A DNA stretch of 64,000 nucleotides from Streptomyces cathayae (GTDB lineage: Bacteria > Actinomycetota > Actinomycetes > Streptomycetales > Streptomycetaceae): positions 1,922,001 to 1,986,000 of the forward strand of contig NZ_CP121682.1 in the NCBI RefSeq assembly GCF_029760955.1. The letters are read 5' to 3'. Below are positions 1-64,000 of this stretch, one piece after another. The position numbers and the translations under genes are program-made. The first letter of the stretch is position 1. Each line of letters starts with the position of its first letter. The notes under the pieces are model-generated. The model was not told the DNA's origin. It did no database searches and worked only from the letters and a program-made list of their open reading frames with translations.

Positions 1-17
1 GGCAGAAGGTGACCGGC

Positions 18-206
18 TCACGGCAAGGGCCTCAGAATTCCCCGGCGCTGCAGTTCCCGGATGCGTTCGGCGATTCTCTGCGGAGCGGCACCGCCGGTGA
101 CGAGCACGCCGGCTTCCGGGTTTCTGCGCACTCTGGATTCGGTGAGTTCACGACAGTCCTCAAGGCCGGCCGACACGACGGGCCCCCTCCTCGCCGCACC
201 GCGCAT
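18..206 (-). CDS. Possible small hypothetical protein
   Basis: A 62-residue reading frame that starts with ATG and ends in TGA near the window edge. Its C-terminal half (VLVTGGAAPQRIAERIREL) looks like a plausible amphipathic helix and is not low-complexity, but I recognise no family. It lies head to head with the antitoxin gene. It may equally be chance, since the GC-rich background opens many frames. Confidence 0.25.
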   Translation of the reverse strand: MRGAARRGPVVSAGLEDCRELTESRVRRNPEAGVLVTGGAAPQRIAERIRELQRRGILRPLP

Positions 207-223
207 CCCATCGGAATCCGTAC

Positions 224-262
224 TAGAATCTGTACAGAATCAAGCCTCTCTATGGGTACGGT
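224..262 (+). promoter_or_regulatory. Candidate promoter/operator of the antitoxin-Fic operon
   Basis: An AT-richer island just before the antitoxin holds the direct repeat AGAATC-tgtac-AGAATC, including a TAGAAT that could serve as a -10 box. Phd-type antitoxins usually repress their own promoter through short repeats, so this is the likely operator. I see no convincing -35 box, so the assignment is tentative. Confidence 0.3.
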
Positions 263-268
263 GACAGC

Positions 269-619
269 GTGGAGATCCCCGAAGTCGTGACCGTCAGCGA
301 CGCGCGCGCGAGGCTGTCGCGGATCCTGACCGACCTGTCGGAGTCCGGCGCGGACGCCGACCCGGTCCTGATCGGCGCCCACCGCAAGCCCCAGGGTGTC
401 CTCCTGTCCGTCGAGGCCTTCGAGGCGCTGAGCGGCCGAGCGGCACGGCGTGCGGCCGTCGCCTCGGCCACCGGTTCCATCGAGGCCGAGGGGCTCCACG
501 CCTCCGAAGCCTCCGACCGGGACGCCGAGGAGTACGTGAAGGGTGACCTCGACGCGGACGCCCTTGTCGCTCGTGCGATCGCCCGCCACCGAACGACTTC
601 GCAGCGGCGGGCAGGGTGA
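269..619 (+). CDS. Phd/YefM-type antitoxin
   Basis: A 116-residue protein with the N-terminal pattern of the prevent-host-death/YefM fold (VTVSDARARLSRILTDL, then PVLIGAHRKPQGVLLS), which binds operator DNA in this family. The C-terminal third is acidic and presumably wraps the toxin. Its stop overlaps the GTG start of the Fic gene (GTGA), so the two are translationally coupled, the usual antitoxin-first order. With the Fic gene interrupted downstream, the antitoxin is probably a leftover. A GTG six codons further in is an alternative start. The family call is firm; its pairing with Fic rests on gene order. Confidence 0.8.
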   Translation: MEIPEVVTVSDARARLSRILTDLSESGADADPVLIGAHRKPQGVLLSVEAFEALSGRAARRAAVASATGSIEAEGLHASEASDRDAEEYVKGDLDADALVARAIARHRTTSQRRAG

Positions 620-1077
620 ACGATCCGTACGCCATGCCCAACGGCGTGCTGCGCAACAAGCTCGGCATCACCGACCCCCGGCTGCTCGCGGCAGCGGAGG
701 CGGACATCACCCGGGCGCGCCTCGTCATGCTCACCGAACGCCCCCTGCCCGGCGCGTACGACCTCGGCCATCTCCAGGCTTTCCATGCCACGGTCTTCGG
801 CGACATCTATCCATGGGCAGGCGAGTTACGCACCGTGAACATCGCCAAGCGCACGCCGTTCTGCCCAGTGAGGAACTTGGTGCCCTACGCAGGAGAGGTC
901 TTCGAACGTCTCGCCTCGTCCGGCCATCTGCGAGATCTCCCCCAGCAGGAGTTCGTCATCCGACTGGCCGAGCTGTACGGCGATTTGAACGTCCTCCACC
1001 CGTTCCGCGAGGGCAATGGCCGTGCCCAGCGGGCGTTCCTGGCGCAGCTCAGCGCCGACGCGGGATACGACGTCAAC
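616..1077 (+). pseudogene. Fic/Doc toxin, 5' part (interrupted by TnpB element)
   Basis: This codes for the first 154 residues of a Fic-domain protein. The Fic motif HPFREGNGRAQR is intact, so the catalytic His and the phosphate-binding loop are there; such enzymes transfer AMP or another nucleotide to target proteins. A flap-like segment precedes it. The reading frame is native up to Asp-Val-Asn, after which it runs into insertion-sequence DNA and continues as about 109 meaningless residues to a stop at 1407. The missing C-terminus is found downstream of the element. The truncated product keeps the active site, so residual activity cannot be excluded. Confidence 0.85.
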
Positions 1078-2332
1078 GGACCCGGGACTGAAGTCCCGGG
1101 CTTGCAGAACGGGCGCCACTGGCGGTGGTGCTGCGTTTGCGTCCTGTCCCACGTCCCGGTCCGGCAGGTGGGTCTGGGGCGGTTGACTGCGCCCCGCGTC
1201 GCCACGACTCCCACGCTCTCGCGCGGATGTTGCGGGAGCTGTTCCGGTCCGCGTGATCAACGAATCCGCAGGACCGGCATGCGAACCGGGCCTGGGAGAC
1301 CCGGTTCGCCCGGTCGAGGTGCCCGCACTCGGCGCAGGTGCGGGAGGTGTACGCCGGATCGACGTACACCACCGGCACCCCCGCCCGGCGGGCCTTGTAC
1401 GCGATGAACGCCCCCAGCTGGGCGAAGGCCCAGCTGGAGTGGGTGGCCCGTTGGGGCTTGCGAAGCCGTACCCGTCCGCGGATGCCGGTGAGGTCTTCCA
1501 GGGCGATTCCGCGGCCGGTGCGTTCTGCCTCGGCCACCACATGTTTCGCGATCTTGTGGTTGATGTCCTTCGCCCGCCGGGCCTCCTTGCGGCGGCGCTT
1601 CTTCAGCCGCCGTCGGGCGGACGGGGTGTTCTTCTTCTGCAGTTTGGTGCGGAGTGTGCGTTCCCGGGTGCGGATGCGGTTGAGTTCCCGGCCGGCCATG
1701 ATCTCGCCGTCCGAGGTGGTGGCGATGTTGACGATGCCCAGGTCGATGCCGAGGAAGTCCACCGGCTCCGGGTTCAGCGGCGCCTCGGGGACCTCGCAGG
1801 TGGCGTTCAGGAACCACCTGCCGTCCCGGCAGAGGAGGTCGGACTCGCCCCTGCGGTAGAGGGCCAGGGTGGCCAGTTGCTCCGGTGAGGCGGTGAACGC
1901 CACGTCCTTCACCCGCCCGGAAGTCGTCCAGATCGACACCCGGCGCCGGTCGGTCTGCCAGGACAGCATCCGGTCGTCGAAGGGCTGGGCGCCGGAGGGA
2001 CGAAAAACGACGGGTTTCCGGGTGGCGCGGCGGTGGCGTGCCGAGCCGGGACGGCCCAGGCGACCCGCCGCCAGGTTCGCCCGCAGGGTGGCGTAGGCGT
2101 CGCAGGCCTTCTTGATCGTGTGCTGGGCCGCCTGCGCGCCCAGGTTCCACCGCGCCTTGATCTCGGTGTAGGTGTGCTCACGCAGCGCAAAGTTCCGCTT
2201 CACGCCCTTCTCGAAGGCGACCTCACTCGCCCAGGTCGCCGCTTCGTTGCAGGCCCGCAGGGTCGCCTCCAGCGCCGCCGCCTGCACCGGCGTCGGCAGC
2301 AGCCTGACCTGCACCACCAGCTTCACGATCAC
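1073..2332 (-). CDS. tnpB: TnpB RNA-guided nuclease
   Basis: A 419-residue TnpB. The N-terminal helix-turn-helix-like domain (VRLLPTPVQAAALEATLRAC) is followed by a RuvC fold with all three acidic positions visible: Asp in DLGIVNIAT, Glu in ALEDLTGIR and Asp in HADRNSSRNI. A zinc ribbon CAECG...CRSCG sits between the last two. TnpB proteins cut DNA guided by an RNA made from the element's own 3' end. Here the reading frame runs through that end and stops 5 bp inside the flanking fic sequence, so the last residues depend on the insertion site. The protein looks active; expression is unknown. Confidence 0.9.
   Translation of the reverse strand: MIVKLVVQVRLLPTPVQAAALEATLRACNEAATWASEVAFEKGVKRNFALREHTYTEIKARWNLGAQAAQHTIKKACDAYATLRANLAAGRLGRPGSARHRRATRKPVVFRPSGAQPFDDRMLSWQTDRRRVSIWTTSGRVKDVAFTASPEQLATLALYRRGESDLLCRDGRWFLNATCEVPEAPLNPEPVDFLGIDLGIVNIATTSDGEIMAGRELNRIRTRERTLRTKLQKKNTPSARRRLKKRRRKEARRAKDINHKIAKHVVAEAERTGRGIALEDLTGIRGRVRLRKPQRATHSSWAFAQLGAFIAYKARRAGVPVVYVDPAYTSRTCAECGHLDRANRVSQARFACRSCGFVDHADRNSSRNIRARAWESWRRGAQSTAPDPPAGPGRGTGRKRSTTASGARSASPGLQSRVR
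1081..1100 (-). repeat. Right-end hairpin of the TnpB element
   Basis: CCCGGGACT and AGTCCCGGG form an almost perfect hairpin at the tnpB 3' end of the element. In this family this end is both the transposase recognition hairpin and the scaffold end of the guide RNA (omega RNA), with the guide read from the adjacent host DNA. Confidence 0.6.
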
Positions 2333-2475
2333 CGAACCTACACACCCGTACGACCAGCCACCGCACGTTCACCCGTCATCACCCGGCCGAGTGAACCCAC
2401 ACCGGCACAGCAGCACGGCCCCACCGGACACAACACCCGGCCGCTCCGCGCCGCGACCACGAGGATGCGATTCCT

Positions 2476-2495
2476 CCGGGGGCTGAAGCCCTGGG
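2476..2495 (-). repeat. Left-end hairpin of the TnpB element
   Basis: An imperfect hairpin (CCGGGGGCT, GA loop, AGCCCTGG) about 25 bp inside the other end of the element. It shares the CTGAAG apex with the right-end hairpin, as expected of paired subterminal structures in IS605-type elements. Confidence 0.5.
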
Positions 2496-2519
2496 GTTCC
2501 TCGCAAGAATCTGCTGAAC

Positions 2520-2630
2520 TGGTCGGGCATGGACGCTCAACGTAATGAGGACGCCTCGGTAAAAAGCTTCCTCGGCGACAACAGCCTGTTGGAGCAGATA
2601 CTCGACAAGATCATCACCACCACGGAGTGA
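2520..2630 (+). pseudogene. Fic/Doc toxin, 3' part
   Basis: The C-terminal 36 residues of the interrupted Fic protein, starting WSGMDAQRNEDASVKSFLGD and ending in TGA. There is no start codon or ribosome site of its own. It joins in frame to the upstream part at Asp-Val-Asn. Precise restoration of the frame shows that the insertion left no large deletion. Confidence 0.8.
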
Positions 2631-2784
2631 CACAGCTGCCTCCCAACCGACAAGCGCGGCACCTGACGTCCGGCGCGCTTCAGGCCGGCACGGAGTGCGC
2701 CGGTTCCCTGACCACGCCTGTTCCCAGGCTCCAGCCGGTAAACGATCTTCCTGTCGAACTCGGCGAAGCCGAGTTCCCAGTGGT

Positions 2785-3093
2785 GAAGAGCAGGCTCTCG
2801 CGTTCGAACAGATCGACCGCGTAGTCGGGCGGCAACTCCTCGACCGGCAGAACCACCTCCTCGTGCACTTCGAAACGCCTGCGGCTCGTCGCCAGCAGCA
2901 GACACTCGCTCCCATCGAGAAGTAAGGGCTCCAACTGCCGCTGACTCGCCGCGTTGTCGCCGATGAGTAACGCCCCCTCGTCCGCGAGGCGGCTCCGCCA
3001 CATCGCGACCCGGACCTCCGTGACGTCCCCCAGGTCGTCACCGACCGGCATGTGCTGCGCCAGCAGCGAGGCCAGCGCCTCGGCGTGTGCCCG
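2785..3093 (-). pseudogene. NB-ARC ATPase fragment (AfsR/SARP-type regulator remnant)
   Basis: About 100 codons of an internal NB-ARC segment: AEALASLLAQHMPVGDD, then WRSRLADEGALLIGDNAAS (the Walker B-like LLLLDNA region), then CLLLATSRRRFEVHEE and PPDYAVDLFERES. This is the middle of the nucleotide-binding domain of the large AfsR-like regulators of Streptomyces. The frame is closed upstream by a TGA, and the P-loop, the DNA-binding part and the tetratricopeptide part are all absent. It is therefore a gene remnant. Confidence 0.6.
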
Positions 3094-3283
3094 TCACGCA
3101 CTCGTTGCCGGAGGGCAAGTCCTCGTTCGGCCTGAAACACCCTGGGAGTGCAGATGTCCGCGCCGCGGGCCGATCTGGGGGTGCTGTGGCGCGCGGGGTG
3201 GGAGGGGAGCGAGTCTGCTCGGGGCTCGGTTCGGATGGTGCCGGACCCTGGGCGCCCGGCACCGTCCGGGTGTCGGGCTCCGG

Positions 3284-4078
3284 TCAGACCGAGGTGCGGA
3301 AGGCGGGGAGGTAGCCGCTCGACTGGCCGGTGGCCTTCGGGTGGTAGGAGTTTTCGATCGGGACCGTCACGCTGTGGAGCCAGGCGTCGCCCGAGCAGAG
3401 CTCGTGGCCGGTGAACTCGTCCACCACGCTGGAGAAGGCGAACCCGGCGTTGGCCGCCCGCTTGGCGATCACCCCGTTCATCACGTCCGAGGCGTTGTTG
3501 ATCGCGCCGCGCTCGGTCTCGGTGAGTCCGGCGATGCAGCTGCCCGAGAGCTTGTAGAAGCGCGGGTACCCCAGGACCACCACGCGGGCCTGCGGGGCGC
3601 GCGAGCGGATGCTGTTGTACATCGTGTCGAGCTTGCCCGGGAGGGAGCTGTTCATGAGGGAGATGGCCGAGTTGACGCGGCTGACGCAGGTCGCCTCGCT
3701 CTGCAGCACACAGGCCTGCATGACGTCCGCGAAGCCCATGTCGTTCCCGCCCGCGGTGACGCTGACGAGCGTGGTCGATGTGTTCAGCGCGCTCAGCTGA
3801 CCGCTGGAGACGCTGCTCGTGGTCGCGCCGCTGCAGGCGGCGAACTTGAACGAGGACGGGGCGTTCGCGGCGGCCCAGAGTTGGGGGTAGGCCTTGGTGC
3901 TGCGTCTGCAGTCGCCGCTCTCGGACGTGTAGCTCCCGGCGCCCACACCGGAGGAGTAGGAGTCGCCGAGAGCGACGTAGTGGTGGCCGGCCGCCGAGGC
4001 CGGCTGCGCCATGCCGAGGACGGCTGCGGCACCCATGACGAAGGCCAGCACGGAGGCCCGGAGAGAACGCACTGACAT
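3284..4078 (-). CDS. Secreted SGNH/GDSL lipase-esterase
   Basis: A 264-residue extracellular lipase/esterase. A signal peptide (MSVRSLRASVLAF..., Ala-rich h-region, cleavage likely after ASA near residue 29) leads into block I YVALGDSYSSG with the nucleophile Ser40, block III GGNDMGF and a C-terminal SYHP with the catalytic His. The overall pattern, with six spaced cysteines and YPRFYKL, matches the Streptomyces rimosus GDSL lipase group. I chose the ATG that begins a normal signal peptide rather than a TTG 17 codons upstream. An inverted repeat sits in the presumed leader. Confidence 0.9.
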   Translation of the reverse strand: MSVRSLRASVLAFVMGAAAVLGMAQPASAAGHHYVALGDSYSSGVGAGSYTSESGDCRRSTKAYPQLWAAANAPSSFKFAACSGATTSSVSSGQLSALNTSTTLVSVTAGGNDMGFADVMQACVLQSEATCVSRVNSAISLMNSSLPGKLDTMYNSIRSRAPQARVVVLGYPRFYKLSGSCIAGLTETERGAINNASDVMNGVIAKRAANAGFAFSSVVDEFTGHELCSGDAWLHSVTVPIENSYHPKATGQSSGYLPAFRTSV

Positions 4079-4107
4079 AGCGGTCAGCCCTTCGAAGTGC
4101 GAGAGAG

Positions 4108-4135
4108 GAGTGGTTGGTTGACGAAGCAACCACTC
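4108..4135 (-). promoter_or_regulatory. Inverted repeat in the lipase leader
   Basis: GAGTGGTTG and CAACCACTC form a perfect 9-bp inverted repeat around a 10-nt centre, about 30 bp before the lipase ATG. It could be a repressor operator or an mRNA hairpin. It is the only perfect palindrome in this interval. Confidence 0.45.
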
Positions 4136-4263
4136 TTCTAGCAGGGCTGGAACTCGTCAGTAACACCTCGGCGAAAAGCCGCCCGTAATGCCTGAATGAT
4201 TATTCAGGCGGGCCGTCTCCGCGCGTAGATAAACCCCTTCCGTCTAAGGGAATTCACAGTTCT

Positions 4264-7200
4264 TCAGATGACGTTCCGATCCCCCGAGGGGCCCCGGCCG
4301 GCGCTCCGGGGGCCGGCCGCGCGGGTGATGGCCGATTCGACGGCGGCGATGCGGTCGCCGAGGAGTGCGAGGGCGGCGACCGCGCGGGCGAGGGCGTCGT
4401 CGTCGGGGCCGCCGAGGGTGCGGGTGCGCAGGTGGGCCGCCTTCACCTCGCCCCAGCGGTCGGCCTGCGCGGGGGTGAGGGTGCCGCGCAGTTCGGCGAG
4501 TTTGAGCAGGTTCGCCTCCGCGCCGGTGGTGAGGGTCTGCGCCTCGGCCGTGTAGTGGTCCTCGATGACGGCGGTGAGTTCGGCGTCGTTCATGACGGGC
4601 TGGATCCGCTGGGCGATCTTGTTCATGTTGCGGTAGGAGCCCTGGAGGCGGAACGGCGGCTCGGTGCGGGCGTCGTCGGACTGGGCGGCGGAGGCGATGT
4701 AGGCCGCGTTGACCGCGAGGACCGTGCGGCGGGCGGTGAGCAGGTGGCGCAGTACGGCCAGGACGCGGTCCAGTTCGGTGGGGGCGTAGGGGTGGGTGAG
4801 CCGGTCGGCGTGGGCCGTGGGGTCGCCCCCGGCGAGGCGGATCAGCAGGTCGAGGTCGGCGCGGTCGCGCCCGGCGAGCGGGGCGAGGACCGGGTTGGCG
4901 GTGAGGGCGTTCTCCACGAAGCTGGCGGCGAAGGCCTCTTCCTTGCCGGTGAGGACGTCGCCGAGGTTCCACACGTCGGCGCGGTTGGCCAGCATGTCGG
5001 GCACCCGGAAGAGTTCGCCGGACTCGGTGTACGGGTTGCCGGCCATGCAGACGGCGAACCGCTTGCCCCGCAGGTCGTAGGTGCGCGGCTCGCCCTCCCA
5101 CACGCCCTCCACCCGGCGGGTGGCGTCGCACAGCGGGATGAACTTCTGGAGGAGTTCGGGCGAGGTGTGCTGGATGTCGTCGAGGTGGAGAAGGGTGTTG
5201 TTGCCGGCGGCCAGCGCGAAGTTGATCTTCTCGATCTCCTGGCGTGCGGTGGCGTTCGGTGCCTCGGCCGGGTCGAGGGAGGTGACGGAGTGGCCGAGCG
5301 CGGGGCCGCTGATCTTCACCAGGACGAGGCCGAGCCGGTCGGCGACGTACTCCATGAGGGTGGTCTTGCCGTAGCCGGGCGGGGAGAGAAGGAGCAGCAG
5401 TCCGCCGGTGCCGGTGCGTGCGGACTCGCCGGTGGTGCCGAGCTGTTTGGCGAGGCTGTCCCCGATGAGGGGGAGGTAGACCTCGTCGACCAGGCGGTTG
5501 CGGACGAAGGTCGACATCACCCGCGGGCGGTGGTCGTCCAGGCGCAGCCGGGTGCGTTCGGCATCGACCAGGGCGGTGCGGCGGCGCTGGAAGGCGCGGA
5601 AGGCGGGGGTCTCGTGCTCCCTGAACTCCTGGGTGCGGGAGAGGAATTCGTCCAGGCGGAGGGTCAGGCGCCGGTCGGTGATGCGGGGGTGGGTGCCGAG
5701 CAGGCCCTCCACGGTGGTGGCCAGGGGTGCGTCGGACTCGTGGCGGGGCTGGTCGGGGCAGAGTTCGGCGGCGACGGCCTCGGCGAGGTCGCCGGGGGTG
5801 AGGTGGGTGCCGGTGGCGGCGGCGTACGCGGACAGCCAGGCCTCGACGAGTTGGCGGCGGGCGGTGAGGTCGGTGAGGGCGGGCAGGTCCTCGTCGTAGG
5901 CCTCGGTGGCGACGGTGCGGCGGAACTTGTCGAGCAGGGTGCGGGCCTGTGCGCTGATGACGAACCCGTCGGGGCCGGTGGTGAGTTCGTCGAAGAGGTA
6001 GGCGGCGCAGGCTTCCGGTCGGACGGTCGCGTCGGGGTGCCGGTCGGCGATCGTGCGGGCGAGTTCGGTGTGCAGGTCGGCGAGCGCCGGGGGCGGGCCG
6101 AAGGCGTCGCGGACCCGGGCCAGGGAGCGGGCCCGGCGGGTGAGGTCGGCGCGCTCGGCGGTGGTGGTGGCGTGGGTCCAGTGCAGCAGGGCGAGGGCGC
6201 GGGCGGCGGGCTCGTGGCGCAGGGCTCCGGCCCCCTCGTGCAGGCGCAGCACGGCGGTGAGGATCGCGGTGGTGTCGTGGTCGTGGACGCCGCGCTCGTA
6301 TCCCTCGTCGTAGGCCTCCTCGGCGGCCCGGCGCACCAGGGTCTCGAGGTCGTCGGCGCCGTTCAGGGCGTCGGGGCCGTGTTCGTGCAGGAGGCGGGCG
6401 GCGAGGTGTTCGGCGCGGTAGACCTCGGGCGACTCGGAGGGCAGATGCCGCTCCCAGTGGCGGCGGCCCTCGGTGAGGGCGGGGTCGGTGACGGGGCTGC
6501 GGTAGTCGGTGCCGGTGAGGGCGAAGGCGAGGGTGTCGCCGTGCGGGACGAGGGTGAGGTCGAGGGGTTGGGTGGTGACGGCGAAGCGGTGGCCGCCCAG
6601 GCGGATGGCGCGGCCGCCGTCGGCGTAGAGGTCGGTGCGGTCGCGCAGGGCGCGGGCGGCTTCCTGCCGGGCGGAGCGGAGGCGTCCGTCGAGTTCCTCG
6701 GCCCGGACGCGGTCGCCGAGTTCGCGCAGTTCACCGGCGGTGCGGCGGACCTTGGCGACCAGCGGGTCGGAGGCGAAGTAGGTGCTGACCTCGTCGGTGT
6801 CGGCGAGGGTGGTGGAGCGGCGGGCGATGGTCGAAAGGACGCGGTCGGCGGCGGAGGCGAGCTGTTCGGCGCGGCGGGCGCGGGCGTCGGTGAGGCTCTG
6901 TGTGCGGGCGGCGAAGGCCTCGTAGATCTCGGTGCGCTGGTCGGCGAGTTCGCCGAGGACGTCGTCGAACTCCGCGAAACGGGACTCCAGGGTTTCCAGC
7001 TGGGCCAGTACGCGGGTCAGTTGTTCGTCGCAGGACTCGGGGTCGGTGGCGCCGGCGAGGGCGCCGGTGACCGTCTGGCCGAGCAGGGCGATCTCGGCGG
7101 TGAATCCGGCGCGTGCCTCCCGGTCGCGCAGGCCGCGGCGGCGGGCGTCGAGGGTGGCGCGGGCGCGGTTGACGCCGCCGAGGGCCTCGGCGACGCGTTC

Positions 7201-9225
7201 CAGTACGGCGGTGCGGACGGTCGCGTCGCCGATGTCGAGGCCGGCGACGACCTCGGTCACCGTGCGCAGTCCGTCGGCGAGTTCGTCCAGGCGGGCGGCG
7301 AGGGGGGCCGCCTCGGCGGCGGTGGTGATCGCCTCCGCGTCGGTGACGAGGCGTTCGACGTCGGTGTGGTGTGCGGCGAAGGCGTCCTCGTGGGCGAGGT
7401 GGGTGACCGCGCGCTGTCCGAAGGAGGCGAGGTCGTGTCCGGCGTCGGCGGCGAGTTCGTCGATGCGGGTGTGGTCGGCGTACCGCATCTCCTTCAGGGT
7501 CAGCAGGTGGCCCTGGGCGTGGCGGAGTTCGGTGAGCCCGGCGACCCAGGCGGTGGCCTCGCGGGGCTGTTCCCCGCGCAGCCGGCGTACCACGGAGGCG
7601 ATGCGTCCGGCCGCCTCGTCGAGTGCTTCGGCGGCTCGGCGGGAGAGGTCGCGTACGGTCTCGAACTCGGCCAGGACCTGTTCGGCGGTGCCGCGCACCT
7701 GCTCCAGGGGGGCGTGCAGGTCGCCGAGTTCGGGGTCGGCCAGCCAGTGGTGGGCGTCCGCGGTGCGGACGCAGGCGGCGACCAGGGCCTCGTACACCTC
7801 GGTGGTCGGGGTGGTCTCGGTGACGGAGCGGGCCAGGGAGAGGCAGTCGGAGACGCCGCGTACGAGGTCGGCGTTGCCGACCCGGTCGAGGGGGCCGTCG
7901 CCGACGGGCCGGCCGGCGGCGTGGGTGTCGGAGACGTAGGGCGAGTGCCACTGCTGGAGCGGGTGGACGCGGGCCGCCTCGTCGCCGTCGGGCCGCAGCA
8001 GGGTGAGCGCGCCGTCGTCGAACAGGGCCCAGCCGTGGCAGGTCAGCGGGGTGGCGACCTCCTCGCGGATCACGTTGTACGACAGCAGCAGGGCGCGGCC
8101 CCGGCCGGGTGCGTGGAAGGCGTACAGCACGTCCTCGCCGTTGGGTGAGCGCACCTCGCGCTCGAACTCCATGCCGGTCGTGTCGAGTTCGTATGTCTTG
8201 TGGGGGCCGGCGGCCAGGCAGTAGCCGCCGGGGAAGACGATGCCCTGGTCCTCGGGCAGGCGGCGGCAGCCCTGTCCGACGCCGTCGAGGCGGACGACGG
8301 TCCGGGTGAGGGTGTTGAAGACGAGGTGGCGGTGCGCGGTCTCCTTGTAGGGCAGGACGCGCAGCAGGATCAGGGCGCCGACGCGGGCGTGGGAGATCTC
8401 CGCGTCGGCGAGGGACTGGAGCGGTTCGTCGACCGGTTCGCTGTGGATGCCGTCGGGGGTCTCGGGGTCGCTGTGCGTCCTGACGGTGAGGGTGCCGCCG
8501 AGGGTGTCGACGAAGACCTCGCCCTGGACGGAGACGTGCGGGTGCCGGCCGAGGACGTGGTCCTCGCGGGTGGTGCGGGTCCATTCGATGTCCGGGGCCG
8601 GGGTGCGGGCGTGGTCGCGGTCGCCGCGCGCGTCGAGGAAGGCGGCCCGGCCGTCCTCGGTCACCGACCAGCGCAGGACGCGGATGTCGCCGGCCTTCTC
8701 GCCGGTCTGGAAGACGGCGAGCAGCCTGCCGTCCACGCGGCGCAGCCGCAGCAGGCGTGCCTGACGGTAGTAGCGGTGCAGGGCGGCGAACTCCCCTACG
8801 AAGGCGGGGTCGTCGAGGAGTCCGGGCACGGCGTCGTCGGGCAGCCGGTTCAGGTTCCGGTCGTGGGCGGCGAGGACGTCTCCGACGGCGGTGTCCGTGT
8901 CCGGGCGGGGCTGGGCGCCGTAGCCGAAGAGGAGCACGTCGCCCACGGCGACGATGTCGCGGGGCACGCTCGTGCGGTCGGTGCGCAGCCGTTCGGTGCC
9001 GGTGAGGCGCAGTCCGGTGGAGCCGAACGCCTCGATCCGCTGCCGGTTCAACGCCTCGGTGCGGCGGGCCAGTTCGGCGGCCTGCGCGGACAGCCGGTCG
9101 CGCAGCACCTGGTAGGTGCCGCCGTCGACCGGCCCGTGGCGGCCGGCGGTGGGGCCGGTGCCGCCGTCGGCGTCGGCCGGGGTGTGGGCGCGGGTGTCGG
9201 GCGTCTCGTGGGTGCCGGTGCTCAT
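4264..9225 (-). CDS. Giant AAA ATPase of the flotillin-linked 'DNA repair ATPase' type (DUF3686-like)
   Basis: A 1653-residue cytoplasmic protein. The first ~470 residues contain repeated beta-rich segments (LLFGYGAQP, LHRYYRQARLLRLRRVDGRLLAVF) and look like the DUF3686-type N-terminal domain. Residues ~500-900 are long Ala/Arg/Glu-rich helices, probably coiled coil. An AAA module lies near the C-terminus: Walker A SPPGYGKTT at ~1280, Walker B LLHLDDIQ at ~1345 and a sensor-like CMAGNPYTESGELFR at ~1390. Family members are annotated as DNA repair ATPases, but I know of no proven reaction. It follows the flotillin gene on the same strand, 76 bp apart with a strong hairpin between them. The substrate is unknown. 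Confidence 0.8.
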   Translation of the reverse strand: MSTGTHETPDTRAHTPADADGGTGPTAGRHGPVDGGTYQVLRDRLSAQAAELARRTEALNRQRIEAFGSTGLRLTGTERLRTDRTSVPRDIVAVGDVLLFGYGAQPRPDTDTAVGDVLAAHDRNLNRLPDDAVPGLLDDPAFVGEFAALHRYYRQARLLRLRRVDGRLLAVFQTGEKAGDIRVLRWSVTEDGRAAFLDARGDRDHARTPAPDIEWTRTTREDHVLGRHPHVSVQGEVFVDTLGGTLTVRTHSDPETPDGIHSEPVDEPLQSLADAEISHARVGALILLRVLPYKETAHRHLVFNTLTRTVVRLDGVGQGCRRLPEDQGIVFPGGYCLAAGPHKTYELDTTGMEFEREVRSPNGEDVLYAFHAPGRGRALLLSYNVIREEVATPLTCHGWALFDDGALTLLRPDGDEAARVHPLQQWHSPYVSDTHAAGRPVGDGPLDRVGNADLVRGVSDCLSLARSVTETTPTTEVYEALVAACVRTADAHHWLADPELGDLHAPLEQVRGTAEQVLAEFETVRDLSRRAAEALDEAAGRIASVVRRLRGEQPREATAWVAGLTELRHAQGHLLTLKEMRYADHTRIDELAADAGHDLASFGQRAVTHLAHEDAFAAHHTDVERLVTDAEAITTAAEAAPLAARLDELADGLRTVTEVVAGLDIGDATVRTAVLERVAEALGGVNRARATLDARRRGLRDREARAGFTAEIALLGQTVTGALAGATDPESCDEQLTRVLAQLETLESRFAEFDDVLGELADQRTEIYEAFAARTQSLTDARARRAEQLASAADRVLSTIARRSTTLADTDEVSTYFASDPLVAKVRRTAGELRELGDRVRAEELDGRLRSARQEAARALRDRTDLYADGGRAIRLGGHRFAVTTQPLDLTLVPHGDTLAFALTGTDYRSPVTDPALTEGRRHWERHLPSESPEVYRAEHLAARLLHEHGPDALNGADDLETLVRRAAEEAYDEGYERGVHDHDTTAILTAVLRLHEGAGALRHEPAARALALLHWTHATTTAERADLTRRARSLARVRDAFGPPPALADLHTELARTIADRHPDATVRPEACAAYLFDELTTGPDGFVISAQARTLLDKFRRTVATEAYDEDLPALTDLTARRQLVEAWLSAYAAATGTHLTPGDLAEAVAAELCPDQPRHESDAPLATTVEGLLGTHPRITDRRLTLRLDEFLSRTQEFREHETPAFRAFQRRRTALVDAERTRLRLDDHRPRVMSTFVRNRLVDEVYLPLIGDSLAKQLGTTGESARTGTGGLLLLLSPPGYGKTTLMEYVADRLGLVLVKISGPALGHSVTSLDPAEAPNATARQEIEKINFALAAGNNTLLHLDDIQHTSPELLQKFIPLCDATRRVEGVWEGEPRTYDLRGKRFAVCMAGNPYTESGELFRVPDMLANRADVWNLGDVLTGKEEAFAASFVENALTANPVLAPLAGRDRADLDLLIRLAGGDPTAHADRLTHPYAPTELDRVLAVLRHLLTARRTVLAVNAAYIASAAQSDDARTEPPFRLQGSYRNMNKIAQRIQPVMNDAELTAVIEDHYTAEAQTLTTGAEANLLKLAELRGTLTPAQADRWGEVKAAHLRTRTLGGPDDDALARAVAALALLGDRIAAVESAITRAAGPRSAGRGPSGDRNVI

Positions 9226-9248
9226 GGCTTCCTCTCGGGAGGGAGCGG

Positions 9249-9283
9249 TCGGGAGCCGCCGTCCCCTGTGCGGCGGCTCCCGA
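9249..9283 (-). terminator. Strong hairpin between flotillin and ATPase genes
   Basis: TCGGGAGCCGCCG and CGGCGGCTCCCGA make a perfect 13-bp stem with a 9-nt loop, with no T-tract after it on the transcribed strand. It sits just before the ribosome site (GAGAGGAAG) of the ATPase gene. It could be a partial terminator or an mRNA-stabilising structure that sets flotillin above ATPase. Confidence 0.5.
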
Positions 9284-9301
9284 TCGGGGTGGTCGGGCTC
9301 G

Positions 9302-11347
9302 TCAGGCCCTCGCGTGGCCGTTCAGTGCGGCCAGCGGGGTGTCCGCAAGTCCCAACTCCCCAGCTTTTTCGATCAGTTGCTGAAGCTGTCCGGTGTTCTC
9401 GCCGCCCGCCTTCATCAGCCGCATCAGCAGCGCGGACACCGTCAGGTTCTGCACGTCGGCGCTGGAGACGGAGCCCAGCATCCGGCTCAGGTCGTCGGTG
9501 AAGTTCGCCGTGCCGTCCAGCCAGGGCCCGGCGAGGGCCTGGGCGGTCTGGGAGTGCTGGACGAACCCGTCGACGCTCTTGCCGAGGGAGATCGACGACA
9601 TCAGCCGGTCGAAGAACACGGACTCCCCGCCGACGATGTTGATGTCGGCGCTCTCCAGACCGGTCGCGAGGACCGTGGCCTGCGCCTCGGCGACCTGCCG
9701 CTGCACCTCCAGGCCGGCGAGCCGTACGTCCTTCTCCGCCTCCAGCCGCAGCCGGTACTCCTCGTGACCGCGGGACGCCTCGTCGAGGGCGGCCATCGCC
9801 GCCGCCTTCTCGGTGAGGCCGGCCGCCTCCGCCCTGAGCTTCCCGCTGATGGCCTCCGCCTCCGCGAGCGCCTTGGCCCGCGCGCCCTCGGCCTCGGCAC
9901 GCATCCGGGCCTCGGCCGCCTCGGCCTCGGCACGGCCGGCCTTCTCGATGACCTCGGCCTCCTTGTCGCGGACCTGCACGGCGGCGAGCCCCTCGGCGGC
10001 GGCCTCCGCCTGGATGCCCTCGGCCATCCGCAGCTTCGCCTGCGCGTCCAGGTCGGCGGTCTTCAACCGGGCCTCGGCCAGGGTCAGTTCCTCGGCGGCG
10101 CGGTGCGTGGCGGCCTGCTCGGCGGCCTCGGCGGCCTTGATGTCCTTGACCAGCTTCTCCTGCGCCTCGGCCTCGGCTGCGATGATCACGGCCTGGCGCT
10201 GCCGCTCCGCCTCCTCCACGGCCCGCAGCTTCAGGATCGACTCCTCCTGCTCGGCGACCGTACGGTCCACCGCGACCCGCTCCCGGACGACCTCGGCGAT
10301 CTCCCGCTTCTCCGCCTCGACCTCCTTGTCGGCGGCGATCCGGGTCAGCGAGGTCTCCCGCTCACGGGCGATGACCTCCAGCATCCGGTCCTTCTCGATG
10401 CGCTCGCTCTCCACCGCGATGACCCGCTCGCGGTTCTTGGCGGCGACGGCGACCTCGCGGGCCTGGTTCTCGCGCTGCACGCCGAGCTGCTCCTCGGTGC
10501 GCAGGAAGGCGCTCTGCGCACGCAGCCGCTCCTCCTCCACCACCCGCGCCGTCTCGGCCTCCTCACGGGCCCGTACGGTCTCGATCTCCCGGCGCTGCTT
10601 GATCTCCGCGTCGGTCTGACGGCGCTCCAGCTCCAGGATCGCCTCCCGCGCGTCGACGTTCTGCCGGGTGATCTCCTTCTCCTCGCCGCGCTGGGCCTCG
10701 TTGGTGCGGACGTGCTCGATGGCCGTCAGCTCGGTGATCTTGCGGATGCCCTGCGCGTCGAGCACGTTGCCCGGGTCCAGCTGGGACAGCGGCGTCTGCT
10801 CCAGGTAGTCGATCGCCGCGTCCTCGAGGTGGTAGCCGTTCAGGTCGACACCGATGACCTCGATGATCCGGTACCGCAGCTCCTCACGCTTGGTGTAGAG
10901 GTCGGTGAAGTCCAGCTGCTTGCCGACGGTCTTCAGCGCCTCGGAGAACTTCGCGTGGAACAGCTCCTGCAGGGTGTTGCGGTCGCTGGCCCGTGCGGTA
11001 CCGACCGCCTGGGCGACCTTGATGACGTCCTGCACGCTCTTGTTGACCTTGACGAAGAACGTGATGCGGATGTCGGCGCGGATGTTGTCCTGGCAGATCA
11101 GGCCTTCCTTGCCGGCCCGGGTGATCTCGATGGTCTTCACCGAGATGTCCATCACCTCGGCCTTGTGCAGCACCGGCAGCACGACCTGCCCGGTGAAGGT
11201 CACGTCGACCTTGCGCATCTTGGAGACGATGAGCGCCTTGCCCTGCTCCACCTTGCGGAACAGCTTGGTCATGACGAACAGGGCGGCGAACACGAGGAGC
11301 AGGCAGACGCCGACGAGCACGGCGACACCCACGGTGGCAGCATCCAT
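9302..11347 (-). CDS. Flotillin family (SPFH/band 7) membrane scaffold protein
   Basis: A 681-residue flotillin. Residues ~5-27 are one membrane segment; then an SPFH domain (~30-210, KALIVSKMRKVDVTFTG ... TFFVKVNKSVQDV); then a very long Ala/Glu/Arg coiled coil (~215-580) with EAEA repeats, and a C-terminal tail. It matches FloT/YqiK rather than HflK/C or stomatin. Flotillins oligomerise and organise ordered membrane patches. Genes for a small membrane protein (upstream) and a giant ATPase (downstream) share its strand, so the three probably form a transcription unit, although 270 bp before it leave room for a separate promoter. Confidence 0.92.
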   Translation of the reverse strand: MDAATVGVAVLVGVCLLLVFAALFVMTKLFRKVEQGKALIVSKMRKVDVTFTGQVVLPVLHKAEVMDISVKTIEITRAGKEGLICQDNIRADIRITFFVKVNKSVQDVIKVAQAVGTARASDRNTLQELFHAKFSEALKTVGKQLDFTDLYTKREELRYRIIEVIGVDLNGYHLEDAAIDYLEQTPLSQLDPGNVLDAQGIRKITELTAIEHVRTNEAQRGEEKEITRQNVDAREAILELERRQTDAEIKQRREIETVRAREEAETARVVEEERLRAQSAFLRTEEQLGVQRENQAREVAVAAKNRERVIAVESERIEKDRMLEVIARERETSLTRIAADKEVEAEKREIAEVVRERVAVDRTVAEQEESILKLRAVEEAERQRQAVIIAAEAEAQEKLVKDIKAAEAAEQAATHRAAEELTLAEARLKTADLDAQAKLRMAEGIQAEAAAEGLAAVQVRDKEAEVIEKAGRAEAEAAEARMRAEAEGARAKALAEAEAISGKLRAEAAGLTEKAAAMAALDEASRGHEEYRLRLEAEKDVRLAGLEVQRQVAEAQATVLATGLESADINIVGGESVFFDRLMSSISLGKSVDGFVQHSQTAQALAGPWLDGTANFTDDLSRMLGSVSSADVQNLTVSALLMRLMKAGGENTGQLQQLIEKAGELGLADTPLAALNGHARA

Positions 11348-11617
11348 GGGACACGTCCTTCAGGGCTTTGTGACGGACAGAAGCGAAGTGACAGGTCGAC
11401 GCCGGGCGTCGAGAAGTGGAGCGGGCGGAGCCTTCCCGGTGCGGCTCGGCTCGGCTCGGAAAGCTCGGCGAACTCAGCGGGCTCGGAGAGCCCGGAGAGC
11501 CCGTACGGCTCGTGCGGCGTGGTGGTGCGGCACGCCCGGCCTGCGCGGGAGCCGTGGAACGGCTCCGTCACGAGACACGTGCGGTGCACCGCCCCGGTTC
11601 CCTCCGCACCCGCGGAA
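11348..11617. other. Gene-free gap before the flotillin gene
   Basis: This 270-bp gap holds a run of short imperfect repeats of GGCTCGG/GAGCCC (around 11,440-11,510) and no supported gene. A flotillin promoter may be here, but I see no clear -10/-35 pair. Confidence 0.4.
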
Positions 11618-11998
11618 CTACCGGGACGGCTCGGGTTCGTCGGGCAGGAGCCGGTGCAACGGGCGCACGAAGAAGCGGGTCAGCCGCCAGGCGGCGAGCA
11701 GCGCGGCGAACACGACCGGCAGGCGCAGCGACCTCGCGGCGGACCCGTCGGGGACGTGGACGGCCAGCAGCACGGTCGCGCCGGTGGCCAGCAGCCAGGT
11801 GAACAGGGCCAGCAGGGAGAGCGCGAGAGCGACCGGCACCCCGCCCATCCCCCAGGCCTCGAGATCCGCGTCCGAGTCGAAGGCGTGGGGAGTGGTGACA
11901 CCCACGGCCACCAGCAGCCAGAAGCAGGCCGCCACGACGAGGGCCGCGGTGAACAGGAGGGTGGGCAGGCCCGTGGCGGCCTCTGCGATCATGTGCAT
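11618..11998 (-). CDS. Small membrane protein, YqiJ/NfeD-like partner of flotillin
   Basis: A 126-residue protein with two or three hydrophobic segments (LLFTAALVVAACFWLLVAVGV, VALALSLLALFTWLLATG, LRLPVVFAALLAAWRL). Flotillin genes are often next to a YqiJ/YuaF-type membrane protein that ends in an NfeD OB-fold; here the soluble OB-fold is missing, so it would be a short variant. The start is the ATG preceded by GGGAAGGGGGGAC. It is first in the flotillin cluster and faces the PucR-type regulator across ~250 bp. The membrane call is firm, the partnership is inferred from position. Confidence 0.65.
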   Translation of the reverse strand: MHMIAEAATGLPTLLFTAALVVAACFWLLVAVGVTTPHAFDSDADLEAWGMGGVPVALALSLLALFTWLLATGATVLLAVHVPDGSAARSLRLPVVFAALLAAWRLTRFFVRPLHRLLPDEPEPSR

Positions 11999-12247
11999 CC
12001 CCGTCCCCCCTTCCCGTTCGCGGCTCGTACCGGCGACAGCACCGGCCCCCTCGGTTCCGACACCCGACGCCTGCCGGTGCCGGGCACCGGAACCGTCCGC
12101 GGTGCTCCCCGCGGACCATGTTGCCCGCTGTTGATCCGTCCGCGCATTGCCGGAACCCGGCAATGTTCACTAGGGTCTTCATGCCGGGTAGGGCATCAAC
12201 GACACGTCAAGACGGCGTCAAGGGCGCGTCAAAATCGAAGGGGCGAT

Positions 12248-13309
12248 GTGGCAGAGCGGGAGATTCCGGAGGAGTATCTCGAAGGTTATGCCCAGATCCT
12301 GGAGGAGGTCGCGGCCACCGGCCGGCGCCTCTCCCGGGACGAGCTGGCCTCCCGGAAAGCGCTGGGGGAACGCGCCGCGGAGGCGGGCTTCGGACTGCGT
12401 GCCCTGGTGCGCACCCATCTGACCGCCGCACGCGACGCCTGGCCGCGCGGCCACACCGACTCGGCCGAGGCGGCGCTCTCCGCCGTCCAGCAGGCCGTGG
12501 ACGCCTTCGCCGAGGGCTACGAGCGGGCGCAGCGGCTGGCGGTCCGTCGGGAGGAGGCGGCCCGGCGGGAGTTCATCGACGATCTGCTCCACGGACGCAG
12601 CGACCTGGGCCGGCTCGCCGAACGTGCCGACCGCTTCGGGCTGCGACTGTCCCAGGAGCACGCCGTCGCCGTCGCCCGGGGCCCCGCCGCCTACGACGAG
12701 GGGGACGCCGTACCGCGGCAGGTGGAGCAGGCCCTCGTCGCCCGGTTCGGTGACCGCAGCATCCTGCTCACCACCAAGGACGGGCGGCTGCTGTGTGTCG
12801 CACCGGGGCACCACGGTGAGGTGCTCACCCACTTCGCCAAGCAGGCACACGCCGCGACCGACGGCGGCCAGGTCGCCATCGGCCGCCCGCGGTCCGGGCC
12901 CGGCGGTGTCGTCCACTCCTACGAAGAGGCCCTGCGCACCCTGGAGATAGCCGAACGGCTGGGGCTCGACGAGCCGTTGCTGCGCGCCGCCGATCTGCTC
13001 GTCTACCCCGTCCTGGCCCGCGACCGGCAGGCGATGGCCGATCTGGTCCGCAACACCCTCGGTCCGCTCACCACGGCCCGGGGCGGTGCCGAACCCCTCC
13101 TCGACACGCTCACCGCGTACTTCGAATCCGGTTGCGTCGCGGCGGAGGCGGCCCGCCGACTCACGCTGAGCGTAAGGGCGCTGACGTACCGTCTGGAGCG
13201 CATCCACAAACTCACCGGCGCCGACCCCTCGGAGCCCGCGCACCGCTACATGCTCCAGACGGCGGTCATCGGCGCCCGCCTGCTGGCCTGGCCGGCCAAA
13301 GAACTGTGA
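12248..13309 (+). CDS. PucR/CdaR-family transcriptional regulator
   Basis: A 353-residue regulator starting at a GTG preceded by GAAGGGG. A helical N-terminal region (EIPEEYLEGYAQILEEVAATG) is followed by a GGDEF-related middle domain. The C-terminus is the PucR helix-turn-helix: YFESGCVAAEAARRL, then VRALTYRLERIHKLTG. These proteins usually control a neighbouring operon or sense a small molecule. It is divergent from the membrane protein-flotillin-ATPase cluster and is its obvious candidate regulator. The family is certain; the target is inferred. Confidence 0.85.
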   Translation: MAEREIPEEYLEGYAQILEEVAATGRRLSRDELASRKALGERAAEAGFGLRALVRTHLTAARDAWPRGHTDSAEAALSAVQQAVDAFAEGYERAQRLAVRREEAARREFIDDLLHGRSDLGRLAERADRFGLRLSQEHAVAVARGPAAYDEGDAVPRQVEQALVARFGDRSILLTTKDGRLLCVAPGHHGEVLTHFAKQAHAATDGGQVAIGRPRSGPGGVVHSYEEALRTLEIAERLGLDEPLLRAADLLVYPVLARDRQAMADLVRNTLGPLTTARGGAEPLLDTLTAYFESGCVAAEAARRLTLSVRALTYRLERIHKLTGADPSEPAHRYMLQTAVIGARLLAWPAKEL

Positions 13310-13369
13310 TTCCCGCGGGGTTCGCGGTTCCGGCGGGTCCGGGGTGCGGAGTGTCCGAGGCAGCCGGTC

Positions 13370-14191
13370 TCAGGCGGGAGGCAGGATCTCCCGGCGGATG
13401 TCGTCGCGGCCCATCGCCGTGAGCCGGGGCACCTCGGTGTTCCAGTCCCTGGCCAGGTTCTCCAGGGCATCGGTCAGGGCCCGTTGCAGTCGTCGTCGGC
13501 CCAGGCCGAGGGCGAGGGCCGCCACCGGGCGGAACAGGCGGCGGCCTCGTATGCGCACGGTGACCGTCACCTCCCATCTGTCCTCGACGGGGTCCGGCCG
13601 CGGTACCGCCAGCAGTTCCGCCCGCGCCGCGCCGCACTCCAGCCGGGCCCACAGTGGCGCGGAGCGCGGGGCCCGTCCGGTGTCCGTGGCGGTCCACCAG
13701 TCGTCGAGGCGCAGCCGGGCCCGGCCCGTCGGCCGGGACAGCGCGGACCACACGCCGTCGATCCGGGCCTGTCCGCTGATCTCGGCCTCGCGCGGACGGT
13801 CCGGGCTGCGCAGGGCCCCCTCCCCCACCAGGCCGACGTCCTCCACGGACACGGCGATCCCCAGCCGCAGCGCACGGCGCCGGTCCCACTCCCGTACGGT
13901 GACCCGAAGCGAGTCCCCGAGGTCCCCCGGCACCCTCTTCTCCTCCGCGCCACCGGCCTCGTCCCCGGCCCCGTTCTCGTTCTCGTCGAGCACCACGTCG
14001 TACACCGCCCCGGGCCGAAGATGACGCCCTTCGACCAGCCGCATGTCCGACAGCACGCGCCCGTCCGGCAGCAGCATTTGCCCCTCCTCCGCTCGGCCAC
14101 TCTCCGCCGACTCCACCAGAACGGCGAGAGCGTCGACGAACCAGGCACGCGGAACAGGGGCGAGCACCACCGTGTGGCTGAGTGAGACCAT
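13370..14191 (-). CDS. Hypothetical protein
   Basis: A 273-residue soluble protein starting MVSLSHTVVLAPVP. The N-terminal ~75 residues hold a short beta unit (MLLPDGRVLSDMRLVEGRHL). The C-terminal half is beta-rich (RVTVREWDRRRALRLGIAVSVED; LRLDDWWTATD; EVTVTVRIRG) and ends in a basic helix (RRLQRALTDALENLARDW). That layout recalls the helix-grip lipid-binding fold, but I cannot name a family. It is convergent with the PucR-type gene, 60 bp away. Confidence 0.65.
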   Translation of the reverse strand: MVSLSHTVVLAPVPRAWFVDALAVLVESAESGRAEEGQMLLPDGRVLSDMRLVEGRHLRPGAVYDVVLDENENGAGDEAGGAEEKRVPGDLGDSLRVTVREWDRRRALRLGIAVSVEDVGLVGEGALRSPDRPREAEISGQARIDGVWSALSRPTGRARLRLDDWWTATDTGRAPRSAPLWARLECGAARAELLAVPRPDPVEDRWEVTVTVRIRGRRLFRPVAALALGLGRRRLQRALTDALENLARDWNTEVPRLTAMGRDDIRREILPPA

Positions 14192-14284
14192 GCCGCCAGG
14201 ATGCCGGGCTTCCCGCACTCGGGACCAGGCAGGCCCGCGGCAGAAACGGCGCCGGTGGCCTTCCGGGTCCCGGCAGCACGGCGG

Positions 14285-14625
14285 GTGGGAGCCGTTTGCC
14301 CGGTCCTGGACCAGCTTGACGGTCTGCCGCTCGACCGCGTGGAAGTCCGGCAGCAGGAGGCCGTCGACGGAGCGCAGCTCGGTGAGGGTGGCCTCGACGT
14401 CGGCGGCACCGGCCTTCAGGGCGCCGGAGGGGACGCGTCCGGTGTTCTCCCAGCGGTGTGTCCCACCGTCGCACACCGCCCGGGTGCCGCCGACGGAGTA
14501 CCGCGTGGTGGCGGGCTCCCGGTGGACGGAGGAGCCGACGAAGACCGGTCCGGTGGCGTCCAGTCAGCGGTACGTGCCGGAGAGGGTGACACTGCCGTCG
14601 GCGGCGACCCGCCGACCGCCGCACC
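14285..14625 (-). pseudogene. DUF6299-like secreted protein, disrupted
   Basis: Reading on the minus strand gives GSVTLSGTYR, then an in-frame TGA (14564-14566), then LDATGPVFVGSSVHREPATT and AVCDGGTHRWENTG, continuing to ERQTVKLVQ. This is the pattern of Streptomyces DUF6299 proteins, in which the position of the TGA is normally Cys (TGC or TGT), so one base change explains it. The expected signal peptide is also not recognisable. Hence a decayed gene. Confidence 0.55.
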
Positions 14626-14688
14626 GGCGAGGAGGGATCACGCGGACACGGGTGCGGAGGGTACAGAGGGTGCAGGGGCCGCAGGAGG

Positions 14689-15087
14689 TCAGGGCAGCAG
14701 GGCGAAGCCGTCGAGTTCCACCATCGCCTGCTCGTCCCACAGGCGGACGACCTCGACCACCGCCATCGCGGGGTAGTCGGTGCCGGCCAGCCGCCGCCAG
14801 ACGCGGCCGAGCTCACGGGCGTGGACGCGGTACGCGGCGACGTCGGTGGCGTAGACGGTGACGCGGGCCAGGTCCGCCGGGGTGCCGCCGGCGGCGCGCA
14901 GGGCGGTGAGGAGGTTGGTGAGGGCCCGGGTGAACTGCTCGGGCAGGGTGTCGCCGACGACCTTGCCGTCGCCGTCGAGGGCGGTCTGCCCTGCCAGGAA
15001 CACCGCCCGGGAGCCGGTGGCGACGACGGCGTGCGAGAAGCCTGCCGGGGGGCACAGGTCGGGCGGGTTGACGCGCTCGGTGGTCAT
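14689..15087 (-). CDS. RidA/YjgF family enamine-imine deaminase
   Basis: A 132-residue RidA-fold protein (SHAVVATGSRAVFLAGQTALD; ARVTVYATDVAAYRVH; YPAMAVVEVVRLWDEQAMVELDGFAL). The family hydrolyses reactive enamines/imines, but the canonical Arg of true RidA (usually in RVEI) is replaced around VVEVVRLW, so it is a divergent member and could have another substrate. Its start overlaps the stop of the acyl-CoA dehydrogenase gene (ATGA). In a 2-aminobenzoyl-CoA pathway the dearomatised product is itself a vinylogous enamine, which would suit such a deaminase; this is inference. Confidence 0.8.
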   Translation of the reverse strand: MTTERVNPPDLCPPAGFSHAVVATGSRAVFLAGQTALDGDGKVVGDTLPEQFTRALTNLLTALRAAGGTPADLARVTVYATDVAAYRVHARELGRVWRRLAGTDYPAMAVVEVVRLWDEQAMVELDGFALLP

Positions 15088-16211
15088 CGGTCCTCCAGGC
15101 TCTTGTACAACTCCTTGGCGATGATGTCCCGTTGGACCTCGCTGGCCCCCTCGTAGACGCGGGGGGCGCGGACCTCGCGATAGAGGTGTTCGAGCAGGTG
15201 CCCGCGTTGCAGGGCCCGCGCGCCGTGCAGTTGGACGGCCCGGTCGACGACGTACTGCGCGGTCTCGGTGGCCAGCAGCTTGGCCATGGCGGCGCGACGG
15301 GGGACGTCGGGGGCGCCCGCGTCGTACGCCGCGGCGGCCGCGTACACCATCAGGCGGGCCGACTCCGTGCGCAGGGCCATCTCGGCGACCTGGTGGGACA
15401 CCGCCTGCAGATCGCTCAGCCGGCCGCCGAACGCCTCGCGGCCGGCGGTGTGTTCGAGGGTGGCGTCCAGCGCCGCCCGCGCCATGCCGACCGCGAACGC
15501 GCCGACGCTGGGCCGGAACAGGTTGAGGGTGTTCATGGCGACCCGGAAACCCCGGTCGGGTTCGCCGAGCAGGTCGTCGGCCCTCACCGGTACGGCGTCG
15601 AGAGTGAGGGCTCCGATGGGGTGCGGGGAGAGCATGTCGAGGGGGGTGCCGGTGAGGCCGGGGCGGTCGGCGGGCACCAGGAAGGCGGTCACGCCGCGGG
15701 CGCCGGCGCCGGGGGTGGTGCGGGCGAAGACGGTGTAGAAGTCTGCCTCGGGCGCGTTGGAGATCCAGCGTTTCTCGCCGGTGAGCCGCCAGCGGCCGGG
15801 GCCGTCCGGGTCGGCGGTCAGGGAGAGCGCCGCCGCGTCCGAGCCGGCTCCCGGCTCGCTGAGCGCGAACGCCGCGACTGCCGTGCCGTCCGCCACCCGG
15901 GGCAGCCAGCGGGCCCGCAGCGCCTCGGCGCCGTGGGCGTGCACGGGGTGGGCGCCCAGGCCCTGGAGCGCGAGGGCGGTCTCCGCCTCGGTGCAGCCGT
16001 GGGCCAGGGACTCCCGCATCAGGCACAGGTCGAGCGCGCCGGAGGTGAACAGGCGGGGCAGCAGGCCGAGGGTGCCGAGTGCGGCGACGAGGGGCCGGTT
16101 GACCCGGCCCGGCTCGCCCTTCTCGGCGAGCGGGCGCAGGTGCCCGGCGGCCAGGGCTCGCAGCCGTTCGCACCAGGCGAGTTGTTCCGGTTCGAGCGAG
16201 AATGCGGTCAT
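15084..16211 (-). CDS. Acyl-CoA dehydrogenase
   Basis: A 375-residue FAD acyl-CoA dehydrogenase: ALSEPGAGSDAAALS and the RWISNAPEADFY region that contacts FAD and CoA, then REAFGGRLSDLQAVSHQVAEMA, and YEGASEVQRDIIAKELY at the C-terminus, where the Glu is in the usual catalytic-base position. It oxidises an acyl-CoA to the enoyl-CoA. It starts at the ATG of MTAFSLEPEQ; the upstream in-frame ATG would add 21 low-complexity residues. It heads an operon with the RidA gene and is divergent from the CoA-ligase gene across a palindromic promoter region. Confidence 0.9.
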   Translation of the reverse strand: MTAFSLEPEQLAWCERLRALAAGHLRPLAEKGEPGRVNRPLVAALGTLGLLPRLFTSGALDLCLMRESLAHGCTEAETALALQGLGAHPVHAHGAEALRARWLPRVADGTAVAAFALSEPGAGSDAAALSLTADPDGPGRWRLTGEKRWISNAPEADFYTVFARTTPGAGARGVTAFLVPADRPGLTGTPLDMLSPHPIGALTLDAVPVRADDLLGEPDRGFRVAMNTLNLFRPSVGAFAVGMARAALDATLEHTAGREAFGGRLSDLQAVSHQVAEMALRTESARLMVYAAAAAYDAGAPDVPRRAAMAKLLATETAQYVVDRAVQLHGARALQRGHLLEHLYREVRAPRVYEGASEVQRDIIAKELYKSLEDR

Positions 16212-16301
16212 CGCCGGTCCCTTCCCTCCCCGCGCCCGACGCGGCCCGTCATGAGGCCCGCCCGAGCCCGCCATGAGGCCCGTCCGAGTGGACCCCGCCA
16301 G

Positions 16302-16343
16302 GCTATCGCGAACCGTTGACTGTCGTCATCAACGCGATACGCT
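16302..16343. promoter_or_regulatory. Divergent promoter with shared operator, copy 1
   Basis: Nested inverted repeats (TATCGCG ... CGCGATA outside, GTTGA ... TCAAC inside) lie between the acyl-CoA dehydrogenase and CoA-ligase genes. For the plus strand, TTGACT (16316) and TACGCT (16338) are 16 bp apart and make a plausible promoter. GCTATC, nine bases, TGACTGTCGTCA and then CGCGATA recur in the same order before the enoyl-CoA hydratase gene. The PaaX-type regulator encoded here is the likely ligand. Confidence 0.6.
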
Positions 16344-16381
16344 CCTGAGGCGAGCCCACCACGCCGAGGGGGCGAACCGTC

Positions 16382-18046
16382 ATGAATCCACGGACCACCG
16401 GGCACCCGCACCCCACCGGGCACCTCGACACCTTCGCCCGCGACCACCTCCCGCCACCCGCCCAGTGGCCCGAACTCCGCTTCGACCTGCCGGAGCTGGA
16501 CTACCCCGAACGGCTGAACTGCGCCGCCGAACTGCTGCACGGCCCGCCGGACGGCCGCCCGGCGTTCCGTACCCCCGACGGCGGCGTCTGGACGTACGGC
16601 GAGCTGCGCACCCGCGTGGACCGGCTGGCGCACGTCCTCACCGGCGCCCTCGGCGTCGTCCCCGGCAACCGGGTGCTGCTGCGCGGCCCCACCACGCCCT
16701 GGCTGGCCGCCTGCTGGCTGGCGGTGCTCAAGGCGGGCGCGGTCGCCGTCACCGTGCTGGCCCAGCAGCGTCCGCACGAGCTGAGCACCATCTGCGAGAT
16801 CGCCGCCGTACGGCACGCGCTGTGCGACGTCCGGTCCGTCGACGACCTCGCCAAGGCCGAGGTCCCGGGCCTGCGGATCACCCCGTACGGCGGTGACGCC
16901 CCGGACGACCTGCTGAACCGTCCGGCGCCCGGCACGCCGTACGAGGCCGTGGACACCACGGCGGACGACGTGGCGCTGATCGCCTTCACCTCGGGCACCA
17001 CCGGCCGCCCCAAGGGCTGTATGCACTTCCACCGGGACGTGCTCGCGATCGCGGACACCTTCTCCCGGCACGTCCTGCGGCCGGAGGCGGACGACGTGTT
17101 CGCCGGCAGTCCGCCGCTCGGCTTCACCTTCGGCCTGGGCGGTCTCGTGGTCTTCCCGCTGCGGGCGGGCGCCAGCGCGCTGCTGCTCGAACAGGCCCAC
17201 CCCGCACAGCTGTTGACCGCGATCGCCGAGCACCGGGTGTCGGTGCTGTTCACCGCGCCCACGGCCTACCGGGCGATGCTCGACACCCTCGACGGGCACA
17301 ACAGGCGCGGCGGATCCGGTGGCCCCGACCTCTCGTCGCTGCGGCGCTGCGTCTCGGCGGGCGAGAACCTGCCGGCGGCGACCTGGCGGGCCTGGCACGA
17401 GCGCACCGGGCTGCGGGTCATCAACGGCATCGGCGCCACCGAACTGCTGCACATCTTCCTCTCCGCCGCCGACGAACGGATCAGACCCGGAACCACGGGA
17501 GTTCCGGTCCCCGGGTGGCGGGCGCGCGTGCAGGACGCCCACGGCGCTCCCGTGCCCGACGGCGAGCCGGGGCTGCTCGCGGTGTGCGGGCCCGTCGGCT
17601 GCCGCTATCTCGCCGATCCGCGCCAGCGGGAGTACGTGCGCGGCGGCTGGAACGTCACCGGCGACACCTATGTCCGCGAGCCCGACGGCTACTTCCGCTA
17701 TGTCGCCCGCGCCGACGACATGATCATCTCGGCCGGGTACAACATCGCGGGCCCCGAGGTCGAGGACGCCCTGCTGCGCCATGCGGACGTCCTGGAGGCG
17801 GCGGTGGTCGGGCGGCCCGACGAGAGACGCGGCCAGGCCGTGGTGGCGTACGCGGTCCTCAGGGAGGGCGCCGAGCGGGACGCCGAGGCCCTGCGCGCCT
17901 TCGTGAAGGCGGAGCTCGCGCCGTACAAGTGCCCGCGCGAGATCGTCTTCCTGGACGCGCTGCCGCGCACCGCGACCGGCAAACTCCAGCGGTTCCGCCT
18001 GCGCACCGCCGCCGGTACGGCCGATATGGGAACTGACCAGGGATGA
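16382..18046 (+). CDS. 2-aminobenzoate/aryl-CoA ligase (AMP-forming)
   Basis: A 554-residue adenylate-forming enzyme. The P-loop-like FTSGTTGRPKG is at ~203, the second core motif reads INGIGATELLHIF, GDTYVREPDGYFRYVAR marks the hinge and TATGKLQRFRL holds the A10 lysine. GxTELLHxF and the overall length are those of benzoate/2-aminobenzoate-CoA ligases. It would activate an aromatic acid to its CoA thioester using ATP. The choice of 2-aminobenzoate (anthranilate) comes from the adjacent fused monooxygenase/reductase; benzoate, salicylate or a hydroxybenzoate remain possible. Confidence 0.85.
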   Translation: MNPRTTGHPHPTGHLDTFARDHLPPPAQWPELRFDLPELDYPERLNCAAELLHGPPDGRPAFRTPDGGVWTYGELRTRVDRLAHVLTGALGVVPGNRVLLRGPTTPWLAACWLAVLKAGAVAVTVLAQQRPHELSTICEIAAVRHALCDVRSVDDLAKAEVPGLRITPYGGDAPDDLLNRPAPGTPYEAVDTTADDVALIAFTSGTTGRPKGCMHFHRDVLAIADTFSRHVLRPEADDVFAGSPPLGFTFGLGGLVVFPLRAGASALLLEQAHPAQLLTAIAEHRVSVLFTAPTAYRAMLDTLDGHNRRGGSGGPDLSSLRRCVSAGENLPAATWRAWHERTGLRVINGIGATELLHIFLSAADERIRPGTTGVPVPGWRARVQDAHGAPVPDGEPGLLAVCGPVGCRYLADPRQREYVRGGWNVTGDTYVREPDGYFRYVARADDMIISAGYNIAGPEVEDALLRHADVLEAAVVGRPDERRGQAVVAYAVLREGAERDAEALRAFVKAELAPYKCPREIVFLDALPRTATGKLQRFRLRTAAGTADMGTDQG

Positions 18047-18086
18047 CACCGGTGCCGGGGGCCGGAGTGGATCAAGACGACCTAAG

Positions 18087-18908
18087 ATGATCAACGTGTC
18101 CGACCAGTCCGCGCAGCACGCTCCGAGGTCCCTCATCGTCACGCTCTACGGCGCCTACGGCCGCTTCGTGCCGGGCCCCGTGCCCGTCGCCGAGCTGATC
18201 CGGCTGCTGGCCGCGGTCGGCGTCGACGCCCCCTCCGTGCGTTCCTCGGTGTCCCGGCTCAAGCGGCGCGGGCTGCTCGTCCCGGCCCGCACCCCGCAGG
18301 GCGCGGCCGGCTACGAACTGTCGCCGGAAGCACGCCAGTTGCTGGAGGACGGCGATCGCCGCATCTACGCGACCGCCGCCCCCGCCGACGAGGGCTGGGT
18401 GCTCGCGGTGTTCTCCGTCCCGGAGTCCGAGCGCCAGAAGCGGCACCTCCTGCGCTCCCGCCTGTCCGGCCTCGGTTTCGGCACCGCCGCGCCCGGTGTG
18501 TGGATCGCGCCCGCCCGGCTGTACGAGGAGACCCGGCACACCCTTCAGCGGCTGCGGCTGGACGGTTACGTCGACTTCTTCCGCGGTGAGCACCTCGGTT
18601 ACACGCCCACCGCCGAGGCGGTCGCCCGCTGGTGGGACCTCGAGGGGATCGCCGAGGAGCACGAGGCGTTCCTGGAGCGCCACGCGCGGGTGCTGGACGC
18701 CTGGCGGGAGCGTGCGGACACCCCGCCCGAGGAGGCCTACCGCGACTACCTCCTCGCCCTCGACTCCTGGCGCCACCTCCCCTACACCGACCCGGGCCTG
18801 CCCGCCGGCCTGCTGCCCGCCGACTGGCCTGGGGCCCGCTCGGCGAGCGTCTTCCACGGACTGCACGAACGTCTGCGGGACGCGGGGGCCGGCTTCGCCG
18901 GACTGTGA
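18087..18908 (+). CDS. PaaX-family transcriptional repressor
   Basis: A 273-residue PaaX-like protein: N-terminal winged helix (SLIVTLYGAYGRF; VRSSVSRLKRRGLLVP), a central domain (GWVLAVFSVPESERQKRHLLRSRLSGLGFG) and a helical C-terminal part (WRHLPYTDPGLPAGLLP). PaaX proteins are repressors released by aryl-CoA thioesters such as phenylacetyl-CoA. Here the inducer would be the product of the ligase 40 bp upstream. The gene ends 23 bp from the converging monooxygenase gene. It is the likely reader of the composite motif before both operons. Confidence 0.88.
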   Translation: MINVSDQSAQHAPRSLIVTLYGAYGRFVPGPVPVAELIRLLAAVGVDAPSVRSSVSRLKRRGLLVPARTPQGAAGYELSPEARQLLEDGDRRIYATAAPADEGWVLAVFSVPESERQKRHLLRSRLSGLGFGTAAPGVWIAPARLYEETRHTLQRLRLDGYVDFFRGEHLGYTPTAEAVARWWDLEGIAEEHEAFLERHARVLDAWRERADTPPEEAYRDYLLALDSWRHLPYTDPGLPAGLLPADWPGARSASVFHGLHERLRDAGAGFAGL

Positions 18909-18931
18909 CCCCGCGGGCCGGTCCCGTCTCC

Positions 18932-21331
18932 TCAGCCGCCCAGGGTCAGCCGGGGCCGGGGAGCCTCCGTGCGGCCGGTCCGCGGGGGTCTGCGGCCGGC
19001 CAGGTAGGGCGCGGGCCAGGCGACGCCCTCGCCCTCGTAGCCCTGCTCGGCCGCCGCGTGCAGGGTCCAGTGCGGGTCGTAGAGGTGGGGGCGGGCCAGC
19101 GCGCACAGGTCCGCGCGCCCGGCCAGGATCAGCGAGTTGACGTCGTCCCAGGAGGAGATCGCGCCGACCGCGATCACCGGGACGCCGACGCGGTGGCGGA
19201 TGCGGTCGGCGAACGGCGTCTGGTAGGAACGGCCGAACTCCGGCTTCTCGTCGGACACCACCTGTCCGGTGGACACGTCGATCGCGTCGGCACCGTGTGC
19301 GGCGAAGGCGTGGGCGATGGCGACGGCGTCCTCGGCCGTGGTGCCGCCGTCGGCCCAGTCGGTGGCGGAGAGACGGACGGTCATGGGCCGCTGTTTCGGC
19401 CACACCCCGCGGACGGCGTCGAAGACCTCCAGCGGGAAGCGGAGCCGGTGCTCGAGCGGGCCGCCGTAGGCGTCGGTGCGGCGGTTGGTCAGCGGGGAGA
19501 GGAAGCCGGAGAGCAGATAGCCGTGGGCGCAGTGCAGTTCGAGCAGGTCGAACCCGGCGTGCGCGGCCCGCTCGGCCGCCGAGGTGAACTGCTCGCGGAT
19601 GCCGTCGAGTTGACTGATGGTCAGCTCGTGCGGGGTCTGGCTGTCCGGCCGGTAGGGCAGGGGGGAGGCGGCGACGAGGGGCCAGTTGCCGGTGTCCAGC
19701 GGCTCGTCCATGCCCTGCCACATCAGCTTGGTCGAGCCCTTGCGGCCGCTGTGGCCGAGCTGTACGCCGATCGCGGTGCCGGGTGCCGCCGTGTGCGCGA
19801 AGCCGGTGATCCGCCGCCATGCCGCGGCCTGGCTCTCGGTGTAGAGACCGGCGCAGCCGGGCGTGATGCGCCCCTCGGCGCTCACGCACACCATCTCCGT
19901 CATGACCAGCCCGGCTCCGCCCAGCGCACGGGCGCCCAGATGGACGAGGTGGAAGTCGCCGGGGACGCCGTCGGTGGCCGAGTACATGTCCATGGGGGAG
20001 ACGACGACCCGGTTGCGCAGGGTCAGTTCGCGCAGCCGCAGCGGGGTGAACATCGGGGGTGTACCGGGCGGGCAGCCGAACTCGCGCTCCACGGCGCCGG
20101 TGAAGCGGGCGTCGCGCAGGCGCAGGTTGTCGTGGGTGACGCGACGGCTGCGGGTGAGCAGGTTGAAGGCGAACTGCCGGGGCGGCTCCGCGAGGTACAG
20201 CTCCAGGTCCTCGAACCACTCCAGGCTGGCCCGTGCCGCCCGCTGGGTGGAGGTGACCACGGGCCGCCGCTCCGTCTCGTACGCGCGCAACGCGGCCTGC
20301 AGTGTGGGGTGTTCGCGCAGGCAGGCGGCCAGGGCCAGGGCGTCCTCGACGGCGAGCTTGGTGCCGGAGCCGATGGAGAAGTGGGCGGTGTGGGCGGCGT
20401 CGCCGAGCAGCACGACGTTGCCGTGCGACCAGCGGTCGTTGACGACCGTGCGGAAGGTCGTCCACGTCGACCTGTTGGACCGCAGCGGGCGGCCGCCGAG
20501 GGCGTCGGCGAAGATCTTGGCGCAGCGCTCGACCGACTGCTCCTCGTCGAGTTCACCGAACCCGGCGGCCCGCCACACCTCCTCGCGCATCTCGACGATC
20601 ACCGTGGAGGCGTCGGCGGAGAAGGGGTAGCCGTGCAGTTGCATCACGCCGTGCGGGGTCTCGGCGATCTCGAAGCGGAAGGCGTCGAAGGCGAGGTCCG
20701 CGGCCAGCCAGATGTAACGGCAGCGGTGCTCGGTGATCCGGGGGCGGAAGACGTCCGCGAAGGCGGCGCGGGTGCCGCTGTGCACCCCGTCGGCGGCCAC
20801 CACCAGGTCGTACGTCCGGGCCAGGTGGGCGGGGTCCGGCGCCTCGGCGCGAAAGCGCAGGTCGACGCCGAGGGAGCGGCAGCGTTCGTGGAGGATCTCC
20901 AGCAGCCGGCGCCGGCCGAGGGCGGCGAAGCCGTGGCCGCCGGAGGTGTGGCGTACCCCGCGGTGGACGATGTCGATGTCGTCCCAGCGGACGAAGTCCG
21001 CCCGGAGCGCCGCGTGGACCACCGGGTCGGCGTGCTCGATGCCGCCGAGGGTCTCGTCGGACAGGACGACGCCGAAGCCGAAGGTGTCGTCGGGGGCGTT
21101 GCGCTCCCAGACGGTGACCTCGCGCGCGGGGTCGAGGCGTTTGAGCAGCGCCGCCGCGTACAGGCCGCCGGGTCCGCCCCCGATCACCGCGACCTTCCGG
21201 ACGCCGGTGTCGGGCACGGCGCCGGTGTCGGTCACGGCGCTGGTGCCTGTCCCGGCGCCGGGGTCCGTCCCGGCTCCGGACTCCGGCTCCGTTCCGGCTC
21301 CGGTGGCGGGCACGACTACCGCCCCCGCCAT
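18932..21331 (-). CDS. Fused flavin monooxygenase/OYE reductase acting on aryl-CoA (2-aminobenzoyl-CoA monooxygenase/reductase type)
   Basis: A 799-residue two-domain flavoprotein. After a 45-residue Gly/Thr/Pro-rich start, residues ~47-430 are an FAD monooxygenase (VAVIGGGPGGLYAAALLKR, VAADGVHSG, VVLLGDAAHTAHFSIGSGTKLA). Residues ~440-790 are an old-yellow-enzyme barrel (RVVVSPMDMYSA, GVQLGHSGRKG, ELHCAHGYLLSGFLSP, GRADLCALARP). This architecture is that of 2-aminobenzoyl-CoA monooxygenase/reductase, which hydroxylates and then dearomatises the ring using NAD(P)H and O2. Databases also call it bifunctional salicylyl-CoA 5-hydroxylase/oxidoreductase. Its start overlaps the hydratase gene by 16 bp. 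Confidence 0.88.
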   Translation of the reverse strand: MAGAVVVPATGAGTEPESGAGTDPGAGTGTSAVTDTGAVPDTGVRKVAVIGGGPGGLYAAALLKRLDPAREVTVWERNAPDDTFGFGVVLSDETLGGIEHADPVVHAALRADFVRWDDIDIVHRGVRHTSGGHGFAALGRRRLLEILHERCRSLGVDLRFRAEAPDPAHLARTYDLVVAADGVHSGTRAAFADVFRPRITEHRCRYIWLAADLAFDAFRFEIAETPHGVMQLHGYPFSADASTVIVEMREEVWRAAGFGELDEEQSVERCAKIFADALGGRPLRSNRSTWTTFRTVVNDRWSHGNVVLLGDAAHTAHFSIGSGTKLAVEDALALAACLREHPTLQAALRAYETERRPVVTSTQRAARASLEWFEDLELYLAEPPRQFAFNLLTRSRRVTHDNLRLRDARFTGAVEREFGCPPGTPPMFTPLRLRELTLRNRVVVSPMDMYSATDGVPGDFHLVHLGARALGGAGLVMTEMVCVSAEGRITPGCAGLYTESQAAAWRRITGFAHTAAPGTAIGVQLGHSGRKGSTKLMWQGMDEPLDTGNWPLVAASPLPYRPDSQTPHELTISQLDGIREQFTSAAERAAHAGFDLLELHCAHGYLLSGFLSPLTNRRTDAYGGPLEHRLRFPLEVFDAVRGVWPKQRPMTVRLSATDWADGGTTAEDAVAIAHAFAAHGADAIDVSTGQVVSDEKPEFGRSYQTPFADRIRHRVGVPVIAVGAISSWDDVNSLILAGRADLCALARPHLYDPHWTLHAAAEQGYEGEGVAWPAPYLAGRRPPRTGRTEAPRPRLTLGG

Positions 21332-22143
21332 TTCGGGGAGCGCTTCTCGGTGAAGGCCGCGTGGAACTCGGCGTAGTCCTCGCCGTTCATGAGCAGGGCC
21401 TGGGTGGCGGCGTCCAGCTCCACGGCGGCGGCCAGGGGCATGTCCAGTTCGGCCGTGAGCAGCGCCTTGGTCTGGGCGTACGCCAGCGCCGGGCCGTCGG
21501 CCAGGCGGCGGGCGAGGGCCTGGGCGGCCTCGCCCGCGCCGCCGTCGTCGGCGAGGACGCTGATCAGGCCGATCCGCTCGGCCTCGGGCGCCCGGACCGG
21601 TTCGCCGAGCATCAGCAGCCGGGTCGCGTGGCCGAGGCCGACCACCCGGGGCAGCAGATAGGCGGCGCCCATGTCGCCGCCGGACAGGCCGACCCGGGTG
21701 AAGAGGAAGGCGAAGCGGGCCGTGGGGTCGGCGACCCGGAAGTCCGCGGCCAGGGCGAGGACGGCGCCCGCGCCCGCCGCGACCCCGTGCACCGCGGCGA
21801 TCACCGGGAACGGGCACTCCCGGATCGCCCGTACGGTCTGCCCGGTCATCCGGTTGAAGTCGAGGAGCTGGGCGGTGTCCATGCCGAGGGTCGCGCCGAT
21901 GATCTCGTCCACGTCACCGCCGGAGCAGAAGCCGCGCCCCTCCCCGGCCAGCACCAGGGCCCGCACCGCCCGCTCCCGGGACAGTTCGGCGAGCAGGTCG
22001 CGCAGGTCGGCGTAGGCGCCGAAGGTGAGGGCGTTGAGCTTGTCGGGGCGGGCGAGGGTGACGGTGGCGACGCCGTCGGCGAGGTCGACGCGCAGATGCT
22101 CCCAGCGGGGGGTGCGGGCGGCGGAGCCGGTGAAGGGACTCAT
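21316..22143 (-). CDS. Enoyl-CoA hydratase/isomerase
   Basis: A 275-residue crotonase-fold protein: GEGRGFCSGGDVDEI and AAVHGVAAGAGAVLALAADFRVA form the two oxyanion-hole segments, then FAFLFTRVGLSGGDMGAAYLLPRVVG. It would hydrate or open a CoA-bound ring intermediate after the monooxygenase/reductase. The start is the ATG after GAGGAGG; an upstream in-frame GTG lacks a ribosome site. It is the first gene of the two-gene minus-strand operon controlled by the second copy of the shared operator. Confidence 0.88.
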   Translation of the reverse strand: MSPFTGSAARTPRWEHLRVDLADGVATVTLARPDKLNALTFGAYADLRDLLAELSRERAVRALVLAGEGRGFCSGGDVDEIIGATLGMDTAQLLDFNRMTGQTVRAIRECPFPVIAAVHGVAAGAGAVLALAADFRVADPTARFAFLFTRVGLSGGDMGAAYLLPRVVGLGHATRLLMLGEPVRAPEAERIGLISVLADDGGAGEAAQALARRLADGPALAYAQTKALLTAELDMPLAAAVELDAATQALLMNGEDYAEFHAAFTEKRSPKWRGR

Positions 22144-22224
22144 GAGGGCGGCCTCCTCGGGCGGGCGCGCCGCGCGGTCTCGCACTGCGGCTGCTGCCCT
22201 GCTCACTGAGCTCTACCCCGCGAA

Positions 22225-22264
22225 GCTATCATTCATCTCTGACCGTCGTCACGGGTACGCGATA
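22225..22264. promoter_or_regulatory. Shared operator, copy 2 (before enoyl-CoA hydratase operon)
   Basis: GCTATC, nine bases, TGACCGTCGTCA, six bases, CGCGATA. The first spacing is identical to copy 1; the second is 6 bp instead of 4. It lies ~80 bp before the hydratase ATG in the expected promoter region, which supports joint control by the PaaX-type protein. Confidence 0.6.
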
Positions 22265-22362
22265 GGTGGATCCGGGTACCCCTGGAAGGATTCGGACGGC
22301 GCCCCGTACGATTGAGCGATTGAAAGCAGGACCGCCTGCCTGCTCTCCCCGATCGGATCCAT

Positions 22363-22797
22363 GTGCACGAATCCCTGACCTCCCCTTCCTGGCGCGTCGC
22401 ACTGCCGCACACCACCGCGGCCGTGCCCGTCGCCCGTGCGCTGGTCCGTACCGCACTGGCCGAACGGCGGCACGCCGCGGACAGCGACACGGCGGAGCTA
22501 CTCACCGCCGAGCTGGTGGCCAACGCGGTGGAGCACACCTCGGGGAACACGCCGATCGAGCTGGTGGTGGAGCTGCTGCCGACCGGCTGCCAGGTCGAGG
22601 TGCACGACGGCGACCCGGCCCCGCCCGGCGACCTGACCCGCCCCACCCTCGACCCGCCGGACCCCTGGCAGGAGCACGGGCGGGGGCTGCTGCTGATCCG
22701 CGCCCTGAGCTCGTCCTGCGGTCACCGCCTCACCGGGACCGGCAAGGCGGTGTGGTTCCGGCTGTCGGCGGTACCGCGCCAGCGCCGGCCCGCCTGA
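22363..22797 (+). CDS. ATP-binding protein, RsbW-like HATPase (anti-sigma kinase type)
   Basis: A 144-residue single-domain HATPase_c_2 protein. The N box is ELLTAELVANAVEHT, the G1 box region is VEVHDGDPAPP and the G2 region is EHGRGLLLIRALSSSCG; together they bind ATP. Streptomyces carry dozens of such stand-alone proteins, which act as anti-sigma or anti-anti-sigma kinases or partners of other regulators. No sigma or antagonist gene is next to it, so its partner is unknown. The start is GTG; a nearby ATG is out of frame. Confidence 0.85.
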   Translation: MHESLTSPSWRVALPHTTAAVPVARALVRTALAERRHAADSDTAELLTAELVANAVEHTSGNTPIELVVELLPTGCQVEVHDGDPAPPGDLTRPTLDPPDPWQEHGRGLLLIRALSSSCGHRLTGTGKAVWFRLSAVPRQRRPA

Positions 22798-22798
22798 G

Positions 22799-22845
22799 AC
22801 CGCCGGCGCCGGCCGGCCCGAGAACGCCGGCGCCGGTCCGCCCGG
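22799..22845. terminator. GC-rich hairpin between convergent genes
   Basis: Two copies of CGCCGGCGCCGG separated by ~18 bp fold back on each other. They fill the 51-bp space between the convergent ATP-binding and ornithine carbamoyltransferase genes, so a bidirectional terminator is likely. There is no T-tract. Confidence 0.5.
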
Positions 22846-22848
22846 ACC

Positions 22849-23859
22849 TCAGGCCAGGGTCGCCACCAGGACCGCCTTGATCGTGTGCATCCGGTTCTCC
22901 GCCTCGTCGAAGACGACCGAGTGGTCCGACTCGAACACCTCGTCGGTCACCTCCAGCGACTCCAGCCCGTGCTTCTCGTGCACCTCGCGCCCGACCAGGG
23001 TGCCCAGGTCGTGGAAGGCCGGCAGGCAGTGCAGGAAGCGGACGTCCGGGTTGCCGGTGGCCCGGAGCACGTCCATGGTCACCGCGTACGGCGCGAGGGA
23101 GGCGATCCGCTCGTCCCAGACCTCCTGGGGCTCCCCCATCGAGACCCAGACGTCGGTGGCGACGAAGTCGACGCCCGCGACCCCCTCGGCGATCTCCTCG
23201 GTGAGCGTGATGCGGGCCCCGCTGGACTCCGCGAGCACCCGCGCCCGGTCGACGACCTCCTGCGCGGGCCAGTACGTCTTCGGGGCGACGATCCGCACGT
23301 CCATGCCCAGCAGGGCCGCGGTGACGAGGTAGGAGTTGCCCATGTTGAAACGGGCGTCGCCGAGGTAGGCGAAGGAGATCTCCGTGACCGGCTTTCCGCC
23401 GCCGTGCTCGGTCATGGTGAGCACGTCGGCGAGCATCTGGGTGGGGTGCCAGTCGTCGGTCAGGCCGTTGTAGACGGGCACGCCCGCATGCTCGGCGAGG
23501 GTCTCCACGGTGGACTGGGAGTCGCCCCGGAACTCGATCGCGTCGAACATCCGGCCGAGCACCCGCGCGGTGTCCTTCGCGGACTCCTTCTTCCCGATGT
23601 GCGAGCCGCTCGGGTCGATGTACGTCGTGAAGGCGCCCTGGTCGGCGGCGGCCACCTCGAAGGCGCAACGGGTGCGCGTCGAGGGCTTCTCGAAGATCAG
23701 CGCGATGTTCCTGCCCCGGAGGTACCGGGTCTCGGTCCCGGCCTTCTTGGCGGCCTTCAGCTCTGCGGCCAGGTCGAGCAGGCCGAGGAACTCCTGCGCG
23801 GTGAAGTCCACCTCCTTGAGGAAGTTGCGGCCGGCGAGGGCGGTCGGGACTGTCGCCAT
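22849..23859 (-). CDS. argF: Ornithine carbamoyltransferase
   Basis: A 336-residue ornithine transcarbamylase. It has the carbamoyl-phosphate site [13 protein letters not shown], the [14 protein letters not shown] motif and the ornithine loop [10 protein letters not shown]. It catalyses ornithine + carbamoyl phosphate to citrulline + phosphate, reversibly. Because arginine deiminase lies upstream on the same strand, the catabolic direction (arcB role) is plausible. I chose the ATG at [13 protein letters not shown]; in-frame ATGs 11 and 23 codons upstream are possible but run into the operator-like AT-rich region. Confidence 0.93.
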
Positions 23860-23900
23860 GGGGCGCTCCAGAGGTGCAGGGACAGGGGACATATGGAACT

Positions 23901-23930
23901 CTATACGAATACCAGAATTTATATGCAAGC
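23901..23930 (-). promoter_or_regulatory. Candidate ARG boxes (ArgR operator)
   Basis: An AT-rich island (TTGCATATAAATT and TATTCGTATAG on the transcribed strand) in otherwise GC-rich DNA between arginine deiminase and ornithine carbamoyltransferase. Both halves resemble ARG-box halves bound by ArgR (TGCATA-like, TATTCNTATA). It suggests that argF has its own arginine-responsive promoter. Confidence 0.45.
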
Positions 23931-23944
23931 ATCCATCGGCACCC

Positions 23945-25174
23945 CTACCCCTGCACCGCGTCCCGCTCGACCGGACAGCTCATGCAGCGCGGTCCGCCCC
24001 TCCCCCGGCCGAGTTCGCTGCCGGGGATCTCGATCACCTCGATGCCCTGCTTGCGCAGATGCGTGTTGGTGGTGGCGTTGCGCTCGTAGGCGACGACCAC
24101 ACCCGGTTCCACGGCCAGGACGTTGCAGCCGTCGTCCCACTGCTCGCGCTCGGCGGCGTGGACGTCCTGGGTCGCGGTCAGCACCCGGATCTCGCTGAGC
24201 CCGAGCGCGGCGGCGATGGCCCGGTGCATGTGCTCCGGCGGATGGTCGGTGACCTTGAGCTCCTTGTCCCCGGCACCGGGTTCGATGGTGTACGAACGGA
24301 GCATGCCGAGGCCGGCGTACTGGGTGAAGGTGTCGCCGTCGATCATCGTCATCACCGTGTCCAGGTGCATGACGGCGCGCCTCTTCGGCATGTCGAGGGC
24401 GACGATGGTCTCGGCGGAACCGGCGGCGAACAGCTTGTGCGCGAGCATCTCCACGGCCTGCGGGGTGGTCCGCTCGCTCATGCCGATCAGCACCGCGCCG
24501 TTGCCGATGACCAGGACGTCCCCGCCCTCGATGGTGGACGGGTAGTCGGCCTGCCCCTCGGACCAGACGTGGAAGTCCTCCCCGCGGAACAGCGGGTGGT
24601 GCCGGTAGATCGCCTCGAAGTGCACGGTCTCACGCTGCCGGGCGGGCCAGCGCATGGCGTTGATGGAGACCCCGTCGTAGATCCAGGCGGAGGTGTCCCG
24701 GGTGAAGAGGTGGTTGGGCAGCGGGCGGAGCAGGAAGTCGTCGAGTTCCATGGCGTGGAAACGCACGGACGTCGGTTCGGGGTGGACGTCCAGGAACTCC
24801 CGCTTGGTCATCCCCCCGACCAGCGCCTCGGCGAGCTCGGCCGCGGGCAGCGGCTCGAACGCCGCACGGAGGTGGTCGGTGGCCAGCGGGCCGTACTCCT
24901 TCTCGTCGAAGACACGGTCCAGGACGAGCTCACGGGCCGCCGGGATGTCCAGCGTCGAGGCGAGCAGATCACCGAAGAGGTGGACGGCGACCCCCCGGTC
25001 GCGCAGGACGTCGGCGAACCCGTCGTGCTCGGCGCGCGCCCGGCGCACCCAGAGCACGTCGTCGAAGAGCAGGGCGTCCTTGTTGCTGGGGGTGAGCCTT
25101 TTGAGCTCGAGATCGGGCCGGTGCAGGATGACGCGGCGCAGCCGTCCGGCCTCGGAGTCGACGTGGTAGGTCAT
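23945..25174 (-). CDS. arcA: Arginine deiminase
   Basis: A 409-residue arginine deiminase (arginine to citrulline and ammonia). Conserved segments: [19 protein letters not shown], the [20 protein letters not shown] segment with substrate acids, [10 protein letters not shown] with the catalytic His, and the C-terminal [13 protein letters not shown], whose second cysteine is the catalytic nucleophile. It begins at [10 protein letters not shown]. It is followed by ornithine carbamoyltransferase, so two steps of the ADI pathway are here. No carbamate kinase or arginine/ornithine antiporter gene is present in the window, so ATP yield would need genes elsewhere. Confidence 0.95.
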
Positions 25175-25481
25175 GTATCCATCCTGACCACCCGGCGGGC
25201 TGTTCACCCCTCCGCGGCCGGGACGGGCCTCGGCCGCGGGCAGCCGGTACGCCGCCGACGAAGCGGCGGGACGAGATCGCGTCCGGCCCGGCGTCCGTGC
25301 TCACGTCCTCGCCGCCCTGCCCGGCGCCTCCGCCGGACGGAACAGCGGCTCTCCGGCGGGCACCGTCCGCCGACCAGGGCGTTCGGGTGTGCACGGGTGA
25401 TCTGCAACCAGGGCCCCGTCGTTCTCGTGCTCCATCCGGTTGGGGCGGGGTGCGGGGTCCCGCTTGGCCGATGGACCTGCG
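25175..25481. other. Gene-free interval upstream of arcA
   Basis: About 300 bp with several open frames of poor composition (Arg/Pro/Ala only). I find no recognisable gene, repeat or RNA here. The arcA promoter must lie at its left end. Confidence 0.4.
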
Positions 25482-25945
25482 TCAGGAGACGCCCAGGGCT
25501 TCGAGGAGGCGGGCGGGGCGGCGGCTGTGGTGACGGAGAGCCTGGGCAATGCCGGTCCAGTCGTCGGGACGGAGGACGCCGAGGGTGAGGTCGCGCAGGC
25601 CGACCATGGCGTGGGCAGTGCCGATGCGGACATGGAAGGCGTCCTCGCCGAACGTCACGTCGCGGACATCGTGGTCCTCGCTCTCGATCCATCAGCTCCG
25701 TCTCATGCACTCCGCGAGTTGTCCGGCCTGTCCGTACAGGGTGTCCAGGCTGGTGAGGGCACAGGCGCGATCGGGGGCGGCCTTCCCGTTCCGGACAGCG
25801 CGGCGGACGAGCTGGAGGACCTGCGCCGCGTGCGGGCAGGGGAGCCGGTTCACCGTGGCGGCCTTCAGCCGTCGGGTCTCGTCACGGCCCCGGAAGGTGC
25901 CCCGGCCGCGGTGGCCGAGCGGGACATTCCGCCAGGGCAGTTCCT
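25482..25945 (-). pseudogene. ISAs1-family transposase, C-terminal remnant
   Basis: Two frames read the end of an ISAs1-type DDE transposase. The first gives HAAQVLQLVRRAVRNGK, ACALTSLDTLYGQAGQLAE and a broken HW-like end. After a frameshift near 25,690 the other gives DHDVRDVTFGEDAFHVRIGT, AMVGLRDLTLGVLR and ALRHHSRRPARLLEAL, with VRDVTFGED being the family hallmark. The N-terminal two-thirds, including two of the catalytic acids, are absent. It lies directly upstream of, and opposed to, the lasso-peptide cluster. Confidence 0.7.
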
Positions 25946-26081
25946 TGGACGGCCGACACAAGAAAAGGGAGATGGCAGGAAGTTGCAAATGACTTCGTTC
26001 GCTTGCTGCCGAAGGCTGCACCATGCCAGCATGAACTCCGGGGAAAGACCCCTGGATAACTAAAGAAAGGGGGCCGCATAA

Positions 26082-26198
26082 ATGGCCACCAAGGAGATCT
26101 ACGAGGTTCCGCTCTTCCTCGAGGCCGGGGAATTCCGGTCCGCCACCGGTTGGCTCTTCAAGGGCAGCTGGGACTGGTTCGGTGGAGCGATCGTCTAA
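26082..26198 (+). CDS. Lasso peptide precursor (A)
   Basis: A 38-residue precursor, too short for most gene finders. The leader has the B1-binding pattern Tyr7-x-x-Pro10 ... Gly16-x-Phe18 and the conserved Thr22 at position -2. Cleavage after Gly23 gives the core WLFKGSWDWFGGAIV. Asp8 of the core is spaced to close an 8-residue macrolactam with the N-terminal amine of Trp1, leaving a 7-residue tail. The end of the leader (GEFRSATG then Trp) closely resembles that of fusilassin, which also starts with Trp. A ribosome site AAAGGGGG precedes the ATG. If cleavage were after Thr22, the ring would be Gly1-Asp9. Confidence 0.9.
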   Translation: MATKEIYEVPLFLEAGEFRSATGWLFKGSWDWFGGAIV

Positions 26199-26219
26199 TT
26201 CGAACGTAGGAATCAGCTG

Positions 26220-28064
26220 ATGCCGAGCCGCGGTACGCCTTTCTTCTTCGCGTTCTCCGACAGTGAGGCCGGGCGTTTCGCGGCCCGGCGTCTGCGCCGT
26301 GAGAACACCGGCCTGCGCGTCGTCGCACACGCGTCCGGCCGCCCGTGGGTGGTCGGGCGCTGGGCCGACGAGGACATCGCCGTCGCACGGGCAGGATCGA
26401 CGGCCGTTGTCCTGATCGGCACCCTTCCGGAGCTGTGCGACCGGTTGACCGACCGGGTCGAGCGGCTGCGCGACCTGGATGAACTGGACACCCTGAGCAC
26501 GTCGGTGGCGGGCGACTTCCACCTCCTCGCCTGCCTGGCCGGCGACATGCGGGTACAGGGCACCGCCTACGGCAGCCGAAGGATCTTCCACACGCGGTCC
26601 CAGGACACCGAAGTGGTGGCCGACCGGGCCGCCCTGCTGGCCGAGTTCGTCGGTGCCCGACTCGACGAGGCCGCCGTCGCGATGCGTCTGGTGCAGCCGC
26701 TGCCCGCGCTGTTGGCCGAGCGTGTGCTGTGGCACGGGGTGTCCGCCGTACCGCCCGGCCGGCAGCTGACGCTTCAGGCGGACGGACGGCTGCGCAGCCG
26801 GCGCTGGCACCGGCCGCCCGAGCCGCGCGTGCCGCTGGCACAGGGCGCGGCCGCGGTCCGCTCGGCCCTGACGGACGCCGTGGCGGCCAGGACCCGTCTG
26901 GGCGGGCTGATCAGCGGCGACCTGTCCGGGGGAATGGACTCCACCTCGATTTGCTCGCTCGCGGCCAGGGACGGGACCGCGAAACTCATCGCCTGCACAG
27001 CTCCGGGCGACGAGTCCGAGAACGACGACGGATTTTACGCCCGGCTCGCCGTCGAGAAAATGCCGGGCACCGAACACTTCGTTCTGCCGAAGGACGAGCT
27101 CCCGCTTTTTTACAGCGGGATACTCGATGAACACAGCAGAACGGACACGCCTTCCATTTTCGCCGTCTCGCGTGACCGGGCGACGGTGCTGAATTCCCGG
27201 ATGGCCGAGCGGGGTTCCCGGCTGCACCTCACCGGCTATGGAGGTGACCACCTCTTTCTGGGGTCGGCCGCCCAGTACCACGGTCTCCTGCCGCGCAGAC
27301 CTGTACTGAGTCTTCAGCAGCTTCGTGCCTACCGGATCCTTTTCTCCTGGAGTTGGCGCGAGGTACTCGCGCAACTCGCCGACCGCCGCTCCTACCGGTC
27401 CGCCCTGGCCTCGCTGAGTGTGCACCGATCGGGCGACCTGAGCATCAGCGCCCCTGCCCTGGGCTGGCTGGTCCCTCCGCACATTCCGGTGTGGCTCACC
27501 GGTGACTGCCGCGCGATGATCCAGCGCCAGTTCGCCGAGGCTGCCCACAACGCGGAGCCGTACGCCCCCACCAGCGGCCGGCACCGCGAACTGGAGGCCA
27601 TCCACGTCGGAACTCAGGAGATGCGCGCGGTGAGCGAGATGGTCCGGCACGTCGGCGTGCCCCTGGCCACGCCCTACTTCGACGATCACGTGATAGACGC
27701 GGCCCTGTCCGTGCGCATCGAGGACCGGGCGACACCATGGGCGTACAAGCCGCTGCTGACCGAGGCCATGCGCGGCATCGTCGCGGACGGATGCCTGGCA
27801 CGCACCACCAAGGGCGACGGCTCCCGGGACGAGACGGGCGGCCTCTACCGGCACCGGGACGAACTCGCCGCCCTGTGGGACGACAGCGCGCTGACCGCGC
27901 TGGGCCTGGTCGATGCCGAGGCATTGCGACAGTCGACCACCCGTCCCGGCTCGCCCGAGATGCAGGACAGCGCCATCAGCAGCGTCCTCGCCTGCGAAGT
28001 CTGGCTGCGCACGGCATACAACGGAGCGTCACGCAACGAAGCACCACGGAGGACGACAGCATGA
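26220..28064 (+). CDS. Lasso peptide macrolactam synthetase (C), asparagine-synthetase-like
   Basis: A 614-residue asparagine-synthetase B homologue. The N-terminal ~200 residues are a degenerate glutaminase-like domain without the catalytic Cys2 (it starts MPSRGTPFFF), as in lasso cyclases. The ATP pyrophosphatase motif SGDLSGGMDSTS is at ~233-244, and HLTGYGGDHLFLG follows at ~340. It activates the core Asp side chain with ATP so that the alpha-amine can attack and close the ring. It follows the precursor by 21 bp and overlaps the next gene (ATGA). Confidence 0.93.
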   Translation: MPSRGTPFFFAFSDSEAGRFAARRLRRENTGLRVVAHASGRPWVVGRWADEDIAVARAGSTAVVLIGTLPELCDRLTDRVERLRDLDELDTLSTSVAGDFHLLACLAGDMRVQGTAYGSRRIFHTRSQDTEVVADRAALLAEFVGARLDEAAVAMRLVQPLPALLAERVLWHGVSAVPPGRQLTLQADGRLRSRRWHRPPEPRVPLAQGAAAVRSALTDAVAARTRLGGLISGDLSGGMDSTSICSLAARDGTAKLIACTAPGDESENDDGFYARLAVEKMPGTEHFVLPKDELPLFYSGILDEHSRTDTPSIFAVSRDRATVLNSRMAERGSRLHLTGYGGDHLFLGSAAQYHGLLPRRPVLSLQQLRAYRILFSWSWREVLAQLADRRSYRSALASLSVHRSGDLSISAPALGWLVPPHIPVWLTGDCRAMIQRQFAEAAHNAEPYAPTSGRHRELEAIHVGTQEMRAVSEMVRHVGVPLATPYFDDHVIDAALSVRIEDRATPWAYKPLLTEAMRGIVADGCLARTTKGDGSRDETGGLYRHRDELAALWDDSALTALGLVDAEALRQSTTRPGSPEMQDSAISSVLACEVWLRTAYNGASRNEAPRRTTA

Positions 28065-28318
28065 CCCTGAAGGTCAGCAAGCACCTGAAGTTGGCCGAAA
28101 CCGAGTTCGGCGCGGCGATGCTCGACGAGAAGAGCGGGCGGTACTGGCAGCTGAACCCCGCCGCGGCGACCATCGCCCGTGCCCTCCTGGACGGCGGGAC
28201 CCCCGAGGACGCCGTCCGCGCCGTCACCGACAGGTTCGACGTGGACGACGCCCGCGCATCGGCCGACGTGCGGAACCTGGTGGAAGCGATGCGCGCCGCC
28301 GGGGTGGTGCGGGGATGA
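28061..28318 (+). CDS. Lasso peptide RRE protein (B1), PqqD-like
   Basis: An 85-residue RiPP recognition element of the PqqD fold: GAAMLDEKSGRYWQLNPAAATIARALLDGG then AVTDRFDVDDARASADVRNLVEAMRAAGVV. It binds the YxxP leader and presents the precursor to the protease and cyclase. It is a separate gene from the protease, as is normal in actinobacteria, and is tightly coupled on both sides by ATGA overlaps. Confidence 0.92.
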   Translation: MTLKVSKHLKLAETEFGAAMLDEKSGRYWQLNPAAATIARALLDGGTPEDAVRAVTDRFDVDDARASADVRNLVEAMRAAGVVRG

Positions 28319-28773
28319 GTATGGCCCTCGCGTTGAAACGCGACCGCCGAAAACGGCCCCTGGGCCTGCGTGTGCGCACCCGCGCCGCCATCATCGCCGC
28401 ACGGCTGCTGGTGTTTCTGCCCCCGCACCGGCTGCGGCGGGTCATGGGGGCGTTTCGCCGCGGAGCCGAACCGGCCACCGTCGAGCAGGCCACCGCCGCC
28501 CGGGAGTCCGTACTCGCGGCGAGCCTCGCCCTCAACGGCCTGCGCGCCTGCTTGCCCCGGTCCGTGTCGGTCGCCCTGCTGTGCCGCCTGCTCGGCGTGT
28601 GGCCCACTTGGTGTGTCGGCACCCGCACGGCTCCCCCGTTCGCGGCGCATGCCTGGGTCGAGGCGGAAGGCCGACTGGTCGGTGAGCAGGGGGTGTACAA
28701 CGCCTATGCGCGACTGATGAGCGTGCCACCCCTCGTGTCCCCGGAGCCGGCCGACGCCGCCGGTGTGCGGTGA
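28315..28773 (+). CDS. Lasso peptide leader protease (B2), transglutaminase-like
   Basis: A 152-residue cysteine protease of the lasso B2 family. Cys79 in LRACLPRSVS and His112 in FAAHAWVEAEGRLVGE are the catalytic pair, with a helical N-terminus (RAAIIAARLLVFLPPHRLRRV). It removes the leader after Gly23. It is the last gene of the cluster. No ABC transporter, GNAT, kinase or other tailoring gene follows, so export and immunity are not explained by local genes. Confidence 0.92.
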   Translation: MSMALALKRDRRKRPLGLRVRTRAAIIAARLLVFLPPHRLRRVMGAFRRGAEPATVEQATAARESVLAASLALNGLRACLPRSVSVALLCRLLGVWPTWCVGTRTAPPFAAHAWVEAEGRLVGEQGVYNAYARLMSVPPLVSPEPADAAGVR

Positions 28774-28983
28774 ACCGGGGGCCGGGCTGCGGTCGGCGTG
28801 CGACAGCCCGCTGACCGGCACTCAAGTGCGCGCCGCACCACGGGCGTGGACGAGAGACCCGCGGTGCCCGCAGGTACGAGATCGCGCCGTCCCATGTGGC
28901 GCAGGAACTCGCCGAGACGGTCAGACGACCGCGGCAGGAATCCCCGCCCTCATGGCCTTGCTCCTCAGGACGGGGAGCGGAAG
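28774..28983. other. Gap between the lasso cluster and the RNA-repair operon
   Basis: Two convergent units end here. I see no gene and no clear hairpin terminator in these 210 bp. Confidence 0.4.
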
Positions 28984-31548
28984 TCAAAGCCGCGGGTCGA
29001 CGGGCTCCGACTCCAGGGCCAGGACGCCGAAGACCGCCTCGTGGACCCGCCACAGGGGTTCGCCCTCGGCGAGCCGGTCCAGTGCCTCCAGGCCGAGCGC
29101 GTACTCGCGGACGGCCAGGGACCGCTTGTGGCCCAGGGACCGGCCGCGCAGCCGGGCCAGGTTCTCGGGGCGCGTGTACTCGGGACCGTAGATGATCCGC
29201 AGGTACTCGCGGCCCCGGCACTTGATCCCGGGCTGCACCAGGCGGTCCTTCGGATCGCGGACCAGGGCGCCGACCGGTTTGACGACCATGCCCTCGCCGC
29301 CGCGTCCGGTCATCTCCAGCCACCAGTCGACACCCGCCCGCACCGACTCCGGGTCGGCGGGGTCGACGTACAGGCGGCGGGTGGTCCGCAGCAGACCGGT
29401 GGCGTCGTGTTCGACCATGCGGTCGAGCAGGGCGAGCTGCTCGTCGTGCGGCAGGGCGGCGAGGCTGCGGCCCTGGACGGCGAGGATCTGGAACGGGGCG
29501 AGGCGTACGCCGTCCAGTCCCTCGGTGGGCCAGCAGTAACGGCGGTAGGCGTCGGTGAACGCGGCGGCGTCGTCGGCGCGTTCACTCTGTCGGTCCAGGA
29601 GCTCCTTCACCTCCACGCCCCGGGCGGCAGCCTCCTCCAGGGCCGCCAGCGCGCCCGGGAACACCGCGCCGGAGGCGGCGCCCACGGCGGCGTACTGCGC
29701 ACGCAGCAGCCCGGCCGCCTTCAGCGACCACGGCATCAACTCGGCGTCCAGCAGCAGCCATTCCGTCTCGAGCGTGTCCCAGAGCCCGGCCTCGGTGACC
29801 GCCGTGCGCAGCCGGCCGAGGATCTCCTCGGTGACCGCGGCGTCGTCGAAGAACGGGCGTCCGGTACGAGTGTAGAGCGATCCGGCCGGGCCGTTCTCGA
29901 CGCCGAAGTGCCGGGCGGCCGCGGCCGCGTCCCGGCAGACCAGGGCGACCGCCCGCGACCCCATGTGCTTCTCCTCGCACACGACACGCTCGACCCCGTC
30001 CTCCCGGTACTGGGCGAAGGCCTCGACCGGGTGCTCCAGGTAGCCGTCCAGGCGGGAGGTGGCCGTGGGGGCCATGGTCGGCGGGAGGTAGGGCAGCAGG
30101 CGCGGGTCGATCGCGAAGCGGCTCATGACCTCCAGCGCGGCGGCGGCGTTCTCCTCGCGCACGGCGACCCGGCCGGCGTGCCGGGTCTCCACGGCCCGGC
30201 GGCCGTGCACGTCGGCGAGGTCCAGCGGACGGCCGTCGTGCCCGCCGGGAGCCTCGGTGCGCAGCGGGCGGACCGGCTCGTACCAGACCCGCTCGGCCGG
30301 CACGTCGACCAGTTCCCGCTCCGGCCAGCGCAGCGCGGTGAGCTTGCCGCCGAAGACAGCGCCGGTGTCCAGACAGATGGTGTTGTTCAGCCAGGTCGCC
30401 TCGGGGACCGGGGTGTGGCCGTAGACGACGGCGGCCCGGCCCCGGTAGTCCTCGGCCCACGGGTAGCGCACGGGCAGGCCGAACTCGTCGGTCTCGCCGG
30501 TGGTGTCGCCGTACAGGGCGTGGCTGCGGACCCGGCCGGAGGTACGGCCGTGGTACTTCTCCGGCAGCCCGGCGTGGCAGACGACCAGCCGGCCGCCGTC
30601 GAGGACGTAGTGACTGACCAGGCCGTCGACGAACTCCCGTACCTCAGACCGGAACTCCTCACCCTCCCGATCCATCTGCTCGACGGTCTCGGCAAGGCCG
30701 TGGGTGTGCTGGACCTTGCGGCCCTTCAGGTACCGCCCGAACTTGTTCTCGTGGTTGCCGGGCACGCACAGCGCGTTGCCCGACTTCACCATGGCCATGA
30801 CCCGCCGCAGCACGCCCGGACTGTCCGGCCCCCGGTCCACGAGGTCACCGACGAAGACCGCGGTGCGACCCTCGGAGTGCACCCCGTCGACGTATCCCAA
30901 CGCAACCAGCAGCGACTCCAGTTCGGCGGCGCAGCCGTGGACGTCGCCGATGATGTCGAAGGGCCCGGTGAGGTGGGTGAGGTCGTTGTACCGCTTCTCG
31001 GTGACGACGGTGGCGTCCTCGACCTCGGCGACACCCCGCAGGACGTGCACCTTGCGGAAGCCCTCGCGCTCCAGGCTCCGCAGGGAGCGGCGGAGTTCGC
31101 GGATGTGCCGCTGCACGACCCGGCGGGGCATGTCCGCGCGGTCGGAACGGGCCGCGTTGCGCTCGGCGCACACCTCCTCGGGCACGTCGAGCACGACGGC
31201 TATCGGCAGTACGTCGTGTTGCCTGGCCAGGTCGACCAGTTGGCGCCTGGCGTCCTGCTGGACGCTGGTGGCGTCGACGACGGTGCGCCGCCCCGCGGCG
31301 AGCCGCTTGCCCGCGATGTAGTGCAGGACGTCGAAGGCGTCCCCGGACGCACTCTGGTCGTTCTCGTCGTCGGCGACCAGGCCGCGGCAGAAGTCGGAGG
31401 AGATGACCTCGGTGGGCTTGAAGTGCCGACGGGCGAAGGTGGACTTGCCCGAGCCGGAGGCCCCGACGAGAACGACGAGGGAAAGGTCGGTGACGGGCAG
31501 AACCCGGCCCTCGGCGCTGCGGGCTTCGGCAGTGGTCTCGCTGCTCAC
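28984..31548 (-). CDS. pnkp: Bacterial polynucleotide kinase-phosphatase (RNA repair), Pnkp
   Basis: An 854-residue three-domain RNA-repair enzyme. A 5' kinase has the P-loop GASGSGKST at 29-37. A metallophosphatase follows with GDVHGC at 201, GDLVDRG at 234 and GNHENK at 264. The C-terminal ligase/adenylyltransferase has CEEKHMGSR at ~525-533, the Lys being the nucleotidyl acceptor. It heals cleaved RNA ends and works with Hen1, whose gene overlaps its start by 4 bp (ATGA). Homologues repair tRNAs cut by ribotoxins. All key motifs are intact. Confidence 0.95.
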   Translation of the reverse strand: MSSETTAEARSAEGRVLPVTDLSLVVLVGASGSGKSTFARRHFKPTEVISSDFCRGLVADDENDQSASGDAFDVLHYIAGKRLAAGRRTVVDATSVQQDARRQLVDLARQHDVLPIAVVLDVPEEVCAERNAARSDRADMPRRVVQRHIRELRRSLRSLEREGFRKVHVLRGVAEVEDATVVTEKRYNDLTHLTGPFDIIGDVHGCAAELESLLVALGYVDGVHSEGRTAVFVGDLVDRGPDSPGVLRRVMAMVKSGNALCVPGNHENKFGRYLKGRKVQHTHGLAETVEQMDREGEEFRSEVREFVDGLVSHYVLDGGRLVVCHAGLPEKYHGRTSGRVRSHALYGDTTGETDEFGLPVRYPWAEDYRGRAAVVYGHTPVPEATWLNNTICLDTGAVFGGKLTALRWPERELVDVPAERVWYEPVRPLRTEAPGGHDGRPLDLADVHGRRAVETRHAGRVAVREENAAAALEVMSRFAIDPRLLPYLPPTMAPTATSRLDGYLEHPVEAFAQYREDGVERVVCEEKHMGSRAVALVCRDAAAAARHFGVENGPAGSLYTRTGRPFFDDAAVTEEILGRLRTAVTEAGLWDTLETEWLLLDAELMPWSLKAAGLLRAQYAAVGAASGAVFPGALAALEEAAARGVEVKELLDRQSERADDAAAFTDAYRRYCWPTEGLDGVRLAPFQILAVQGRSLAALPHDEQLALLDRMVEHDATGLLRTTRRLYVDPADPESVRAGVDWWLEMTGRGGEGMVVKPVGALVRDPKDRLVQPGIKCRGREYLRIIYGPEYTRPENLARLRGRSLGHKRSLAVREYALGLEALDRLAEGEPLWRVHEAVFGVLALESEPVDPRL

Positions 31549-33026
31549 GCTGCCTTCACCTCTTCCTTCTTGTCCATGGTCTTCTTGTCCACTGTCACGA
31601 ACACGGCCATCTGGGTGGGCGGTCCGACCTCCGGGTCGTCCGGCCCCACGGGTGCGAACTCGACTTCGTAGCCGTACTGTTCGGCGACCCCGGCCGCCCA
31701 GCCGCGGAACTCCTCACGGGTCCACTCGAAGCGGTGGTCGCCGTGCCGGACATGCCCGGCCGGCAGGCTCTCCCAGCGCACGTTGTACTCGACGTTCGGG
31801 GTGGTCACGAGGACCGTACGGGGGCGGGCCGCGCCGAACACGGCGTACTCCAGGGCGGGCAGCCTCGGCGGGTCGAGGTGCTCGATCACCTCGCTGAGCA
31901 CGGCCGCGTCGTACCCCTGGAGCCGCTTGTCGGTGTACGACAGCGAGCCCTGCAGCAGCTTCACCCGCGCCGCCTGCCGCTCCCCCATGCGGTCCAGCTT
32001 GAGCCGCCGGGAGGCGCTGGTGAGCGCCCGCATGGACACGTCGAGGCCCACGATCTCGGTGAAGGCCGGGTTTCGCAGCAGCTCCTGCACCAACTGGCCC
32101 TGCCCGCACCCGAGATCGAGCACCCGGGCGGCCCCGGACGCACGCAGCGCGGCGACGATCGCGTCCCGACGCTGCACGGCGAGCGGGGTCGGCTTCTCCT
32201 CGCTCTCGCTGTCCTCCCCCACGGCGTTGTCGATCTCCTCGACCTCACTGTCGTCCGCCTCGGCCAGCCGGACCAGCTCGAGCCGTTCCATCGCCTCCCT
32301 CGTCAGCGACCAGCGCCGGGTGAGGTAACGGCTGGTGATCAGCTTCTGCTCCGGGTGGCCGGGCAGCCAGCCCTCACCGGCGCGCAGCAGCTTGTCCACC
32401 TCGTCGGACGCCACCCAGTAGTGCTTGGCGTCGTCGAGGACGGGGAGCAGGACGTAGAGGTGGCGCAGGGCCTCGGCGAGGGTGAGGGTGTCCGCCTCCA
32501 GGACGAGGCGTACGTACCGCGAGTCGCCCCACTGCGGGAACTCGGTGTCCAGGGGCACCGGCTCGGCCGTGACCGTCCAGCCGAGCGGCTCGAAGAGCCG
32601 GCCGACCAGTGCGGGGCCGCCGCGCGCGGGCAGCGCGGGTATCTCGATGCACAGCGGCAGCGGCTGCCCCGGCAGCTCCGGGCGGGCCTTGCACACACCG
32701 CGCATCGCGCTGGAGAAGACCGCGCTCAGCGCGACGGCGAGCAGCGAGGACGCCGCGTACGGACGGTCGTTGACGTACTGCGCGAGCGCGGCGTCGGGCG
32801 CACCACCCCGCCCCTTGCCCCTGCCCCGCCGGACCAGCGCCACCGCGTCCACCTCCAGCAGCAGCGCCGCCGTGCAGCGCTCGGCGTCCGCCTCGGGGTA
32901 GAGGACGTGCGCCGTGCCGTAGGAGGTGGAGAACGCCTGCGCCTTCCCGGGATGCTTGTGCAGCAGAAAACCCAGATCGGTCGCGGGACGCTCGGGGACG
33001 CCGGTGGTACTGATCATCAGGAACAC
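31545..33026 (-). CDS. hen1: 3'-terminal RNA ribose 2'-O-methyltransferase Hen1
   Basis: A 493-residue bacterial Hen1. The N-terminal half is the domain that activates the Pnkp ligase (MFLMISTTGVPERPATDLGF; YVNDRPYAASSLLAVALSAVF). The C-terminal methyltransferase has the SAM motif VLDLGCGQGQLVQ and the Mn-binding SEVIEHLDPPRL, with a further His in HGDHRFEWTREEF. It methylates the 2'-OH of the cleaved 3' end so that the repaired RNA resists re-cleavage. I chose the GTG at FLMISTTG because family members begin exactly there. It is the first gene of the repair operon. Confidence 0.95.
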   Translation of the reverse strand: MFLMISTTGVPERPATDLGFLLHKHPGKAQAFSTSYGTAHVLYPEADAERCTAALLLEVDAVALVRRGRGKGRGGAPDAALAQYVNDRPYAASSLLAVALSAVFSSAMRGVCKARPELPGQPLPLCIEIPALPARGGPALVGRLFEPLGWTVTAEPVPLDTEFPQWGDSRYVRLVLEADTLTLAEALRHLYVLLPVLDDAKHYWVASDEVDKLLRAGEGWLPGHPEQKLITSRYLTRRWSLTREAMERLELVRLAEADDSEVEEIDNAVGEDSESEEKPTPLAVQRRDAIVAALRASGAARVLDLGCGQGQLVQELLRNPAFTEIVGLDVSMRALTSASRRLKLDRMGERQAARVKLLQGSLSYTDKRLQGYDAAVLSEVIEHLDPPRLPALEYAVFGAARPRTVLVTTPNVEYNVRWESLPAGHVRHGDHRFEWTREEFRGWAAGVAEQYGYEVEFAPVGPDDPEVGPPTQMAVFVTVDKKTMDKKEEVKAA

Positions 33027-33191
33027 GTGACCGAGTATGGGCGGCGTCGGGCCCACACCGACACTCAATTACCGCGCGAACAACAGAGCCCCCACCAGGC
33101 CGGCAGGCAGCCGGCCCCAGAGGACGTCCTCCGGGCAACAGTCCGGCAGAGCAACCCATATCGACCGCCTCCGCTCCGCTCCTTGAACTCG
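33027..33191. other. Gap upstream of hen1
   Basis: 165 bp with the presumed hen1 promoter; no distinct element recognised. Confidence 0.3.
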
Positions 33192-33758
33192 CTAGTTCAC
33201 AGCTCCCGGTCCAAGACGTAGAGCGGCCACGGACTCGGTGAGACCTGATCGTTCCAGCTGGCCCAACACGTCATCGAACGTCTGCAGCGGACGCCGTCGA
33301 GAGGTGGCGATCTCCTGCACGCAGGCATAGACGACGCGATCGTCCAGCCCCATGAGATCCATCATGAACTCGTCGGCGGTCCTGCGTTCGATGCCCCAGT
33401 TCGCCAGGGAGTCGGGTGGGAAGTCCTTGCGGTTGTTCGTAACGATCACTTGGGCGCCCGCCTGAATGGCCGCAGCCAGCACGTGCCTGTCGTCCATGTC
33501 GGGCAGCTTGAGCCCTTCGATGAGAGGCTCGAAGCCCATGACCAGGCAATCGCGTACGGCCCCGTTCATGAGGGACCTTCGACGCTCCAAGACCTCAGGA
33601 GCGATGTTGTAGTCCCGCGCGATGTTCCGGTCCACCTCGTCGAGGATCATGTCGGTCCATCTGGCACGGACGAACCCTCTCTGACTGACACGGATCAATA
33701 AGTCACGCAGCGTGTTCGGATACAAGACGCATGCGTCGTAGATCGCAACAAAAGCCAT
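33192..33758 (-). CDS. PIN-domain ribonuclease toxin (VapC-like)
   Basis: A 188-residue PIN-fold protein. The acidic positions are visible in IYDACVLYP (Asp8), ILDEVDRNI, DMDDRHVLAAAI and NNRKDFPP, the last two being the typical metal-binding end. The ~60-residue C-terminal extension (MMDLMGLDDRVVYACVQEIA) is longer than in classic VapC. Such proteins cut RNA, often tRNA or mRNA. It begins 1 bp after the antitoxin stop, so it is the second gene of a toxin-antitoxin pair. Confidence 0.88.
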   Translation of the reverse strand: MAFVAIYDACVLYPNTLRDLLIRVSQRGFVRARWTDMILDEVDRNIARDYNIAPEVLERRRSLMNGAVRDCLVMGFEPLIEGLKLPDMDDRHVLAAAIQAGAQVIVTNNRKDFPPDSLANWGIERRTADEFMMDLMGLDDRVVYACVQEIATSRRRPLQTFDDVLGQLERSGLTESVAALRLGPGAVN

Positions 33759-33759
33759 G

Positions 33760-34224
33760 TCAGAGCAGTCCCAGCTCCTGATCCATCTCCATCAGCCCGT
33801 CGGCTGCGCCCTTACGCCTTGCATCGTCCTCGCGCAGATACTGGCGCAGATCGGCAAAGCGGACACGGCGGTGACGCCCCACGAGCCTGAACGGAATCCC
33901 GCCGGACTCGAGCAGGCCGATCAAGTACGGACGGGACACGTTCAGCACGTCGGCGGCCTGCTGGGTCGTCAGCTCCGCATCGACCGGCATGACCTGGACG
34001 CCTTGTCCATTGGCGAGGGCCGCCAGCATCGATGCGAACATCTCCGCCACGGGCCGCGGCAGGACGAGGGCTTCGTCGTCGACCCCCGTTTCCAGGCGGA
34101 CCTGGATGTCCCCATCACTCTGGGCTGTGCGCGAAAGACAGTCGTTGACTCGCCGCAGCGCCCGCTGCGCATCGCTTGCGTCGACCACGCCCGGTTCGAG
34201 CTTCTTGCCCGTTGCAGTCCCCAT
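33760..34224 (-). CDS. Helix-turn-helix antitoxin (excisionase-like DNA-binding domain)
   Basis: A 154-residue protein with an excisionase/MerR-like winged helix near the C-terminus: LTTQQAADVLNVSRPYLIGLLESGGIPFRLVGRHRRVRF. The N-terminal region (ALRRVNDCLSRT) may bind the toxin. I chose the ATG at MGTATGKKLE, 8 bp after GGAGGG, over one four codons upstream. It lies directly before the PIN gene. A palindrome overlapping the -10 box implies autorepression. Confidence 0.85.
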   Translation of the reverse strand: MGTATGKKLEPGVVDASDAQRALRRVNDCLSRTAQSDGDIQVRLETGVDDEALVLPRPVAEMFASMLAALANGQGVQVMPVDAELTTQQAADVLNVSRPYLIGLLESGGIPFRLVGRHRRVRFADLRQYLREDDARRKGAADGLMEMDQELGLL

Positions 34225-34245
34225 GACGCCCTCCACTGTTGTATC

Positions 34246-34277
34246 CGAATTATTCGCAACAAACGAAACATCCGCAA
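34246..34277 (-). promoter_or_regulatory. Promoter with overlapping palindromic operator of the PIN antitoxin operon
   Basis: On the minus strand TTGCGG (34272-34277) and AATAAT (34249-34254) are separated by 17 bp, a good -35/-10 pair. The 11-bp palindrome CGAAT-T-ATTCG (34246-34256) covers the -10 box. This is the arrangement expected for an autoregulated toxin-antitoxin operon. Confidence 0.65.
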
Positions 34278-34445
34278 CCTGATCTCAGGTAACCACCCAT
34301 GAACGGGTGAAGCCCACCCTGTTCACGGGCACCCGGGCATGTCTCCTCCTGCACCAGACCAGGCGGTACCGCCGGATCCTCAGAGCTGCCACAAATCGAC
34401 TGATACGCCCAGGTCAGCAGCCATACAGTCGCGCAAGCTCCATCG

Positions 34446-34489
34446 CTCCCGAGCTGAGAGCGCGAGTTCGATTCTCGTCACCCGCTCCA
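34446..34489 (+). other. 3' half of a tRNA-Gly (CCC) gene, probable old attachment site
   Basis: From the anticodon loop (CTCCCGAGCT) through GCGAG-TTCGATT-CTCGT (T arm) to the acceptor CACCCGC-T-CCA this matches the 3' half of a Streptomyces tRNA-Gly. The 5' half (expected GCGGGTG start) is missing from the preceding 80 bp. Isolated tRNA 3' halves are typical att-site duplications left by integrative elements. A strong terminator follows directly. Confidence 0.7.
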
Positions 34490-34494
34490 CGAGA

Positions 34495-34521
34495 AACCCC
34501 CGGGTCGAGGACCCGGGGGTT
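34495..34521. terminator. Terminator hairpin after the tRNA-Gly remnant
   Basis: AACCCCCGGGTC and GACCCGGGGGTT form a perfect 12-bp stem with a 3-nt loop and short A/T ends. It may have terminated the tRNA transcript and now also serves the serine hydrolase gene from the other side. Confidence 0.75.
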
Positions 34522-34613
34522 CTGCCGTCCGGACCAGCGGCGGCCAGTGGACCGCGGGGGACGGGCGCCGGGGAAGGGCTTCGCCCGTACGTCCGCACCA
34601 GGCGGGCCTGGTC

Positions 34614-35912
34614 TCAGCCGCGGGGAACCCACTGTCCGGGAGAGAGGTCCACTCCGGGCAGCCCCTCGGGAAGCAGGTGCCGGGCGCCTGCGACCGCCTC
34701 ACGGGACTCCGGAGCCGGGCAGAGCGCCTGGGCGATGTGTCCGTTGATGGCGCCGTCGATCGGGCTCGGCTCCAGCGCCGTACCGTCCTCGTTGAGGCGC
34801 TGGTACTTCATGAGGTTCCAGCCCATGGCGAGCTGGCGCTTGCCGTCACGGCTGGACAGCGCGATCGTGCCGGCTCCGAAGACCGCTCCGTCGTGGCCCC
34901 AGAAGCGGCCGCAGCCGGGCAGGTCGAGCACGTAGATGCCGAGGCCGTAGTCGATGCTGCCCTCGCCGGCGGTGACGGGGACCGTGCTCAGCATCTCACC
35001 CAGGGCGGCCGGGCCGATCAACTTGCCCGTCAGCAGGGCGCGGTAGAAGCGGTTCAGGTCGTCGGTGGTCGAGACGATCGCACCCGCGGTGGACGCCCAC
35101 GACATGTCGTAGACGCTGTAGTCACGAGGCGGGTCGATCAGGCCGTAGAACGACTCGTACATCCGGGAGTGCGGGCCCTTGATGTACGGGGTGCGCGGGT
35201 AGGAGGTCGCGTGCAGCCCGGCCCGGTCCATGACATTGCGGGTGATGTACGTCCCGGCGTTCTGGCCGGTGACCTTCTCCAGGAGCAGCCCGGCGATCAC
35301 GTAGTTGGTGTTGGAGTACGACCCCGGCTGCTCGCCGGGCCGTCCCGTGGCGGGTGCCGCCAGACCGAGCCGCACCAGTTCCTCGGGCCGGATGGAACGG
35401 AAGCGTTCCTCGTCGAGGCCGGCCGTGGAGTCGTCGGCGAAGGAGGGGAAGGCTCCCAGGAAATAGTCGCCGATGCCACTGGTGTGGTTGAGGAGCATCC
35501 GTACGGTCACGTCCCGGCCCCGCTCTCCCTTGACCAGGTCCGGGAGGTACTCGCCGACCGGCGCGTCGAGCCGGATCCGGCCGCGCTCCACCTGCTGGAG
35601 CACCGCGACAGCGGTGAACGTCTTGCTGATGCTGCCCACTCGGTGCCGCATGCCGGGCTTGACCGGACGCCGGGTGTCCACGTCGGCGAGCCCGGACGCG
35701 CCGGTCCACCGCTCAGTCCCCTCACGAACGGACGAGTAGCTGCCGTACATGCCTGCTTCATGGACAGCGTCGAGCGTGGTGCGCAGAGCGGCGCGGTCCA
35801 AGGACCCGGCCGTCGACGAGGCGGTTTCGGTGTCGGCCGATGCCGTCGGCACCGCGGTGACCATTAACAGCGCGGCGCCGAGGACGACTCCGGCAAGTCG
35901 GTTGATGCGCAA
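34614..35912 (-). CDS. Secreted serine hydrolase, beta-lactamase/D-Ala-D-Ala carboxypeptidase family
   Basis: A 432-residue class C beta-lactamase-like enzyme. The signal peptide (LAGVVLGAALLMVTAVPTASA) is followed by the SxxK motif SISK (Ser94, Lys97), YSNTNY supplying the catalytic Tyr, and GHDGAVFG as the C-terminal HxG box. Substrates may be peptidoglycan peptides, beta-lactams or esters; the family cannot be resolved by eye. I prefer the TTG start preceded by GGAAGGG, which begins a proper signal peptide; an ATG 15 codons upstream gives an odd N-terminus. Confidence 0.88.
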   Translation of the reverse strand: MRINRLAGVVLGAALLMVTAVPTASADTETASSTAGSLDRAALRTTLDAVHEAGMYGSYSSVREGTERWTGASGLADVDTRRPVKPGMRHRVGSISKTFTAVAVLQQVERGRIRLDAPVGEYLPDLVKGERGRDVTVRMLLNHTSGIGDYFLGAFPSFADDSTAGLDEERFRSIRPEELVRLGLAAPATGRPGEQPGSYSNTNYVIAGLLLEKVTGQNAGTYITRNVMDRAGLHATSYPRTPYIKGPHSRMYESFYGLIDPPRDYSVYDMSWASTAGAIVSTTDDLNRFYRALLTGKLIGPAALGEMLSTVPVTAGEGSIDYGLGIYVLDLPGCGRFWGHDGAVFGAGTIALSSRDGKRQLAMGWNLMKYQRLNEDGTALEPSPIDGAINGHIAQALCPAPESREAVAGARHLLPEGLPGVDLSPGQWVPRG

Positions 35913-36128
35913 GGCTTTCCCTTCCTGGTGGCGAACCGTTCCCGGGGTAATCCTCATGGGTCATCAACGCGTCTTACATCCTTCCTGCGGATGATCACCA
36001 GCACAGCCAGCTTCCTGACTCCTGGTCAGATAACGGGGTTCATGCATCCGCAGAAGTGTCAGTCGCAGGGGTCCACGACAGACTGTTCAGCTTGATGACG
36101 GCAGTGCAGAAGAGAGAAGGAGACACCG

Positions 36129-36221
36129 GTGGCAGCCAACTCCCTGGACCGCGCCAAGCAGGCGGTACGCACGCAGGTCTGGGACGCCCTGACCGCCGCG
36201 GGCGCCGTCCACGACCCCTCC
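36129..36221 (+). pseudogene. N-terminal fragment, 5-formyltetrahydrofolate cyclo-ligase-like
   Basis: A GTG with a strong ribosome site (AAGGAG) opens the frame VAANSLDRAKQAVRTQVWDA ... AVHDPS, 31 codons, resembling the N-terminus of the actinobacterial cyclo-ligase-like family. Homology then stops abruptly at the junction with transposase sequence, and a TGA follows five codons later. The remaining ~200 codons are not present in the window. The family match is from memory and moderate. Confidence 0.5.
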
Positions 36222-37298
36222 GACCGCTGGCCCTGACCGCCGAGCGTCGGGAGTTCCGGGAACGGTTACGGCTGGAGGCGGCCGAGCGGTTCGAGTGTGG
36301 TGAGACCAGCGCGATGGTCGCCAAGGAGCTGCGGGTCAGCGTCCGGTCGGTGCAGCGGTGGCGCCGAACGTGGGCCGAGGACGGTTTTCGGGCCCTGACT
36401 TCCAGCGGCCCGGCATCGCTGCCGCGGCTGAGCCACGAGCAGTTCGCCCAACTGGAGCGGGAGCTCGCCAAAGGGCCGGCCACGCATGGCTGGGAGGACC
36501 AGCGGTGGACGCTGGGCCGGATCAAGACCGTGATCGGTCGGCGCTTCCCTATGACCTACACGGTCCAGGGTGTGCGCAAGCTCCTGGTGCGTAACGGCTG
36601 GTCGCTCCAGGTCCCTGTCCGCCGGGCCCTGGAGCGGGACGAGGAGGCCGTCGCCGGCTGGGTGAAGGTGGGGGTGCCCCCGCTGGCGGGGGAGTGTGGC
36701 CCTGCGCGGAAGACTCGCGGCGGCCCGTGGAGCCTGGCTCCTCTTCGAGGACGAAGCCGGTTTCTCCATGACGCCGCCGCACGCGAAGACGTGGTCGCGG
36801 CGAGGACGCACCCCGGTGGTGCGGGTCCGCGGCCGCTCCCGCAGACGCATCTCCATTGCCGCGCTGACCTGCTACAAACCCGGGCACAGGTCACGGCTGA
36901 TCTACCGTCCCCGCCGCGACGACGGAAACCGCGACGGACGCAAGAGCTTCTCCTGGCGCCACTACCGCGACCTGCTCATCGCTGCCCGCACCCAGCTCGG
37001 CGGCCCGATCGTCCTCGTCTGGGACAACCTCAACGTTCACAAGGCCGCAGGGCTAAGGGAGTTCGCCGAGACGCGGGACTGGCTGACCATCTACTACCTG
37101 CCGTCCTACGCACCCGATCTCAACCCCGTCGAGGGCATCTGGTCCCTGCTGCGGCGTGGCTGGCTCTCCAACGTCGCGTTCACCACCCCGGAGCACCTCA
37201 TGCAGCGCATACGAAGTGGCCTCCGCCATATCCAGTACCGCAGCCACCTCATAGACGGCTGCCTCACAGAGACGGGGTTGACGATCACCCCCCGATAA
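36222..37298 (+). pseudogene. IS630-family transposase, truncated and frameshifted
   Basis: The N-terminal helix-turn-helix part (AERFECGETSAMVAKELRVS, HGWEDQRWTLGRIKTVIGRRF) and the DDE part (AWLLFEDEAGFSMTPP, VLVWDNLNVHKAAGL, YYLPSYAPDLNPVEGIWSLL) are in different frames. The shift occurs around 36,664-36,700 in a G/C palindrome. In-frame codons before the helix-turn-helix contain no ATG or GTG up to the cyclo-ligase junction, so the native 5' end is lost. Some IS630 elements frameshift deliberately, but here the missing start argues for decay. Confidence 0.8.
36664..36695. repeat. Small palindromic insertion inside the IS630 gene
   Basis: GGGGGTGCCCCC followed by CCCCCGCTGGCGGGGG (sharing CCCCC) makes two overlapping palindromes exactly where the transposase changes frame. 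It resembles the short G/C palindromes scattered between Streptomyces genes. It could be a later insertion that broke the gene. Confidence 0.5.
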
Positions 37299-37334
37299 AA
37301 GGACACAGGGAACCGAGGTCGGGTACACCACCGA

Positions 37335-37382
37335 CTTGCTTCGGGACGAAGAGGTCGTAAATTCACATCCCTCCACCCCGAC
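37335..37382 (+). other. Decayed 3' half of tRNA-Pro (CGG), probable old attachment site
   Basis: CTTGC-TTCGGGA-CGAAG is an anticodon arm with the CGG loop intact, followed by AGGTCGT, a mutated T arm (AAATTCACATCCCT) and CCACCCCGAC, the acceptor 3' strand of tRNA-Pro. The 5' half is absent and the T loop is no longer functional. A terminator hairpin follows as after a real tRNA. It looks like an att-site leftover. Confidence 0.6.
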
Positions 37383-37387
37383 GCTGA

Positions 37388-37425
37388 GCTGGGGGCCAAT
37401 CGCATGATCGCGACTGGCCCCCAGC
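37388..37425. terminator. Terminator hairpin after the tRNA-Pro remnant
   Basis: GCTGGGGGCCA and TGGCCCCCAGC form an 11-bp stem around a 16-nt loop. Position and form match a tRNA terminator. Confidence 0.7.
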
Positions 37426-37747
37426 CTTGCTCGAGGACCAAAAGGGCCGAACGAAGTTGATCAGGCCCGCGTCACCCTCTTCCCGGTCTTCGGCGCCCTT
37501 CCCCCGCTCTTCGGCGTGGAAGCTGAGGAGCGGGGCGTGCAGGGAGCGGGGCAGGTACCGACGACGAGCCGGCCCCGTGACTGGACCGGCACCACATTTG
37601 ACGCGGTCTCACGCCGTGGTGCGCGGCGAAGTCCCACGGCCGGCGCACACGAGCTGATCCACCGGCTGCGCCTGACGGTCGAGGCTTGCGGGCGGGCATC
37701 CGCAGGCCAGAACGCGAGAAGACCAGTGCGCGACGAGGCGTGGCCGG
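37426..37747. other. Gene-free interval
   Basis: About 320 bp downstream of the tRNA-Pro remnant. Open frames here have no recognisable content; I see nothing to annotate. Confidence 0.4.
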
Positions 37748-38575
37748 TCAGCCGCGTGCGAATTCGAGGAGGTCGGCATTGAACCGTCCCGCGAACTCGG
37801 GAACCATCGACAAGCCGTGCGGAGCACCCGGGTAGACCTTGAAGGTCACGTCCTTGACGAGCTGCGACGATTTATTCGCGGATGCCACGATGGGAACGAT
37901 CTGGTCGTCGTCACCGTGAATGATCAGCGTGGGGATGTCGAACTTCTTGAGGTCCTCAGTGAGGTCGGTCTCGGAGAACGCCTTGATGCAGTCGTGGGCG
38001 CCCATGATGCCCACCGTCATGCTCCAGAGCCAGAACTCGTCGCGGGTCCCCTGCGAAACGGTCGATCCTTCGCGGTTGGCGCCGTAGAAGGGAGCACTGA
38101 GGTCCTTGTAGAACTGGGAACGGTCCGTCAGCACGCCTTTTCGGAGCTCGTCGAAGACGTCGATCGGCAGCCCCTGCGGGTTCTCTTCCGTCTTGAGCAT
38201 CAACGGGGGGATCGCGCCGAGCAGAACCGCCTTGGTGACACGACTGGAGCCGTGTCGGCCGATGTAGCGTGTGACCTCTCCCCCGCCGGTCGAGTGACCG
38301 ACCAGGATGACGTCACGAAGGTCGAGGGTCTCGATGACCGAGGCCAGATCTTCAGCGTACGTGTCGAGGTCGTTCCCCTTCCAGGGCTGGCCCGAGCGTC
38401 CACCCCCACGCCGGTCGTGGGCCACAACCCGGAAGCCGTTGTCCACCATCAGCTTCAGCTGCGGATCCCACGCGTCCGCGATCAGTGGCCAGCCGTGGGA
38501 AAAGACCACCGGTGGGCCCGACCCCCAGTCCTTGAAGTAGATCTGTGTGCCGTCCTTGGCAGCGGCAAAGGCCAT
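37748..38575 (-). CDS. Alpha/beta hydrolase, non-haem chloroperoxidase-like
   Basis: A 275-residue alpha/beta hydrolase of the cofactor-free haloperoxidase/esterase group: the oxyanion HGWP near residue 28, nucleophile Ser in [15 protein letters not shown], acid in [11 protein letters not shown] and catalytic His in [10 protein letters not shown]. These enzymes hydrolyse esters, form peracids and can halogenate in vitro; the natural substrate is usually unknown. The [12 protein letters not shown] segment is typical. It stands alone, with a tRNA remnant on one side and a dispersed repeat on the other. Confidence 0.88.
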
Positions 38576-38992
38576 GATTACCTCTCTAGCGCTTGTCCGG
38601 GAATCCGCACTCCACGGGAATTCAGTGCCCGAGCCGCGCTTGGAATGTCACGCCACGACCAGCAGCGGACGCACATGGGGGGCGACGGAGAGGTCAGCAG
38701 CGGAAGGCGGCCGATGAGCACGTCGTGTGTCCCACCCTACTTGGGAAGCTCCACTTCAGCGCATCGAGAGGCACACTGCGACACCCTCGCTCGGGCCGTC
38801 TCTGAGCCGTGCGGGGGGTGCTCAACGAGGCCAACGTCGACAACCGTCGACAGCTAAGTCGCAGGTCGCAGCGTTGATCGATTACACGGCCGCAGGTCAG
38901 AGACCCGGCCCTTCACTTCTTCGGCTATTGATCGCGCCGACGGCGTTGACTCGCCCTTTGAGGCTCCCCCGACCTCACTATCCGCTGCTATG
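38576..38992. other. Non-coding interval with dispersed repeat copy 1
   Basis: About 415 bp between the haloperoxidase-like gene (left) and the end of the SMI1-like gene. The only recognisable feature is the dispersed repeat described separately. No supported gene. Confidence 0.4.
38793..38853 (+). repeat. Dispersed repeat, copy 1
   Basis: GGGCCGTCTCTGAGCCGTGC, then GGTGCTCAACGA and CGTCGACAACCGTCGAC. One base differs from the other copies in the core (A for G). See copies at 40,034, 41,401 and 45,122. Confidence 0.7.
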
Positions 38993-39637
38993 TCATGACC
39001 GATGCACGGTCCGGTCACTGCGCAGCGGTATGAAGTCCCAGTGCAGCCTCTGCTCCTGGTCCACTACCGGCGTGTAGCCGTTGAGGGGCTGGTTGGTCTC
39101 GAGAGACGTGGCGATCGCCTCCATGAGCACCGGCAGGGACGTCCACATCTCATGCGATACGCGCATGATGCCTTCCACGGCCTCGGCTTCGTGGACGCGC
39201 CCCCGGTCGATCTCGGGACGGTGGTCCAGCACGAGGTGCCCCCCGCCGACGTCCCGCGCGATGGGGATCAACTGCGGGTGGCCGAACAGGACGCTGCTGG
39301 ACCCGATCTTCATGAAGTCGTAGTCCGCCTCGTCTCCTTTCTCATCCGCCGTGCGCTGGTCGTAGAAGCCGGTGAGAAGTTGCCAGGCAGCCGCTATCTC
39401 GCGTGCACTCATCGGTCGGTAGAACGCCGGCAGCAGCGAGCCCCGCTGGTCGAGGAGACCGTCGTGCCGCAGCAGCGACCTCACCAAGGGCCTCAGCAAT
39501 GGCCGGCCGATGACGCGTTCGATCGCGGCGATGTCCGCCGGATCCGCGGGCGGCGCCAGCGCGGCGTAGGTCGCTGGCGCGTGCTCGGCCAGCCAGTTCT
39601 CGATTCGCGTCCACGACTCACTGATCGGTGCGGTCAT
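38993..39637 (-). CDS. SMI1/KNR4-like (SUKH) family protein
   Basis: A 214-residue protein with the SUKH pattern: helical start (SWTRIENWLAEHAP), PADPADIAAIERVIGRPL, SLLRHDGLL with GSLLPAFYRPMSAREIAAAWQLL, and IPIARDVGGGHLVLDH. In bacteria SUKH proteins are often immunity proteins of contact-dependent or polymorphic toxins, or orphan homologues. No toxin gene is adjacent, so it would be an orphan. I chose the ATG at MTAPISESW. Confidence 0.8.
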   Translation of the reverse strand: MTAPISESWTRIENWLAEHAPATYAALAPPADPADIAAIERVIGRPLLRPLVRSLLRHDGLLDQRGSLLPAFYRPMSAREIAAAWQLLTGFYDQRTADEKGDEADYDFMKIGSSSVLFGHPQLIPIARDVGGGHLVLDHRPEIDRGRVHEAEAVEGIMRVSHEMWTSLPVLMEAIATSLETNQPLNGYTPVVDQEQRLHWDFIPLRSDRTVHRS

Positions 39638-39707
39638 GGCCCGGCATCCTGCCACCTGGTACCGACACCCCCGGGGAACAGCCAGCCGGGGATGTCATGC
39701 TCCAGCG

Positions 39708-40025
39708 ATGGATGAGTATGCGTGGCCGACGGGTCCTGACGTGCCGGCCGCGGGCGAGGTGCGGCGGAGCTGGGCGGCAACCGTCGCGGCCCTGCCCGTA
39801 GGGACCCGGATCACCGGCGAGGTCATCGGTCGCCAGCCCTTCGGTGTCTTCATACGTATAGATGGTGTGCCGAACGCTATGGCGCTGGCGGAAATCACGG
39901 CCATGCCGCAGTGGATGGACCTTCCGGGCCTAGGATCCCTCGTCAGTGGTGAGGTCTTCTGGCACGCCGCTCACAACCACCAGGTCAAGGTCCGGCTCGA
40001 CGAGTGGCGGGCGGCTGACGAGTGA
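39708..40025 (+). CDS. S1-like OB-fold protein
   Basis: A 105-residue protein whose centre reads VGTRITGEVIGRQPFGVFIRIDGVPNAMALAEITAMP, the beginning of an S1 RNA-binding domain (strands 1-3), followed by GSLVSGEVFWHAAHNHQVKVRLDEW. It is too short for a ribosomal S1 protein. Stand-alone S1-like proteins of this size occur in Streptomyces near SUKH genes; function unknown. The start is the ATG of MDEYAWPTGP. Repeat copy 2 begins 9 bp after its stop. Confidence 0.75.
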   Translation: MDEYAWPTGPDVPAAGEVRRSWAATVAALPVGTRITGEVIGRQPFGVFIRIDGVPNAMALAEITAMPQWMDLPGLGSLVSGEVFWHAAHNHQVKVRLDEWRAADE

Positions 40026-40033
40026 TCGCCCCC

Positions 40034-40087
40034 GGGCCGTCTCTGGGCCGTCCGACGCCGCTCAGTGACGACCGGTGACGACTCCTC
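40034..40087 (+). repeat. Dispersed repeat, copy 2
   Basis: The same core GGGCCGTCTCTGGGCCGTCC, then a diverged GCTCAGTGACGACC and GGTGACGACTCC. It follows the S1-like gene directly. Confidence 0.7.
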
Positions 40088-40150
40088 ACAACAGTCGTAG
40101 CGAGCGTCAGCCCCAGGTCACCCGATTGGGTCTGCGACACTGGTACCGCC

Positions 40151-40453
40151 ATGCCTAAGCCCGGAGAACTGGCAGACGACACCGGGCCGGCTGACTACGG
40201 TGGTCCCGTGCTGGAAGACGATGGTGGTCCGGCCGCCTGGCTGGAGTCGAAGCGGCTACTCACCAGCCCTGAGCGTCACATCGATACGTTGCGACGCCTG
40301 CTCGCCGAGGACGACAACGCGCTTCTGCTGTACGACTATGACCTGATCAGTGATCCGCAGACAGTCGCCATCACAAGAGCTCAGCAGCGCGCAGCGGGAC
40401 AGCGTCGCCGTAGGTTGCGGCGACTGACAACGCGTCAGCGCTCAGCGAAGTGA
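40151..40453 (+). CDS. Hypothetical protein
   Basis: A 100-residue, acidic-then-basic protein (PERHIDTLRRLLAEDDNALLLYDYDLISD; RAAGQRRRRLRRLTTRQ). The reading frame has balanced composition in its middle, better than random GC-rich frames. No family recognised. It stands alone after repeat copy 2. Confidence 0.45.
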   Translation: MPKPGELADDTGPADYGGPVLEDDGGPAAWLESKRLLTSPERHIDTLRRLLAEDDNALLLYDYDLISDPQTVAITRAQQRAAGQRRRRLRRLTTRQRSAK

Positions 40454-40841
40454 CATCAGCCGATGACATCAAGACCCCCGGACGGCAACGGACTGGAACG
40501 GCCACAGGGGCACCGCCATCCCTCAGCGTCGTGGGTGCGGAGCAGGCCGCACTCCCCGGTGAGCGAGCTCCTAACGCGGTGGTCATAAGGTGACCGTTGA
40601 CGGCAGCGCTGACGGCAACGACGGCGGACGGCAGCGGCACTCAGCAGCCCAGCATGGTGCCGACATAGGCCGATCGGGTTGACCTGCCAAGGCTTGCCCG
40701 CATCTTCTAAGCGCCGGGTCGTATCCCGGTTGACTGTCTGGGTAGTTGGCCAGTGAGCGCGATAGTTGGCCGCACTGAGCGCCGCTCGATCGTGGCGCGT
40801 CAGGTGACGGTGACGAACACGGTGATGCCGAAGGCCCGCAG
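40454..40841. other. Gene-free interval
   Basis: About 390 bp between two unrelated genes. Contains short CGGCAACG-type repeats near 40,600 and no gene I can support. Confidence 0.4.
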
Positions 40842-41318
40842 CTACTGCGCCGAGGTACCGCGCGAGTAGCGGCGGCGCAGTGCGCGCAGCTGGGCCACTT
40901 GTTCCTCGAAGGGCGGTGCCTCCGCGGCGTCGAGGTACGGCACCGGCAGAAAGACGACAGTGCCGCCGCGCAGCTTGGCCGCGACACGGAGATGGGTGCT
41001 GCGGTTGCGGGAGTCGCTGCTGTCTACCCGTACTTCCTCGAAGTGGACGATCTCGTCCCACTCCAGCCGGTGCCATCGCAGCACCGTGCGAAACCTCAGT
41101 CCGGCCGGCCCCGCCTCCACGCGGCGCCCGAGCAACGCGAGGGCACTCGCAACGGTCGCCACAGCGACGGTTCCGGAGAGGATCACCCACTTGTCGGCCT
41201 GCGCAACACCGAGTCCGGCCGCGACCCCTGCCGCAATCGCCACCAGTGCGGACAACGCGATCGCCACACGCACGGACTTGCCTCCGGCGCGCAGGGTCAG
41301 CTCACCATGATCGGTCAC
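40842..41318 (-). CDS. PH-domain membrane protein (bPH_6-like)
   Basis: A 158-residue protein with two N-terminal membrane helices (VAIALSALVAIAAGVAAGLGV and WVILSGTVAVATVASALALL) followed by a small PH-like domain (VEAGPAGLRFRTVLRWHRLEWDEIVHFE; THLRVAAKLRGGTVVFLPVP). This layout is frequent in Streptomyces as PH domain-containing protein of unknown function, possibly a membrane-anchored sensor. Alone on its strand. Confidence 0.75.
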   Translation of the reverse strand: MTDHGELTLRAGGKSVRVAIALSALVAIAAGVAAGLGVAQADKWVILSGTVAVATVASALALLGRRVEAGPAGLRFRTVLRWHRLEWDEIVHFEEVRVDSSDSRNRSTHLRVAAKLRGGTVVFLPVPYLDAAEAPPFEEQVAQLRALRRRYSRGTSAQ

Positions 41319-41400
41319 CCTCGTGATCCTGCCACCCGCCCGCCACCGCGCCCAGGGTGCCGATCACACCTGGCCAAGCGGCCCGCGCCGCCGCACTGGC

Positions 41401-41460
41401 GGGCCGTCTCTGGGCCGTGCGGGGGTGCTCAACGATGACAGATGACGACAGTCGACGACG
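41401..41460 (+). repeat. Dispersed repeat, copy 3
   Basis: GGGCCGTCTCTGGGCCGTGC, then GGTGCTCAACGATGACAGAT and GACGACAGTCGACGACGG. It lies in the 270-bp gap between the PH-domain and VOC genes, which holds nothing else. Confidence 0.75.
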
Positions 41461-41592
41461 GCTCTTCCCCTGCTCAGAGACGGTGCTTCGGGTACCGGCG
41501 CAGGTGCCGATCAGTGAAGCAGTGTTGAGGAACTTCAGGCCAATCCCGCAGCAATGGCCCCTGCCGGTGACGCAGGAGTATCCACTACGTGA

Positions 41593-41985
41593 CTACGAGG
41601 ACACTGGGGGCAGTGCGGCTCGTTCGGATTCGGCCAGGAGGATGCAGAACTCATTGCCCTCCGGGTCGGCGAGCACGACCCACCCCCAGCCGTTGGGCTT
41701 TCGGTGATCGGCGACCAGGGAGGCGCCCAGCGCCAGGAGTCGTTCGACCTCCGCGTCCCGCGAGGTGTCGGGACGCAAGCACAGGTGAAGCCGGTTCTTG
41801 CCTGCCTTCGGTTCCGGTACTTCGTTGAAGTGCAGGGCCAGGCCGCCCGGCAGCATGATCTCCGTCTCGTCGTCGCCCGGTTCGTCCTCGGGGTCGGGCC
41901 GATGTCCGGTCACCTCGCTCCAGAAATGGGCCAGTTGGTATGCGTTTGCACAGTCCACTGTCATGTTCGTCACTGTCGAAACCAT
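41593..41985 (-). CDS. VOC/glyoxalase-like protein
   Basis: A 130-residue member of the vicinal oxygen chelate superfamily, glyoxalase-like type: MTVDCANAYQLAHFWSEVTGH, GLALHFNEVPEPKAGKNRLHL and the closing WVVLADPEGNEFCIL. Metal-ligand positions are partly present. Substrate unknown; many such proteins bind drugs or act as small dioxygenases. The ATG at MVSTVTNMTV is preceded by GAGAGGA; longer starts give an Arg/Pro-rich extension. Confidence 0.8.
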   Translation of the reverse strand: MVSTVTNMTVDCANAYQLAHFWSEVTGHRPDPEDEPGDDETEIMLPGGLALHFNEVPEPKAGKNRLHLCLRPDTSRDAEVERLLALGASLVADHRKPNGWGWVVLADPEGNEFCILLAESERAALPPVSS

Positions 41986-42382
41986 GCGGGTGATCCTCTC
42001 CGAGCGAAGCGGCGGACGCCACCGGAAGTGCCGAAGCGGCGCGATGCCCCAGGAGCACCGCGTGGATCGCAGGGGGCCCGGGGACGGGACATGACACCCT
42101 GACAGGGATCGGCGTACAGCACTGAAGCACAGCAACCAATCCTGTCCGTTGGCGTCTTCCTAGGGCCGTAGCACGGCCGGAATAGCCGTCCGCGACCGAT
42201 CTACATAGAGCTACGGATCAGAAGGTCTCTGACATCCACGGCTGACTGTGAGGATGTCGGTGGTGCTGCCCGAGGCGGTCTGACCCGCCGACTGACCGAC
42301 GCACAGGCTGTCTTGTTGATGACATGTCGGCCGACTCGGGTGGCGCCGCCCTGCGCGCGGCCGGTCGGGCGTTTGTGACCTC
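41986..42382. other. Non-coding interval before IS110
   Basis: About 400 bp without a gene I can support. If the IS110 boundary is further left than the direct repeat suggests, part of this could be the element's left end and bridge-RNA region. Confidence 0.35.
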
Positions 42383-43560
42383 ATAGGAGCCCGGCCAAAG
42401 GTCCCATCACAGTCTTGTCCTCCCGCCCGACCGGCGCGTGCCATCCCTCATGCGTCGCACGGAAGGACAGCACTCATCAGCATGGCAGAAGAGACAACGG
42501 TGATCGGCGGCGTCGACACCCACACCGACTTCCACCAGGCCGCAGTGATCGACTCCATCGGCCGGCACCTGGCCACCGAGACATTTCCCACCACTCACGA
42601 CGGCTACCGTCGGCTACTGCAGTGGCTTCGCTCGCACGGCGAGGTCATGGCCGTCGGTGTCGAGGGCACCGGCGCCTACGGCTCCGAACTTGCCCGGGTG
42701 CTGCGGGCGAACCAGGTCACCGTGATCGAGGTGGACCGCCCCGACCGACGAGCCCGCAGGGCCAATGGCAAGTCCGATCCCGTAGACGCCTTCGCCGCGG
42801 CGACAGCAGTACTCTCCGGCCGGGCTGGCGGGACCCCCAAGACCCGCGATGGCATCGTGGAGGCCATCCGCGCGTTGCGAGTGGTCCGCCGCTCGGCCGT
42901 CAAGGCCCGCACACAGATCATCAACCAGATCCGCACCCTCATCATCACCGCGCCGGGCGAAGTCCGTGAGCGGCTGCGCACACTGGCCCCCGCCGAGCTG
43001 ATCAAGCAGCTGTCACGGTCCCGGCCCGGCGCGGACACCCGCGACCCGGCCTGCGCGGTCAGGATCGCCCTGCGGCGTCTGGCCCGCCGCCACCAGTACC
43101 TCACCGAGGAGATCGCCGACGCCGATGCCGAACTGAAGTCGCTGGTGGCCGAAGCAGCACCCTCGCTGGTCGCGCTGTCCGGAGTAGGCACCGAGACCGC
43201 CGCCCAGCTCCTGATCACCGCCGGCGACAACCCCGAGCGGCTCACCTCGGAAGCATCGTTCGCGCACCTGTGCGCGGCAGCCCCCGTCCAGGCCAGCTCG
43301 GGCCGCACCAACCGGCACCGCCTCAACCGCGGCGGCGACCGCCGGGCCAACCACGCACTCCACATGATCGCGCTGGTCCGCATGCGCTACGACCAGCGGA
43401 CCCGGAACTACGTCGCCCGCCGCACCGCCGAAGGCATGTCCAAGAAGGATATCCTCCGCTGCCTCAAACGCTTCATCGCCCGCGAGGTCTACCAGCACCT
43501 CACCCGTCCCCACCACACACCGAAACCACTCACACAGAGCGCTTGACGGTCTATAGGAGC
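42383..43560 (+). mobile_element. IS110-family insertion sequence
   Basis: The transposase gene is bracketed by the direct repeat ATAGGAGC (42383-42390 and 43553-43560). IS110 elements lack inverted repeats and are often flanked by a short shared core, so these may mark the ends. Non-coding left sequence inside these limits is ~90 bp, short for a bridge RNA, so the real left end may lie further out. Confidence 0.6.
42482..43546 (+). CDS. IS110-family DEDD recombinase
   Basis: A 354-residue IS110 transposase. The N-terminal RuvC-like DEDD domain includes GGVDTHTDFHQAAV, GVEGTGAYGSELAR and KSDPVDAFAAA. The C-terminal transposase_20 domain includes SLVALSGVGTETAAQLL, AAPVQASSGRTNRHRLNRGGDRRANHALHMI with its catalytic Ser. 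Recombinases of this family use a bridge RNA from the element to choose target and donor. The gene is complete and looks functional. Confidence 0.93.
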   Translation: MAEETTVIGGVDTHTDFHQAAVIDSIGRHLATETFPTTHDGYRRLLQWLRSHGEVMAVGVEGTGAYGSELARVLRANQVTVIEVDRPDRRARRANGKSDPVDAFAAATAVLSGRAGGTPKTRDGIVEAIRALRVVRRSAVKARTQIINQIRTLIITAPGEVRERLRTLAPAELIKQLSRSRPGADTRDPACAVRIALRRLARRHQYLTEEIADADAELKSLVAEAAPSLVALSGVGTETAAQLLITAGDNPERLTSEASFAHLCAAAPVQASSGRTNRHRLNRGGDRRANHALHMIALVRMRYDQRTRNYVARRTAEGMSKKDILRCLKRFIAREVYQHLTRPHHTPKPLTQSA

Positions 43561-43562
43561 TT

Positions 43563-43688
43563 CATCAACGACGCCGGACGGAGGCGTACACCAGCGACTC
43601 TGCTCGGTCGTCGCACCAGTCGACGGCAGCAACCGGAGCGGGCTCGGATCGAACTCCTCAAGCGGGTGTCGCAGGACCGAATCCTGCC
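43563..43688 (+). repeat. tRNA-arm-like repeat, copy A
   Basis: ATCAACGACGCCGGACG, 68 diverged bases, then ATCGAACTCCTCAAGCGGGT and GTCGCAGGACCGAATCCTGC. The end resembles a decayed tRNA T arm (GCAGG-TTCGAAT-CCTGC). It begins directly after the IS110 end. Related copy B is at 47,673. Confidence 0.6.
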
Positions 43689-43753
43689 AAGCCAGGCCTT
43701 CAGGATCGACCCTGCGTACGGCCTTCGCCACCGGGCTGCCCGCACGAAAGCCG

Positions 43754-44212
43754 TCAAACGGGCCGGGCCAGACGGGCCGTCAGAACACAGGCCCGGGCCC
43801 GCTGGACCGCTCCCGCCTGTGAGGCGGCGAACCGCAGCAGGCCCGGGGGCGTCCGCAGGTGCAGGGTGTCGGTGACGACGCTGCCGGCCTCGTGGCGGTC
43901 GATGGCGAAGCGGTAGCTCATGCGGACCCGGCCGGGGCTGCGGACCTCCCCGAAGATCTCGGCGGAGTGCGGGAGGCCGTCCGGGACGGCGACGAGCGTG
44001 ACGTCGGTGATGTTGTCGTGCCGCAGGACGCCCAGGAAGCGGAAACGCTCCACGGCCGTGTAGCTCACGGTGCCGCCGTTGCGGCGCACGTCACGGACGG
44101 CAACGACGAGCGGCGACAGGCCGACGTAGTGCAACGGTTCGGCCAGGTGCGCGAAGACCTCCTCCGGCGGCGCGGCGATCTGAAACGTGTGCTTCAGCTC
44201 GGTGGACAGCAC
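43754..44212 (-). CDS. SRPBCC-fold protein (polyketide cyclase/START-like)
   Basis: A 152-residue helix-grip protein: ELKHTFQIAAPPEEVFAHLAEPLHYVGLSPLVVAV at the start, several strands (TVSYTAVERFRFLG; RVRMSYRFAIDRHEAGSVVTDTLHLRTP) and a C-terminal helix. Members bind lipids or polyketides or act as cyclases; the ligand cannot be told. The GTG start follows GGAGGGG; an ATG 11 codons upstream is less good. No biosynthetic genes adjoin it. Confidence 0.8.
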   Translation of the reverse strand: MLSTELKHTFQIAAPPEEVFAHLAEPLHYVGLSPLVVAVRDVRRNGGTVSYTAVERFRFLGVLRHDNITDVTLVAVPDGLPHSAEIFGEVRSPGRVRMSYRFAIDRHEAGSVVTDTLHLRTPPGLLRFAASQAGAVQRARACVLTARLARPV

Positions 44213-44553
44213 CTCGGCCCCCTCCTCGATACGGCGCGCCGGCACGGTGATCCTCCCATCGCCGGGGCGGAAAGTTCCCGTATTCCGGCGGTAGGGCGGT
44301 CTGCAGGTCGGTACAGCTCATCGGAGCCCAGCCCCGGAGCCGACGAGAGGCGTGCCAGACGCGTGCCGGATCGTGCGGGGAACCACGGGGAACAGCGGGC
44401 GATCGGTCGGCGACCAACCAGTCGGGACACACCGTTCCGTCCCAGTTCAGTAAGGCAGCGAAGACCGAAGCACACGAGCTTCCCAAGCTGATGTCACATG
44501 TCAGCGTCGACCAGTAACCTGCGACGATCAGCCGTGACACGCCTGGAGGCTCC
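44213..44553. other. Gene-free interval
   Basis: About 340 bp between divergently transcribed genes. Minus-strand frames are open but without recognisable content. I see no repeat or structured RNA. Confidence 0.4.
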
Positions 44554-45099
44554 GTGGAAGCTACCGCTCTCGTCAATCCCGACCGGTTGTGGTCAGCGCA
44601 GGAGGTCTTGGTGCGTCCGAGTCCTGTACCGGCGGCGGCAGGGGTCTACGGGTGGCACTTCGAGCAGTCGCCCCACCCGGACCTGGGCGCCGGGCGCCTG
44701 CTCTACGTCGGGATAGCCCCGCGGTACATGGCGAACCGGACCAGCACCCAGAACCTGCGCAAGCGGGTGCGCTACCACTACCGGGGCAACGCGGCCGGCT
44801 CGACCCTGCGGCTCACCCTCGGTTGCCTGCTCGGACTCGAGCTGCGCCGCGTGGGCAGCGGCAAGCGGATGACCTTCGGCAGGGTCGGAGAAGCCATCCT
44901 GAGCCAGTGGATGGCGGACAACGCGCGAGTGTGCTGGATCGAGCAGAGCGACCCGTGGGCCCTGGAGTCAAGGCTCATCTCCCAGCTCGACCTCCCGCTG
45001 AACCTCGACCAGAACCGCCACAACGCGTTCCACAGCCGATTGAAGGAACTACGAGCGCAAGCACGCCAGCGAGCGCGGGAGTTGCCCATCAGCTCGTAG
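44554..45099 (+). CDS. GIY-YIG-like nuclease protein
   Basis: A 181-residue protein with a GIY-YIG-like beginning: AAGVYGWHF, then LLYVGIAPR and STQNLRKRVRYHYRGNAAGS, matching the GIY ... YIG strands and the following Arg helix. A later Glu (RVGEAILSQWM; DPWALESRLISQLDLPLN) supplies the position of the catalytic acid. Stand-alone GIY-YIG proteins can be repair, restriction or defence nucleases. The GTG follows GGAGG. It is flanked by repeats, which suggests a mobile or accessory gene. Confidence 0.7.
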   Translation: MEATALVNPDRLWSAQEVLVRPSPVPAAAGVYGWHFEQSPHPDLGAGRLLYVGIAPRYMANRTSTQNLRKRVRYHYRGNAAGSTLRLTLGCLLGLELRRVGSGKRMTFGRVGEAILSQWMADNARVCWIEQSDPWALESRLISQLDLPLNLDQNRHNAFHSRLKELRAQARQRARELPISS

Positions 45100-45121
45100 G
45101 CTGCCGAGCGGGCCGATGTCT

Positions 45122-45182
45122 GGGCCGTCTCTGGGCCGTCCGAGGCTGCTCAACAGTCGCCAATGACGACCAACGACGACCA
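45122..45182 (+). repeat. Dispersed repeat, copy 4
   Basis: GGGCCGTCTCTGGGCCGTCC, then GGCTGCTCAACAGTCGCCAA and TGACGACCAACGACGACC. It lies 22 bp after the GIY-YIG-like gene, much as copy 2 follows the S1-like gene. Confidence 0.75.
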
Positions 45183-45430
45183 CCAAGCGCGCGAGCATAC
45201 TGGCGCTGACCAGCAAAAACCCAGCTCACCAAGATCCCCGGCAAGACCCAGGGCAAGAAGACAGGTCTTGAGTCATCCAGTGAGACGGTGAGCGCGGCAG
45301 GCATCGTCAGTGGTGCTGTCTGGAGTGCGCAGCATCAGCGCTGAACCGAACACCCAGGGGTGAGGTTCCCCCGAGATGCGGAGAATGGTGACAGCAGGTC
45401 AGGTAGGACTCACAGAGAGGAGCCCTGCTG

Positions 45431-45739
45431 ATGCCTGCCCCGAGGAAATACCCACTGGAGTTGCGTGAGCGCGCGGTGCGGATGTACCGCACTGCGGAGC
45501 CGAAGCCCGTGATCCGCCGCATGGCCGAGGAACTCGGTGTCCATCATGAGGCCCTGCGCGGCTGGATCCGCCAGGCCGAGGCCGACGCCGGCGAACGCGA
45601 CGACCTGCTCACCAGCGACGAACGCGCCGAGCTGGCCGCGCTGCGCAAGGAGAACACCCAGCTCAAGCGGTCCAACGAGATCCTGCGGACGGCCTCGGCT
45701 TTTTTCGCGGCACAGCTCGACCCGACCCGGCCCAGGTGA
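45431..45739 (+). CDS. IS3 transposase OrfA (helix-turn-helix)
   Basis: A 102-residue DNA-binding subunit: PRKYPLELRERAVRMYR, VIRRMAEELGVHHEALRGWIRQAE and a leucine-zipper end (ELAALRKENTQLKRSNEIL). A run of six T before its end (GCTTTTTTCG) and the GTGA overlap with orfB allow frameshifting or translational coupling. Confidence 0.92.
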   Translation: MPAPRKYPLELRERAVRMYRTAEPKPVIRRMAEELGVHHEALRGWIRQAEADAGERDDLLTSDERAELAALRKENTQLKRSNEILRTASAFFAAQLDPTRPR

Positions 45740-46659
45740 CCGCGCTCCTCGACGAGCACGAGAACCTGGAGGTCGAGCCCACCCTCCGGGAACTGCACAT
45801 CCCTTCCTCCACCTACTACCGCTGGCGCCGGGCGAAGAAGGAGCCGTGCGAACGGCACCGCCGGGACACCGAGCTGACCAGGCAGATCCAGCAGATCCAC
45901 ACCGACTCCGGCGGAATCTACGGCTCGCCCCGCGTGCACGCCGTCCTGAAGCGCGAAGGCGTCTACGTCGGCCGCAAACGAGTCGAACGGCTCATGCGCG
46001 AAGCCGGCCTCGCCGGGATCAGTCCTCGCCGGACGGGCAAGGGCTTCACCCGCCGCGACCGGGACGCCGACCTCGCCCCGGATTTGGTCAGGCGCGACTT
46101 CACCGCCGACAGGCCGAACCGGCTGTGGGTCACCGACCTCACCATGATCTCGACCCTTGAGGGACCCTTGTGGCTGTCGGCGATCAGGGACGCGTTCTCC
46201 CGTCGGGTGGTGGCCTGGGAGACCTCCGCCCACGCGGACGCCGACCTCGTGCTGGCCACCCTCGAGTACGCCCTCGCGTCCCGGGAGGTCGAGCCCGGCC
46301 AGCTGATTCACCATGCGGACCACGGCTGTCAGTACACGTCCGTGAAGCTCACAACACGCTTGGTGCGGGCAGGAATTGAGGCATCCATGGGCTCCGTCGG
46401 GGACTCGTACGACAACGCCCTGGCGGAGAACCTCTGGATGCTCATCAAGACCGAGGGCCTCCGCGGCCGCACCTTCGCCACCCGGGCCGAGGCGAACCTC
46501 GCGCTCTTCGAGTACATCGACGGGTTCTACAACAGTCGGCGCATCCAGAAACGCCTCGGCTACCTCAGCCCCGTCGAGTTCGAAGAGAAGCACTACGCCG
46601 AGCAGGCAGCGTCCGAACGAGTGAACCTGAAACCCCGCCAACCCGCTCTGACCAGCTGA
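45736..46659 (+). CDS. IS3 transposase OrfB (DDE integrase)
   Basis: A 307-residue catalytic subunit. The DDE residues are in LWVTDLTMISTLEG, HHADHGCQYTS and the later AENLWMLIKTEGLRG (Glu), with the usual ending FYNSRRIQKRLGYLSPVEFE. A HTH_21 region (SGGIYGSPRVHAVLKREG) precedes the core. It overlaps orfA by 4 bp. Intact and probably active. Confidence 0.93.
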   Translation: MTALLDEHENLEVEPTLRELHIPSSTYYRWRRAKKEPCERHRRDTELTRQIQQIHTDSGGIYGSPRVHAVLKREGVYVGRKRVERLMREAGLAGISPRRTGKGFTRRDRDADLAPDLVRRDFTADRPNRLWVTDLTMISTLEGPLWLSAIRDAFSRRVVAWETSAHADADLVLATLEYALASREVEPGQLIHHADHGCQYTSVKLTTRLVRAGIEASMGSVGDSYDNALAENLWMLIKTEGLRGRTFATRAEANLALFEYIDGFYNSRRIQKRLGYLSPVEFEEKHYAEQAASERVNLKPRQPALTS

Positions 46660-46699
46660 TCAGCCCCTCCCGAGCAACGGGGGAACCTCAGGGTGGGAC

Positions 46700-47134
46700 A
46701 TGAAGGAGCCCGAGCGGTTCGCACTGCTGCGGATCACCGGTAGATACGGCGGCAGTGTTGCGGTCGAGTTGAACGACTCCTATGCCCCGGGCATCCCGGA
46801 CATGAAGGGGCAACTCCTGGTCCACAACGATTTCGTGGCCGGTGTCCTCGACACCCATGTGGATCCAAGAGACCTGGCCGGCTGGGCACACGTATGGGAC
46901 GAGGTCACCGCGGGGCACGACGCCGTCTGGCGTGAGGCTGCACGAGTCGCCGAGATCGGCATCCGCCTGAACTGGCGGGAGGACGACCACGATGGGATCA
47001 CGGTCACCATCGCCGACCAGCAGAGCACCAGGCTGGCCCTCTCCCTCGAAGTGGACCGCGGCTGGATCGACGAGCAGCGTGCCCTGCTCAAGAGGCTCGG
47101 CACCGTCTGGGCGCACCTGATCCCGACGGACTGA
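46700..47134 (+). CDS. DUF5959-like protein
   Basis: A 144-residue protein whose pattern (LLVHNDFVAGVLDTHVDPRD, LAGWAHVWDEVTAGHDAVW, a beta-rich TRLALSLEVDRGWIDEQRAL and closing LGTVW) fits the small Streptomyces family DUF5959. No function is known. The IS3 insertion ends 10 bp before its ATG, so its own promoter and ribosome site are displaced; it might be silenced or driven from the IS end. Confidence 0.6.
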   Translation: MKEPERFALLRITGRYGGSVAVELNDSYAPGIPDMKGQLLVHNDFVAGVLDTHVDPRDLAGWAHVWDEVTAGHDAVWREAARVAEIGIRLNWREDDHDGITVTIADQQSTRLALSLEVDRGWIDEQRALLKRLGTVWAHLIPTD

Positions 47135-47300
47135 GGAGCTTCAGGGGGCAGCCCGTGCCACAGGCGTGCCAGATACAAGGGTCAGCCACGGTCAACGGGG
47201 GTGTCTCGCGGTCGCGTTCTCGGTGGCCTGACCAGGTATCGAAGCTCCAGGTCAGCGCCCCCACTCCCCGCCTCTCTCCTAAAGCGGTTGTCCGGCCCGC

Positions 47301-47615
47301 TCACCGAGTCCACACCCGTTGGAACTCCTCGGCCGGGACGGTCTCCAGCAGATCTTCTTCAGGGTCGATCGCTTGGTCGGTCAGGCCGCCGTGCTCGTCC
47401 TCCAGGTGCTCCCAGCTGTACCGGTGGAGTCGGCCGGCCGGAGTCAGCTCGGCTTGCTTGATGACGACCAACTCGCCGTGGTCGGGTACGGCCTCGATGT
47501 ACCACAGACCGCCTTCCTCGTCAGCGTGGCGGAAGTGGTGTCGCAGGGTGGCGTTCTCATCGAGTGCTCGGAAGTAGGCCACGCTCTCTGCCTTGATGCG
47601 CTCCAGGTCAACCAC
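47301..47615 (-). CDS. DUF6881-like protein
   Basis: A 104-residue protein: helix HFRHADEEGGLWYIEAVP, then VIKQAELTPAGRLHRYSWEH, LTDQAIDPEEDLLETVPAEE and FQRVW. This resembles DUF6881 (a small family often listed next to SUKH and other immunity-like proteins). Function unknown. It converges with the DUF5959-like gene. Confidence 0.6.
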   Translation of the reverse strand: MVDLERIKAESVAYFRALDENATLRHHFRHADEEGGLWYIEAVPDHGELVVIKQAELTPAGRLHRYSWEHLEDEHGGLTDQAIDPEEDLLETVPAEEFQRVWTR

Positions 47616-47672
47616 CGGGCCATCGTGCCAGCGAGCGCGCGCGGGTTACTCCGTTCTGACATCAACGAGTGA

Positions 47673-47799
47673 CATCAACGACGCCGGACGCCGGCACTCC
47701 TGGGCGGTCCGGCATGACCAGCGTGGCCGGGTGGCCCCCCGGCAGTGCCGAGGAGCGATCGAGCTCCTCAAGCAGGTGTCGCAGGTTCCGAATCCCGCC
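47673..47799 (+). repeat. tRNA-arm-like repeat, copy B
   Basis: ATCAACGACGCCGGACG, 68 diverged bases, then ATCGAGCTCCTCAAGCAGGT and GTCGCAGGTTCCGAATCCCG. The distance between the conserved blocks is the same as in copy A. The end again reads like a tRNA T arm with one extra base. The 300 bp around it hold no gene. Confidence 0.6.
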
Positions 47800-47923
47800 G
47801 GGGCACGGAGCGAAGGGCCAACTCGGGGCTCCCCACCACGCGTACCACCACGTCCACTGAGCTGAGTCACCATTGGCGGGTGGCACCCCTTCGCCGCTGC
47901 TTCAGGCGGTTGGTGCCTGCGTT

Positions 47924-48406
47924 TCAGCGGCCAGGCGGCTGGGCCGAAAGCGCGGTTGGTGGGATTCCCAGCGCGTCCAGTCGGGCCAGGAGTTCTGCTG
48001 CCTGTTCGTCCGTGACGGCCATCCACAGAGCGGTTCCCGAGTCACTGGCGCTGAAGACGAGCCGGTCTCCTCGCCAGCCTTCGGCGTTGATCGTGTGAGG
48101 AGCCAGGTCCAACAGCAGCTCGAACTGCGCGTCGTCACGGACGTCGATCTCGATTCCCGTCCCAGGATCGGCGCGCCGGGAGCGAATACCGTCCGCCCTC
48201 TCCTGCCGGGCCAAGACCAGCGCGCGCTCGTAGGAGTGCAGTACCGCAGGCGGCCAGGCATCGTCGCTGTAGGCGTCGAAGTGGGCTGTGTCGATGCCGG
48301 AGCGCAGCACGCAAAGTGCCTCGCGATGAACGAGCACGACGTCCGCAGGGCTCAATCCGTCGACGAGCACAAGTTCGCGGCCAGGGCCGCCTTCCTGGTT
48401 GATCAC
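47924..48406 (-). CDS. Hypothetical protein
   Basis: A 160-residue acidic protein (LVLVDGLSPADVVLVHREAL; AVLHSYERALVLARQERADG; GIEIDVRDDAQFELLLDLAPH; ALWMAVTDEQAAELLARLDALGIPP). It has a well-balanced composition and a GTG start preceded by GAGAAGG. The C-terminal helix looks like a protein-binding segment. No family recognised. Confidence 0.6.
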   Translation of the reverse strand: MINQEGGPGRELVLVDGLSPADVVLVHREALCVLRSGIDTAHFDAYSDDAWPPAVLHSYERALVLARQERADGIRSRRADPGTGIEIDVRDDAQFELLLDLAPHTINAEGWRGDRLVFSASDSGTALWMAVTDEQAAELLARLDALGIPPTALSAQPPGR

Positions 48407-48588
48407 ACGCGTGACCTTCTCACAAGCAGTGGCTCCCCCCACCCCAGAAGGAAGGCAACCGCCACCGATACCGGCTCGACGTTCCTCGACCGGGGCCGCT
48501 GTCCGGTGAGCGGATGGCTTCTCCCACCCGCAGGCCTGCCATGAGCGCGGGCAGGCCTGCGGGTGGTCTGTTCGCGCGGCCGGAGGGG

Positions 48589-49512
48589 CTAGGAGAGCTG
48601 GGACTGGACCTGGGAGGAGATCAGTTCCAGGTGGTCGAGGTCGGAGAGGTCGAGGATCTGGAGGTAGACGCGGCGGGAGCCGATCTCGGTGTAGCGGCCG
48701 ATCTTGTCGACGACCTCGGCGGGCGAGCCCGCCAGGCCGTTGGTGCGCAGTTCGTCGGGGTCGCGGCCGATCGCGGCGGCGCGGCGGGCGATCTCCCGGT
48801 CGTCCTTGCCCACGCAGGCGATCAGGGCGTTGGAGTACACGAGGTCGCCGGGGTCGCGGCCGGCTTCCTGGGCGGCGGCGCGTACCCGGCCGAACTGGCG
48901 CTCGCTGTCCTCGAGGGAGGCGAAGGGCATGTTGAACTCGTCGGCGTACCGCGCGGCGAGCCGGGGGGTGCGGACGGCGCCGTGGCCGCCGATGAGGACC
49001 GGGACCTTCGACTGGGCGGGCTTGGGGAGCGCCGGGGAGTTCGTGAGGTCGTAGTAGGTGCCGTGGAAGCCGTAGGTCTGGCCGGGCTCGGTGGCCCACA
49101 GCCCGGTGACGATCTCCAGCTGCTCCTCCAGGCGGGCGAGCTTCTCCTTGGGGAAGGGGATGCCGTACGCCGTGTGCTCCTCCTCGAACCAGCCCGCGCC
49201 CAGGCCGAGTTCGATGCGGCCGCCGGACATCTGGTCCACCTGGGCGACCTGGATGGCGAGGACGCCGGGGAGGCGGAAGGTGCCGGCGGTCATCAGGGTG
49301 CCGAGCCGGATGCGCCGGGTCTCGCGGGCGAGGCCGGCCAGGGTGATCCAGGCGTCGGTGGGGCCGGGCAGACCGTCGCCGGAGCCCATTTTGACGTAGT
49401 GGTCGGAGCGGAAGAAGGCGTCGAAGCCGAGGTCCTCGGTGGCCTTGGCGACGGTGAGCAAGGTGTCGTAGGTCGCCCCCTGCTGGGGCTCGGTGAAGAT
49501 ACGGAGATCCAT
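48589..49512 (-). CDS. LLM-class F420-dependent oxidoreductase
   Basis: A 307-residue luciferase-like monooxygenase fold: MDLRIFTEPQQGATYDTLL, GFDAFFRSDHYVKMG, IRLGTLMTAGTFRLPG, ELGLGAGWFEEEHTAYGIPF and VPVLIGGHGAVRTPRLAARY. In actinomycetes this subgroup uses coenzyme F420 rather than FMN. Substrate unknown. Immediately downstream of a two-component system, on the same strand but after its end, so probably a separate unit. Confidence 0.88.
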   Translation of the reverse strand: MDLRIFTEPQQGATYDTLLTVAKATEDLGFDAFFRSDHYVKMGSGDGLPGPTDAWITLAGLARETRRIRLGTLMTAGTFRLPGVLAIQVAQVDQMSGGRIELGLGAGWFEEEHTAYGIPFPKEKLARLEEQLEIVTGLWATEPGQTYGFHGTYYDLTNSPALPKPAQSKVPVLIGGHGAVRTPRLAARYADEFNMPFASLEDSERQFGRVRAAAQEAGRDPGDLVYSNALIACVGKDDREIARRAAAIGRDPDELRTNGLAGSPAEVVDKIGRYTEIGSRRVYLQILDLSDLDHLELISSQVQSQLS

Positions 49513-49571
49513 GTCTTCATCCTGCCTGGTCGGGCCCGGTGCGGTCGGGCCGGTCCCGTCGGGGACGGTGC

Positions 49572-50657
49572 CTACGGCGTGTCGGGAAGCCGGACCGTGG
49601 CGAGGAGGCCGCCGGTGGGGCGGGGGGTGAGGTCGAGGGTTCCGTCGTGGGCGCGGATGATGCTGTGCACCAGGGCGAGGCCGAGGCCGACGCCTGCGTG
49701 CTCGTCGGTGCGTGCGCGTTCCGTTGCGCGCTGGAAGGGTTCGGTGAGGGTCGGGATCAGTTCCGGTGGGAGCGGGGGCCCCGTGTTCTCGACCCGCAGC
49801 ACGCTCGTGCCGCCCTGCGTCTCGGTGTGGACCGTGACGGTGCCGCCGGTGGGCAGGTTGTGGACGACGGCGTTCTGGAGGAGGTTCGTCACCATGCGGA
49901 GCAGGAGTTCAGCGGAGCCGCCGGTCCGGGTCGTTCCGCCGGTGACGTCGAGGGTGATCCCGCGTTGTTCGGCGAGGGGGAGCAGGGTTTCGGCGGCCTC
50001 TTCGGCGAGGAGGGAGAGGTCGACGCTCTCGCGGGTGAAGTTTCCGCGGTCGCTGCGGCTGAGCAGCAGGAGGGCCTCGGTGAGACCGATCGCGCGCGTG
50101 TTGACGGTCTGCAGGCGTCGGAGGAGTTCTCCCTGGTCCCGGGCGGGGTCGTCGTCCTTGCGGGCGACGTCGAGCAGGGCCTGGGAGATGGCCAGCGGGG
50201 TGCGTAGTTCGTGGGAGGCGTTCGCGGCGAACCTCTGCTGCTCGGCGACGTGCGACTCGAGTTGTTCGAGCATGGTGTCGAACACGTCGGCGAGTTCGCG
50301 GAATTCGTCCTGGCGGCCCTCCATGCGGATCCGGTGGGACAGCGATCCGTTCCCGGCCGTCCGTGCCGCGTCCGTGATCCGGGTGAGCGGTGCGAGCATC
50401 CGGCCGGCGAGGATCCATCCCCCGACGAGGCCGAACACGAGCAGGAAGGCCATCGCCACGGCCGCGGCGGGGGTGAAGATGCGCACCAGGAGGTAGCGGT
50501 TGGGTGAGATCCCGAGAAGGCCCTGGGAGTTGTCGGGGATGTAGCGCAGCAGGAACACCCACACCACGGCCAGCAGGAGGGCGCCGGCGACGGCGAGGAA
50601 CCCGGCGTAGCTGAGGGTGAGTTTCAGTCGGGTGCTGAGCCCTGGGCGTCTAGGCAT
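49572..50657 (-). CDS. Sensor histidine kinase
   Basis: A 361-residue kinase. Two membrane helices (~11-33 and ~60-85) frame a short external loop (LLRYIPDNSQGLLGISPNRY); a HAMP domain follows, then the phospho-accepting His in FAANASHELRTPLAI (~150), the N box MVTNLLQNAVVHN and the G2 box HAGVGLGLALV. It phosphorylates the response regulator whose gene overlaps its start by 8 bp. The signal is unknown; with VanZ just upstream, a cell-wall cue is possible. Confidence 0.92.
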   Translation of the reverse strand: MPRRPGLSTRLKLTLSYAGFLAVAGALLLAVVWVFLLRYIPDNSQGLLGISPNRYLLVRIFTPAAAVAMAFLLVFGLVGGWILAGRMLAPLTRITDAARTAGNGSLSHRIRMEGRQDEFRELADVFDTMLEQLESHVAEQQRFAANASHELRTPLAISQALLDVARKDDDPARDQGELLRRLQTVNTRAIGLTEALLLLSRSDRGNFTRESVDLSLLAEEAAETLLPLAEQRGITLDVTGGTTRTGGSAELLLRMVTNLLQNAVVHNLPTGGTVTVHTETQGGTSVLRVENTGPPLPPELIPTLTEPFQRATERARTDEHAGVGLGLALVHSIIRAHDGTLDLTPRPTGGLLATVRLPDTP

Positions 50658-51393
50658 GCGCGCAGTCGGGGCCGGTGGTGTCGGGGCCGGTGGTGTCGGG
50701 ACGGGTGGTGTCGGGACGGGTGGTGTCGATGCGGGTGGTGTCGATGCGGTAGCCGACGCCCGGGACCGTGGCGATGATCCATGGCTCGCCGAGCCGTTTG
50801 CGCAGTGCGGAGACCGTGATGCGGACGGCGTTGGTGAAGGGGTCGGCGTTCTCGTCCCAGGCCCGTTCCAGCAGCTCCTCGGCGCTGAGGACCCCGCCTT
50901 CGGCGGCGACGAGGACTTCGAGCACGGCGAACTGTTTGCGGGTGAGCGCGACGTGGCGTCCGTCGCGGAAGACCTCCCGGCGGAAGGGGTCGAGGCGCAG
51001 GCCCGCGATCTCGCGGACCGGGGGCCGGGCGTACGCGCGCCTGCGGTCGAGCGCCCGCAGCCGCAGGACGAGCTCGCGCAGCTCGAACGGCTTGGTGAGG
51101 TAGTCGTCGGCACCGAGTTCGAACCCGGACGCCTTGTCGTCGATCCGGTCGGCGGCGGTGAGCATGAGGATCGGGATGCCGCTGCCGGAGGCGACGATGT
51201 GCCGGGCGACCTCGTCGCCGGAGGGGCCGGGGATGTCGCGGTCGAGGACCGCGAGGTCGTAGGAGTGGACGCCGAGCAGCTCCAGGGCGGAGTCGCCGTC
51301 ACCGGCGATGTCGGCGGCGATCGCCTCCAGCCGGAGGCCGTCACGGACGGCTTCTGCCAGGTAGGGCTCGTCCTCCACGATCAGTACGCGCAT
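50650..51393 (-). CDS. OmpR-family response regulator with C-terminal pentapeptide repeat
   Basis: A 247-residue regulator. The receiver has the acidic pair in VEDEP and the phospho-acceptor Asp51 (VLDRDIPG), the conserved Thr in MLTAAD and Lys in YLTKPF. A winged-helix DNA-binding domain follows (RKQFAVLEVLVAAEGGVLSAEELLERAWDE; VPGVGYRID). After the usual end the protein carries six tandem five-residue units of the type (R/G)(I/P)DTT. It is the first gene of the pair with the kinase. Confidence 0.92.
   Translation of the reverse strand: MRVLIVEDEPYLAEAVRDGLRLEAIAADIAGDGDSALELLGVHSYDLAVLDRDIPGPSGDEVARHIVASGSGIPILMLTAADRIDDKASGFELGADDYLTKPFELRELVLRLRALDRRRAYARPPVREIAGLRLDPFRREVFRDGRHVALTRKQFAVLEVLVAAEGGVLSAEELLERAWDENADPFTNAVRITVSALRKRLGEPWIIATVPGVGYRIDTTRIDTTRPDTTRPDTTGPDTTGPDCAHA
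50659..50748 (-). repeat. 15-bp tandem repeat encoding (R/G)(I/P)DTT
   Basis: Six consecutive 15-bp units at the 3' end of the response-regulator gene: RIDTT twice, RPDTT twice, GPDTT, then GPDCA. Neighbouring units are nearly identical in DNA, pointing to recent slippage. The number of units may vary between strains. Confidence 0.85.
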
Positions 51394-51461
51394 GTCAGAA
51401 GCCTAGGCGGCACGACATATCGGCGATGTATACGAGGACGTGTGCGCACCGGAGACGCGGC

Positions 51462-52166
51462 TCAGCCTGCCGGTACGGGCTCGAGGCGTGGTTGCTCCGA
51501 CGGTGCTTCGGTCGTGGTGCGCCACCAGCGGCGTGACGCCAGGGCGGCCAGCGCGGCGCCGGTGGCGTTGACCAGGACGTCGTCCACGGAGGACACCCGG
51601 TCCAGCCGCAGGACGTACTGTGCGGTTTCGACCAGGACCGAGCAGCCCGCCCCGAGTGCCAGGACCCGCGGTACGGACGCCAGCGCCGCGTACCGCATCG
51701 GGGCGAAGAACCCCAGCGACGCGAAGACCAGCAGGTTGCCGGCGATGCCGAGTGTCCCCATCGTGAGCAGGTCCCGCAGAGGTACCAGGCTGACCCGGCC
51801 GGGGACGATGCCGGCCCCGGCGCCCGGCATCATGGTCATCCAGAGGAACGGCACCGTCCCGTGGACCATGCCCACCTCGGCCAGCGACATCCGCCACGCC
51901 GATGCGACACCGGCGGCCCGCCGCCGGCGCGCGAGCGCCCACACCACCAGCGCGGCCAACGGCAGCGTGGCCAAGGTGACGAGCACCACGCCGTTGAACG
52001 TGCCGAAGCAGCCGCGCCACTGCCCGGCCATGCACGCCGGGGCGGCCATCAGGAGGGGCCGCCGCACGGCGAACAGGACGCTCGCCAGGGCGAGGAGCGC
52101 CAGGCCGAGGAGCATGATTCTGCGTGTGCGGCGGGGTGGTGCCGACAGGGATGCGTCGTGGTTCAT
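51462..52166 (-). CDS. VanZ-family membrane protein
   Basis: A 234-residue protein with about five membrane helices (LLGLALLALASVLFAV, VVLVTLATLPLAALVVWALA, LGIAGNLLVFASLGFFAPM among them) and the VanZ ends: NLLVFASLGF and DRVSSVDDVLVNATGAALA. VanZ proteins give low-level teicoplanin resistance in enterococci; most actinobacterial members have no known role. The start is the ATG at MNHDASLSAPP. It lies 69 bp upstream of the response regulator gene, same strand. Confidence 0.85.
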   Translation of the reverse strand: MNHDASLSAPPRRTRRIMLLGLALLALASVLFAVRRPLLMAAPACMAGQWRGCFGTFNGVVLVTLATLPLAALVVWALARRRRAAGVASAWRMSLAEVGMVHGTVPFLWMTMMPGAGAGIVPGRVSLVPLRDLLTMGTLGIAGNLLVFASLGFFAPMRYAALASVPRVLALGAGCSVLVETAQYVLRLDRVSSVDDVLVNATGAALAALASRRWWRTTTEAPSEQPRLEPVPAG

Positions 52167-52240
52167 GCCCCCATGGGAGCCGGGGGCCGGTTGCGGTGGC
52201 GTATGCGGTTTTCGATACGTCCGCGATATCGGGAGGGCTT

Positions 52241-52717
52241 TCAGGTGTGCTCCGTCTCGCGTTCCGACAGGGCGCGGGCGCGGTCCGCGAGTTTGCGGAG
52301 CATTTCCAGGACACGGTCGCGGGACTCGTCCGCCGCGTCGATGGCCTCCACGCACTGCCAGTACGCGGACTCGTCGTCCGCGGAGCAGGCGAGGCCGACC
52401 AGCGCGATGCCGACCTCGCCGAGCAGTCCGCCGAGGTGGGTCAGGGTCTGCCGGGTGTCGCCCAGTTCGGTGAGCCGGGCCGCGCGCAGGTCGGCGGGGG
52501 CCAGGAGCGGGGTGTCCAGAACAGCACAACCGCGGCCCGCCAGTTCGGTCAGGCCCAGTGCCTCGCCGCGTAGTTCGGGCGGGCCGGCGACCGCGAGGCG
52601 GCTCCCTATCGCCTGGGCGAGGGCCTGGGCCTGCCACACCTCCGCCGAGAGCTCCGGCACGCCGCCGGCAGTGGTCAGGGCCCGTCTGCTCTCCGCTATC
52701 AGTCGCACAGCGTCCAT
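52241..52717 (-). CDS. DUF6099 family protein
   Basis: A 158-residue helical protein: MDAVRLIAESRRALTT, EVWQAQALAQAIGSRLAVAG, LTHLGGLLGEVGIALVGLAC and YWQCVEAIDAADESRDRV, which is the pattern of Streptomyces DUF6099. No function known. I chose the ATG at MDAVRLIAE, where homologues start; an ATG 20 codons upstream is in frame. Confidence 0.75.
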   Translation of the reverse strand: MDAVRLIAESRRALTTAGGVPELSAEVWQAQALAQAIGSRLAVAGPPELRGEALGLTELAGRGCAVLDTPLLAPADLRAARLTELGDTRQTLTHLGGLLGEVGIALVGLACSADDESAYWQCVEAIDAADESRDRVLEMLRKLADRARALSERETEHT

Positions 52718-52851
52718 ATGCGCTGCCCCTGTCTGTCCGACGCGCTGCCCACGCGTCCATCCAACTTCCCTGCTCATTACCCAGAGTGAGTCTTGTTCAG
52801 TCAAAAAGCCACGGAGAAGGTGGAGATCTGGGGACAAGAATTCACAAACAG

Positions 52852-52863
52852 TCGATATATCGA
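52852..52863. promoter_or_regulatory. Palindrome TCGATATATCGA
   Basis: A perfect 12-bp AT-rich palindrome in the ~190-bp gap upstream of the DUF6099 gene, in a stretch (52,790-52,870) clearly richer in A/T than its surroundings. It is a candidate operator or promoter element for that gene. Confidence 0.35.
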
Positions 52864-52907
52864 ACACGGAGCGTAACGGAGAGGGTTCGTCTCCGGGCGG
52901 GTGCGGT

Positions 52908-53267
52908 TCAGACCGGGAAGCGGCGTTCGTTGCGGTCGATCTTGGCGTCCAGTGCGGTCAACGGGTCGACGCCGAGCACCTCGCACAGTTGGAGGAGGTA
53001 CGCGAGCACGTCGGCCACCTCGTCGGTGACGCGATGCGCGGTGTCCGGGTCGTCCATCACCCGGGCCGACTCCTCAGGCGTCAACCACTGGAAGATCTCG
53101 ACCAGTTCGGACGCCTCCACACTGAGAGCCGTGACGAGGTTCTTCGGCGTGTGGTACGGCTGCCAGTTCCGCGCGGCAGCGAACTCGGCGAGCCTGCGCT
53201 GGAGTCCGGCGATGTCGAGCGGGGCGCGCGGGACGGTCGGGTCGGTGGGGTCGGTCGGGTCAGTCAC
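52908..53267 (-). CDS. MazG-like nucleotide pyrophosphohydrolase
   Basis: A 119-residue all-helical NTP pyrophosphatase: LVTALSVEASELVEIFQWL carries the E-x-x-E metal site and DEVADVLAYLLQLCEVLGVD the second acidic pair. It removes pyrophosphate from (often non-canonical) NTPs. It begins with a short TDP repeat (MTDPTDPTDPT). The start overlaps the end of the upstream ATPase gene by 8 bp, so the two are co-translated. Confidence 0.9.
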   Translation of the reverse strand: MTDPTDPTDPTVPRAPLDIAGLQRRLAEFAAARNWQPYHTPKNLVTALSVEASELVEIFQWLTPEESARVMDDPDTAHRVTDEVADVLAYLLQLCEVLGVDPLTALDAKIDRNERRFPV

Positions 53268-54528
53268 GGTTCAGGTCTATCACCGTCACTCCGCCCACCC
53301 CCGCGGCCCAGGACGCGTCGCTCACCGTGCCGACCAGCCGGATGTGTCCGCGTTCGCACATCCGTGCCGCCAGCCGCAGCAGTTCCGCGCGCTGGAGCGG
53401 GTCCAGTCCCCGGTCGAACCCGTCGGCGAGCACGGTGAGCGTCTGCAGCGCGGCGGGCACCTCGCCGGGCGCGTCGACCTCCAGTACACCGGGCCCGGTG
53501 AGCAGCACCAGTGCGAGGGCGACGTAGCGCAGCTCTCCCTCCCCCAGCCGGACGAGGTCGGTGCGGACGCCGTCGCCCCGGTCGAGCAGGGCGCGGACCA
53601 GTCCCGCGCCGTACGGTTCGGCGTGCAGCCCGGCGACCGGGCCGGCGCATCCCGCGCGCACGGCGGACACCAGGAGCCCGTACCGGATCGCGCACTCGGC
53701 CCGGGTGCGCCACAGCGCGTCGGCGAGGTTGCCGCAGCCGCCGAGCAGCCGCCCGCTGCCGAGCGGCACCGGGCCGCGCATGCGGTCGGGGCGGGGGTCG
53801 CAGGCGAAGACGGAGCGCAGGGCGACCACCATCTGTTCGGCGGCGGCCAGCACCCTGCGCTGTCCGGGCGTCTTGCCCGCGACGCGCAACGGGAGCAGCG
53901 CGGTGCCGAGCCGGTCGTCGGGCAGCGGGCCCCGGGTGACCGGTGTCGACCCGGCCGTGTGCCACGCGGCCTGCACGGTGCGCCGGCCGGGGTCGCGCAG
54001 CGCGGTCTCCAGCAGGACCACGCCGTCCGCCGTCAGCCGCTCCCCCACGATCCGCAGCTCCGGTTCGGCCTGCACGGCGACCTCCAGCCGGACCGGGCCC
54101 TCGGGGCCGTCGGCGGTGCAGCCGATCCGGAAGCCCCGGCGGCGCTGCGCGTCGGCACGGGCCCGCTCCGGCACGCACGCGTCCGGCTCGGGGAACGCCT
54201 CCCACAGCTCGGCCCCGCCGCCGAGCCGGGCGAGCGCCTCGTAGGCCCGCAGCGCGCTGGTCTTGCCGCTGCCGCTGGTCCCGGCGAGCAGGGTGAGCGG
54301 GCCGAGCGGGAGCCCGACGTTGCGGTGCCCGGCGAACGCGGACAGCAGCAGCTCGGTGACGCGCGGCCGGTCGGGGTGCCCCTGGGTGGTGTCGGTGCCG
54401 GAGGGCACGGTGGACGCGGTGGGCGCGGCAGACGAGGAAGCCGGGAAAGCCGAGGAGGGCGGCGGGAAGGGGATCGGCGCGGGCCTGGAGGAAGGGGCGG
54501 AGGACGGCGACGGGAGGGACGGGGTCAT
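53260..54528 (-). CDS. AAA/SMC-like ATPase
   Basis: A 422-residue P-loop ATPase. After a ~60-residue Pro/Ser/Ala-rich N-terminus comes VTELLLSAFAGHRNVGLPLGP and the Walker A GTSGSGKTSALRAYE. The signature-like LVRLGEGELRYVALALVLL is a degenerate ABC/SMC motif, and GVLEVDAPGEVPAALQTL the Walker B region, followed by LVGTVSDASW. It belongs with the small RecF/SMC-like ATPases seen in Streptomyces. Partner and substrate are unknown; the MazG-like enzyme is the coupled neighbour. Confidence 0.75.
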   Translation of the reverse strand: MTPSLPSPSSAPSSRPAPIPFPPPSSAFPASSSAAPTASTVPSGTDTTQGHPDRPRVTELLLSAFAGHRNVGLPLGPLTLLAGTSGSGKTSALRAYEALARLGGGAELWEAFPEPDACVPERARADAQRRRGFRIGCTADGPEGPVRLEVAVQAEPELRIVGERLTADGVVLLETALRDPGRRTVQAAWHTAGSTPVTRGPLPDDRLGTALLPLRVAGKTPGQRRVLAAAEQMVVALRSVFACDPRPDRMRGPVPLGSGRLLGGCGNLADALWRTRAECAIRYGLLVSAVRAGCAGPVAGLHAEPYGAGLVRALLDRGDGVRTDLVRLGEGELRYVALALVLLTGPGVLEVDAPGEVPAALQTLTVLADGFDRGLDPLQRAELLRLAARMCERGHIRLVGTVSDASWAAGVGGVTVIDLNRD

Positions 54529-54664
54529 GTGCGGAAGGTAAGGGTTCCGGTACGGGGCGAACCGTTCCGCTTGTGCGGTCTTCCCCCGATCGGGCGACAT
54601 CCTGATCGGCTCCCGGCACCCCCGGCCGACTCCGGACGGCTCACCCCGGCCGGCTCCCGGCGGC

Positions 54665-55081
54665 TCACCCCTGCCGGGAGCCCCGCCCGTTCCCGGGGAT
54701 CCCCATGCCCTCCATCAGTCCGGTCACCTCGGTGTCGGCCGGGGTCAGCAGGAAGACGTTGCGGTCGACGCGGTGCATGCCGCTGCCCAGGCCGAAGACG
54801 ACGCCCGTGCTGAAGTCCAGTACCCGTTTGGCGACGTCGCCCTCCGCGCTGCTCAGGTCGAGCAGGACCGGTATCCCGGCCATCAGGGTCTCCGCGACGT
54901 CGCGGGCGTCCGCGAACACGTTCACCCGCAGGACGACGAGGCGGCGGCGTGTCTCGGTCTCGGCCTCCGGCAGGGAGCGGTGGCCCACGGAGGACGGCCA
55001 GGCGTCCCGGCCCCGCAGCGGAACGACCTGGGCCAGTCCCTCCCACTGTTCGTCGGTGACGTCATGGCTGTTCACCGGCAT
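54665..55081 (-). CDS. SepF-like cell-division protein
   Basis: A 138-residue protein with the SepF core: RRRLVVLRVNVFADARDVAE, LLDLSSAEGDVAKRVLDFST and GVVFGLGSGMHRVDRNVFLLTP. The membrane-binding N-terminal helix of true SepF is absent, so it is a paralogue of the type seen as SepF-like proteins in Streptomyces, which affect FtsZ assembly. The start at MPVNSHDVTDE is preceded by GGACGGAG. It is divergent from the TerB-like gene. Confidence 0.75.
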   Translation of the reverse strand: MPVNSHDVTDEQWEGLAQVVPLRGRDAWPSSVGHRSLPEAETETRRRLVVLRVNVFADARDVAETLMAGIPVLLDLSSAEGDVAKRVLDFSTGVVFGLGSGMHRVDRNVFLLTPADTEVTGLMEGMGIPGNGRGSRQG

Positions 55082-55225
55082 GCTCCGTCCCGGGTCGCGC
55101 TGATGGTCTGCATCGGCCAATTCTTACGCATGGTCACCCGTTCGGCCCAATGCGACACACTCCGCCACCTCGGTGCGCCCGGGGTGTGGCCTTCTGCGCC
55201 GGAACCGGTTCCGGATCCGCTAACT

Positions 55226-55241
55226 TCTACACTGCTGTAGA
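55226..55241. promoter_or_regulatory. Inverted repeat between SepF-like and TerB-like genes
   Basis: TCTACA-ctgc-TGTAGA, perfect, followed by ATATTTACC, in the AT-richest part of the divergent intergenic region. Probably an operator or part of the TerB-like gene promoter. Confidence 0.4.
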
Positions 55242-55323
55242 TATTTACCGTCGACACCGTCCGGGGCCCGACAGACCGCACGGCGTGAAGCCGGTGCCCC
55301 GCACCCGAACACTTGGAGTACGC

Positions 55324-55779
55324 ATGGCCCTGTGGGACCGCATCAAGGAGTCCGCGTCGCAGATGCAGAACCAGCTCGACGCGAAGAAGAACGATCTGAA
55401 GAGCGGTGCGTTCCGCGACGCGAGCATGGCCATGTGCGCTCTGGTCGCCGCCGCCGACGGTTCGGTCGATCCCTCCGAGCGGCAGCGGGTGGCTCAGCTC
55501 ATCTCCACCAACGACGTGCTGCGGAACTTCCCCGCGGACGATCTGCGCCGCCGTTTCGAGGAGAACCTCGACAAGCTGACCGCGGACTTCGCCTTCGGCA
55601 AGGTGAGCGTGCTGCAGGAGGTCGCGAAGGCGAAGAAGAAGCCCGCCGAGGCGCGCGCCGTGATCCAGATCGGCATCGTCATCGGCGGCGCCGACGGCGA
55701 CTTCGACCAGAACGAGCAGGCGGTCGTCCGCGAGGCGTGCTTCGCGCTGGGGCTGCCGCCCCACGAGTTCGACCTCTGA
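55324..55779 (+). CDS. TerB-family protein
   Basis: A 151-residue TerB-like protein: MALWDRIKESASQMQNQL, ASMAMCALVAAADGSVDPSE, then AVIQIGIVIGGADGDFDQNE, the second being a paired repeat of the first with acidic metal-binding positions (AADGSVD; GADGDFD). Family members take part in tellurite and phage resistance with TerC/TerD, whose genes are not nearby. Followed by a strong terminator. Confidence 0.88.
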   Translation: MALWDRIKESASQMQNQLDAKKNDLKSGAFRDASMAMCALVAAADGSVDPSERQRVAQLISTNDVLRNFPADDLRRRFEENLDKLTADFAFGKVSVLQEVAKAKKKPAEARAVIQIGIVIGGADGDFDQNEQAVVREACFALGLPPHEFDL

Positions 55780-55785
55780 GCCGCA

Positions 55786-55820
55786 GGCCGGACCGCACTC
55801 CCGAGGGGTGCGGTCCGGCC
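55786..55820 (+). terminator. Terminator after the TerB-like gene
   Basis: GGCCGGACCGCAC and GTGCGGTCCGGCC pair over 13 bp with a 9-nt loop, 7 bp after the stop codon. Confidence 0.75.
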
Positions 55821-55992
55821 CGTCGCGGGAACATGGCTCCCGTCAGGATCGTTGGACCGCCGACAGACCCGACCCACAGGAACAACGAGGAGCCACGTAC
55901 GTGTCCGGCAGATCGACGGACCCCCCGGGACACAGTCCCGGACCGCCCCGTCATGAAACCGTTGGAATCGGCACCCGGCGGGGTGGTGCTGG

Positions 55993-57339
55993 ATGAGTGC
56001 CGTGGAGGCCCTGTGGGGCCTGTTCGCCGTGTTCGTGCTGACCGCCGGCACCGGCTACTTCGTCGCCCAGGAGTTCGCCTACGTCTCCGTGGACCGGCTC
56101 ACGCTCACCCGTGAGGCCGAGGCCGGGGACCGCAGGGCCGCCCGCGCGCTGAAGGTGCTGGAGCGGCTGTCCTTCATGCTGTCGGGCGCCCAGCTCGGCA
56201 TCACCGTCACCGGTCTGATCGTCGGCTTCATCGCCGAGCCGTCGGTGTCCGCGCTGCTCAGGCCGGCGCTGTCCGGCCTCGGACTGCCGGACTCGGCGGT
56301 GAGCGGCATCTCCGTCGTGCTCGCCTTCGTGCTGGCCACGATCGTCCAGATGGTGCTCGGCGAGCTGGCCCCGAAGAACCTCGCCATCGCCGTGCCCGAG
56401 CGGCTGGCGAAGGCGCTGGCCGGCTCGACCCTGGCCTATCTGAAGGTCGTCGGGCCGTTGGTGCGGATCTTCGACAACGCGGCCTCCCGGCTGCTGCGCC
56501 GCATCGGCATCGAGCCGGTCGAGGAGCTGCACCACGGCGCCACGCTGGAGGAGCTCGGCCATCTGATCGGCGAGTCCCACGAGAACGGGGCGCTGCCCGG
56601 GGACACCGCCACCCTGCTGGACCACGCGCTGGAGTTCTCCGAGCGCACCCTGCACGCGGTGATGGTGCCGCGCGCGGACGCCGTCTTCGTGCGCGGGGAG
56701 GCGAACGCCGACGAGGCGGTCGCCCTGATCGCCGAACACGGCCACTCCAACTACCCCGTGCTCGGGGATCACCCCGACGACGTCACGGGGGTGCTGGGCG
56801 TGCGCGAGCTGATGGCGGTGCCCGCCGGGCGGCTCACGGGCGCCACGGCCGGGGCGATGGCCCGGCGGCCCCTGCTGCTGCCGGACACGCTGCCGCTGCC
56901 GGACGCGGTCGCGCGGATGCGCGAGCAGGACGACGAGTTCGCGGTCGTCCTCGACGAGCACGGCGGTGTGGCCGGCATCGTCACCTACGAGGACATCGCC
57001 GAGGAGCTGGTCGGTGACATCGCCGACGAGTCCGACAAGGTCACCGAGCTCGCGGTGGCCGACGGCGAGGGCTGGCTCGTGGACGCGGGCCGCCGGCTGG
57101 ACGAGGTGGCCGAGGCGACCGGCGTCCGGCTGCCCGAGGAGGACGACTACGAGACGGTGGCCGGGCTGATCGTGGACCGGCTGGGCCGTTTCCCCACCGT
57201 GGGTGACCGGGTCACCGTCGAACTCCCCAAGGGCGGCCACGCGGTGATCGACGTACGCACCCTGGACCGGCATGTCGCCGAGCGGGCGCGGATCACGCCC
57301 CTGGCCCGGGAAGAGCACACGGCGGAGGAGCCCGCATGA
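55993..57339 (+). CDS. CNNM/CorC (hemolysin-family) membrane protein 1
   Basis: A 448-residue protein with a DUF21/CNNM membrane domain (GLFAVFVLTAGTGYFVAQEF; FMLSGAQLGITVTGLIVGF; VSGISVVLAFVLATIVQMV), two CBS domains (MVPRADAVFVRGEANADEAV; VVLDEHGGVAGIVTYEDIAE) and a C-terminal CorC_HlyC domain. Related proteins handle Mg2+ or Co2+ efflux. It overlaps the next gene by 4 bp (ATGA). Confidence 0.92.
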   Translation: MSAVEALWGLFAVFVLTAGTGYFVAQEFAYVSVDRLTLTREAEAGDRRAARALKVLERLSFMLSGAQLGITVTGLIVGFIAEPSVSALLRPALSGLGLPDSAVSGISVVLAFVLATIVQMVLGELAPKNLAIAVPERLAKALAGSTLAYLKVVGPLVRIFDNAASRLLRRIGIEPVEELHHGATLEELGHLIGESHENGALPGDTATLLDHALEFSERTLHAVMVPRADAVFVRGEANADEAVALIAEHGHSNYPVLGDHPDDVTGVLGVRELMAVPAGRLTGATAGAMARRPLLLPDTLPLPDAVARMREQDDEFAVVLDEHGGVAGIVTYEDIAEELVGDIADESDKVTELAVADGEGWLVDAGRRLDEVAEATGVRLPEEDDYETVAGLIVDRLGRFPTVGDRVTVELPKGGHAVIDVRTLDRHVAERARITPLAREEHTAEEPA

Positions 57340-58355
57340 GTTTCCCGATGGCTCTCTTCGTGACCGTGCTGCTGCTGATCGGCAGCGGGTTCTTCGTGGC
57401 GGCCGAGTTCGCGCTGGTCGCCGCCCGACGGCACCGGATGGAGAAGGCGGCGGCCGAGGGACGGCGCGGCGCCGGTGCCGCGCTGGCCGGGATGCGCGAG
57501 CTGTCGCTCATGCTGGCCGGTGCCCAGCTGGGCATCACGGTGTGCACGCTGGGTCTGGGCTCGGTGTCCAAGCCCGCGATCTCGCACCAGCTGGACCCGC
57601 TGCTGCAGTCCCTGGGGCTGCCCAGCGCGGTCAGCTACGGTGTGGCGTTCGCCGTCGCGATGGCCGTGGTGGTGTTCCTGCACATGGTGGTCGGCGAGAT
57701 GGCACCCAAGTCGTGGGCGATCGCCCACCCGGAGCGTTCCGCGATGCTGCTCGCCCCCTCGTTCCGGGCGGTGGTGAAGGCCGTCCGGCCGCTGATCCAC
57801 GTGCTGAACGTGGTGAGCAACGCCCTGGTGCGGATGTGCCGGGTGAGCCCGCGCGACGAGCTGGCCTCGGTCCACGACCGGGAGCAGCTCACCCATCTGG
57901 TGGCGGAGTCGGAGCGGCTCGGCCTGATCAGCAAGACGGACTCGCAGTTGCTCACCCGTTCGCTGACCGAGCCCGACACCCCGGTCGCCGCCCTGCGGAT
58001 CCCGGCCGAGGAGATCACCTCCGTCGAGGGGGACGCGGGTGTCGAGGAGGTGCTGCGGGTGGCCACCGCGCACGACCGCACCCGGCTGCTCGTCCGCGAG
58101 GGCGGCACCGTCCTCGGCTCGGTCCACGCGCGCGACGCCCTGGTCGCCCGTGCCCGCGGTCGCGCCACCAGCGCCCGTGAGCTGGCCCGCCCGGTGCCCG
58201 AGCTGACGGACGGCACCACGGTCGCCGACGCGATCGACGCGCTGCGCCGGCGCCGGGGCACGCTGGCGGTCGTCCGCGACGACGCGGGCCGGCTCACCGG
58301 TCTGGTCACCCTGGACGACCTGCTGGCCCGGCTGATGCAGCCGGCCGGGGGCTGA
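57336..58355 (+). CDS. CNNM/CorC (hemolysin-family) membrane protein 2
   Basis: A 339-residue paralogue of the preceding protein: CNNM membrane part (ALFVTVLLLIGSGFFVAAEF; LMLAGAQLGITVCTLGLGS; YGVAFAVAMAVVVFLHMVVG) and CBS domains (VRKGG-like LVREGGTVLGSVHARDAL; LAVVRDDAGRLTGLVTLDDL). The C-terminal CorC_HlyC domain is missing, the usual arrangement for the second of such gene pairs; the two probably form one transporter or regulator. Confidence 0.92.
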   Translation: MSFPMALFVTVLLLIGSGFFVAAEFALVAARRHRMEKAAAEGRRGAGAALAGMRELSLMLAGAQLGITVCTLGLGSVSKPAISHQLDPLLQSLGLPSAVSYGVAFAVAMAVVVFLHMVVGEMAPKSWAIAHPERSAMLLAPSFRAVVKAVRPLIHVLNVVSNALVRMCRVSPRDELASVHDREQLTHLVAESERLGLISKTDSQLLTRSLTEPDTPVAALRIPAEEITSVEGDAGVEEVLRVATAHDRTRLLVREGGTVLGSVHARDALVARARGRATSARELARPVPELTDGTTVADAIDALRRRRGTLAVVRDDAGRLTGLVTLDDLLARLMQPAGG

Positions 58356-58382
58356 CCGCACGCCGCCGGGGGTGGGCACGAC

Positions 58383-58425
58383 AGAGCGCCGGCCGGTCCG
58401 CGACATGCGGACCGGCCGGCGCTCT
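58383..58425. terminator. Strong bidirectional terminator
   Basis: AGAGCGCCGGCCGGTCCGC and its exact complement form a 19-bp stem with a 5-nt loop between the convergent CNNM pair and the gentisate operon. Confidence 0.85.
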
Positions 58426-58491
58426 CGTGTTCGGCTCCCGTGGTCAGCGGGTCGTGCCGCCCGCGGGCGGGGCCGCGCCGGTTTCCGTGGC

Positions 58492-59799
58492 CTAGGCCGC
58501 GGCGCCGGTCGCTGCCGGGTTGTTCCCCTCGACGCGGGCCGAGGCCAGCGGGATGGGGGTGAACATGGCGGGTTCCTCGTCCGGGAACAGCGCGGTGGGT
58601 CCGTAGACCCAGTCGGTGAAGGCCCACTCGGCGGGGTCGATCTCACGCATGATCGCGTTGCGCTGCAGCCGCTGCGCGCCCTCGAGGTGCCACAGCTCGC
58701 CCCAGGCGCGGGCGGTCGTCAGCACCCGGCGGCAGTGCTCGACGCGGACCGCCTCGTACGCGGCCAGCGCGGCGTCCCAGTCGACGGCCGAGGGGTCGGT
58801 GCCCTCGGCGCGCAGCCGGGCGACGTGCCGGGAGAGGACCCAGCCGTCCTCGATCGCCATGATCGCGCCCTGTGCCATGTACTGCAGCGGCGGGTGGGCG
58901 GCGTCGCCGAGCAGGGCGATGCGGCCGTGCACCCAGGTGTCGATCGGGTCGCGGTCCATCATCTGCCACCAGCGGTCCCGCCACATCAGCGGGATGCCCT
59001 TGCCCACGGTCTCGCAGGTCCCCTCGAAGGCCGCGTCGAGCTCGTCGGGGGTGCCCCAGTCCTCCTGCCCGGCGAGGGCCTTGGGCGACTGGAACACGGC
59101 GACCTGGTTGAACATCTCGCCGCCGCGCAGCGCGTACTGGACGAAGTGGCAGCGGGGGCCGATGTAGACGGTGACGTCCTTCTCGGCGATGCCGTTGTCG
59201 CGGACCTGCTCGATCGGGACGGCCGCCCGGTAGGCCACGTAGTCGGAGCTGACCACGTCGTCGCCGACCAGCTTCTGCCGGGCCACAGAGCGCAGTCCGT
59301 CGGCGGCGATGACGAGCGGCGCCTCCTCGGTGCGGCCGTCGGCCAGGGTGACGCGGGCGCCGTCGGCTGTGTTCTCGTAGTCGACGACCGTCTGGTCGGT
59401 CACCAGGTCCACGCCGGCCCTCCGACAGGCCCGCAGGAAGATCGCGTGCAGGTCGCTGCGGTGGATGACCATGTACGGGAAGCCGTAGCGGCGCTCGAGC
59501 TCGCCCAGGTCGAGGCGGACCAGCTCGCTGGAGTCGAGCGCGTCGCGCATGGCCATGCTCTCGGGGACCACGCCGAGTTCCTTGGCCTCGTCGAGCAGCC
59601 CGTACTCGTCGAGGATGCGGGTGCAGTTGGGCGCGATCTGGAGGCCGGCGCCGACCTCGCCGAACTCCGGAGCGCGTTCGAGAACGCGGATGCGCAGCCC
59701 CTCCCGGGCGAGGGCGAAGGCGGTGCTGAGGCCACCGATGCCACCGCCGACGATGAGGACGTCGGGTCGGCCTTCGGTGGGAGGGGTTGCAGGGGACAT
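58492..59799 (-). CDS. 3-hydroxybenzoate 6-hydroxylase-type FAD monooxygenase
   Basis: A 435-residue class A flavin monooxygenase: PDVLIVGGGIGGLSTAFALAR (GxGxxG), APLVIAADGLRSVARQ (DG motif) and GRIALLGDAAHPPLQYMAQGA (GD motif). Its position, last in an operon with gentisate dioxygenase, fumarylpyruvate hydrolase and maleylpyruvate isomerase, makes 3-hydroxybenzoate to gentisate the best call. Salicylate 5-hydroxylation or another phenol is possible. The start is the ATG at MSPATPPTEG. Confidence 0.87.
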   Translation of the reverse strand: MSPATPPTEGRPDVLIVGGGIGGLSTAFALAREGLRIRVLERAPEFGEVGAGLQIAPNCTRILDEYGLLDEAKELGVVPESMAMRDALDSSELVRLDLGELERRYGFPYMVIHRSDLHAIFLRACRRAGVDLVTDQTVVDYENTADGARVTLADGRTEEAPLVIAADGLRSVARQKLVGDDVVSSDYVAYRAAVPIEQVRDNGIAEKDVTVYIGPRCHFVQYALRGGEMFNQVAVFQSPKALAGQEDWGTPDELDAAFEGTCETVGKGIPLMWRDRWWQMMDRDPIDTWVHGRIALLGDAAHPPLQYMAQGAIMAIEDGWVLSRHVARLRAEGTDPSAVDWDAALAAYEAVRVEHCRRVLTTARAWGELWHLEGAQRLQRNAIMREIDPAEWAFTDWVYGPTALFPDEEPAMFTPIPLASARVEGNNPAATGAAA

Positions 59800-59864
59800 C
59801 GTTTTTTCCTGTCTGAGCAGGGGACCCTGCTCTGCCTGGCCGCGCCGGGGTCCGGCGCCGTCGG

Positions 59865-60575
59865 TCAGAGCCAGGGACCCAGGGTGGGTGCCGGGCCGCC
59901 GTCGGGGGCGGTGAGGGCGTGCCTGCGCCCGGTGAGGTAGGCCGTGATCTCGGCGAGCGGGCCGGTGAGCACGGTCGGCTCGCCGTCGCCGGGGAGTTCC
60001 CGGACCTCTCCGGTGTCGGTCTCCGTCAGGCGCAGCGCCGGGCCGGGGGCCTTGGCGCGCTTGGCGATGACGTCGTCGCAGAGTGCGGCGAGGAAGTCGG
60101 CCGGCAGGTCGGCGAAGGTGATGCCGGTGCCCAGGTCGACGGCGTGGACGCACACCTCGCGGGAGCGCATCCAGGGCAGTTCGGTGGCGGGCACCGTACG
60201 GCCCTGCGCCGTCACGACCTGGGACTGCCACTGGCCGTCGCTGAGCTTCGCCGTCGACGCGGCGAGTTCGGCGGCGGACCCGCGCAGCCATCCGGTGAGT
60301 TCGGCGGCGGGCATCCCGAGGCCGCGCTCGATGCCGGCGGCCCGCTCCTCGGGGGAGGCGTACATCGGGGTCTCTTCGCCGGTGGCGGCCCAGTGCACGA
60401 GGTTGCCGAGGGCGTCCGCGTTGGCGGCGACGTGGGCGACGAGCTGCCTGCGCCGCCAGCCGGGCAGGCCGCTGGGCACGTCGTAGGCCTCGTCGTCGAA
60501 GCCGGCGGTGGCCTCGAGCACCAGGTTCGTGCCGAGCTCCGCCCAGCGGCGGGCGTCGTCGAACGTGCGGGGCAT
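59865..60575 (-). CDS. Maleylpyruvate isomerase (mycothiol-dependent type)
   Basis: A 236-residue DinB-fold enzyme: LGWRRRQLVAHVAANADAL-like PGWRRRQLVAHVAANADALG with a metal His, MRSREVCVHAVDLGTGITF with another, and a C-terminal domain ending in GPAPTLGPWL. The family isomerises maleylpyruvate to fumarylpyruvate using mycothiol, the actinobacterial thiol. Third in the gentisate operon; its ATG shares one base with the previous stop. Confidence 0.9.
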   Translation of the reverse strand: MPRTFDDARRWAELGTNLVLEATAGFDDEAYDVPSGLPGWRRRQLVAHVAANADALGNLVHWAATGEETPMYASPEERAAGIERGLGMPAAELTGWLRGSAAELAASTAKLSDGQWQSQVVTAQGRTVPATELPWMRSREVCVHAVDLGTGITFADLPADFLAALCDDVIAKRAKAPGPALRLTETDTGEVRELPGDGEPTVLTGPLAEITAYLTGRRHALTAPDGGPAPTLGPWL

Positions 60576-61420
60576 CAGGCCTGCTTCTCCTCGACGACCT
60601 TGTTCTCCAGCCGGCCGATGCCCTGGACCTCGGTGACCACGGTCTCGCCGCCGAGCAGGTAGCGGGCGGGCTTGCGGGCGTGGCCGACGCCGCCGGGGGT
60701 GCCGGTGGCGATGATGTCGCCGGGGTTGAGGCGGATGATCGTGGAGACGTACTCGACCAGGGCGACCGGGTCGAAGAGCAGGTCACCGGTGTTGTCGGAC
60801 TGCATGACCTCGCCGTCCACGGTGAGCGTGACGTCGAGCGCGGGGCGGACGCCGCCGGGCAGCTCGTCGGGGGTCACCAGGTACGGGCCGACGGGGGTGG
60901 TGGAGTCCCAGGTCTTGCCCTGGAGCCACTCGCGGGTGCGGAACTGCCAGTCGCGCGTGGTGATGTCGTTGAGCACGGTGAAGCCGGCGATGGCCTGCTC
61001 GGCCTGCTCGCCCTTGGCGCGGCGGACCTGCTTGCCGACGACGACGGCGAGTTCGACCTCCCAGTCGAACTGCTCGGTCTCCTCGGGGCGGACGATGTCG
61101 TCGCCCGCGCCGATCAGGGAGTCGGCGAACTTCGCGAACAGGGTGGGGTGTTCGGGCAGGTCCCGACCCATCTCCTGGATGTGGTTGCGGTAGTTGAGGC
61201 CGACGCACACCACCTTGGAGGGCTGCGGGACCACGGGGGCGAAATCGGCGCCCTCGGCGGGGTAGGTCGTCGCGTCGCCGGCGGGGGCGGCGGCGCGCTC
61301 GGCCCAGTCGTCCTGCGCGAGCAGGGTGCCCACGTCGGGGAACCCGAGGTCGACCAGGACGTCACCGTCGAGCCGGACGGCCTTGGTGGTGCCGTCGGTA
61401 CGGAGGGTGGCGAGCTTCAT
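60575..61420 (-). CDS. Fumarylpyruvate hydrolase (FAH family)
   Basis: A 281-residue fumarylacetoacetate-hydrolase-fold enzyme: VVCVGLNYRNHIQEMG, FDWEVELAVVVGKQVRR (the metal-binding E-x-E), NDITTRDWQFR and GDIIATGTPGGVGHARKP. It splits fumarylpyruvate to fumarate and pyruvate, the last step of gentisate breakdown. Starts inside the end of the gentisate dioxygenase gene (ATGA overlap). Confidence 0.92.
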   Translation of the reverse strand: MKLATLRTDGTTKAVRLDGDVLVDLGFPDVGTLLAQDDWAERAAAPAGDATTYPAEGADFAPVVPQPSKVVCVGLNYRNHIQEMGRDLPEHPTLFAKFADSLIGAGDDIVRPEETEQFDWEVELAVVVGKQVRRAKGEQAEQAIAGFTVLNDITTRDWQFRTREWLQGKTWDSTTPVGPYLVTPDELPGGVRPALDVTLTVDGEVMQSDNTGDLLFDPVALVEYVSTIIRLNPGDIIATGTPGGVGHARKPARYLLGGETVVTEVQGIGRLENKVVEEKQA

Positions 61421-62586
61421 GAGCGGGTGGTTCCTTCCACGTGGGTACGGTCGAGCCGGAGGGCTTCGAAGATCGGGGAGTCGCTGAACCGGAACAGGTC
61501 CAGGGCGCCCGAGTCGGAGTCGGTGGCACCGGCCTCGGAGCGTACGGAGAGCGGCTGCCAGGACGGGACGACGAACAGGTCGCCGCGCGTCACGGACCAG
61601 GACACGTCGCCGACGGTGACGGTGCCGGAGCCGTCGAAGACCTGGTAGACGGACGAACCGGTCTCGCGCACCGGGGCGGTCTCGGCGCCGCGGACCACGC
61701 GGTGCACCTCGGCGCGGATGGTGGGCAGCACGTCGGCGCCGGTCGACGGGTCGGTGAACCGGACGGCGGCGTGGCCGGGCTCGACCGTGCCGTCGAACCC
61801 TTCCTTCTCCAGGGCGAGCTGGTCGGCCAGCGCCCGGTCGGTGTGCTCCCAGCGGTACGCCAGCAGGGGCGTGCCGGGGGCGGCCGAGCCGGCGGCGACC
61901 GGGCGCAGTCCCGGGTGGCCCCACAGGCGCTCGGAGCGGGACCGGTCCGGGGTGATCCGCTCGGCGTCGCTGATCTCGTCGCGGCCGAACTCGAAGAACT
62001 GGGACTCGCTGGTGTACTGGAACGGGATGTCCAGGCCGTCGATCCAGGCCATCGGCTCGGTGGTGGCGTTGTGGTGGGCGTGCATGTTCCACCCGGCCTG
62101 CGGGAGGAAGTCGCCGCGCCGCATGGCCACCGGGTCACGGCCGACGACCGTCCACACGCCCTCGCCCTCGACGACGAAGCGGAAGGCGTGCTGGGTGTGG
62201 CGGTGCTCGGGGGCGTCCTCGCCGGGCATCAGGTACTGGATGGCCGCCCACAGGGTGGGCGTGGCGAAGGGACGGCCGCCGAGGGCGGGGTTGGCCAGTG
62301 CGATGGCGCGCCGCTCGCCGCCCCGGCCGACCGGGACGATCTCACCGGCCTGGGCGGCCAGTTCCCGCAGCTTCTCCCAGCGCCACAGGTGCGGCACGGC
62401 GCGGGAGCGCGGATGAGCCGGCATGAGGTCGCCGATCTCGGTCCACAGCGGGACGAGCAGTTCGCTTTCGAAGCCCCGGTACAGCTCCTCGAGCGCCGGG
62501 GTGACGTCGGGCTGGTCCGCGGCGCTGACAGCGCTCAGGCGGACGGGGGAGCCCGTGGCAGGGGGGGTGCTGAAGGAGGTGGTCAC
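61417..62586 (-). CDS. Gentisate 1,2-dioxygenase
   Basis: A 389-residue bicupin dioxygenase: YLMPGEDAPEHRHTQHAFRFVVEGEGVWTVV with the iron-binding HxH, AGWNMHAHHNATTEPMAWIDGLD with a third His, and a second cupin (VYQVFDGSGTVTVGDVSWSVTRGDLFVVPSW). It opens gentisate to maleylpyruvate with O2 and Fe2+. The GTG start (VTTSFSTPP) follows GGGAGC; an ATG 12 codons upstream overlaps the operator and is unlikely. First gene of the operon. Confidence 0.92.
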   Translation of the reverse strand: MTTSFSTPPATGSPVRLSAVSAADQPDVTPALEELYRGFESELLVPLWTEIGDLMPAHPRSRAVPHLWRWEKLRELAAQAGEIVPVGRGGERRAIALANPALGGRPFATPTLWAAIQYLMPGEDAPEHRHTQHAFRFVVEGEGVWTVVGRDPVAMRRGDFLPQAGWNMHAHHNATTEPMAWIDGLDIPFQYTSESQFFEFGRDEISDAERITPDRSRSERLWGHPGLRPVAAGSAAPGTPLLAYRWEHTDRALADQLALEKEGFDGTVEPGHAAVRFTDPSTGADVLPTIRAEVHRVVRGAETAPVRETGSSVYQVFDGSGTVTVGDVSWSVTRGDLFVVPSWQPLSVRSEAGATDSDSGALDLFRFSDSPIFEALRLDRTHVEGTTRS

Positions 62587-62602
62587 AGCTCCCACTGTGC
62601 GC

Positions 62603-62623
62603 CATGTCCACGGAACGGACATG
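62603..62623. promoter_or_regulatory. IclR-type operator between gentisate operon and regulator
   Basis: CATGTCC and GGACATG, 7 bp apart, form an inverted repeat in the 117-bp divergent region just before the gentisate dioxygenase GTG. IclR-family regulators bind such palindromes; this one would control both directions. Confidence 0.55.
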
Positions 62624-62703
62624 TAAATTCTGGAGAGCAGAACAGCTGCGAGAAACCGCAGGCAACGACGAGATCCGGAACGGGCAGTACCGGGAGGTTC
62701 ACC

Positions 62704-63480
62704 GTGGACAAGCCGCTCAAGACACCGCCGCCGTACGCCATCGCCAGCGTCGACCACGCGCTGCGGGCCGCGACGATGCTCCAGCTGGAGGGCTCACTGA
62801 CCGTCACGCAGGTCGCCGAGCGGCTCGGGGTGGCCCGGTCGACCGCGCACCGGCTGCTGGCCATGCTGGTCTACCGGGACTTCGCGGTCCGGGACGAGAA
62901 CCGGGTCTACCGCGTGGGCCCGGTGCTGGAGCTGGCGACGCACTCGCGTTCCCTGGTGTCCCGGCTGCGGACGGCGGCCCTGCCCCACCTGCACCGGGTG
63001 GTGGACCGGCTGAACGAGACCACGAACCTCACCATCCGCACGGGGGACACGGCCCGGTTCATCGCCAGCGTGGAGTGCGACCGGGCGCTGCGGGTGGGGT
63101 CCCGGGAGGGGATGGTCTTCCCGGCCCACCGGACGACGGGCGGCCTGCTGCTGCTCGCGGAACTGAGCGAGGAGGAGCTGGCGGAGGTGTACGCGAGCGA
63201 GCACTACCGCGACCGGCCCCAGGAGCGCCCGGACCTCGGCGCGCTGTCCGCGGAGCTGAAGGGCATCGCCCGCAGTGGCTTCGCCGTGAACCGGAACCGC
63301 TCCGAGCGGGGCCTGGTGGCCGTCGGGGTCCCGGTCCGTGACGCCGAGGGAACGGTCCAGGCAGGCCTGTCGATCTCCCTGCCGGGCACCCGCTACGACC
63401 CGCTCGACCTGCAGTTCCTGGTCAGCACCCTGCAGGCGGCGGCCCGGGCCCTGAGCGCGGACCTGGCCGGGACGGCCTGA
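62704..63480 (+). CDS. IclR-family regulator of the gentisate operon
   Basis: A 258-residue IclR protein: winged helix (SLTVTQVAERLGVARSTAHRLLAMLVYRDFAV) and the effector domain (LNETTNLTIRTGDTARFIASVE; LSLPGTRYDP-like SISLPGTRYDPLDLQFL). Effectors are often the aromatic substrate or a pathway intermediate. The GTG follows GGGAGG. Divergent from the operon, hence its likely regulator. Confidence 0.9.
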   Translation: MDKPLKTPPPYAIASVDHALRAATMLQLEGSLTVTQVAERLGVARSTAHRLLAMLVYRDFAVRDENRVYRVGPVLELATHSRSLVSRLRTAALPHLHRVVDRLNETTNLTIRTGDTARFIASVECDRALRVGSREGMVFPAHRTTGGLLLLAELSEEELAEVYASEHYRDRPQERPDLGALSAELKGIARSGFAVNRNRSERGLVAVGVPVRDAEGTVQAGLSISLPGTRYDPLDLQFLVSTLQAAARALSADLAGTA

Positions 63481-63511
63481 GAGTCCGGCCGCCCCTTTCC
63501 GCGCCCCGCGG

Positions 63512-64000
63512 TCAGCCGCGCCGTGCCTCCGGTACGTCCGGGGCGCCGGTGCTCAGCAGGCCGGTCCAGCTTTCGGCCAGGACGTCGACCACGGACGCGC
63601 GGTCGGCGCCCCAGCGGCCGGGGGTCCAGGTGCGGGCCACGTGGTCGAGCTGGGCCATCGCGAGCACACCGCGCAGGTGGCGGCTCCCGGGAGGGAAGCG
63701 GTCGGCCTGGTCGAGGCCCTCCTCGATGTCGCTGACGGCCTCCTCCAGCCACGCGTTCACCAGGCCGCGCAGCTCCGGATCGATCGCCGCCGCCTCGAAG
63801 GCGGCCACGGTGTAGGGGCGGATCGCCTCCCAGCGGCCGGAGATGCCGTACAGCCACTCGGTGATCGCCTCGCGGCTGCCGTCGTGGACGACCTCGACCA
63901 GGCGCCGGGCGGTCGAGCCGTGGACGGGTGAGTCGGTGCGTTCGAGCTTCTCGTTCAGCTCGCCGATGAGTGCCCGCATCAGGTCGCTGCGGGACGGGAA
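63512..64000 (-). CDS. TetR-family regulator, C-terminal part (runs off the window)
   Basis: At least 162 codons, open to the window end. Near the edge it reads FPSRSDLMRALIGELNEKL, typical of the segment just after a TetR helix-turn-helix, followed by the all-helical ligand domain (YTVAAFEAAAIDPELRGLVNAWL; GVLAMAQLDHVARTW). The DNA-binding N-terminus lies outside the window, so an internal ATG at 63,979 is not the real start. It converges with the IclR gene, 31 bp away. Confidence 0.8.
   Translation of the reverse strand, partial: FPSRSDLMRALIGELNEKLERTDSPVHGSTARRLVEVVHDGSREAITEWLYGISGRWEAIRPYTVAAFEAAAIDPELRGLVNAWLEEAVSDIEEGLDQADRFPPGSRHLRGVLAMAQLDHVARTWTPGRWGADRASVVDVLAESWTGLLSTGAPDVPEARRG

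Follow-up and report, generated by a model that had tools for sequence, protein, structure and literature searches.

Organization of the lasso peptide operon

The window analyzed here is a 64-kb stretch (64,000 nt) of the 7.6-Mb genome of Streptomyces cathayae (contig 1, bases 1922001–1986000), and all feature coordinates refer to it. Its open reading frames include four tightly packed, co-directional lasso peptide genes on the plus strand, all of them open, between positions 26082 and 28773. The first encodes a 38-aa precursor A (26082..26198, +), recognized by its YxxP leader motif, Thr(−2) and homologs, and is preceded by a purine-rich Shine–Dalgarno-like stretch, AAAGGGGG (26066..26073, +), read directly 8 nt 5' of the precursor ATG. 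Judged by the invariant columns of 18 precursors, it comprises a 23-aa leader, MATKEIYEVPLFLEAGEFRSATG (26082..26150, +), in which the YEVPLF part is presumed to bind the RRE and Ala-Thr-Gly precedes the cut. The conserved Asp column and the Thr-Gly start define a predicted 15-aa core, WLFKGSWDWFGGAIV (26151..26195, +), with a Trp1–Asp8 ring and the tail WFGGAIV. The precursor stop lies 21 nt before the start of the lasso cyclase C (26220..28064, +; 614 aa), which is followed by a predicted PqqD-like leader-binding protein (B1/RRE; 28061..28318, +; 85 aa) and a predicted B2 leader protease (28315..28773, +; 152 aa). The cyclase/RRE and RRE/B2 junctions are two ATGA overlaps, each ATG lying over the preceding stop. 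A sigma-70 scan, which is poor for Streptomyces, recognized 0 promoters versus 0.1 expected, and the promoter/terminator scan returned one terminator-like site (26221–26235) versus 1.2 expected.

Family models and relatives agree on the gene roles. The cyclase, with an Asn_synthase domain and an LSGGMDS PP-loop, matched PF00733 at 1.4e-37, and its best NCBIfam match was the albusnodin/ikarugamycin macrolactam cyclase model NF033561, at 239 bits under a cut-off of 300. Its N-terminus reads MPSRG, without the Cys2 that is a feature of glutamine amidotransferases. The RRE matched PF05402 (1.4e-15) and, above the cut-off of 70, NF033530 (lasso_PqqD_Strm; 102 bits); among solved structures it matched TfuB1 (6JX3; 1.3e-14), which we take to be the RRE of fusilassin, and TbiB1 (5V1U; 0.0028), while a sequence search of the PDB returned no match for B2 or the cyclase. 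B2 matched PF13471 (2.3e-21) and NF033537 (108 bits, cut-off 33), and an alignment of seven B2 proteins shows conservation of the CLPRS Cys, the HAW His and a Glu that follows. An Asn-synthetase-type cyclase, a PqqD-like RRE and a transglutaminase-like B2 protease thus stand beside a precursor with a YxxP leader, Thr(−2) and Asp/Glu at core positions 7–9. The first-pass annotation had placed a lasso cluster here with these roles and with the cyclase, RRE and protease intact, and the positions of the four frames, the operon packing and the catalytic residues retained in B2 bear this out.

The neighboring genes scanned were an arginine deiminase, three small frames, Pnkp and Hen1. Upstream on the minus strand lie the arginine deiminase (23945–25207) and an ornithine carbamoyltransferase (22849–23928); a citrulline link through these enzymes was rejected as part of the lasso cluster because the core lacks Arg and each enzyme falls into an ordinary family. 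No Pfam family matched any of the three small frames, which lie between 25204 and 26063. The downstream Pnkp and Hen1 form an RNA-repair pair and were likewise rejected as cluster genes; the single weak PADLOC match was to Hen1. Membership of the albusnodin family was set aside given the 239 of 300 bits to NF033561 and the lack of an acetyltransferase among the scanned neighbors, a lack that also counts against albusnodin-type Lys4 acetylation.

The precursor and its homologs

The precursor pattern searched (Y..P, then T-x-core with D/E at core positions 7–9) occurs once in the 64-kb window. In 60 dinucleotide shuffles the pattern turned up 0.58 times per 64 kb on average, and 25 of the 60 contained it at least once, so the bare match is not significant. 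The match gains significance from its location, as a lasso cyclase encoded on its strand begins 21 nt after it; by arithmetic from the shuffles, ~0.0007 matches are expected in the 150-nt stretch before the cyclase. In every one of the 33 loci L002–L034, including the window's own locus, L005, a pattern of this kind flanks the cyclase, as it does in L035 and L036; L002 and L007 each hold one further chance match. Three pattern matches were also seen on viral contigs.

Precursor profiles retrieved 15 database proteins and then 22; 10 of the 15 carry the NCBI name 'keywimysin-related RiPP'. P0128 has a leader identical to that of the window, differs by one residue and possibly comes from the same species. 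P0133 has the window's leader unchanged in front of the core WLFKGNRDWFFGAFI, which keeps Trp1 and Asp8 and differs at core positions 6, 7, 11, 14 and 15. Across 18 aligned precursors the invariant columns are M, Y, P, F, A-G, F, T-G and the ring Asp. The window precursor scored 16.0 bits against PF19397, below the cut-off of 22.6. Searched against 61 genomes it matched only the window's own, and plasmids gave no match. Together, the Y..P motif, Thr(−2), the homologs P0128 and P0133 and the placement before the cyclase corroborate the earlier call of an easily missed 38-residue precursor with the full leader pattern.

Placement of the cyclase

The nearest named relatives of the cyclase come from Streptomyces and Kitasatospora. 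It is 74% identical to P0002 of Streptomyces sp. SCA3-4 and 73% to P0003 of Kitasatospora sp. NPDC094028, 54% identical to the cyclases of the stlassin-type loci L006 and L007 and 43–47% identical to citrulassin-type cyclases; the precursors beside P0002 and P0003 were not found among the 22 profile matches. At 1e-120 the cyclase had a match in 50 of 394 genomes, and loci were made for 30 places; at 1e-155, matches occurred in 4 of 392 genomes of a genus draw, the window's own included, and at 1e-140 in none of 70 genomes in the genus of G128, presumably Kitasatospora. A quick tree of 69 cyclases, which sample 17 of 25 citrulassin-type loci together with 42 of 119 listed database cyclases (window's excluded), carried a long-branch warning that concerned other rows. 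In it, the cyclases of the window, P0002 and P0003 group at an SH-aLRT support of 100 and are sister to 13 rows, with 98 for all 16. The 13 rows include two stlassin-type and two keywimysin-type loci, these being the 4 of 13 for which the precursor type is known. The next 30 rows form a set (96) that contains the MGLP-type loci, and citrulassin-type cyclases stand apart.

On this tree and the precursor scores we file the window's cluster as a putative new group, sister to the stlassin/keywimysin-related lasso peptides. It is not filed as a keywimysin because its PF19397 score is 16.0 of the 22.6 bits required; the -GW[FLI] end of that group, a feature that is not strict, is also absent. Stlassin, LVVIVQADWNAPGWF, a Streptomyces class II peptide, resembles the predicted product in a 15-residue core that follows Thr-Gly, in Asp8 and in DW at positions 8–9, and its loci L037 and L038 have no D homolog, as in the window; it differs in Leu1 instead of Trp1 and in the tail WNAPGWF instead of WFGGAIV. 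The keywimysin-related RiPPs (PF19397/DUF5972; cores such as FVVIVGNDGTGRGWF and WVYIIGNDGTGRGWL), to which keywimysin itself belongs by database name alone, share the leader, the 15-residue core and Asp8, and loci L002 and L004 again have no D homolog, but these peptides carry a GND ring motif and a GRGW[FL] tail. Citrulassins, LLGLAGNDRLVLSKN, also have 15-residue cores with Asp8 after Thr-Gly; assignment to them was rejected, as the window core has no Arg, hence neither GNDR nor the Arg9 that is converted to citrulline in citrulassin A, and the window has no D homolog.

Predicted core, ring and cut site

The predicted core contains three tryptophans among its fifteen residues and no Arg, and its calculated monoisotopic [M+H]+ with a Trp1–Asp8 ring is 1750.874, with 875.941 for [M+2H]2+. 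A Trp1 start and an Asp8 ring are the best reading because the cores of stlassin, citrulassin and fusilassin follow Thr-Gly. The L007 precursor, in which ETG precedes LVVIVQADWNAPGWF, yields exactly the stlassin core printed in Table 1 of PMC12427821, and the citrulassin A core printed there, LLGLAGNDRLVLSKN, fits precursors in which KTG precedes LL. The fusilassin precursor reads GEFKEATG before WYTAEWG in PMC12338566, and the window, with GEFRSATG before WLFKGSWD, almost matches it round the cut. With the Asp invariant in 18 precursors, these relatives uphold the boundary and ring proposed in the first-pass annotation. The cut site, the ring and the threading are nonetheless inferred from characterized relatives.

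That annotation had also called Trp1 rare. It is uncommon, as a hand count of Table 1 of PMC12427821 gives 1 of 62 rows (fuscanodin), but the implied rarity was overstated, with precedents in fuscanodin/fusilassin, WYTAEWGLELIFVFPRFI, and in the keywimysin-related P0122, whose core WVYIIGNDGTGRGWL begins with Trp1. Fuscanodin/fusilassin has Trp1 after EATG, and the window RRE matches TfuB1; as printed, its core differs in having 18 residues and a 9-residue ring. Within the precursor group, Trp1 begins 4 of 23 distinct cores (window, P0128, P0133 and P0122), a count that favors the window's own group because the window was itself a seed of the profile; P0137 has TG inside its leader, and its core, set by hand, begins with Met. 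Neither WLFKGSWDWFGGAIV nor SWDWFGGAI was found in the literature text searched, a body of text without subscription papers, most preprints, supplements and lasso databases; within it, the core is apparently undescribed, in line with the earlier remark that it was not recognized as a known lasso peptide.

Threading is the least certain step. Counted by hand, among 20 database relatives that do not belong to the window's trio, 14 terminate in -GW[FLI] and 18 carry an aromatic within their final three residues. The trio ends in GAIV (window), GAII (P0128) and GAFI (P0133, with Phe14), and the window and P0128 have no aromatic within the last three residues. Smaller side chains can lock smaller rings. 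A stable thread is less certain because the window tail is without the bulky end of most relatives, and bulky aromatics tend to be the steric locks (PMC13352647). The plain end is unusual but not unique, because P0139 (ending PYAMV) and P0140 (ending PGII) also lack an aromatic there; P0140 is putatively paired with cyclase P0014, a member of the sister set. Such relatives, together with Phe14 of P0133, indicate that the position tolerates change and make the tail less special, and with the locking capacity of small side chains they speak against a product in which the ring forms with Ile14 and Val15 as weak plugs, leaving the tail branched-cyclic or easily unthreaded. We regard that outcome as very improbable, even though the usual aromatic lock is missing. 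A more specific proposal, doubtful in our judgment, is that the window and P0128 would make a Trp1 lasso in which Trp9/Phe10 secure the thread above the ring and the β-branched Ile14/Val15 alone secure it below; the thread might open on heating or on meeting a target, and the peptide might leave the cell by housekeeping export.

A cut after Thr instead would give a 16-residue Gly1–Asp9 lasso, GWLFKGSWDWFGGAIV, with a calculated [M+H]+ of about 1807.90. Gly is the first residue of 39 of the 62 cores printed in Table 1 of PMC12427821 (hand count), and 9-residue rings are known among relatives, for example in the MGLP group. Nevertheless, the start after Thr-Gly in the stlassin, citrulassin and fusilassin precursors and the invariance of TG across 18 aligned relatives make this cut very improbable and leave Trp1–Asp8 as the preferred reading. 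A silent or decaying cluster without a product is scarcely credible, since the four frames are intact, the B2 catalytic residues conserved and the operon overlaps kept, against which stands only the promoter not recognized by a scan ill suited to Streptomyces.

Transporter distribution

The 64-kb window holds no open reading frame of at least 150 codons that combines a Walker A with an ABC signature motif, and tblastn with the D protein of the citrulassin-type locus L043 (PF00664 + PF00005) found no match in it, both in agreement with the initial observation that no D-type ABC transporter is adjacent. Among citrulassin-type loci (L009–L030 and L032–L034, with flanks of about 1.5 kb), a D homolog lies just past B2 in 23 of 25, the query's own (L012) included, B2 having been read as a gene in L043 alone; L016 gave no D match and L028 one match of 43 residues. 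L003 and L031, outside the window's cyclase group, gave no D match.

Within the cyclase group, a D homolog is present in none of eight distinct loci (the window; L002, L035 and L040; L004; L006 and L037; L007 and L038; L008 and L039; L036 and L041; L044). The implied rarity of such an absence was therefore overstated; its distribution suggests that the missing adjacent D transporter follows the cyclase group and is not peculiar to the window cluster. Counting against a reading of the whole group as transporter-free are ABC-type matches or genes in three loci. L039 and L041 gave weak matches to the ATPase part of the D query (E 6e-4 and 4e-4), that of L041 falling within a Walker-A open reading frame that lies ~4 kb ahead of the cyclase and begins like the annotated ABC ATPase of L044. 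L044 carries this ATPase and an annotated permease behind an adenylation-domain gene, and the pair ends 2.8 kb short of the precursor. Downstream, on the opposite strand, lie an annotated MMPL transporter in L044 and an MFS protein in L004.

Chaxapeptin, GFGSKPLDSFGLNFF, which differs from the window core in Gly1, provides a parallel: according to PMC6856326 its cluster encodes no transporter, yet S. coelicolor produces the peptide and S. albus supernatant contains it. The homologous cluster in S. cinnamoneus has a two-component ABC transporter (PMC6856326).

Discussion

We consider it highly probable that the locus is a canonical minimal lasso operon whose product is WLFKGSWDWFGGAIV, a class II lasso peptide of 15 residues, 8 in the ring and 7 in the tail, although the cyclase score under the NF033561 cut-off and the precursor score under the PF19397 cut-off make this explanation less certain. 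The lasso product itself is inferred. In the proposed route, the RRE would bind the leader through its YEVPLF part and B2 would cut after Gly(−1) of Ala-Thr-Gly. The cyclase would then adenylate Asp8 and join it to the Trp1 amino group around the prefolded tail, giving a lasso without further modification. Export may rely on a transporter encoded outside the cluster, as proposed for chaxapeptin.

The window cluster is real, intact and ordinary in kind, with a predicted new core. It is an unsurprising addition because it neighbors a known lasso peptide group and both of its odd traits have precedents. What it contributes is an apparently undescribed core alongside stlassin, a well-handled relative. 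Because D absence appears to follow the cyclase group, the export question could be addressed in the sister clusters, and the window core would serve as a natural experiment on how small a plug suffices for an 8-residue ring.

Exporter genes in related lasso loci

Presence or absence of an adjacent D-type ABC exporter tracks the cyclase group. The exporter was found next to 23 of 25 citrulassin-type loci (the query's own counted) versus none of the eight distinct loci of the window's cyclase group, as compared between L009–L034 and the window, L002, L004, L006–L008, L036–L041 and L044.

Precursors related to that of the window include a group with the pattern [ML]GLPxGxWDW..., found at three of the related-cyclase loci (L008, L036 and L044) and among database proteins (P0127, P0132, P0134 and P0137). 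As read from their sequences, these apparently have a 17-residue core with a 9-residue ring. One of the loci, L044, has an adenylation-domain gene close by and is carried by a linear plasmid. Searching with a loose DNA pattern for the window's core also gave three matches in stretches of viral contigs (L047–L049), probably by chance.

Neighboring genes in the window

Directly after the lasso operon, on the opposite strand, lies a bacterial RNA-repair pair (window 28984–33068, minus strand), Pnkp (TIGR04075, 1375.6 bits) and Hen1 (TIGR04074, 678.5 bits). Ornithine carbamoyltransferase adjoins arginine deiminase at 22849–25207 (minus strand). The genes at 15084–22206 are probably for aromatic-CoA breakdown and encode a benzoate-CoA-ligase-like protein, a bifunctional salicylyl-CoA 5-hydroxylase/oxidoreductase (NF006101, over cut-off), a PaaX-like regulator, an acyl-CoA dehydrogenase and an enoyl-CoA hydratase (NF006107, over cut-off).

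A second lasso-like locus in the genome

Outside the window, contig 1 of the same genome holds a second lasso-like locus (L050:6957–9600, minus strand; about 6921956–6924599), encoding a cyclase (PF00733) and a 211-aa B2-like leader protease (NF033537, over cut-off) with an N-terminal part that has no family assignment. The genes recognized there did not include a separate RRE gene. Directly upstream is a 38-aa ORF ending ...RLIRGFSGAFYDGHGYHS, in which YxxP and Thr(-2), the usual precursor marks, are both absent. B2 of this type occurred in 9 of 199 genomes, S. cathayae's own counted; the ORF was present at all eight other loci (74–94% identity), and in six of the eight the differences fall mainly on third codon positions. 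Its candidate core, GFSG..YDGHGY.., could possibly form a Gly1–Asp8 ring. Three pieces of this sequence had no match in the papers searched. The ORF is predicted to encode a lasso precursor of atypical form, which may be a more unusual find than the lasso cluster in the window.
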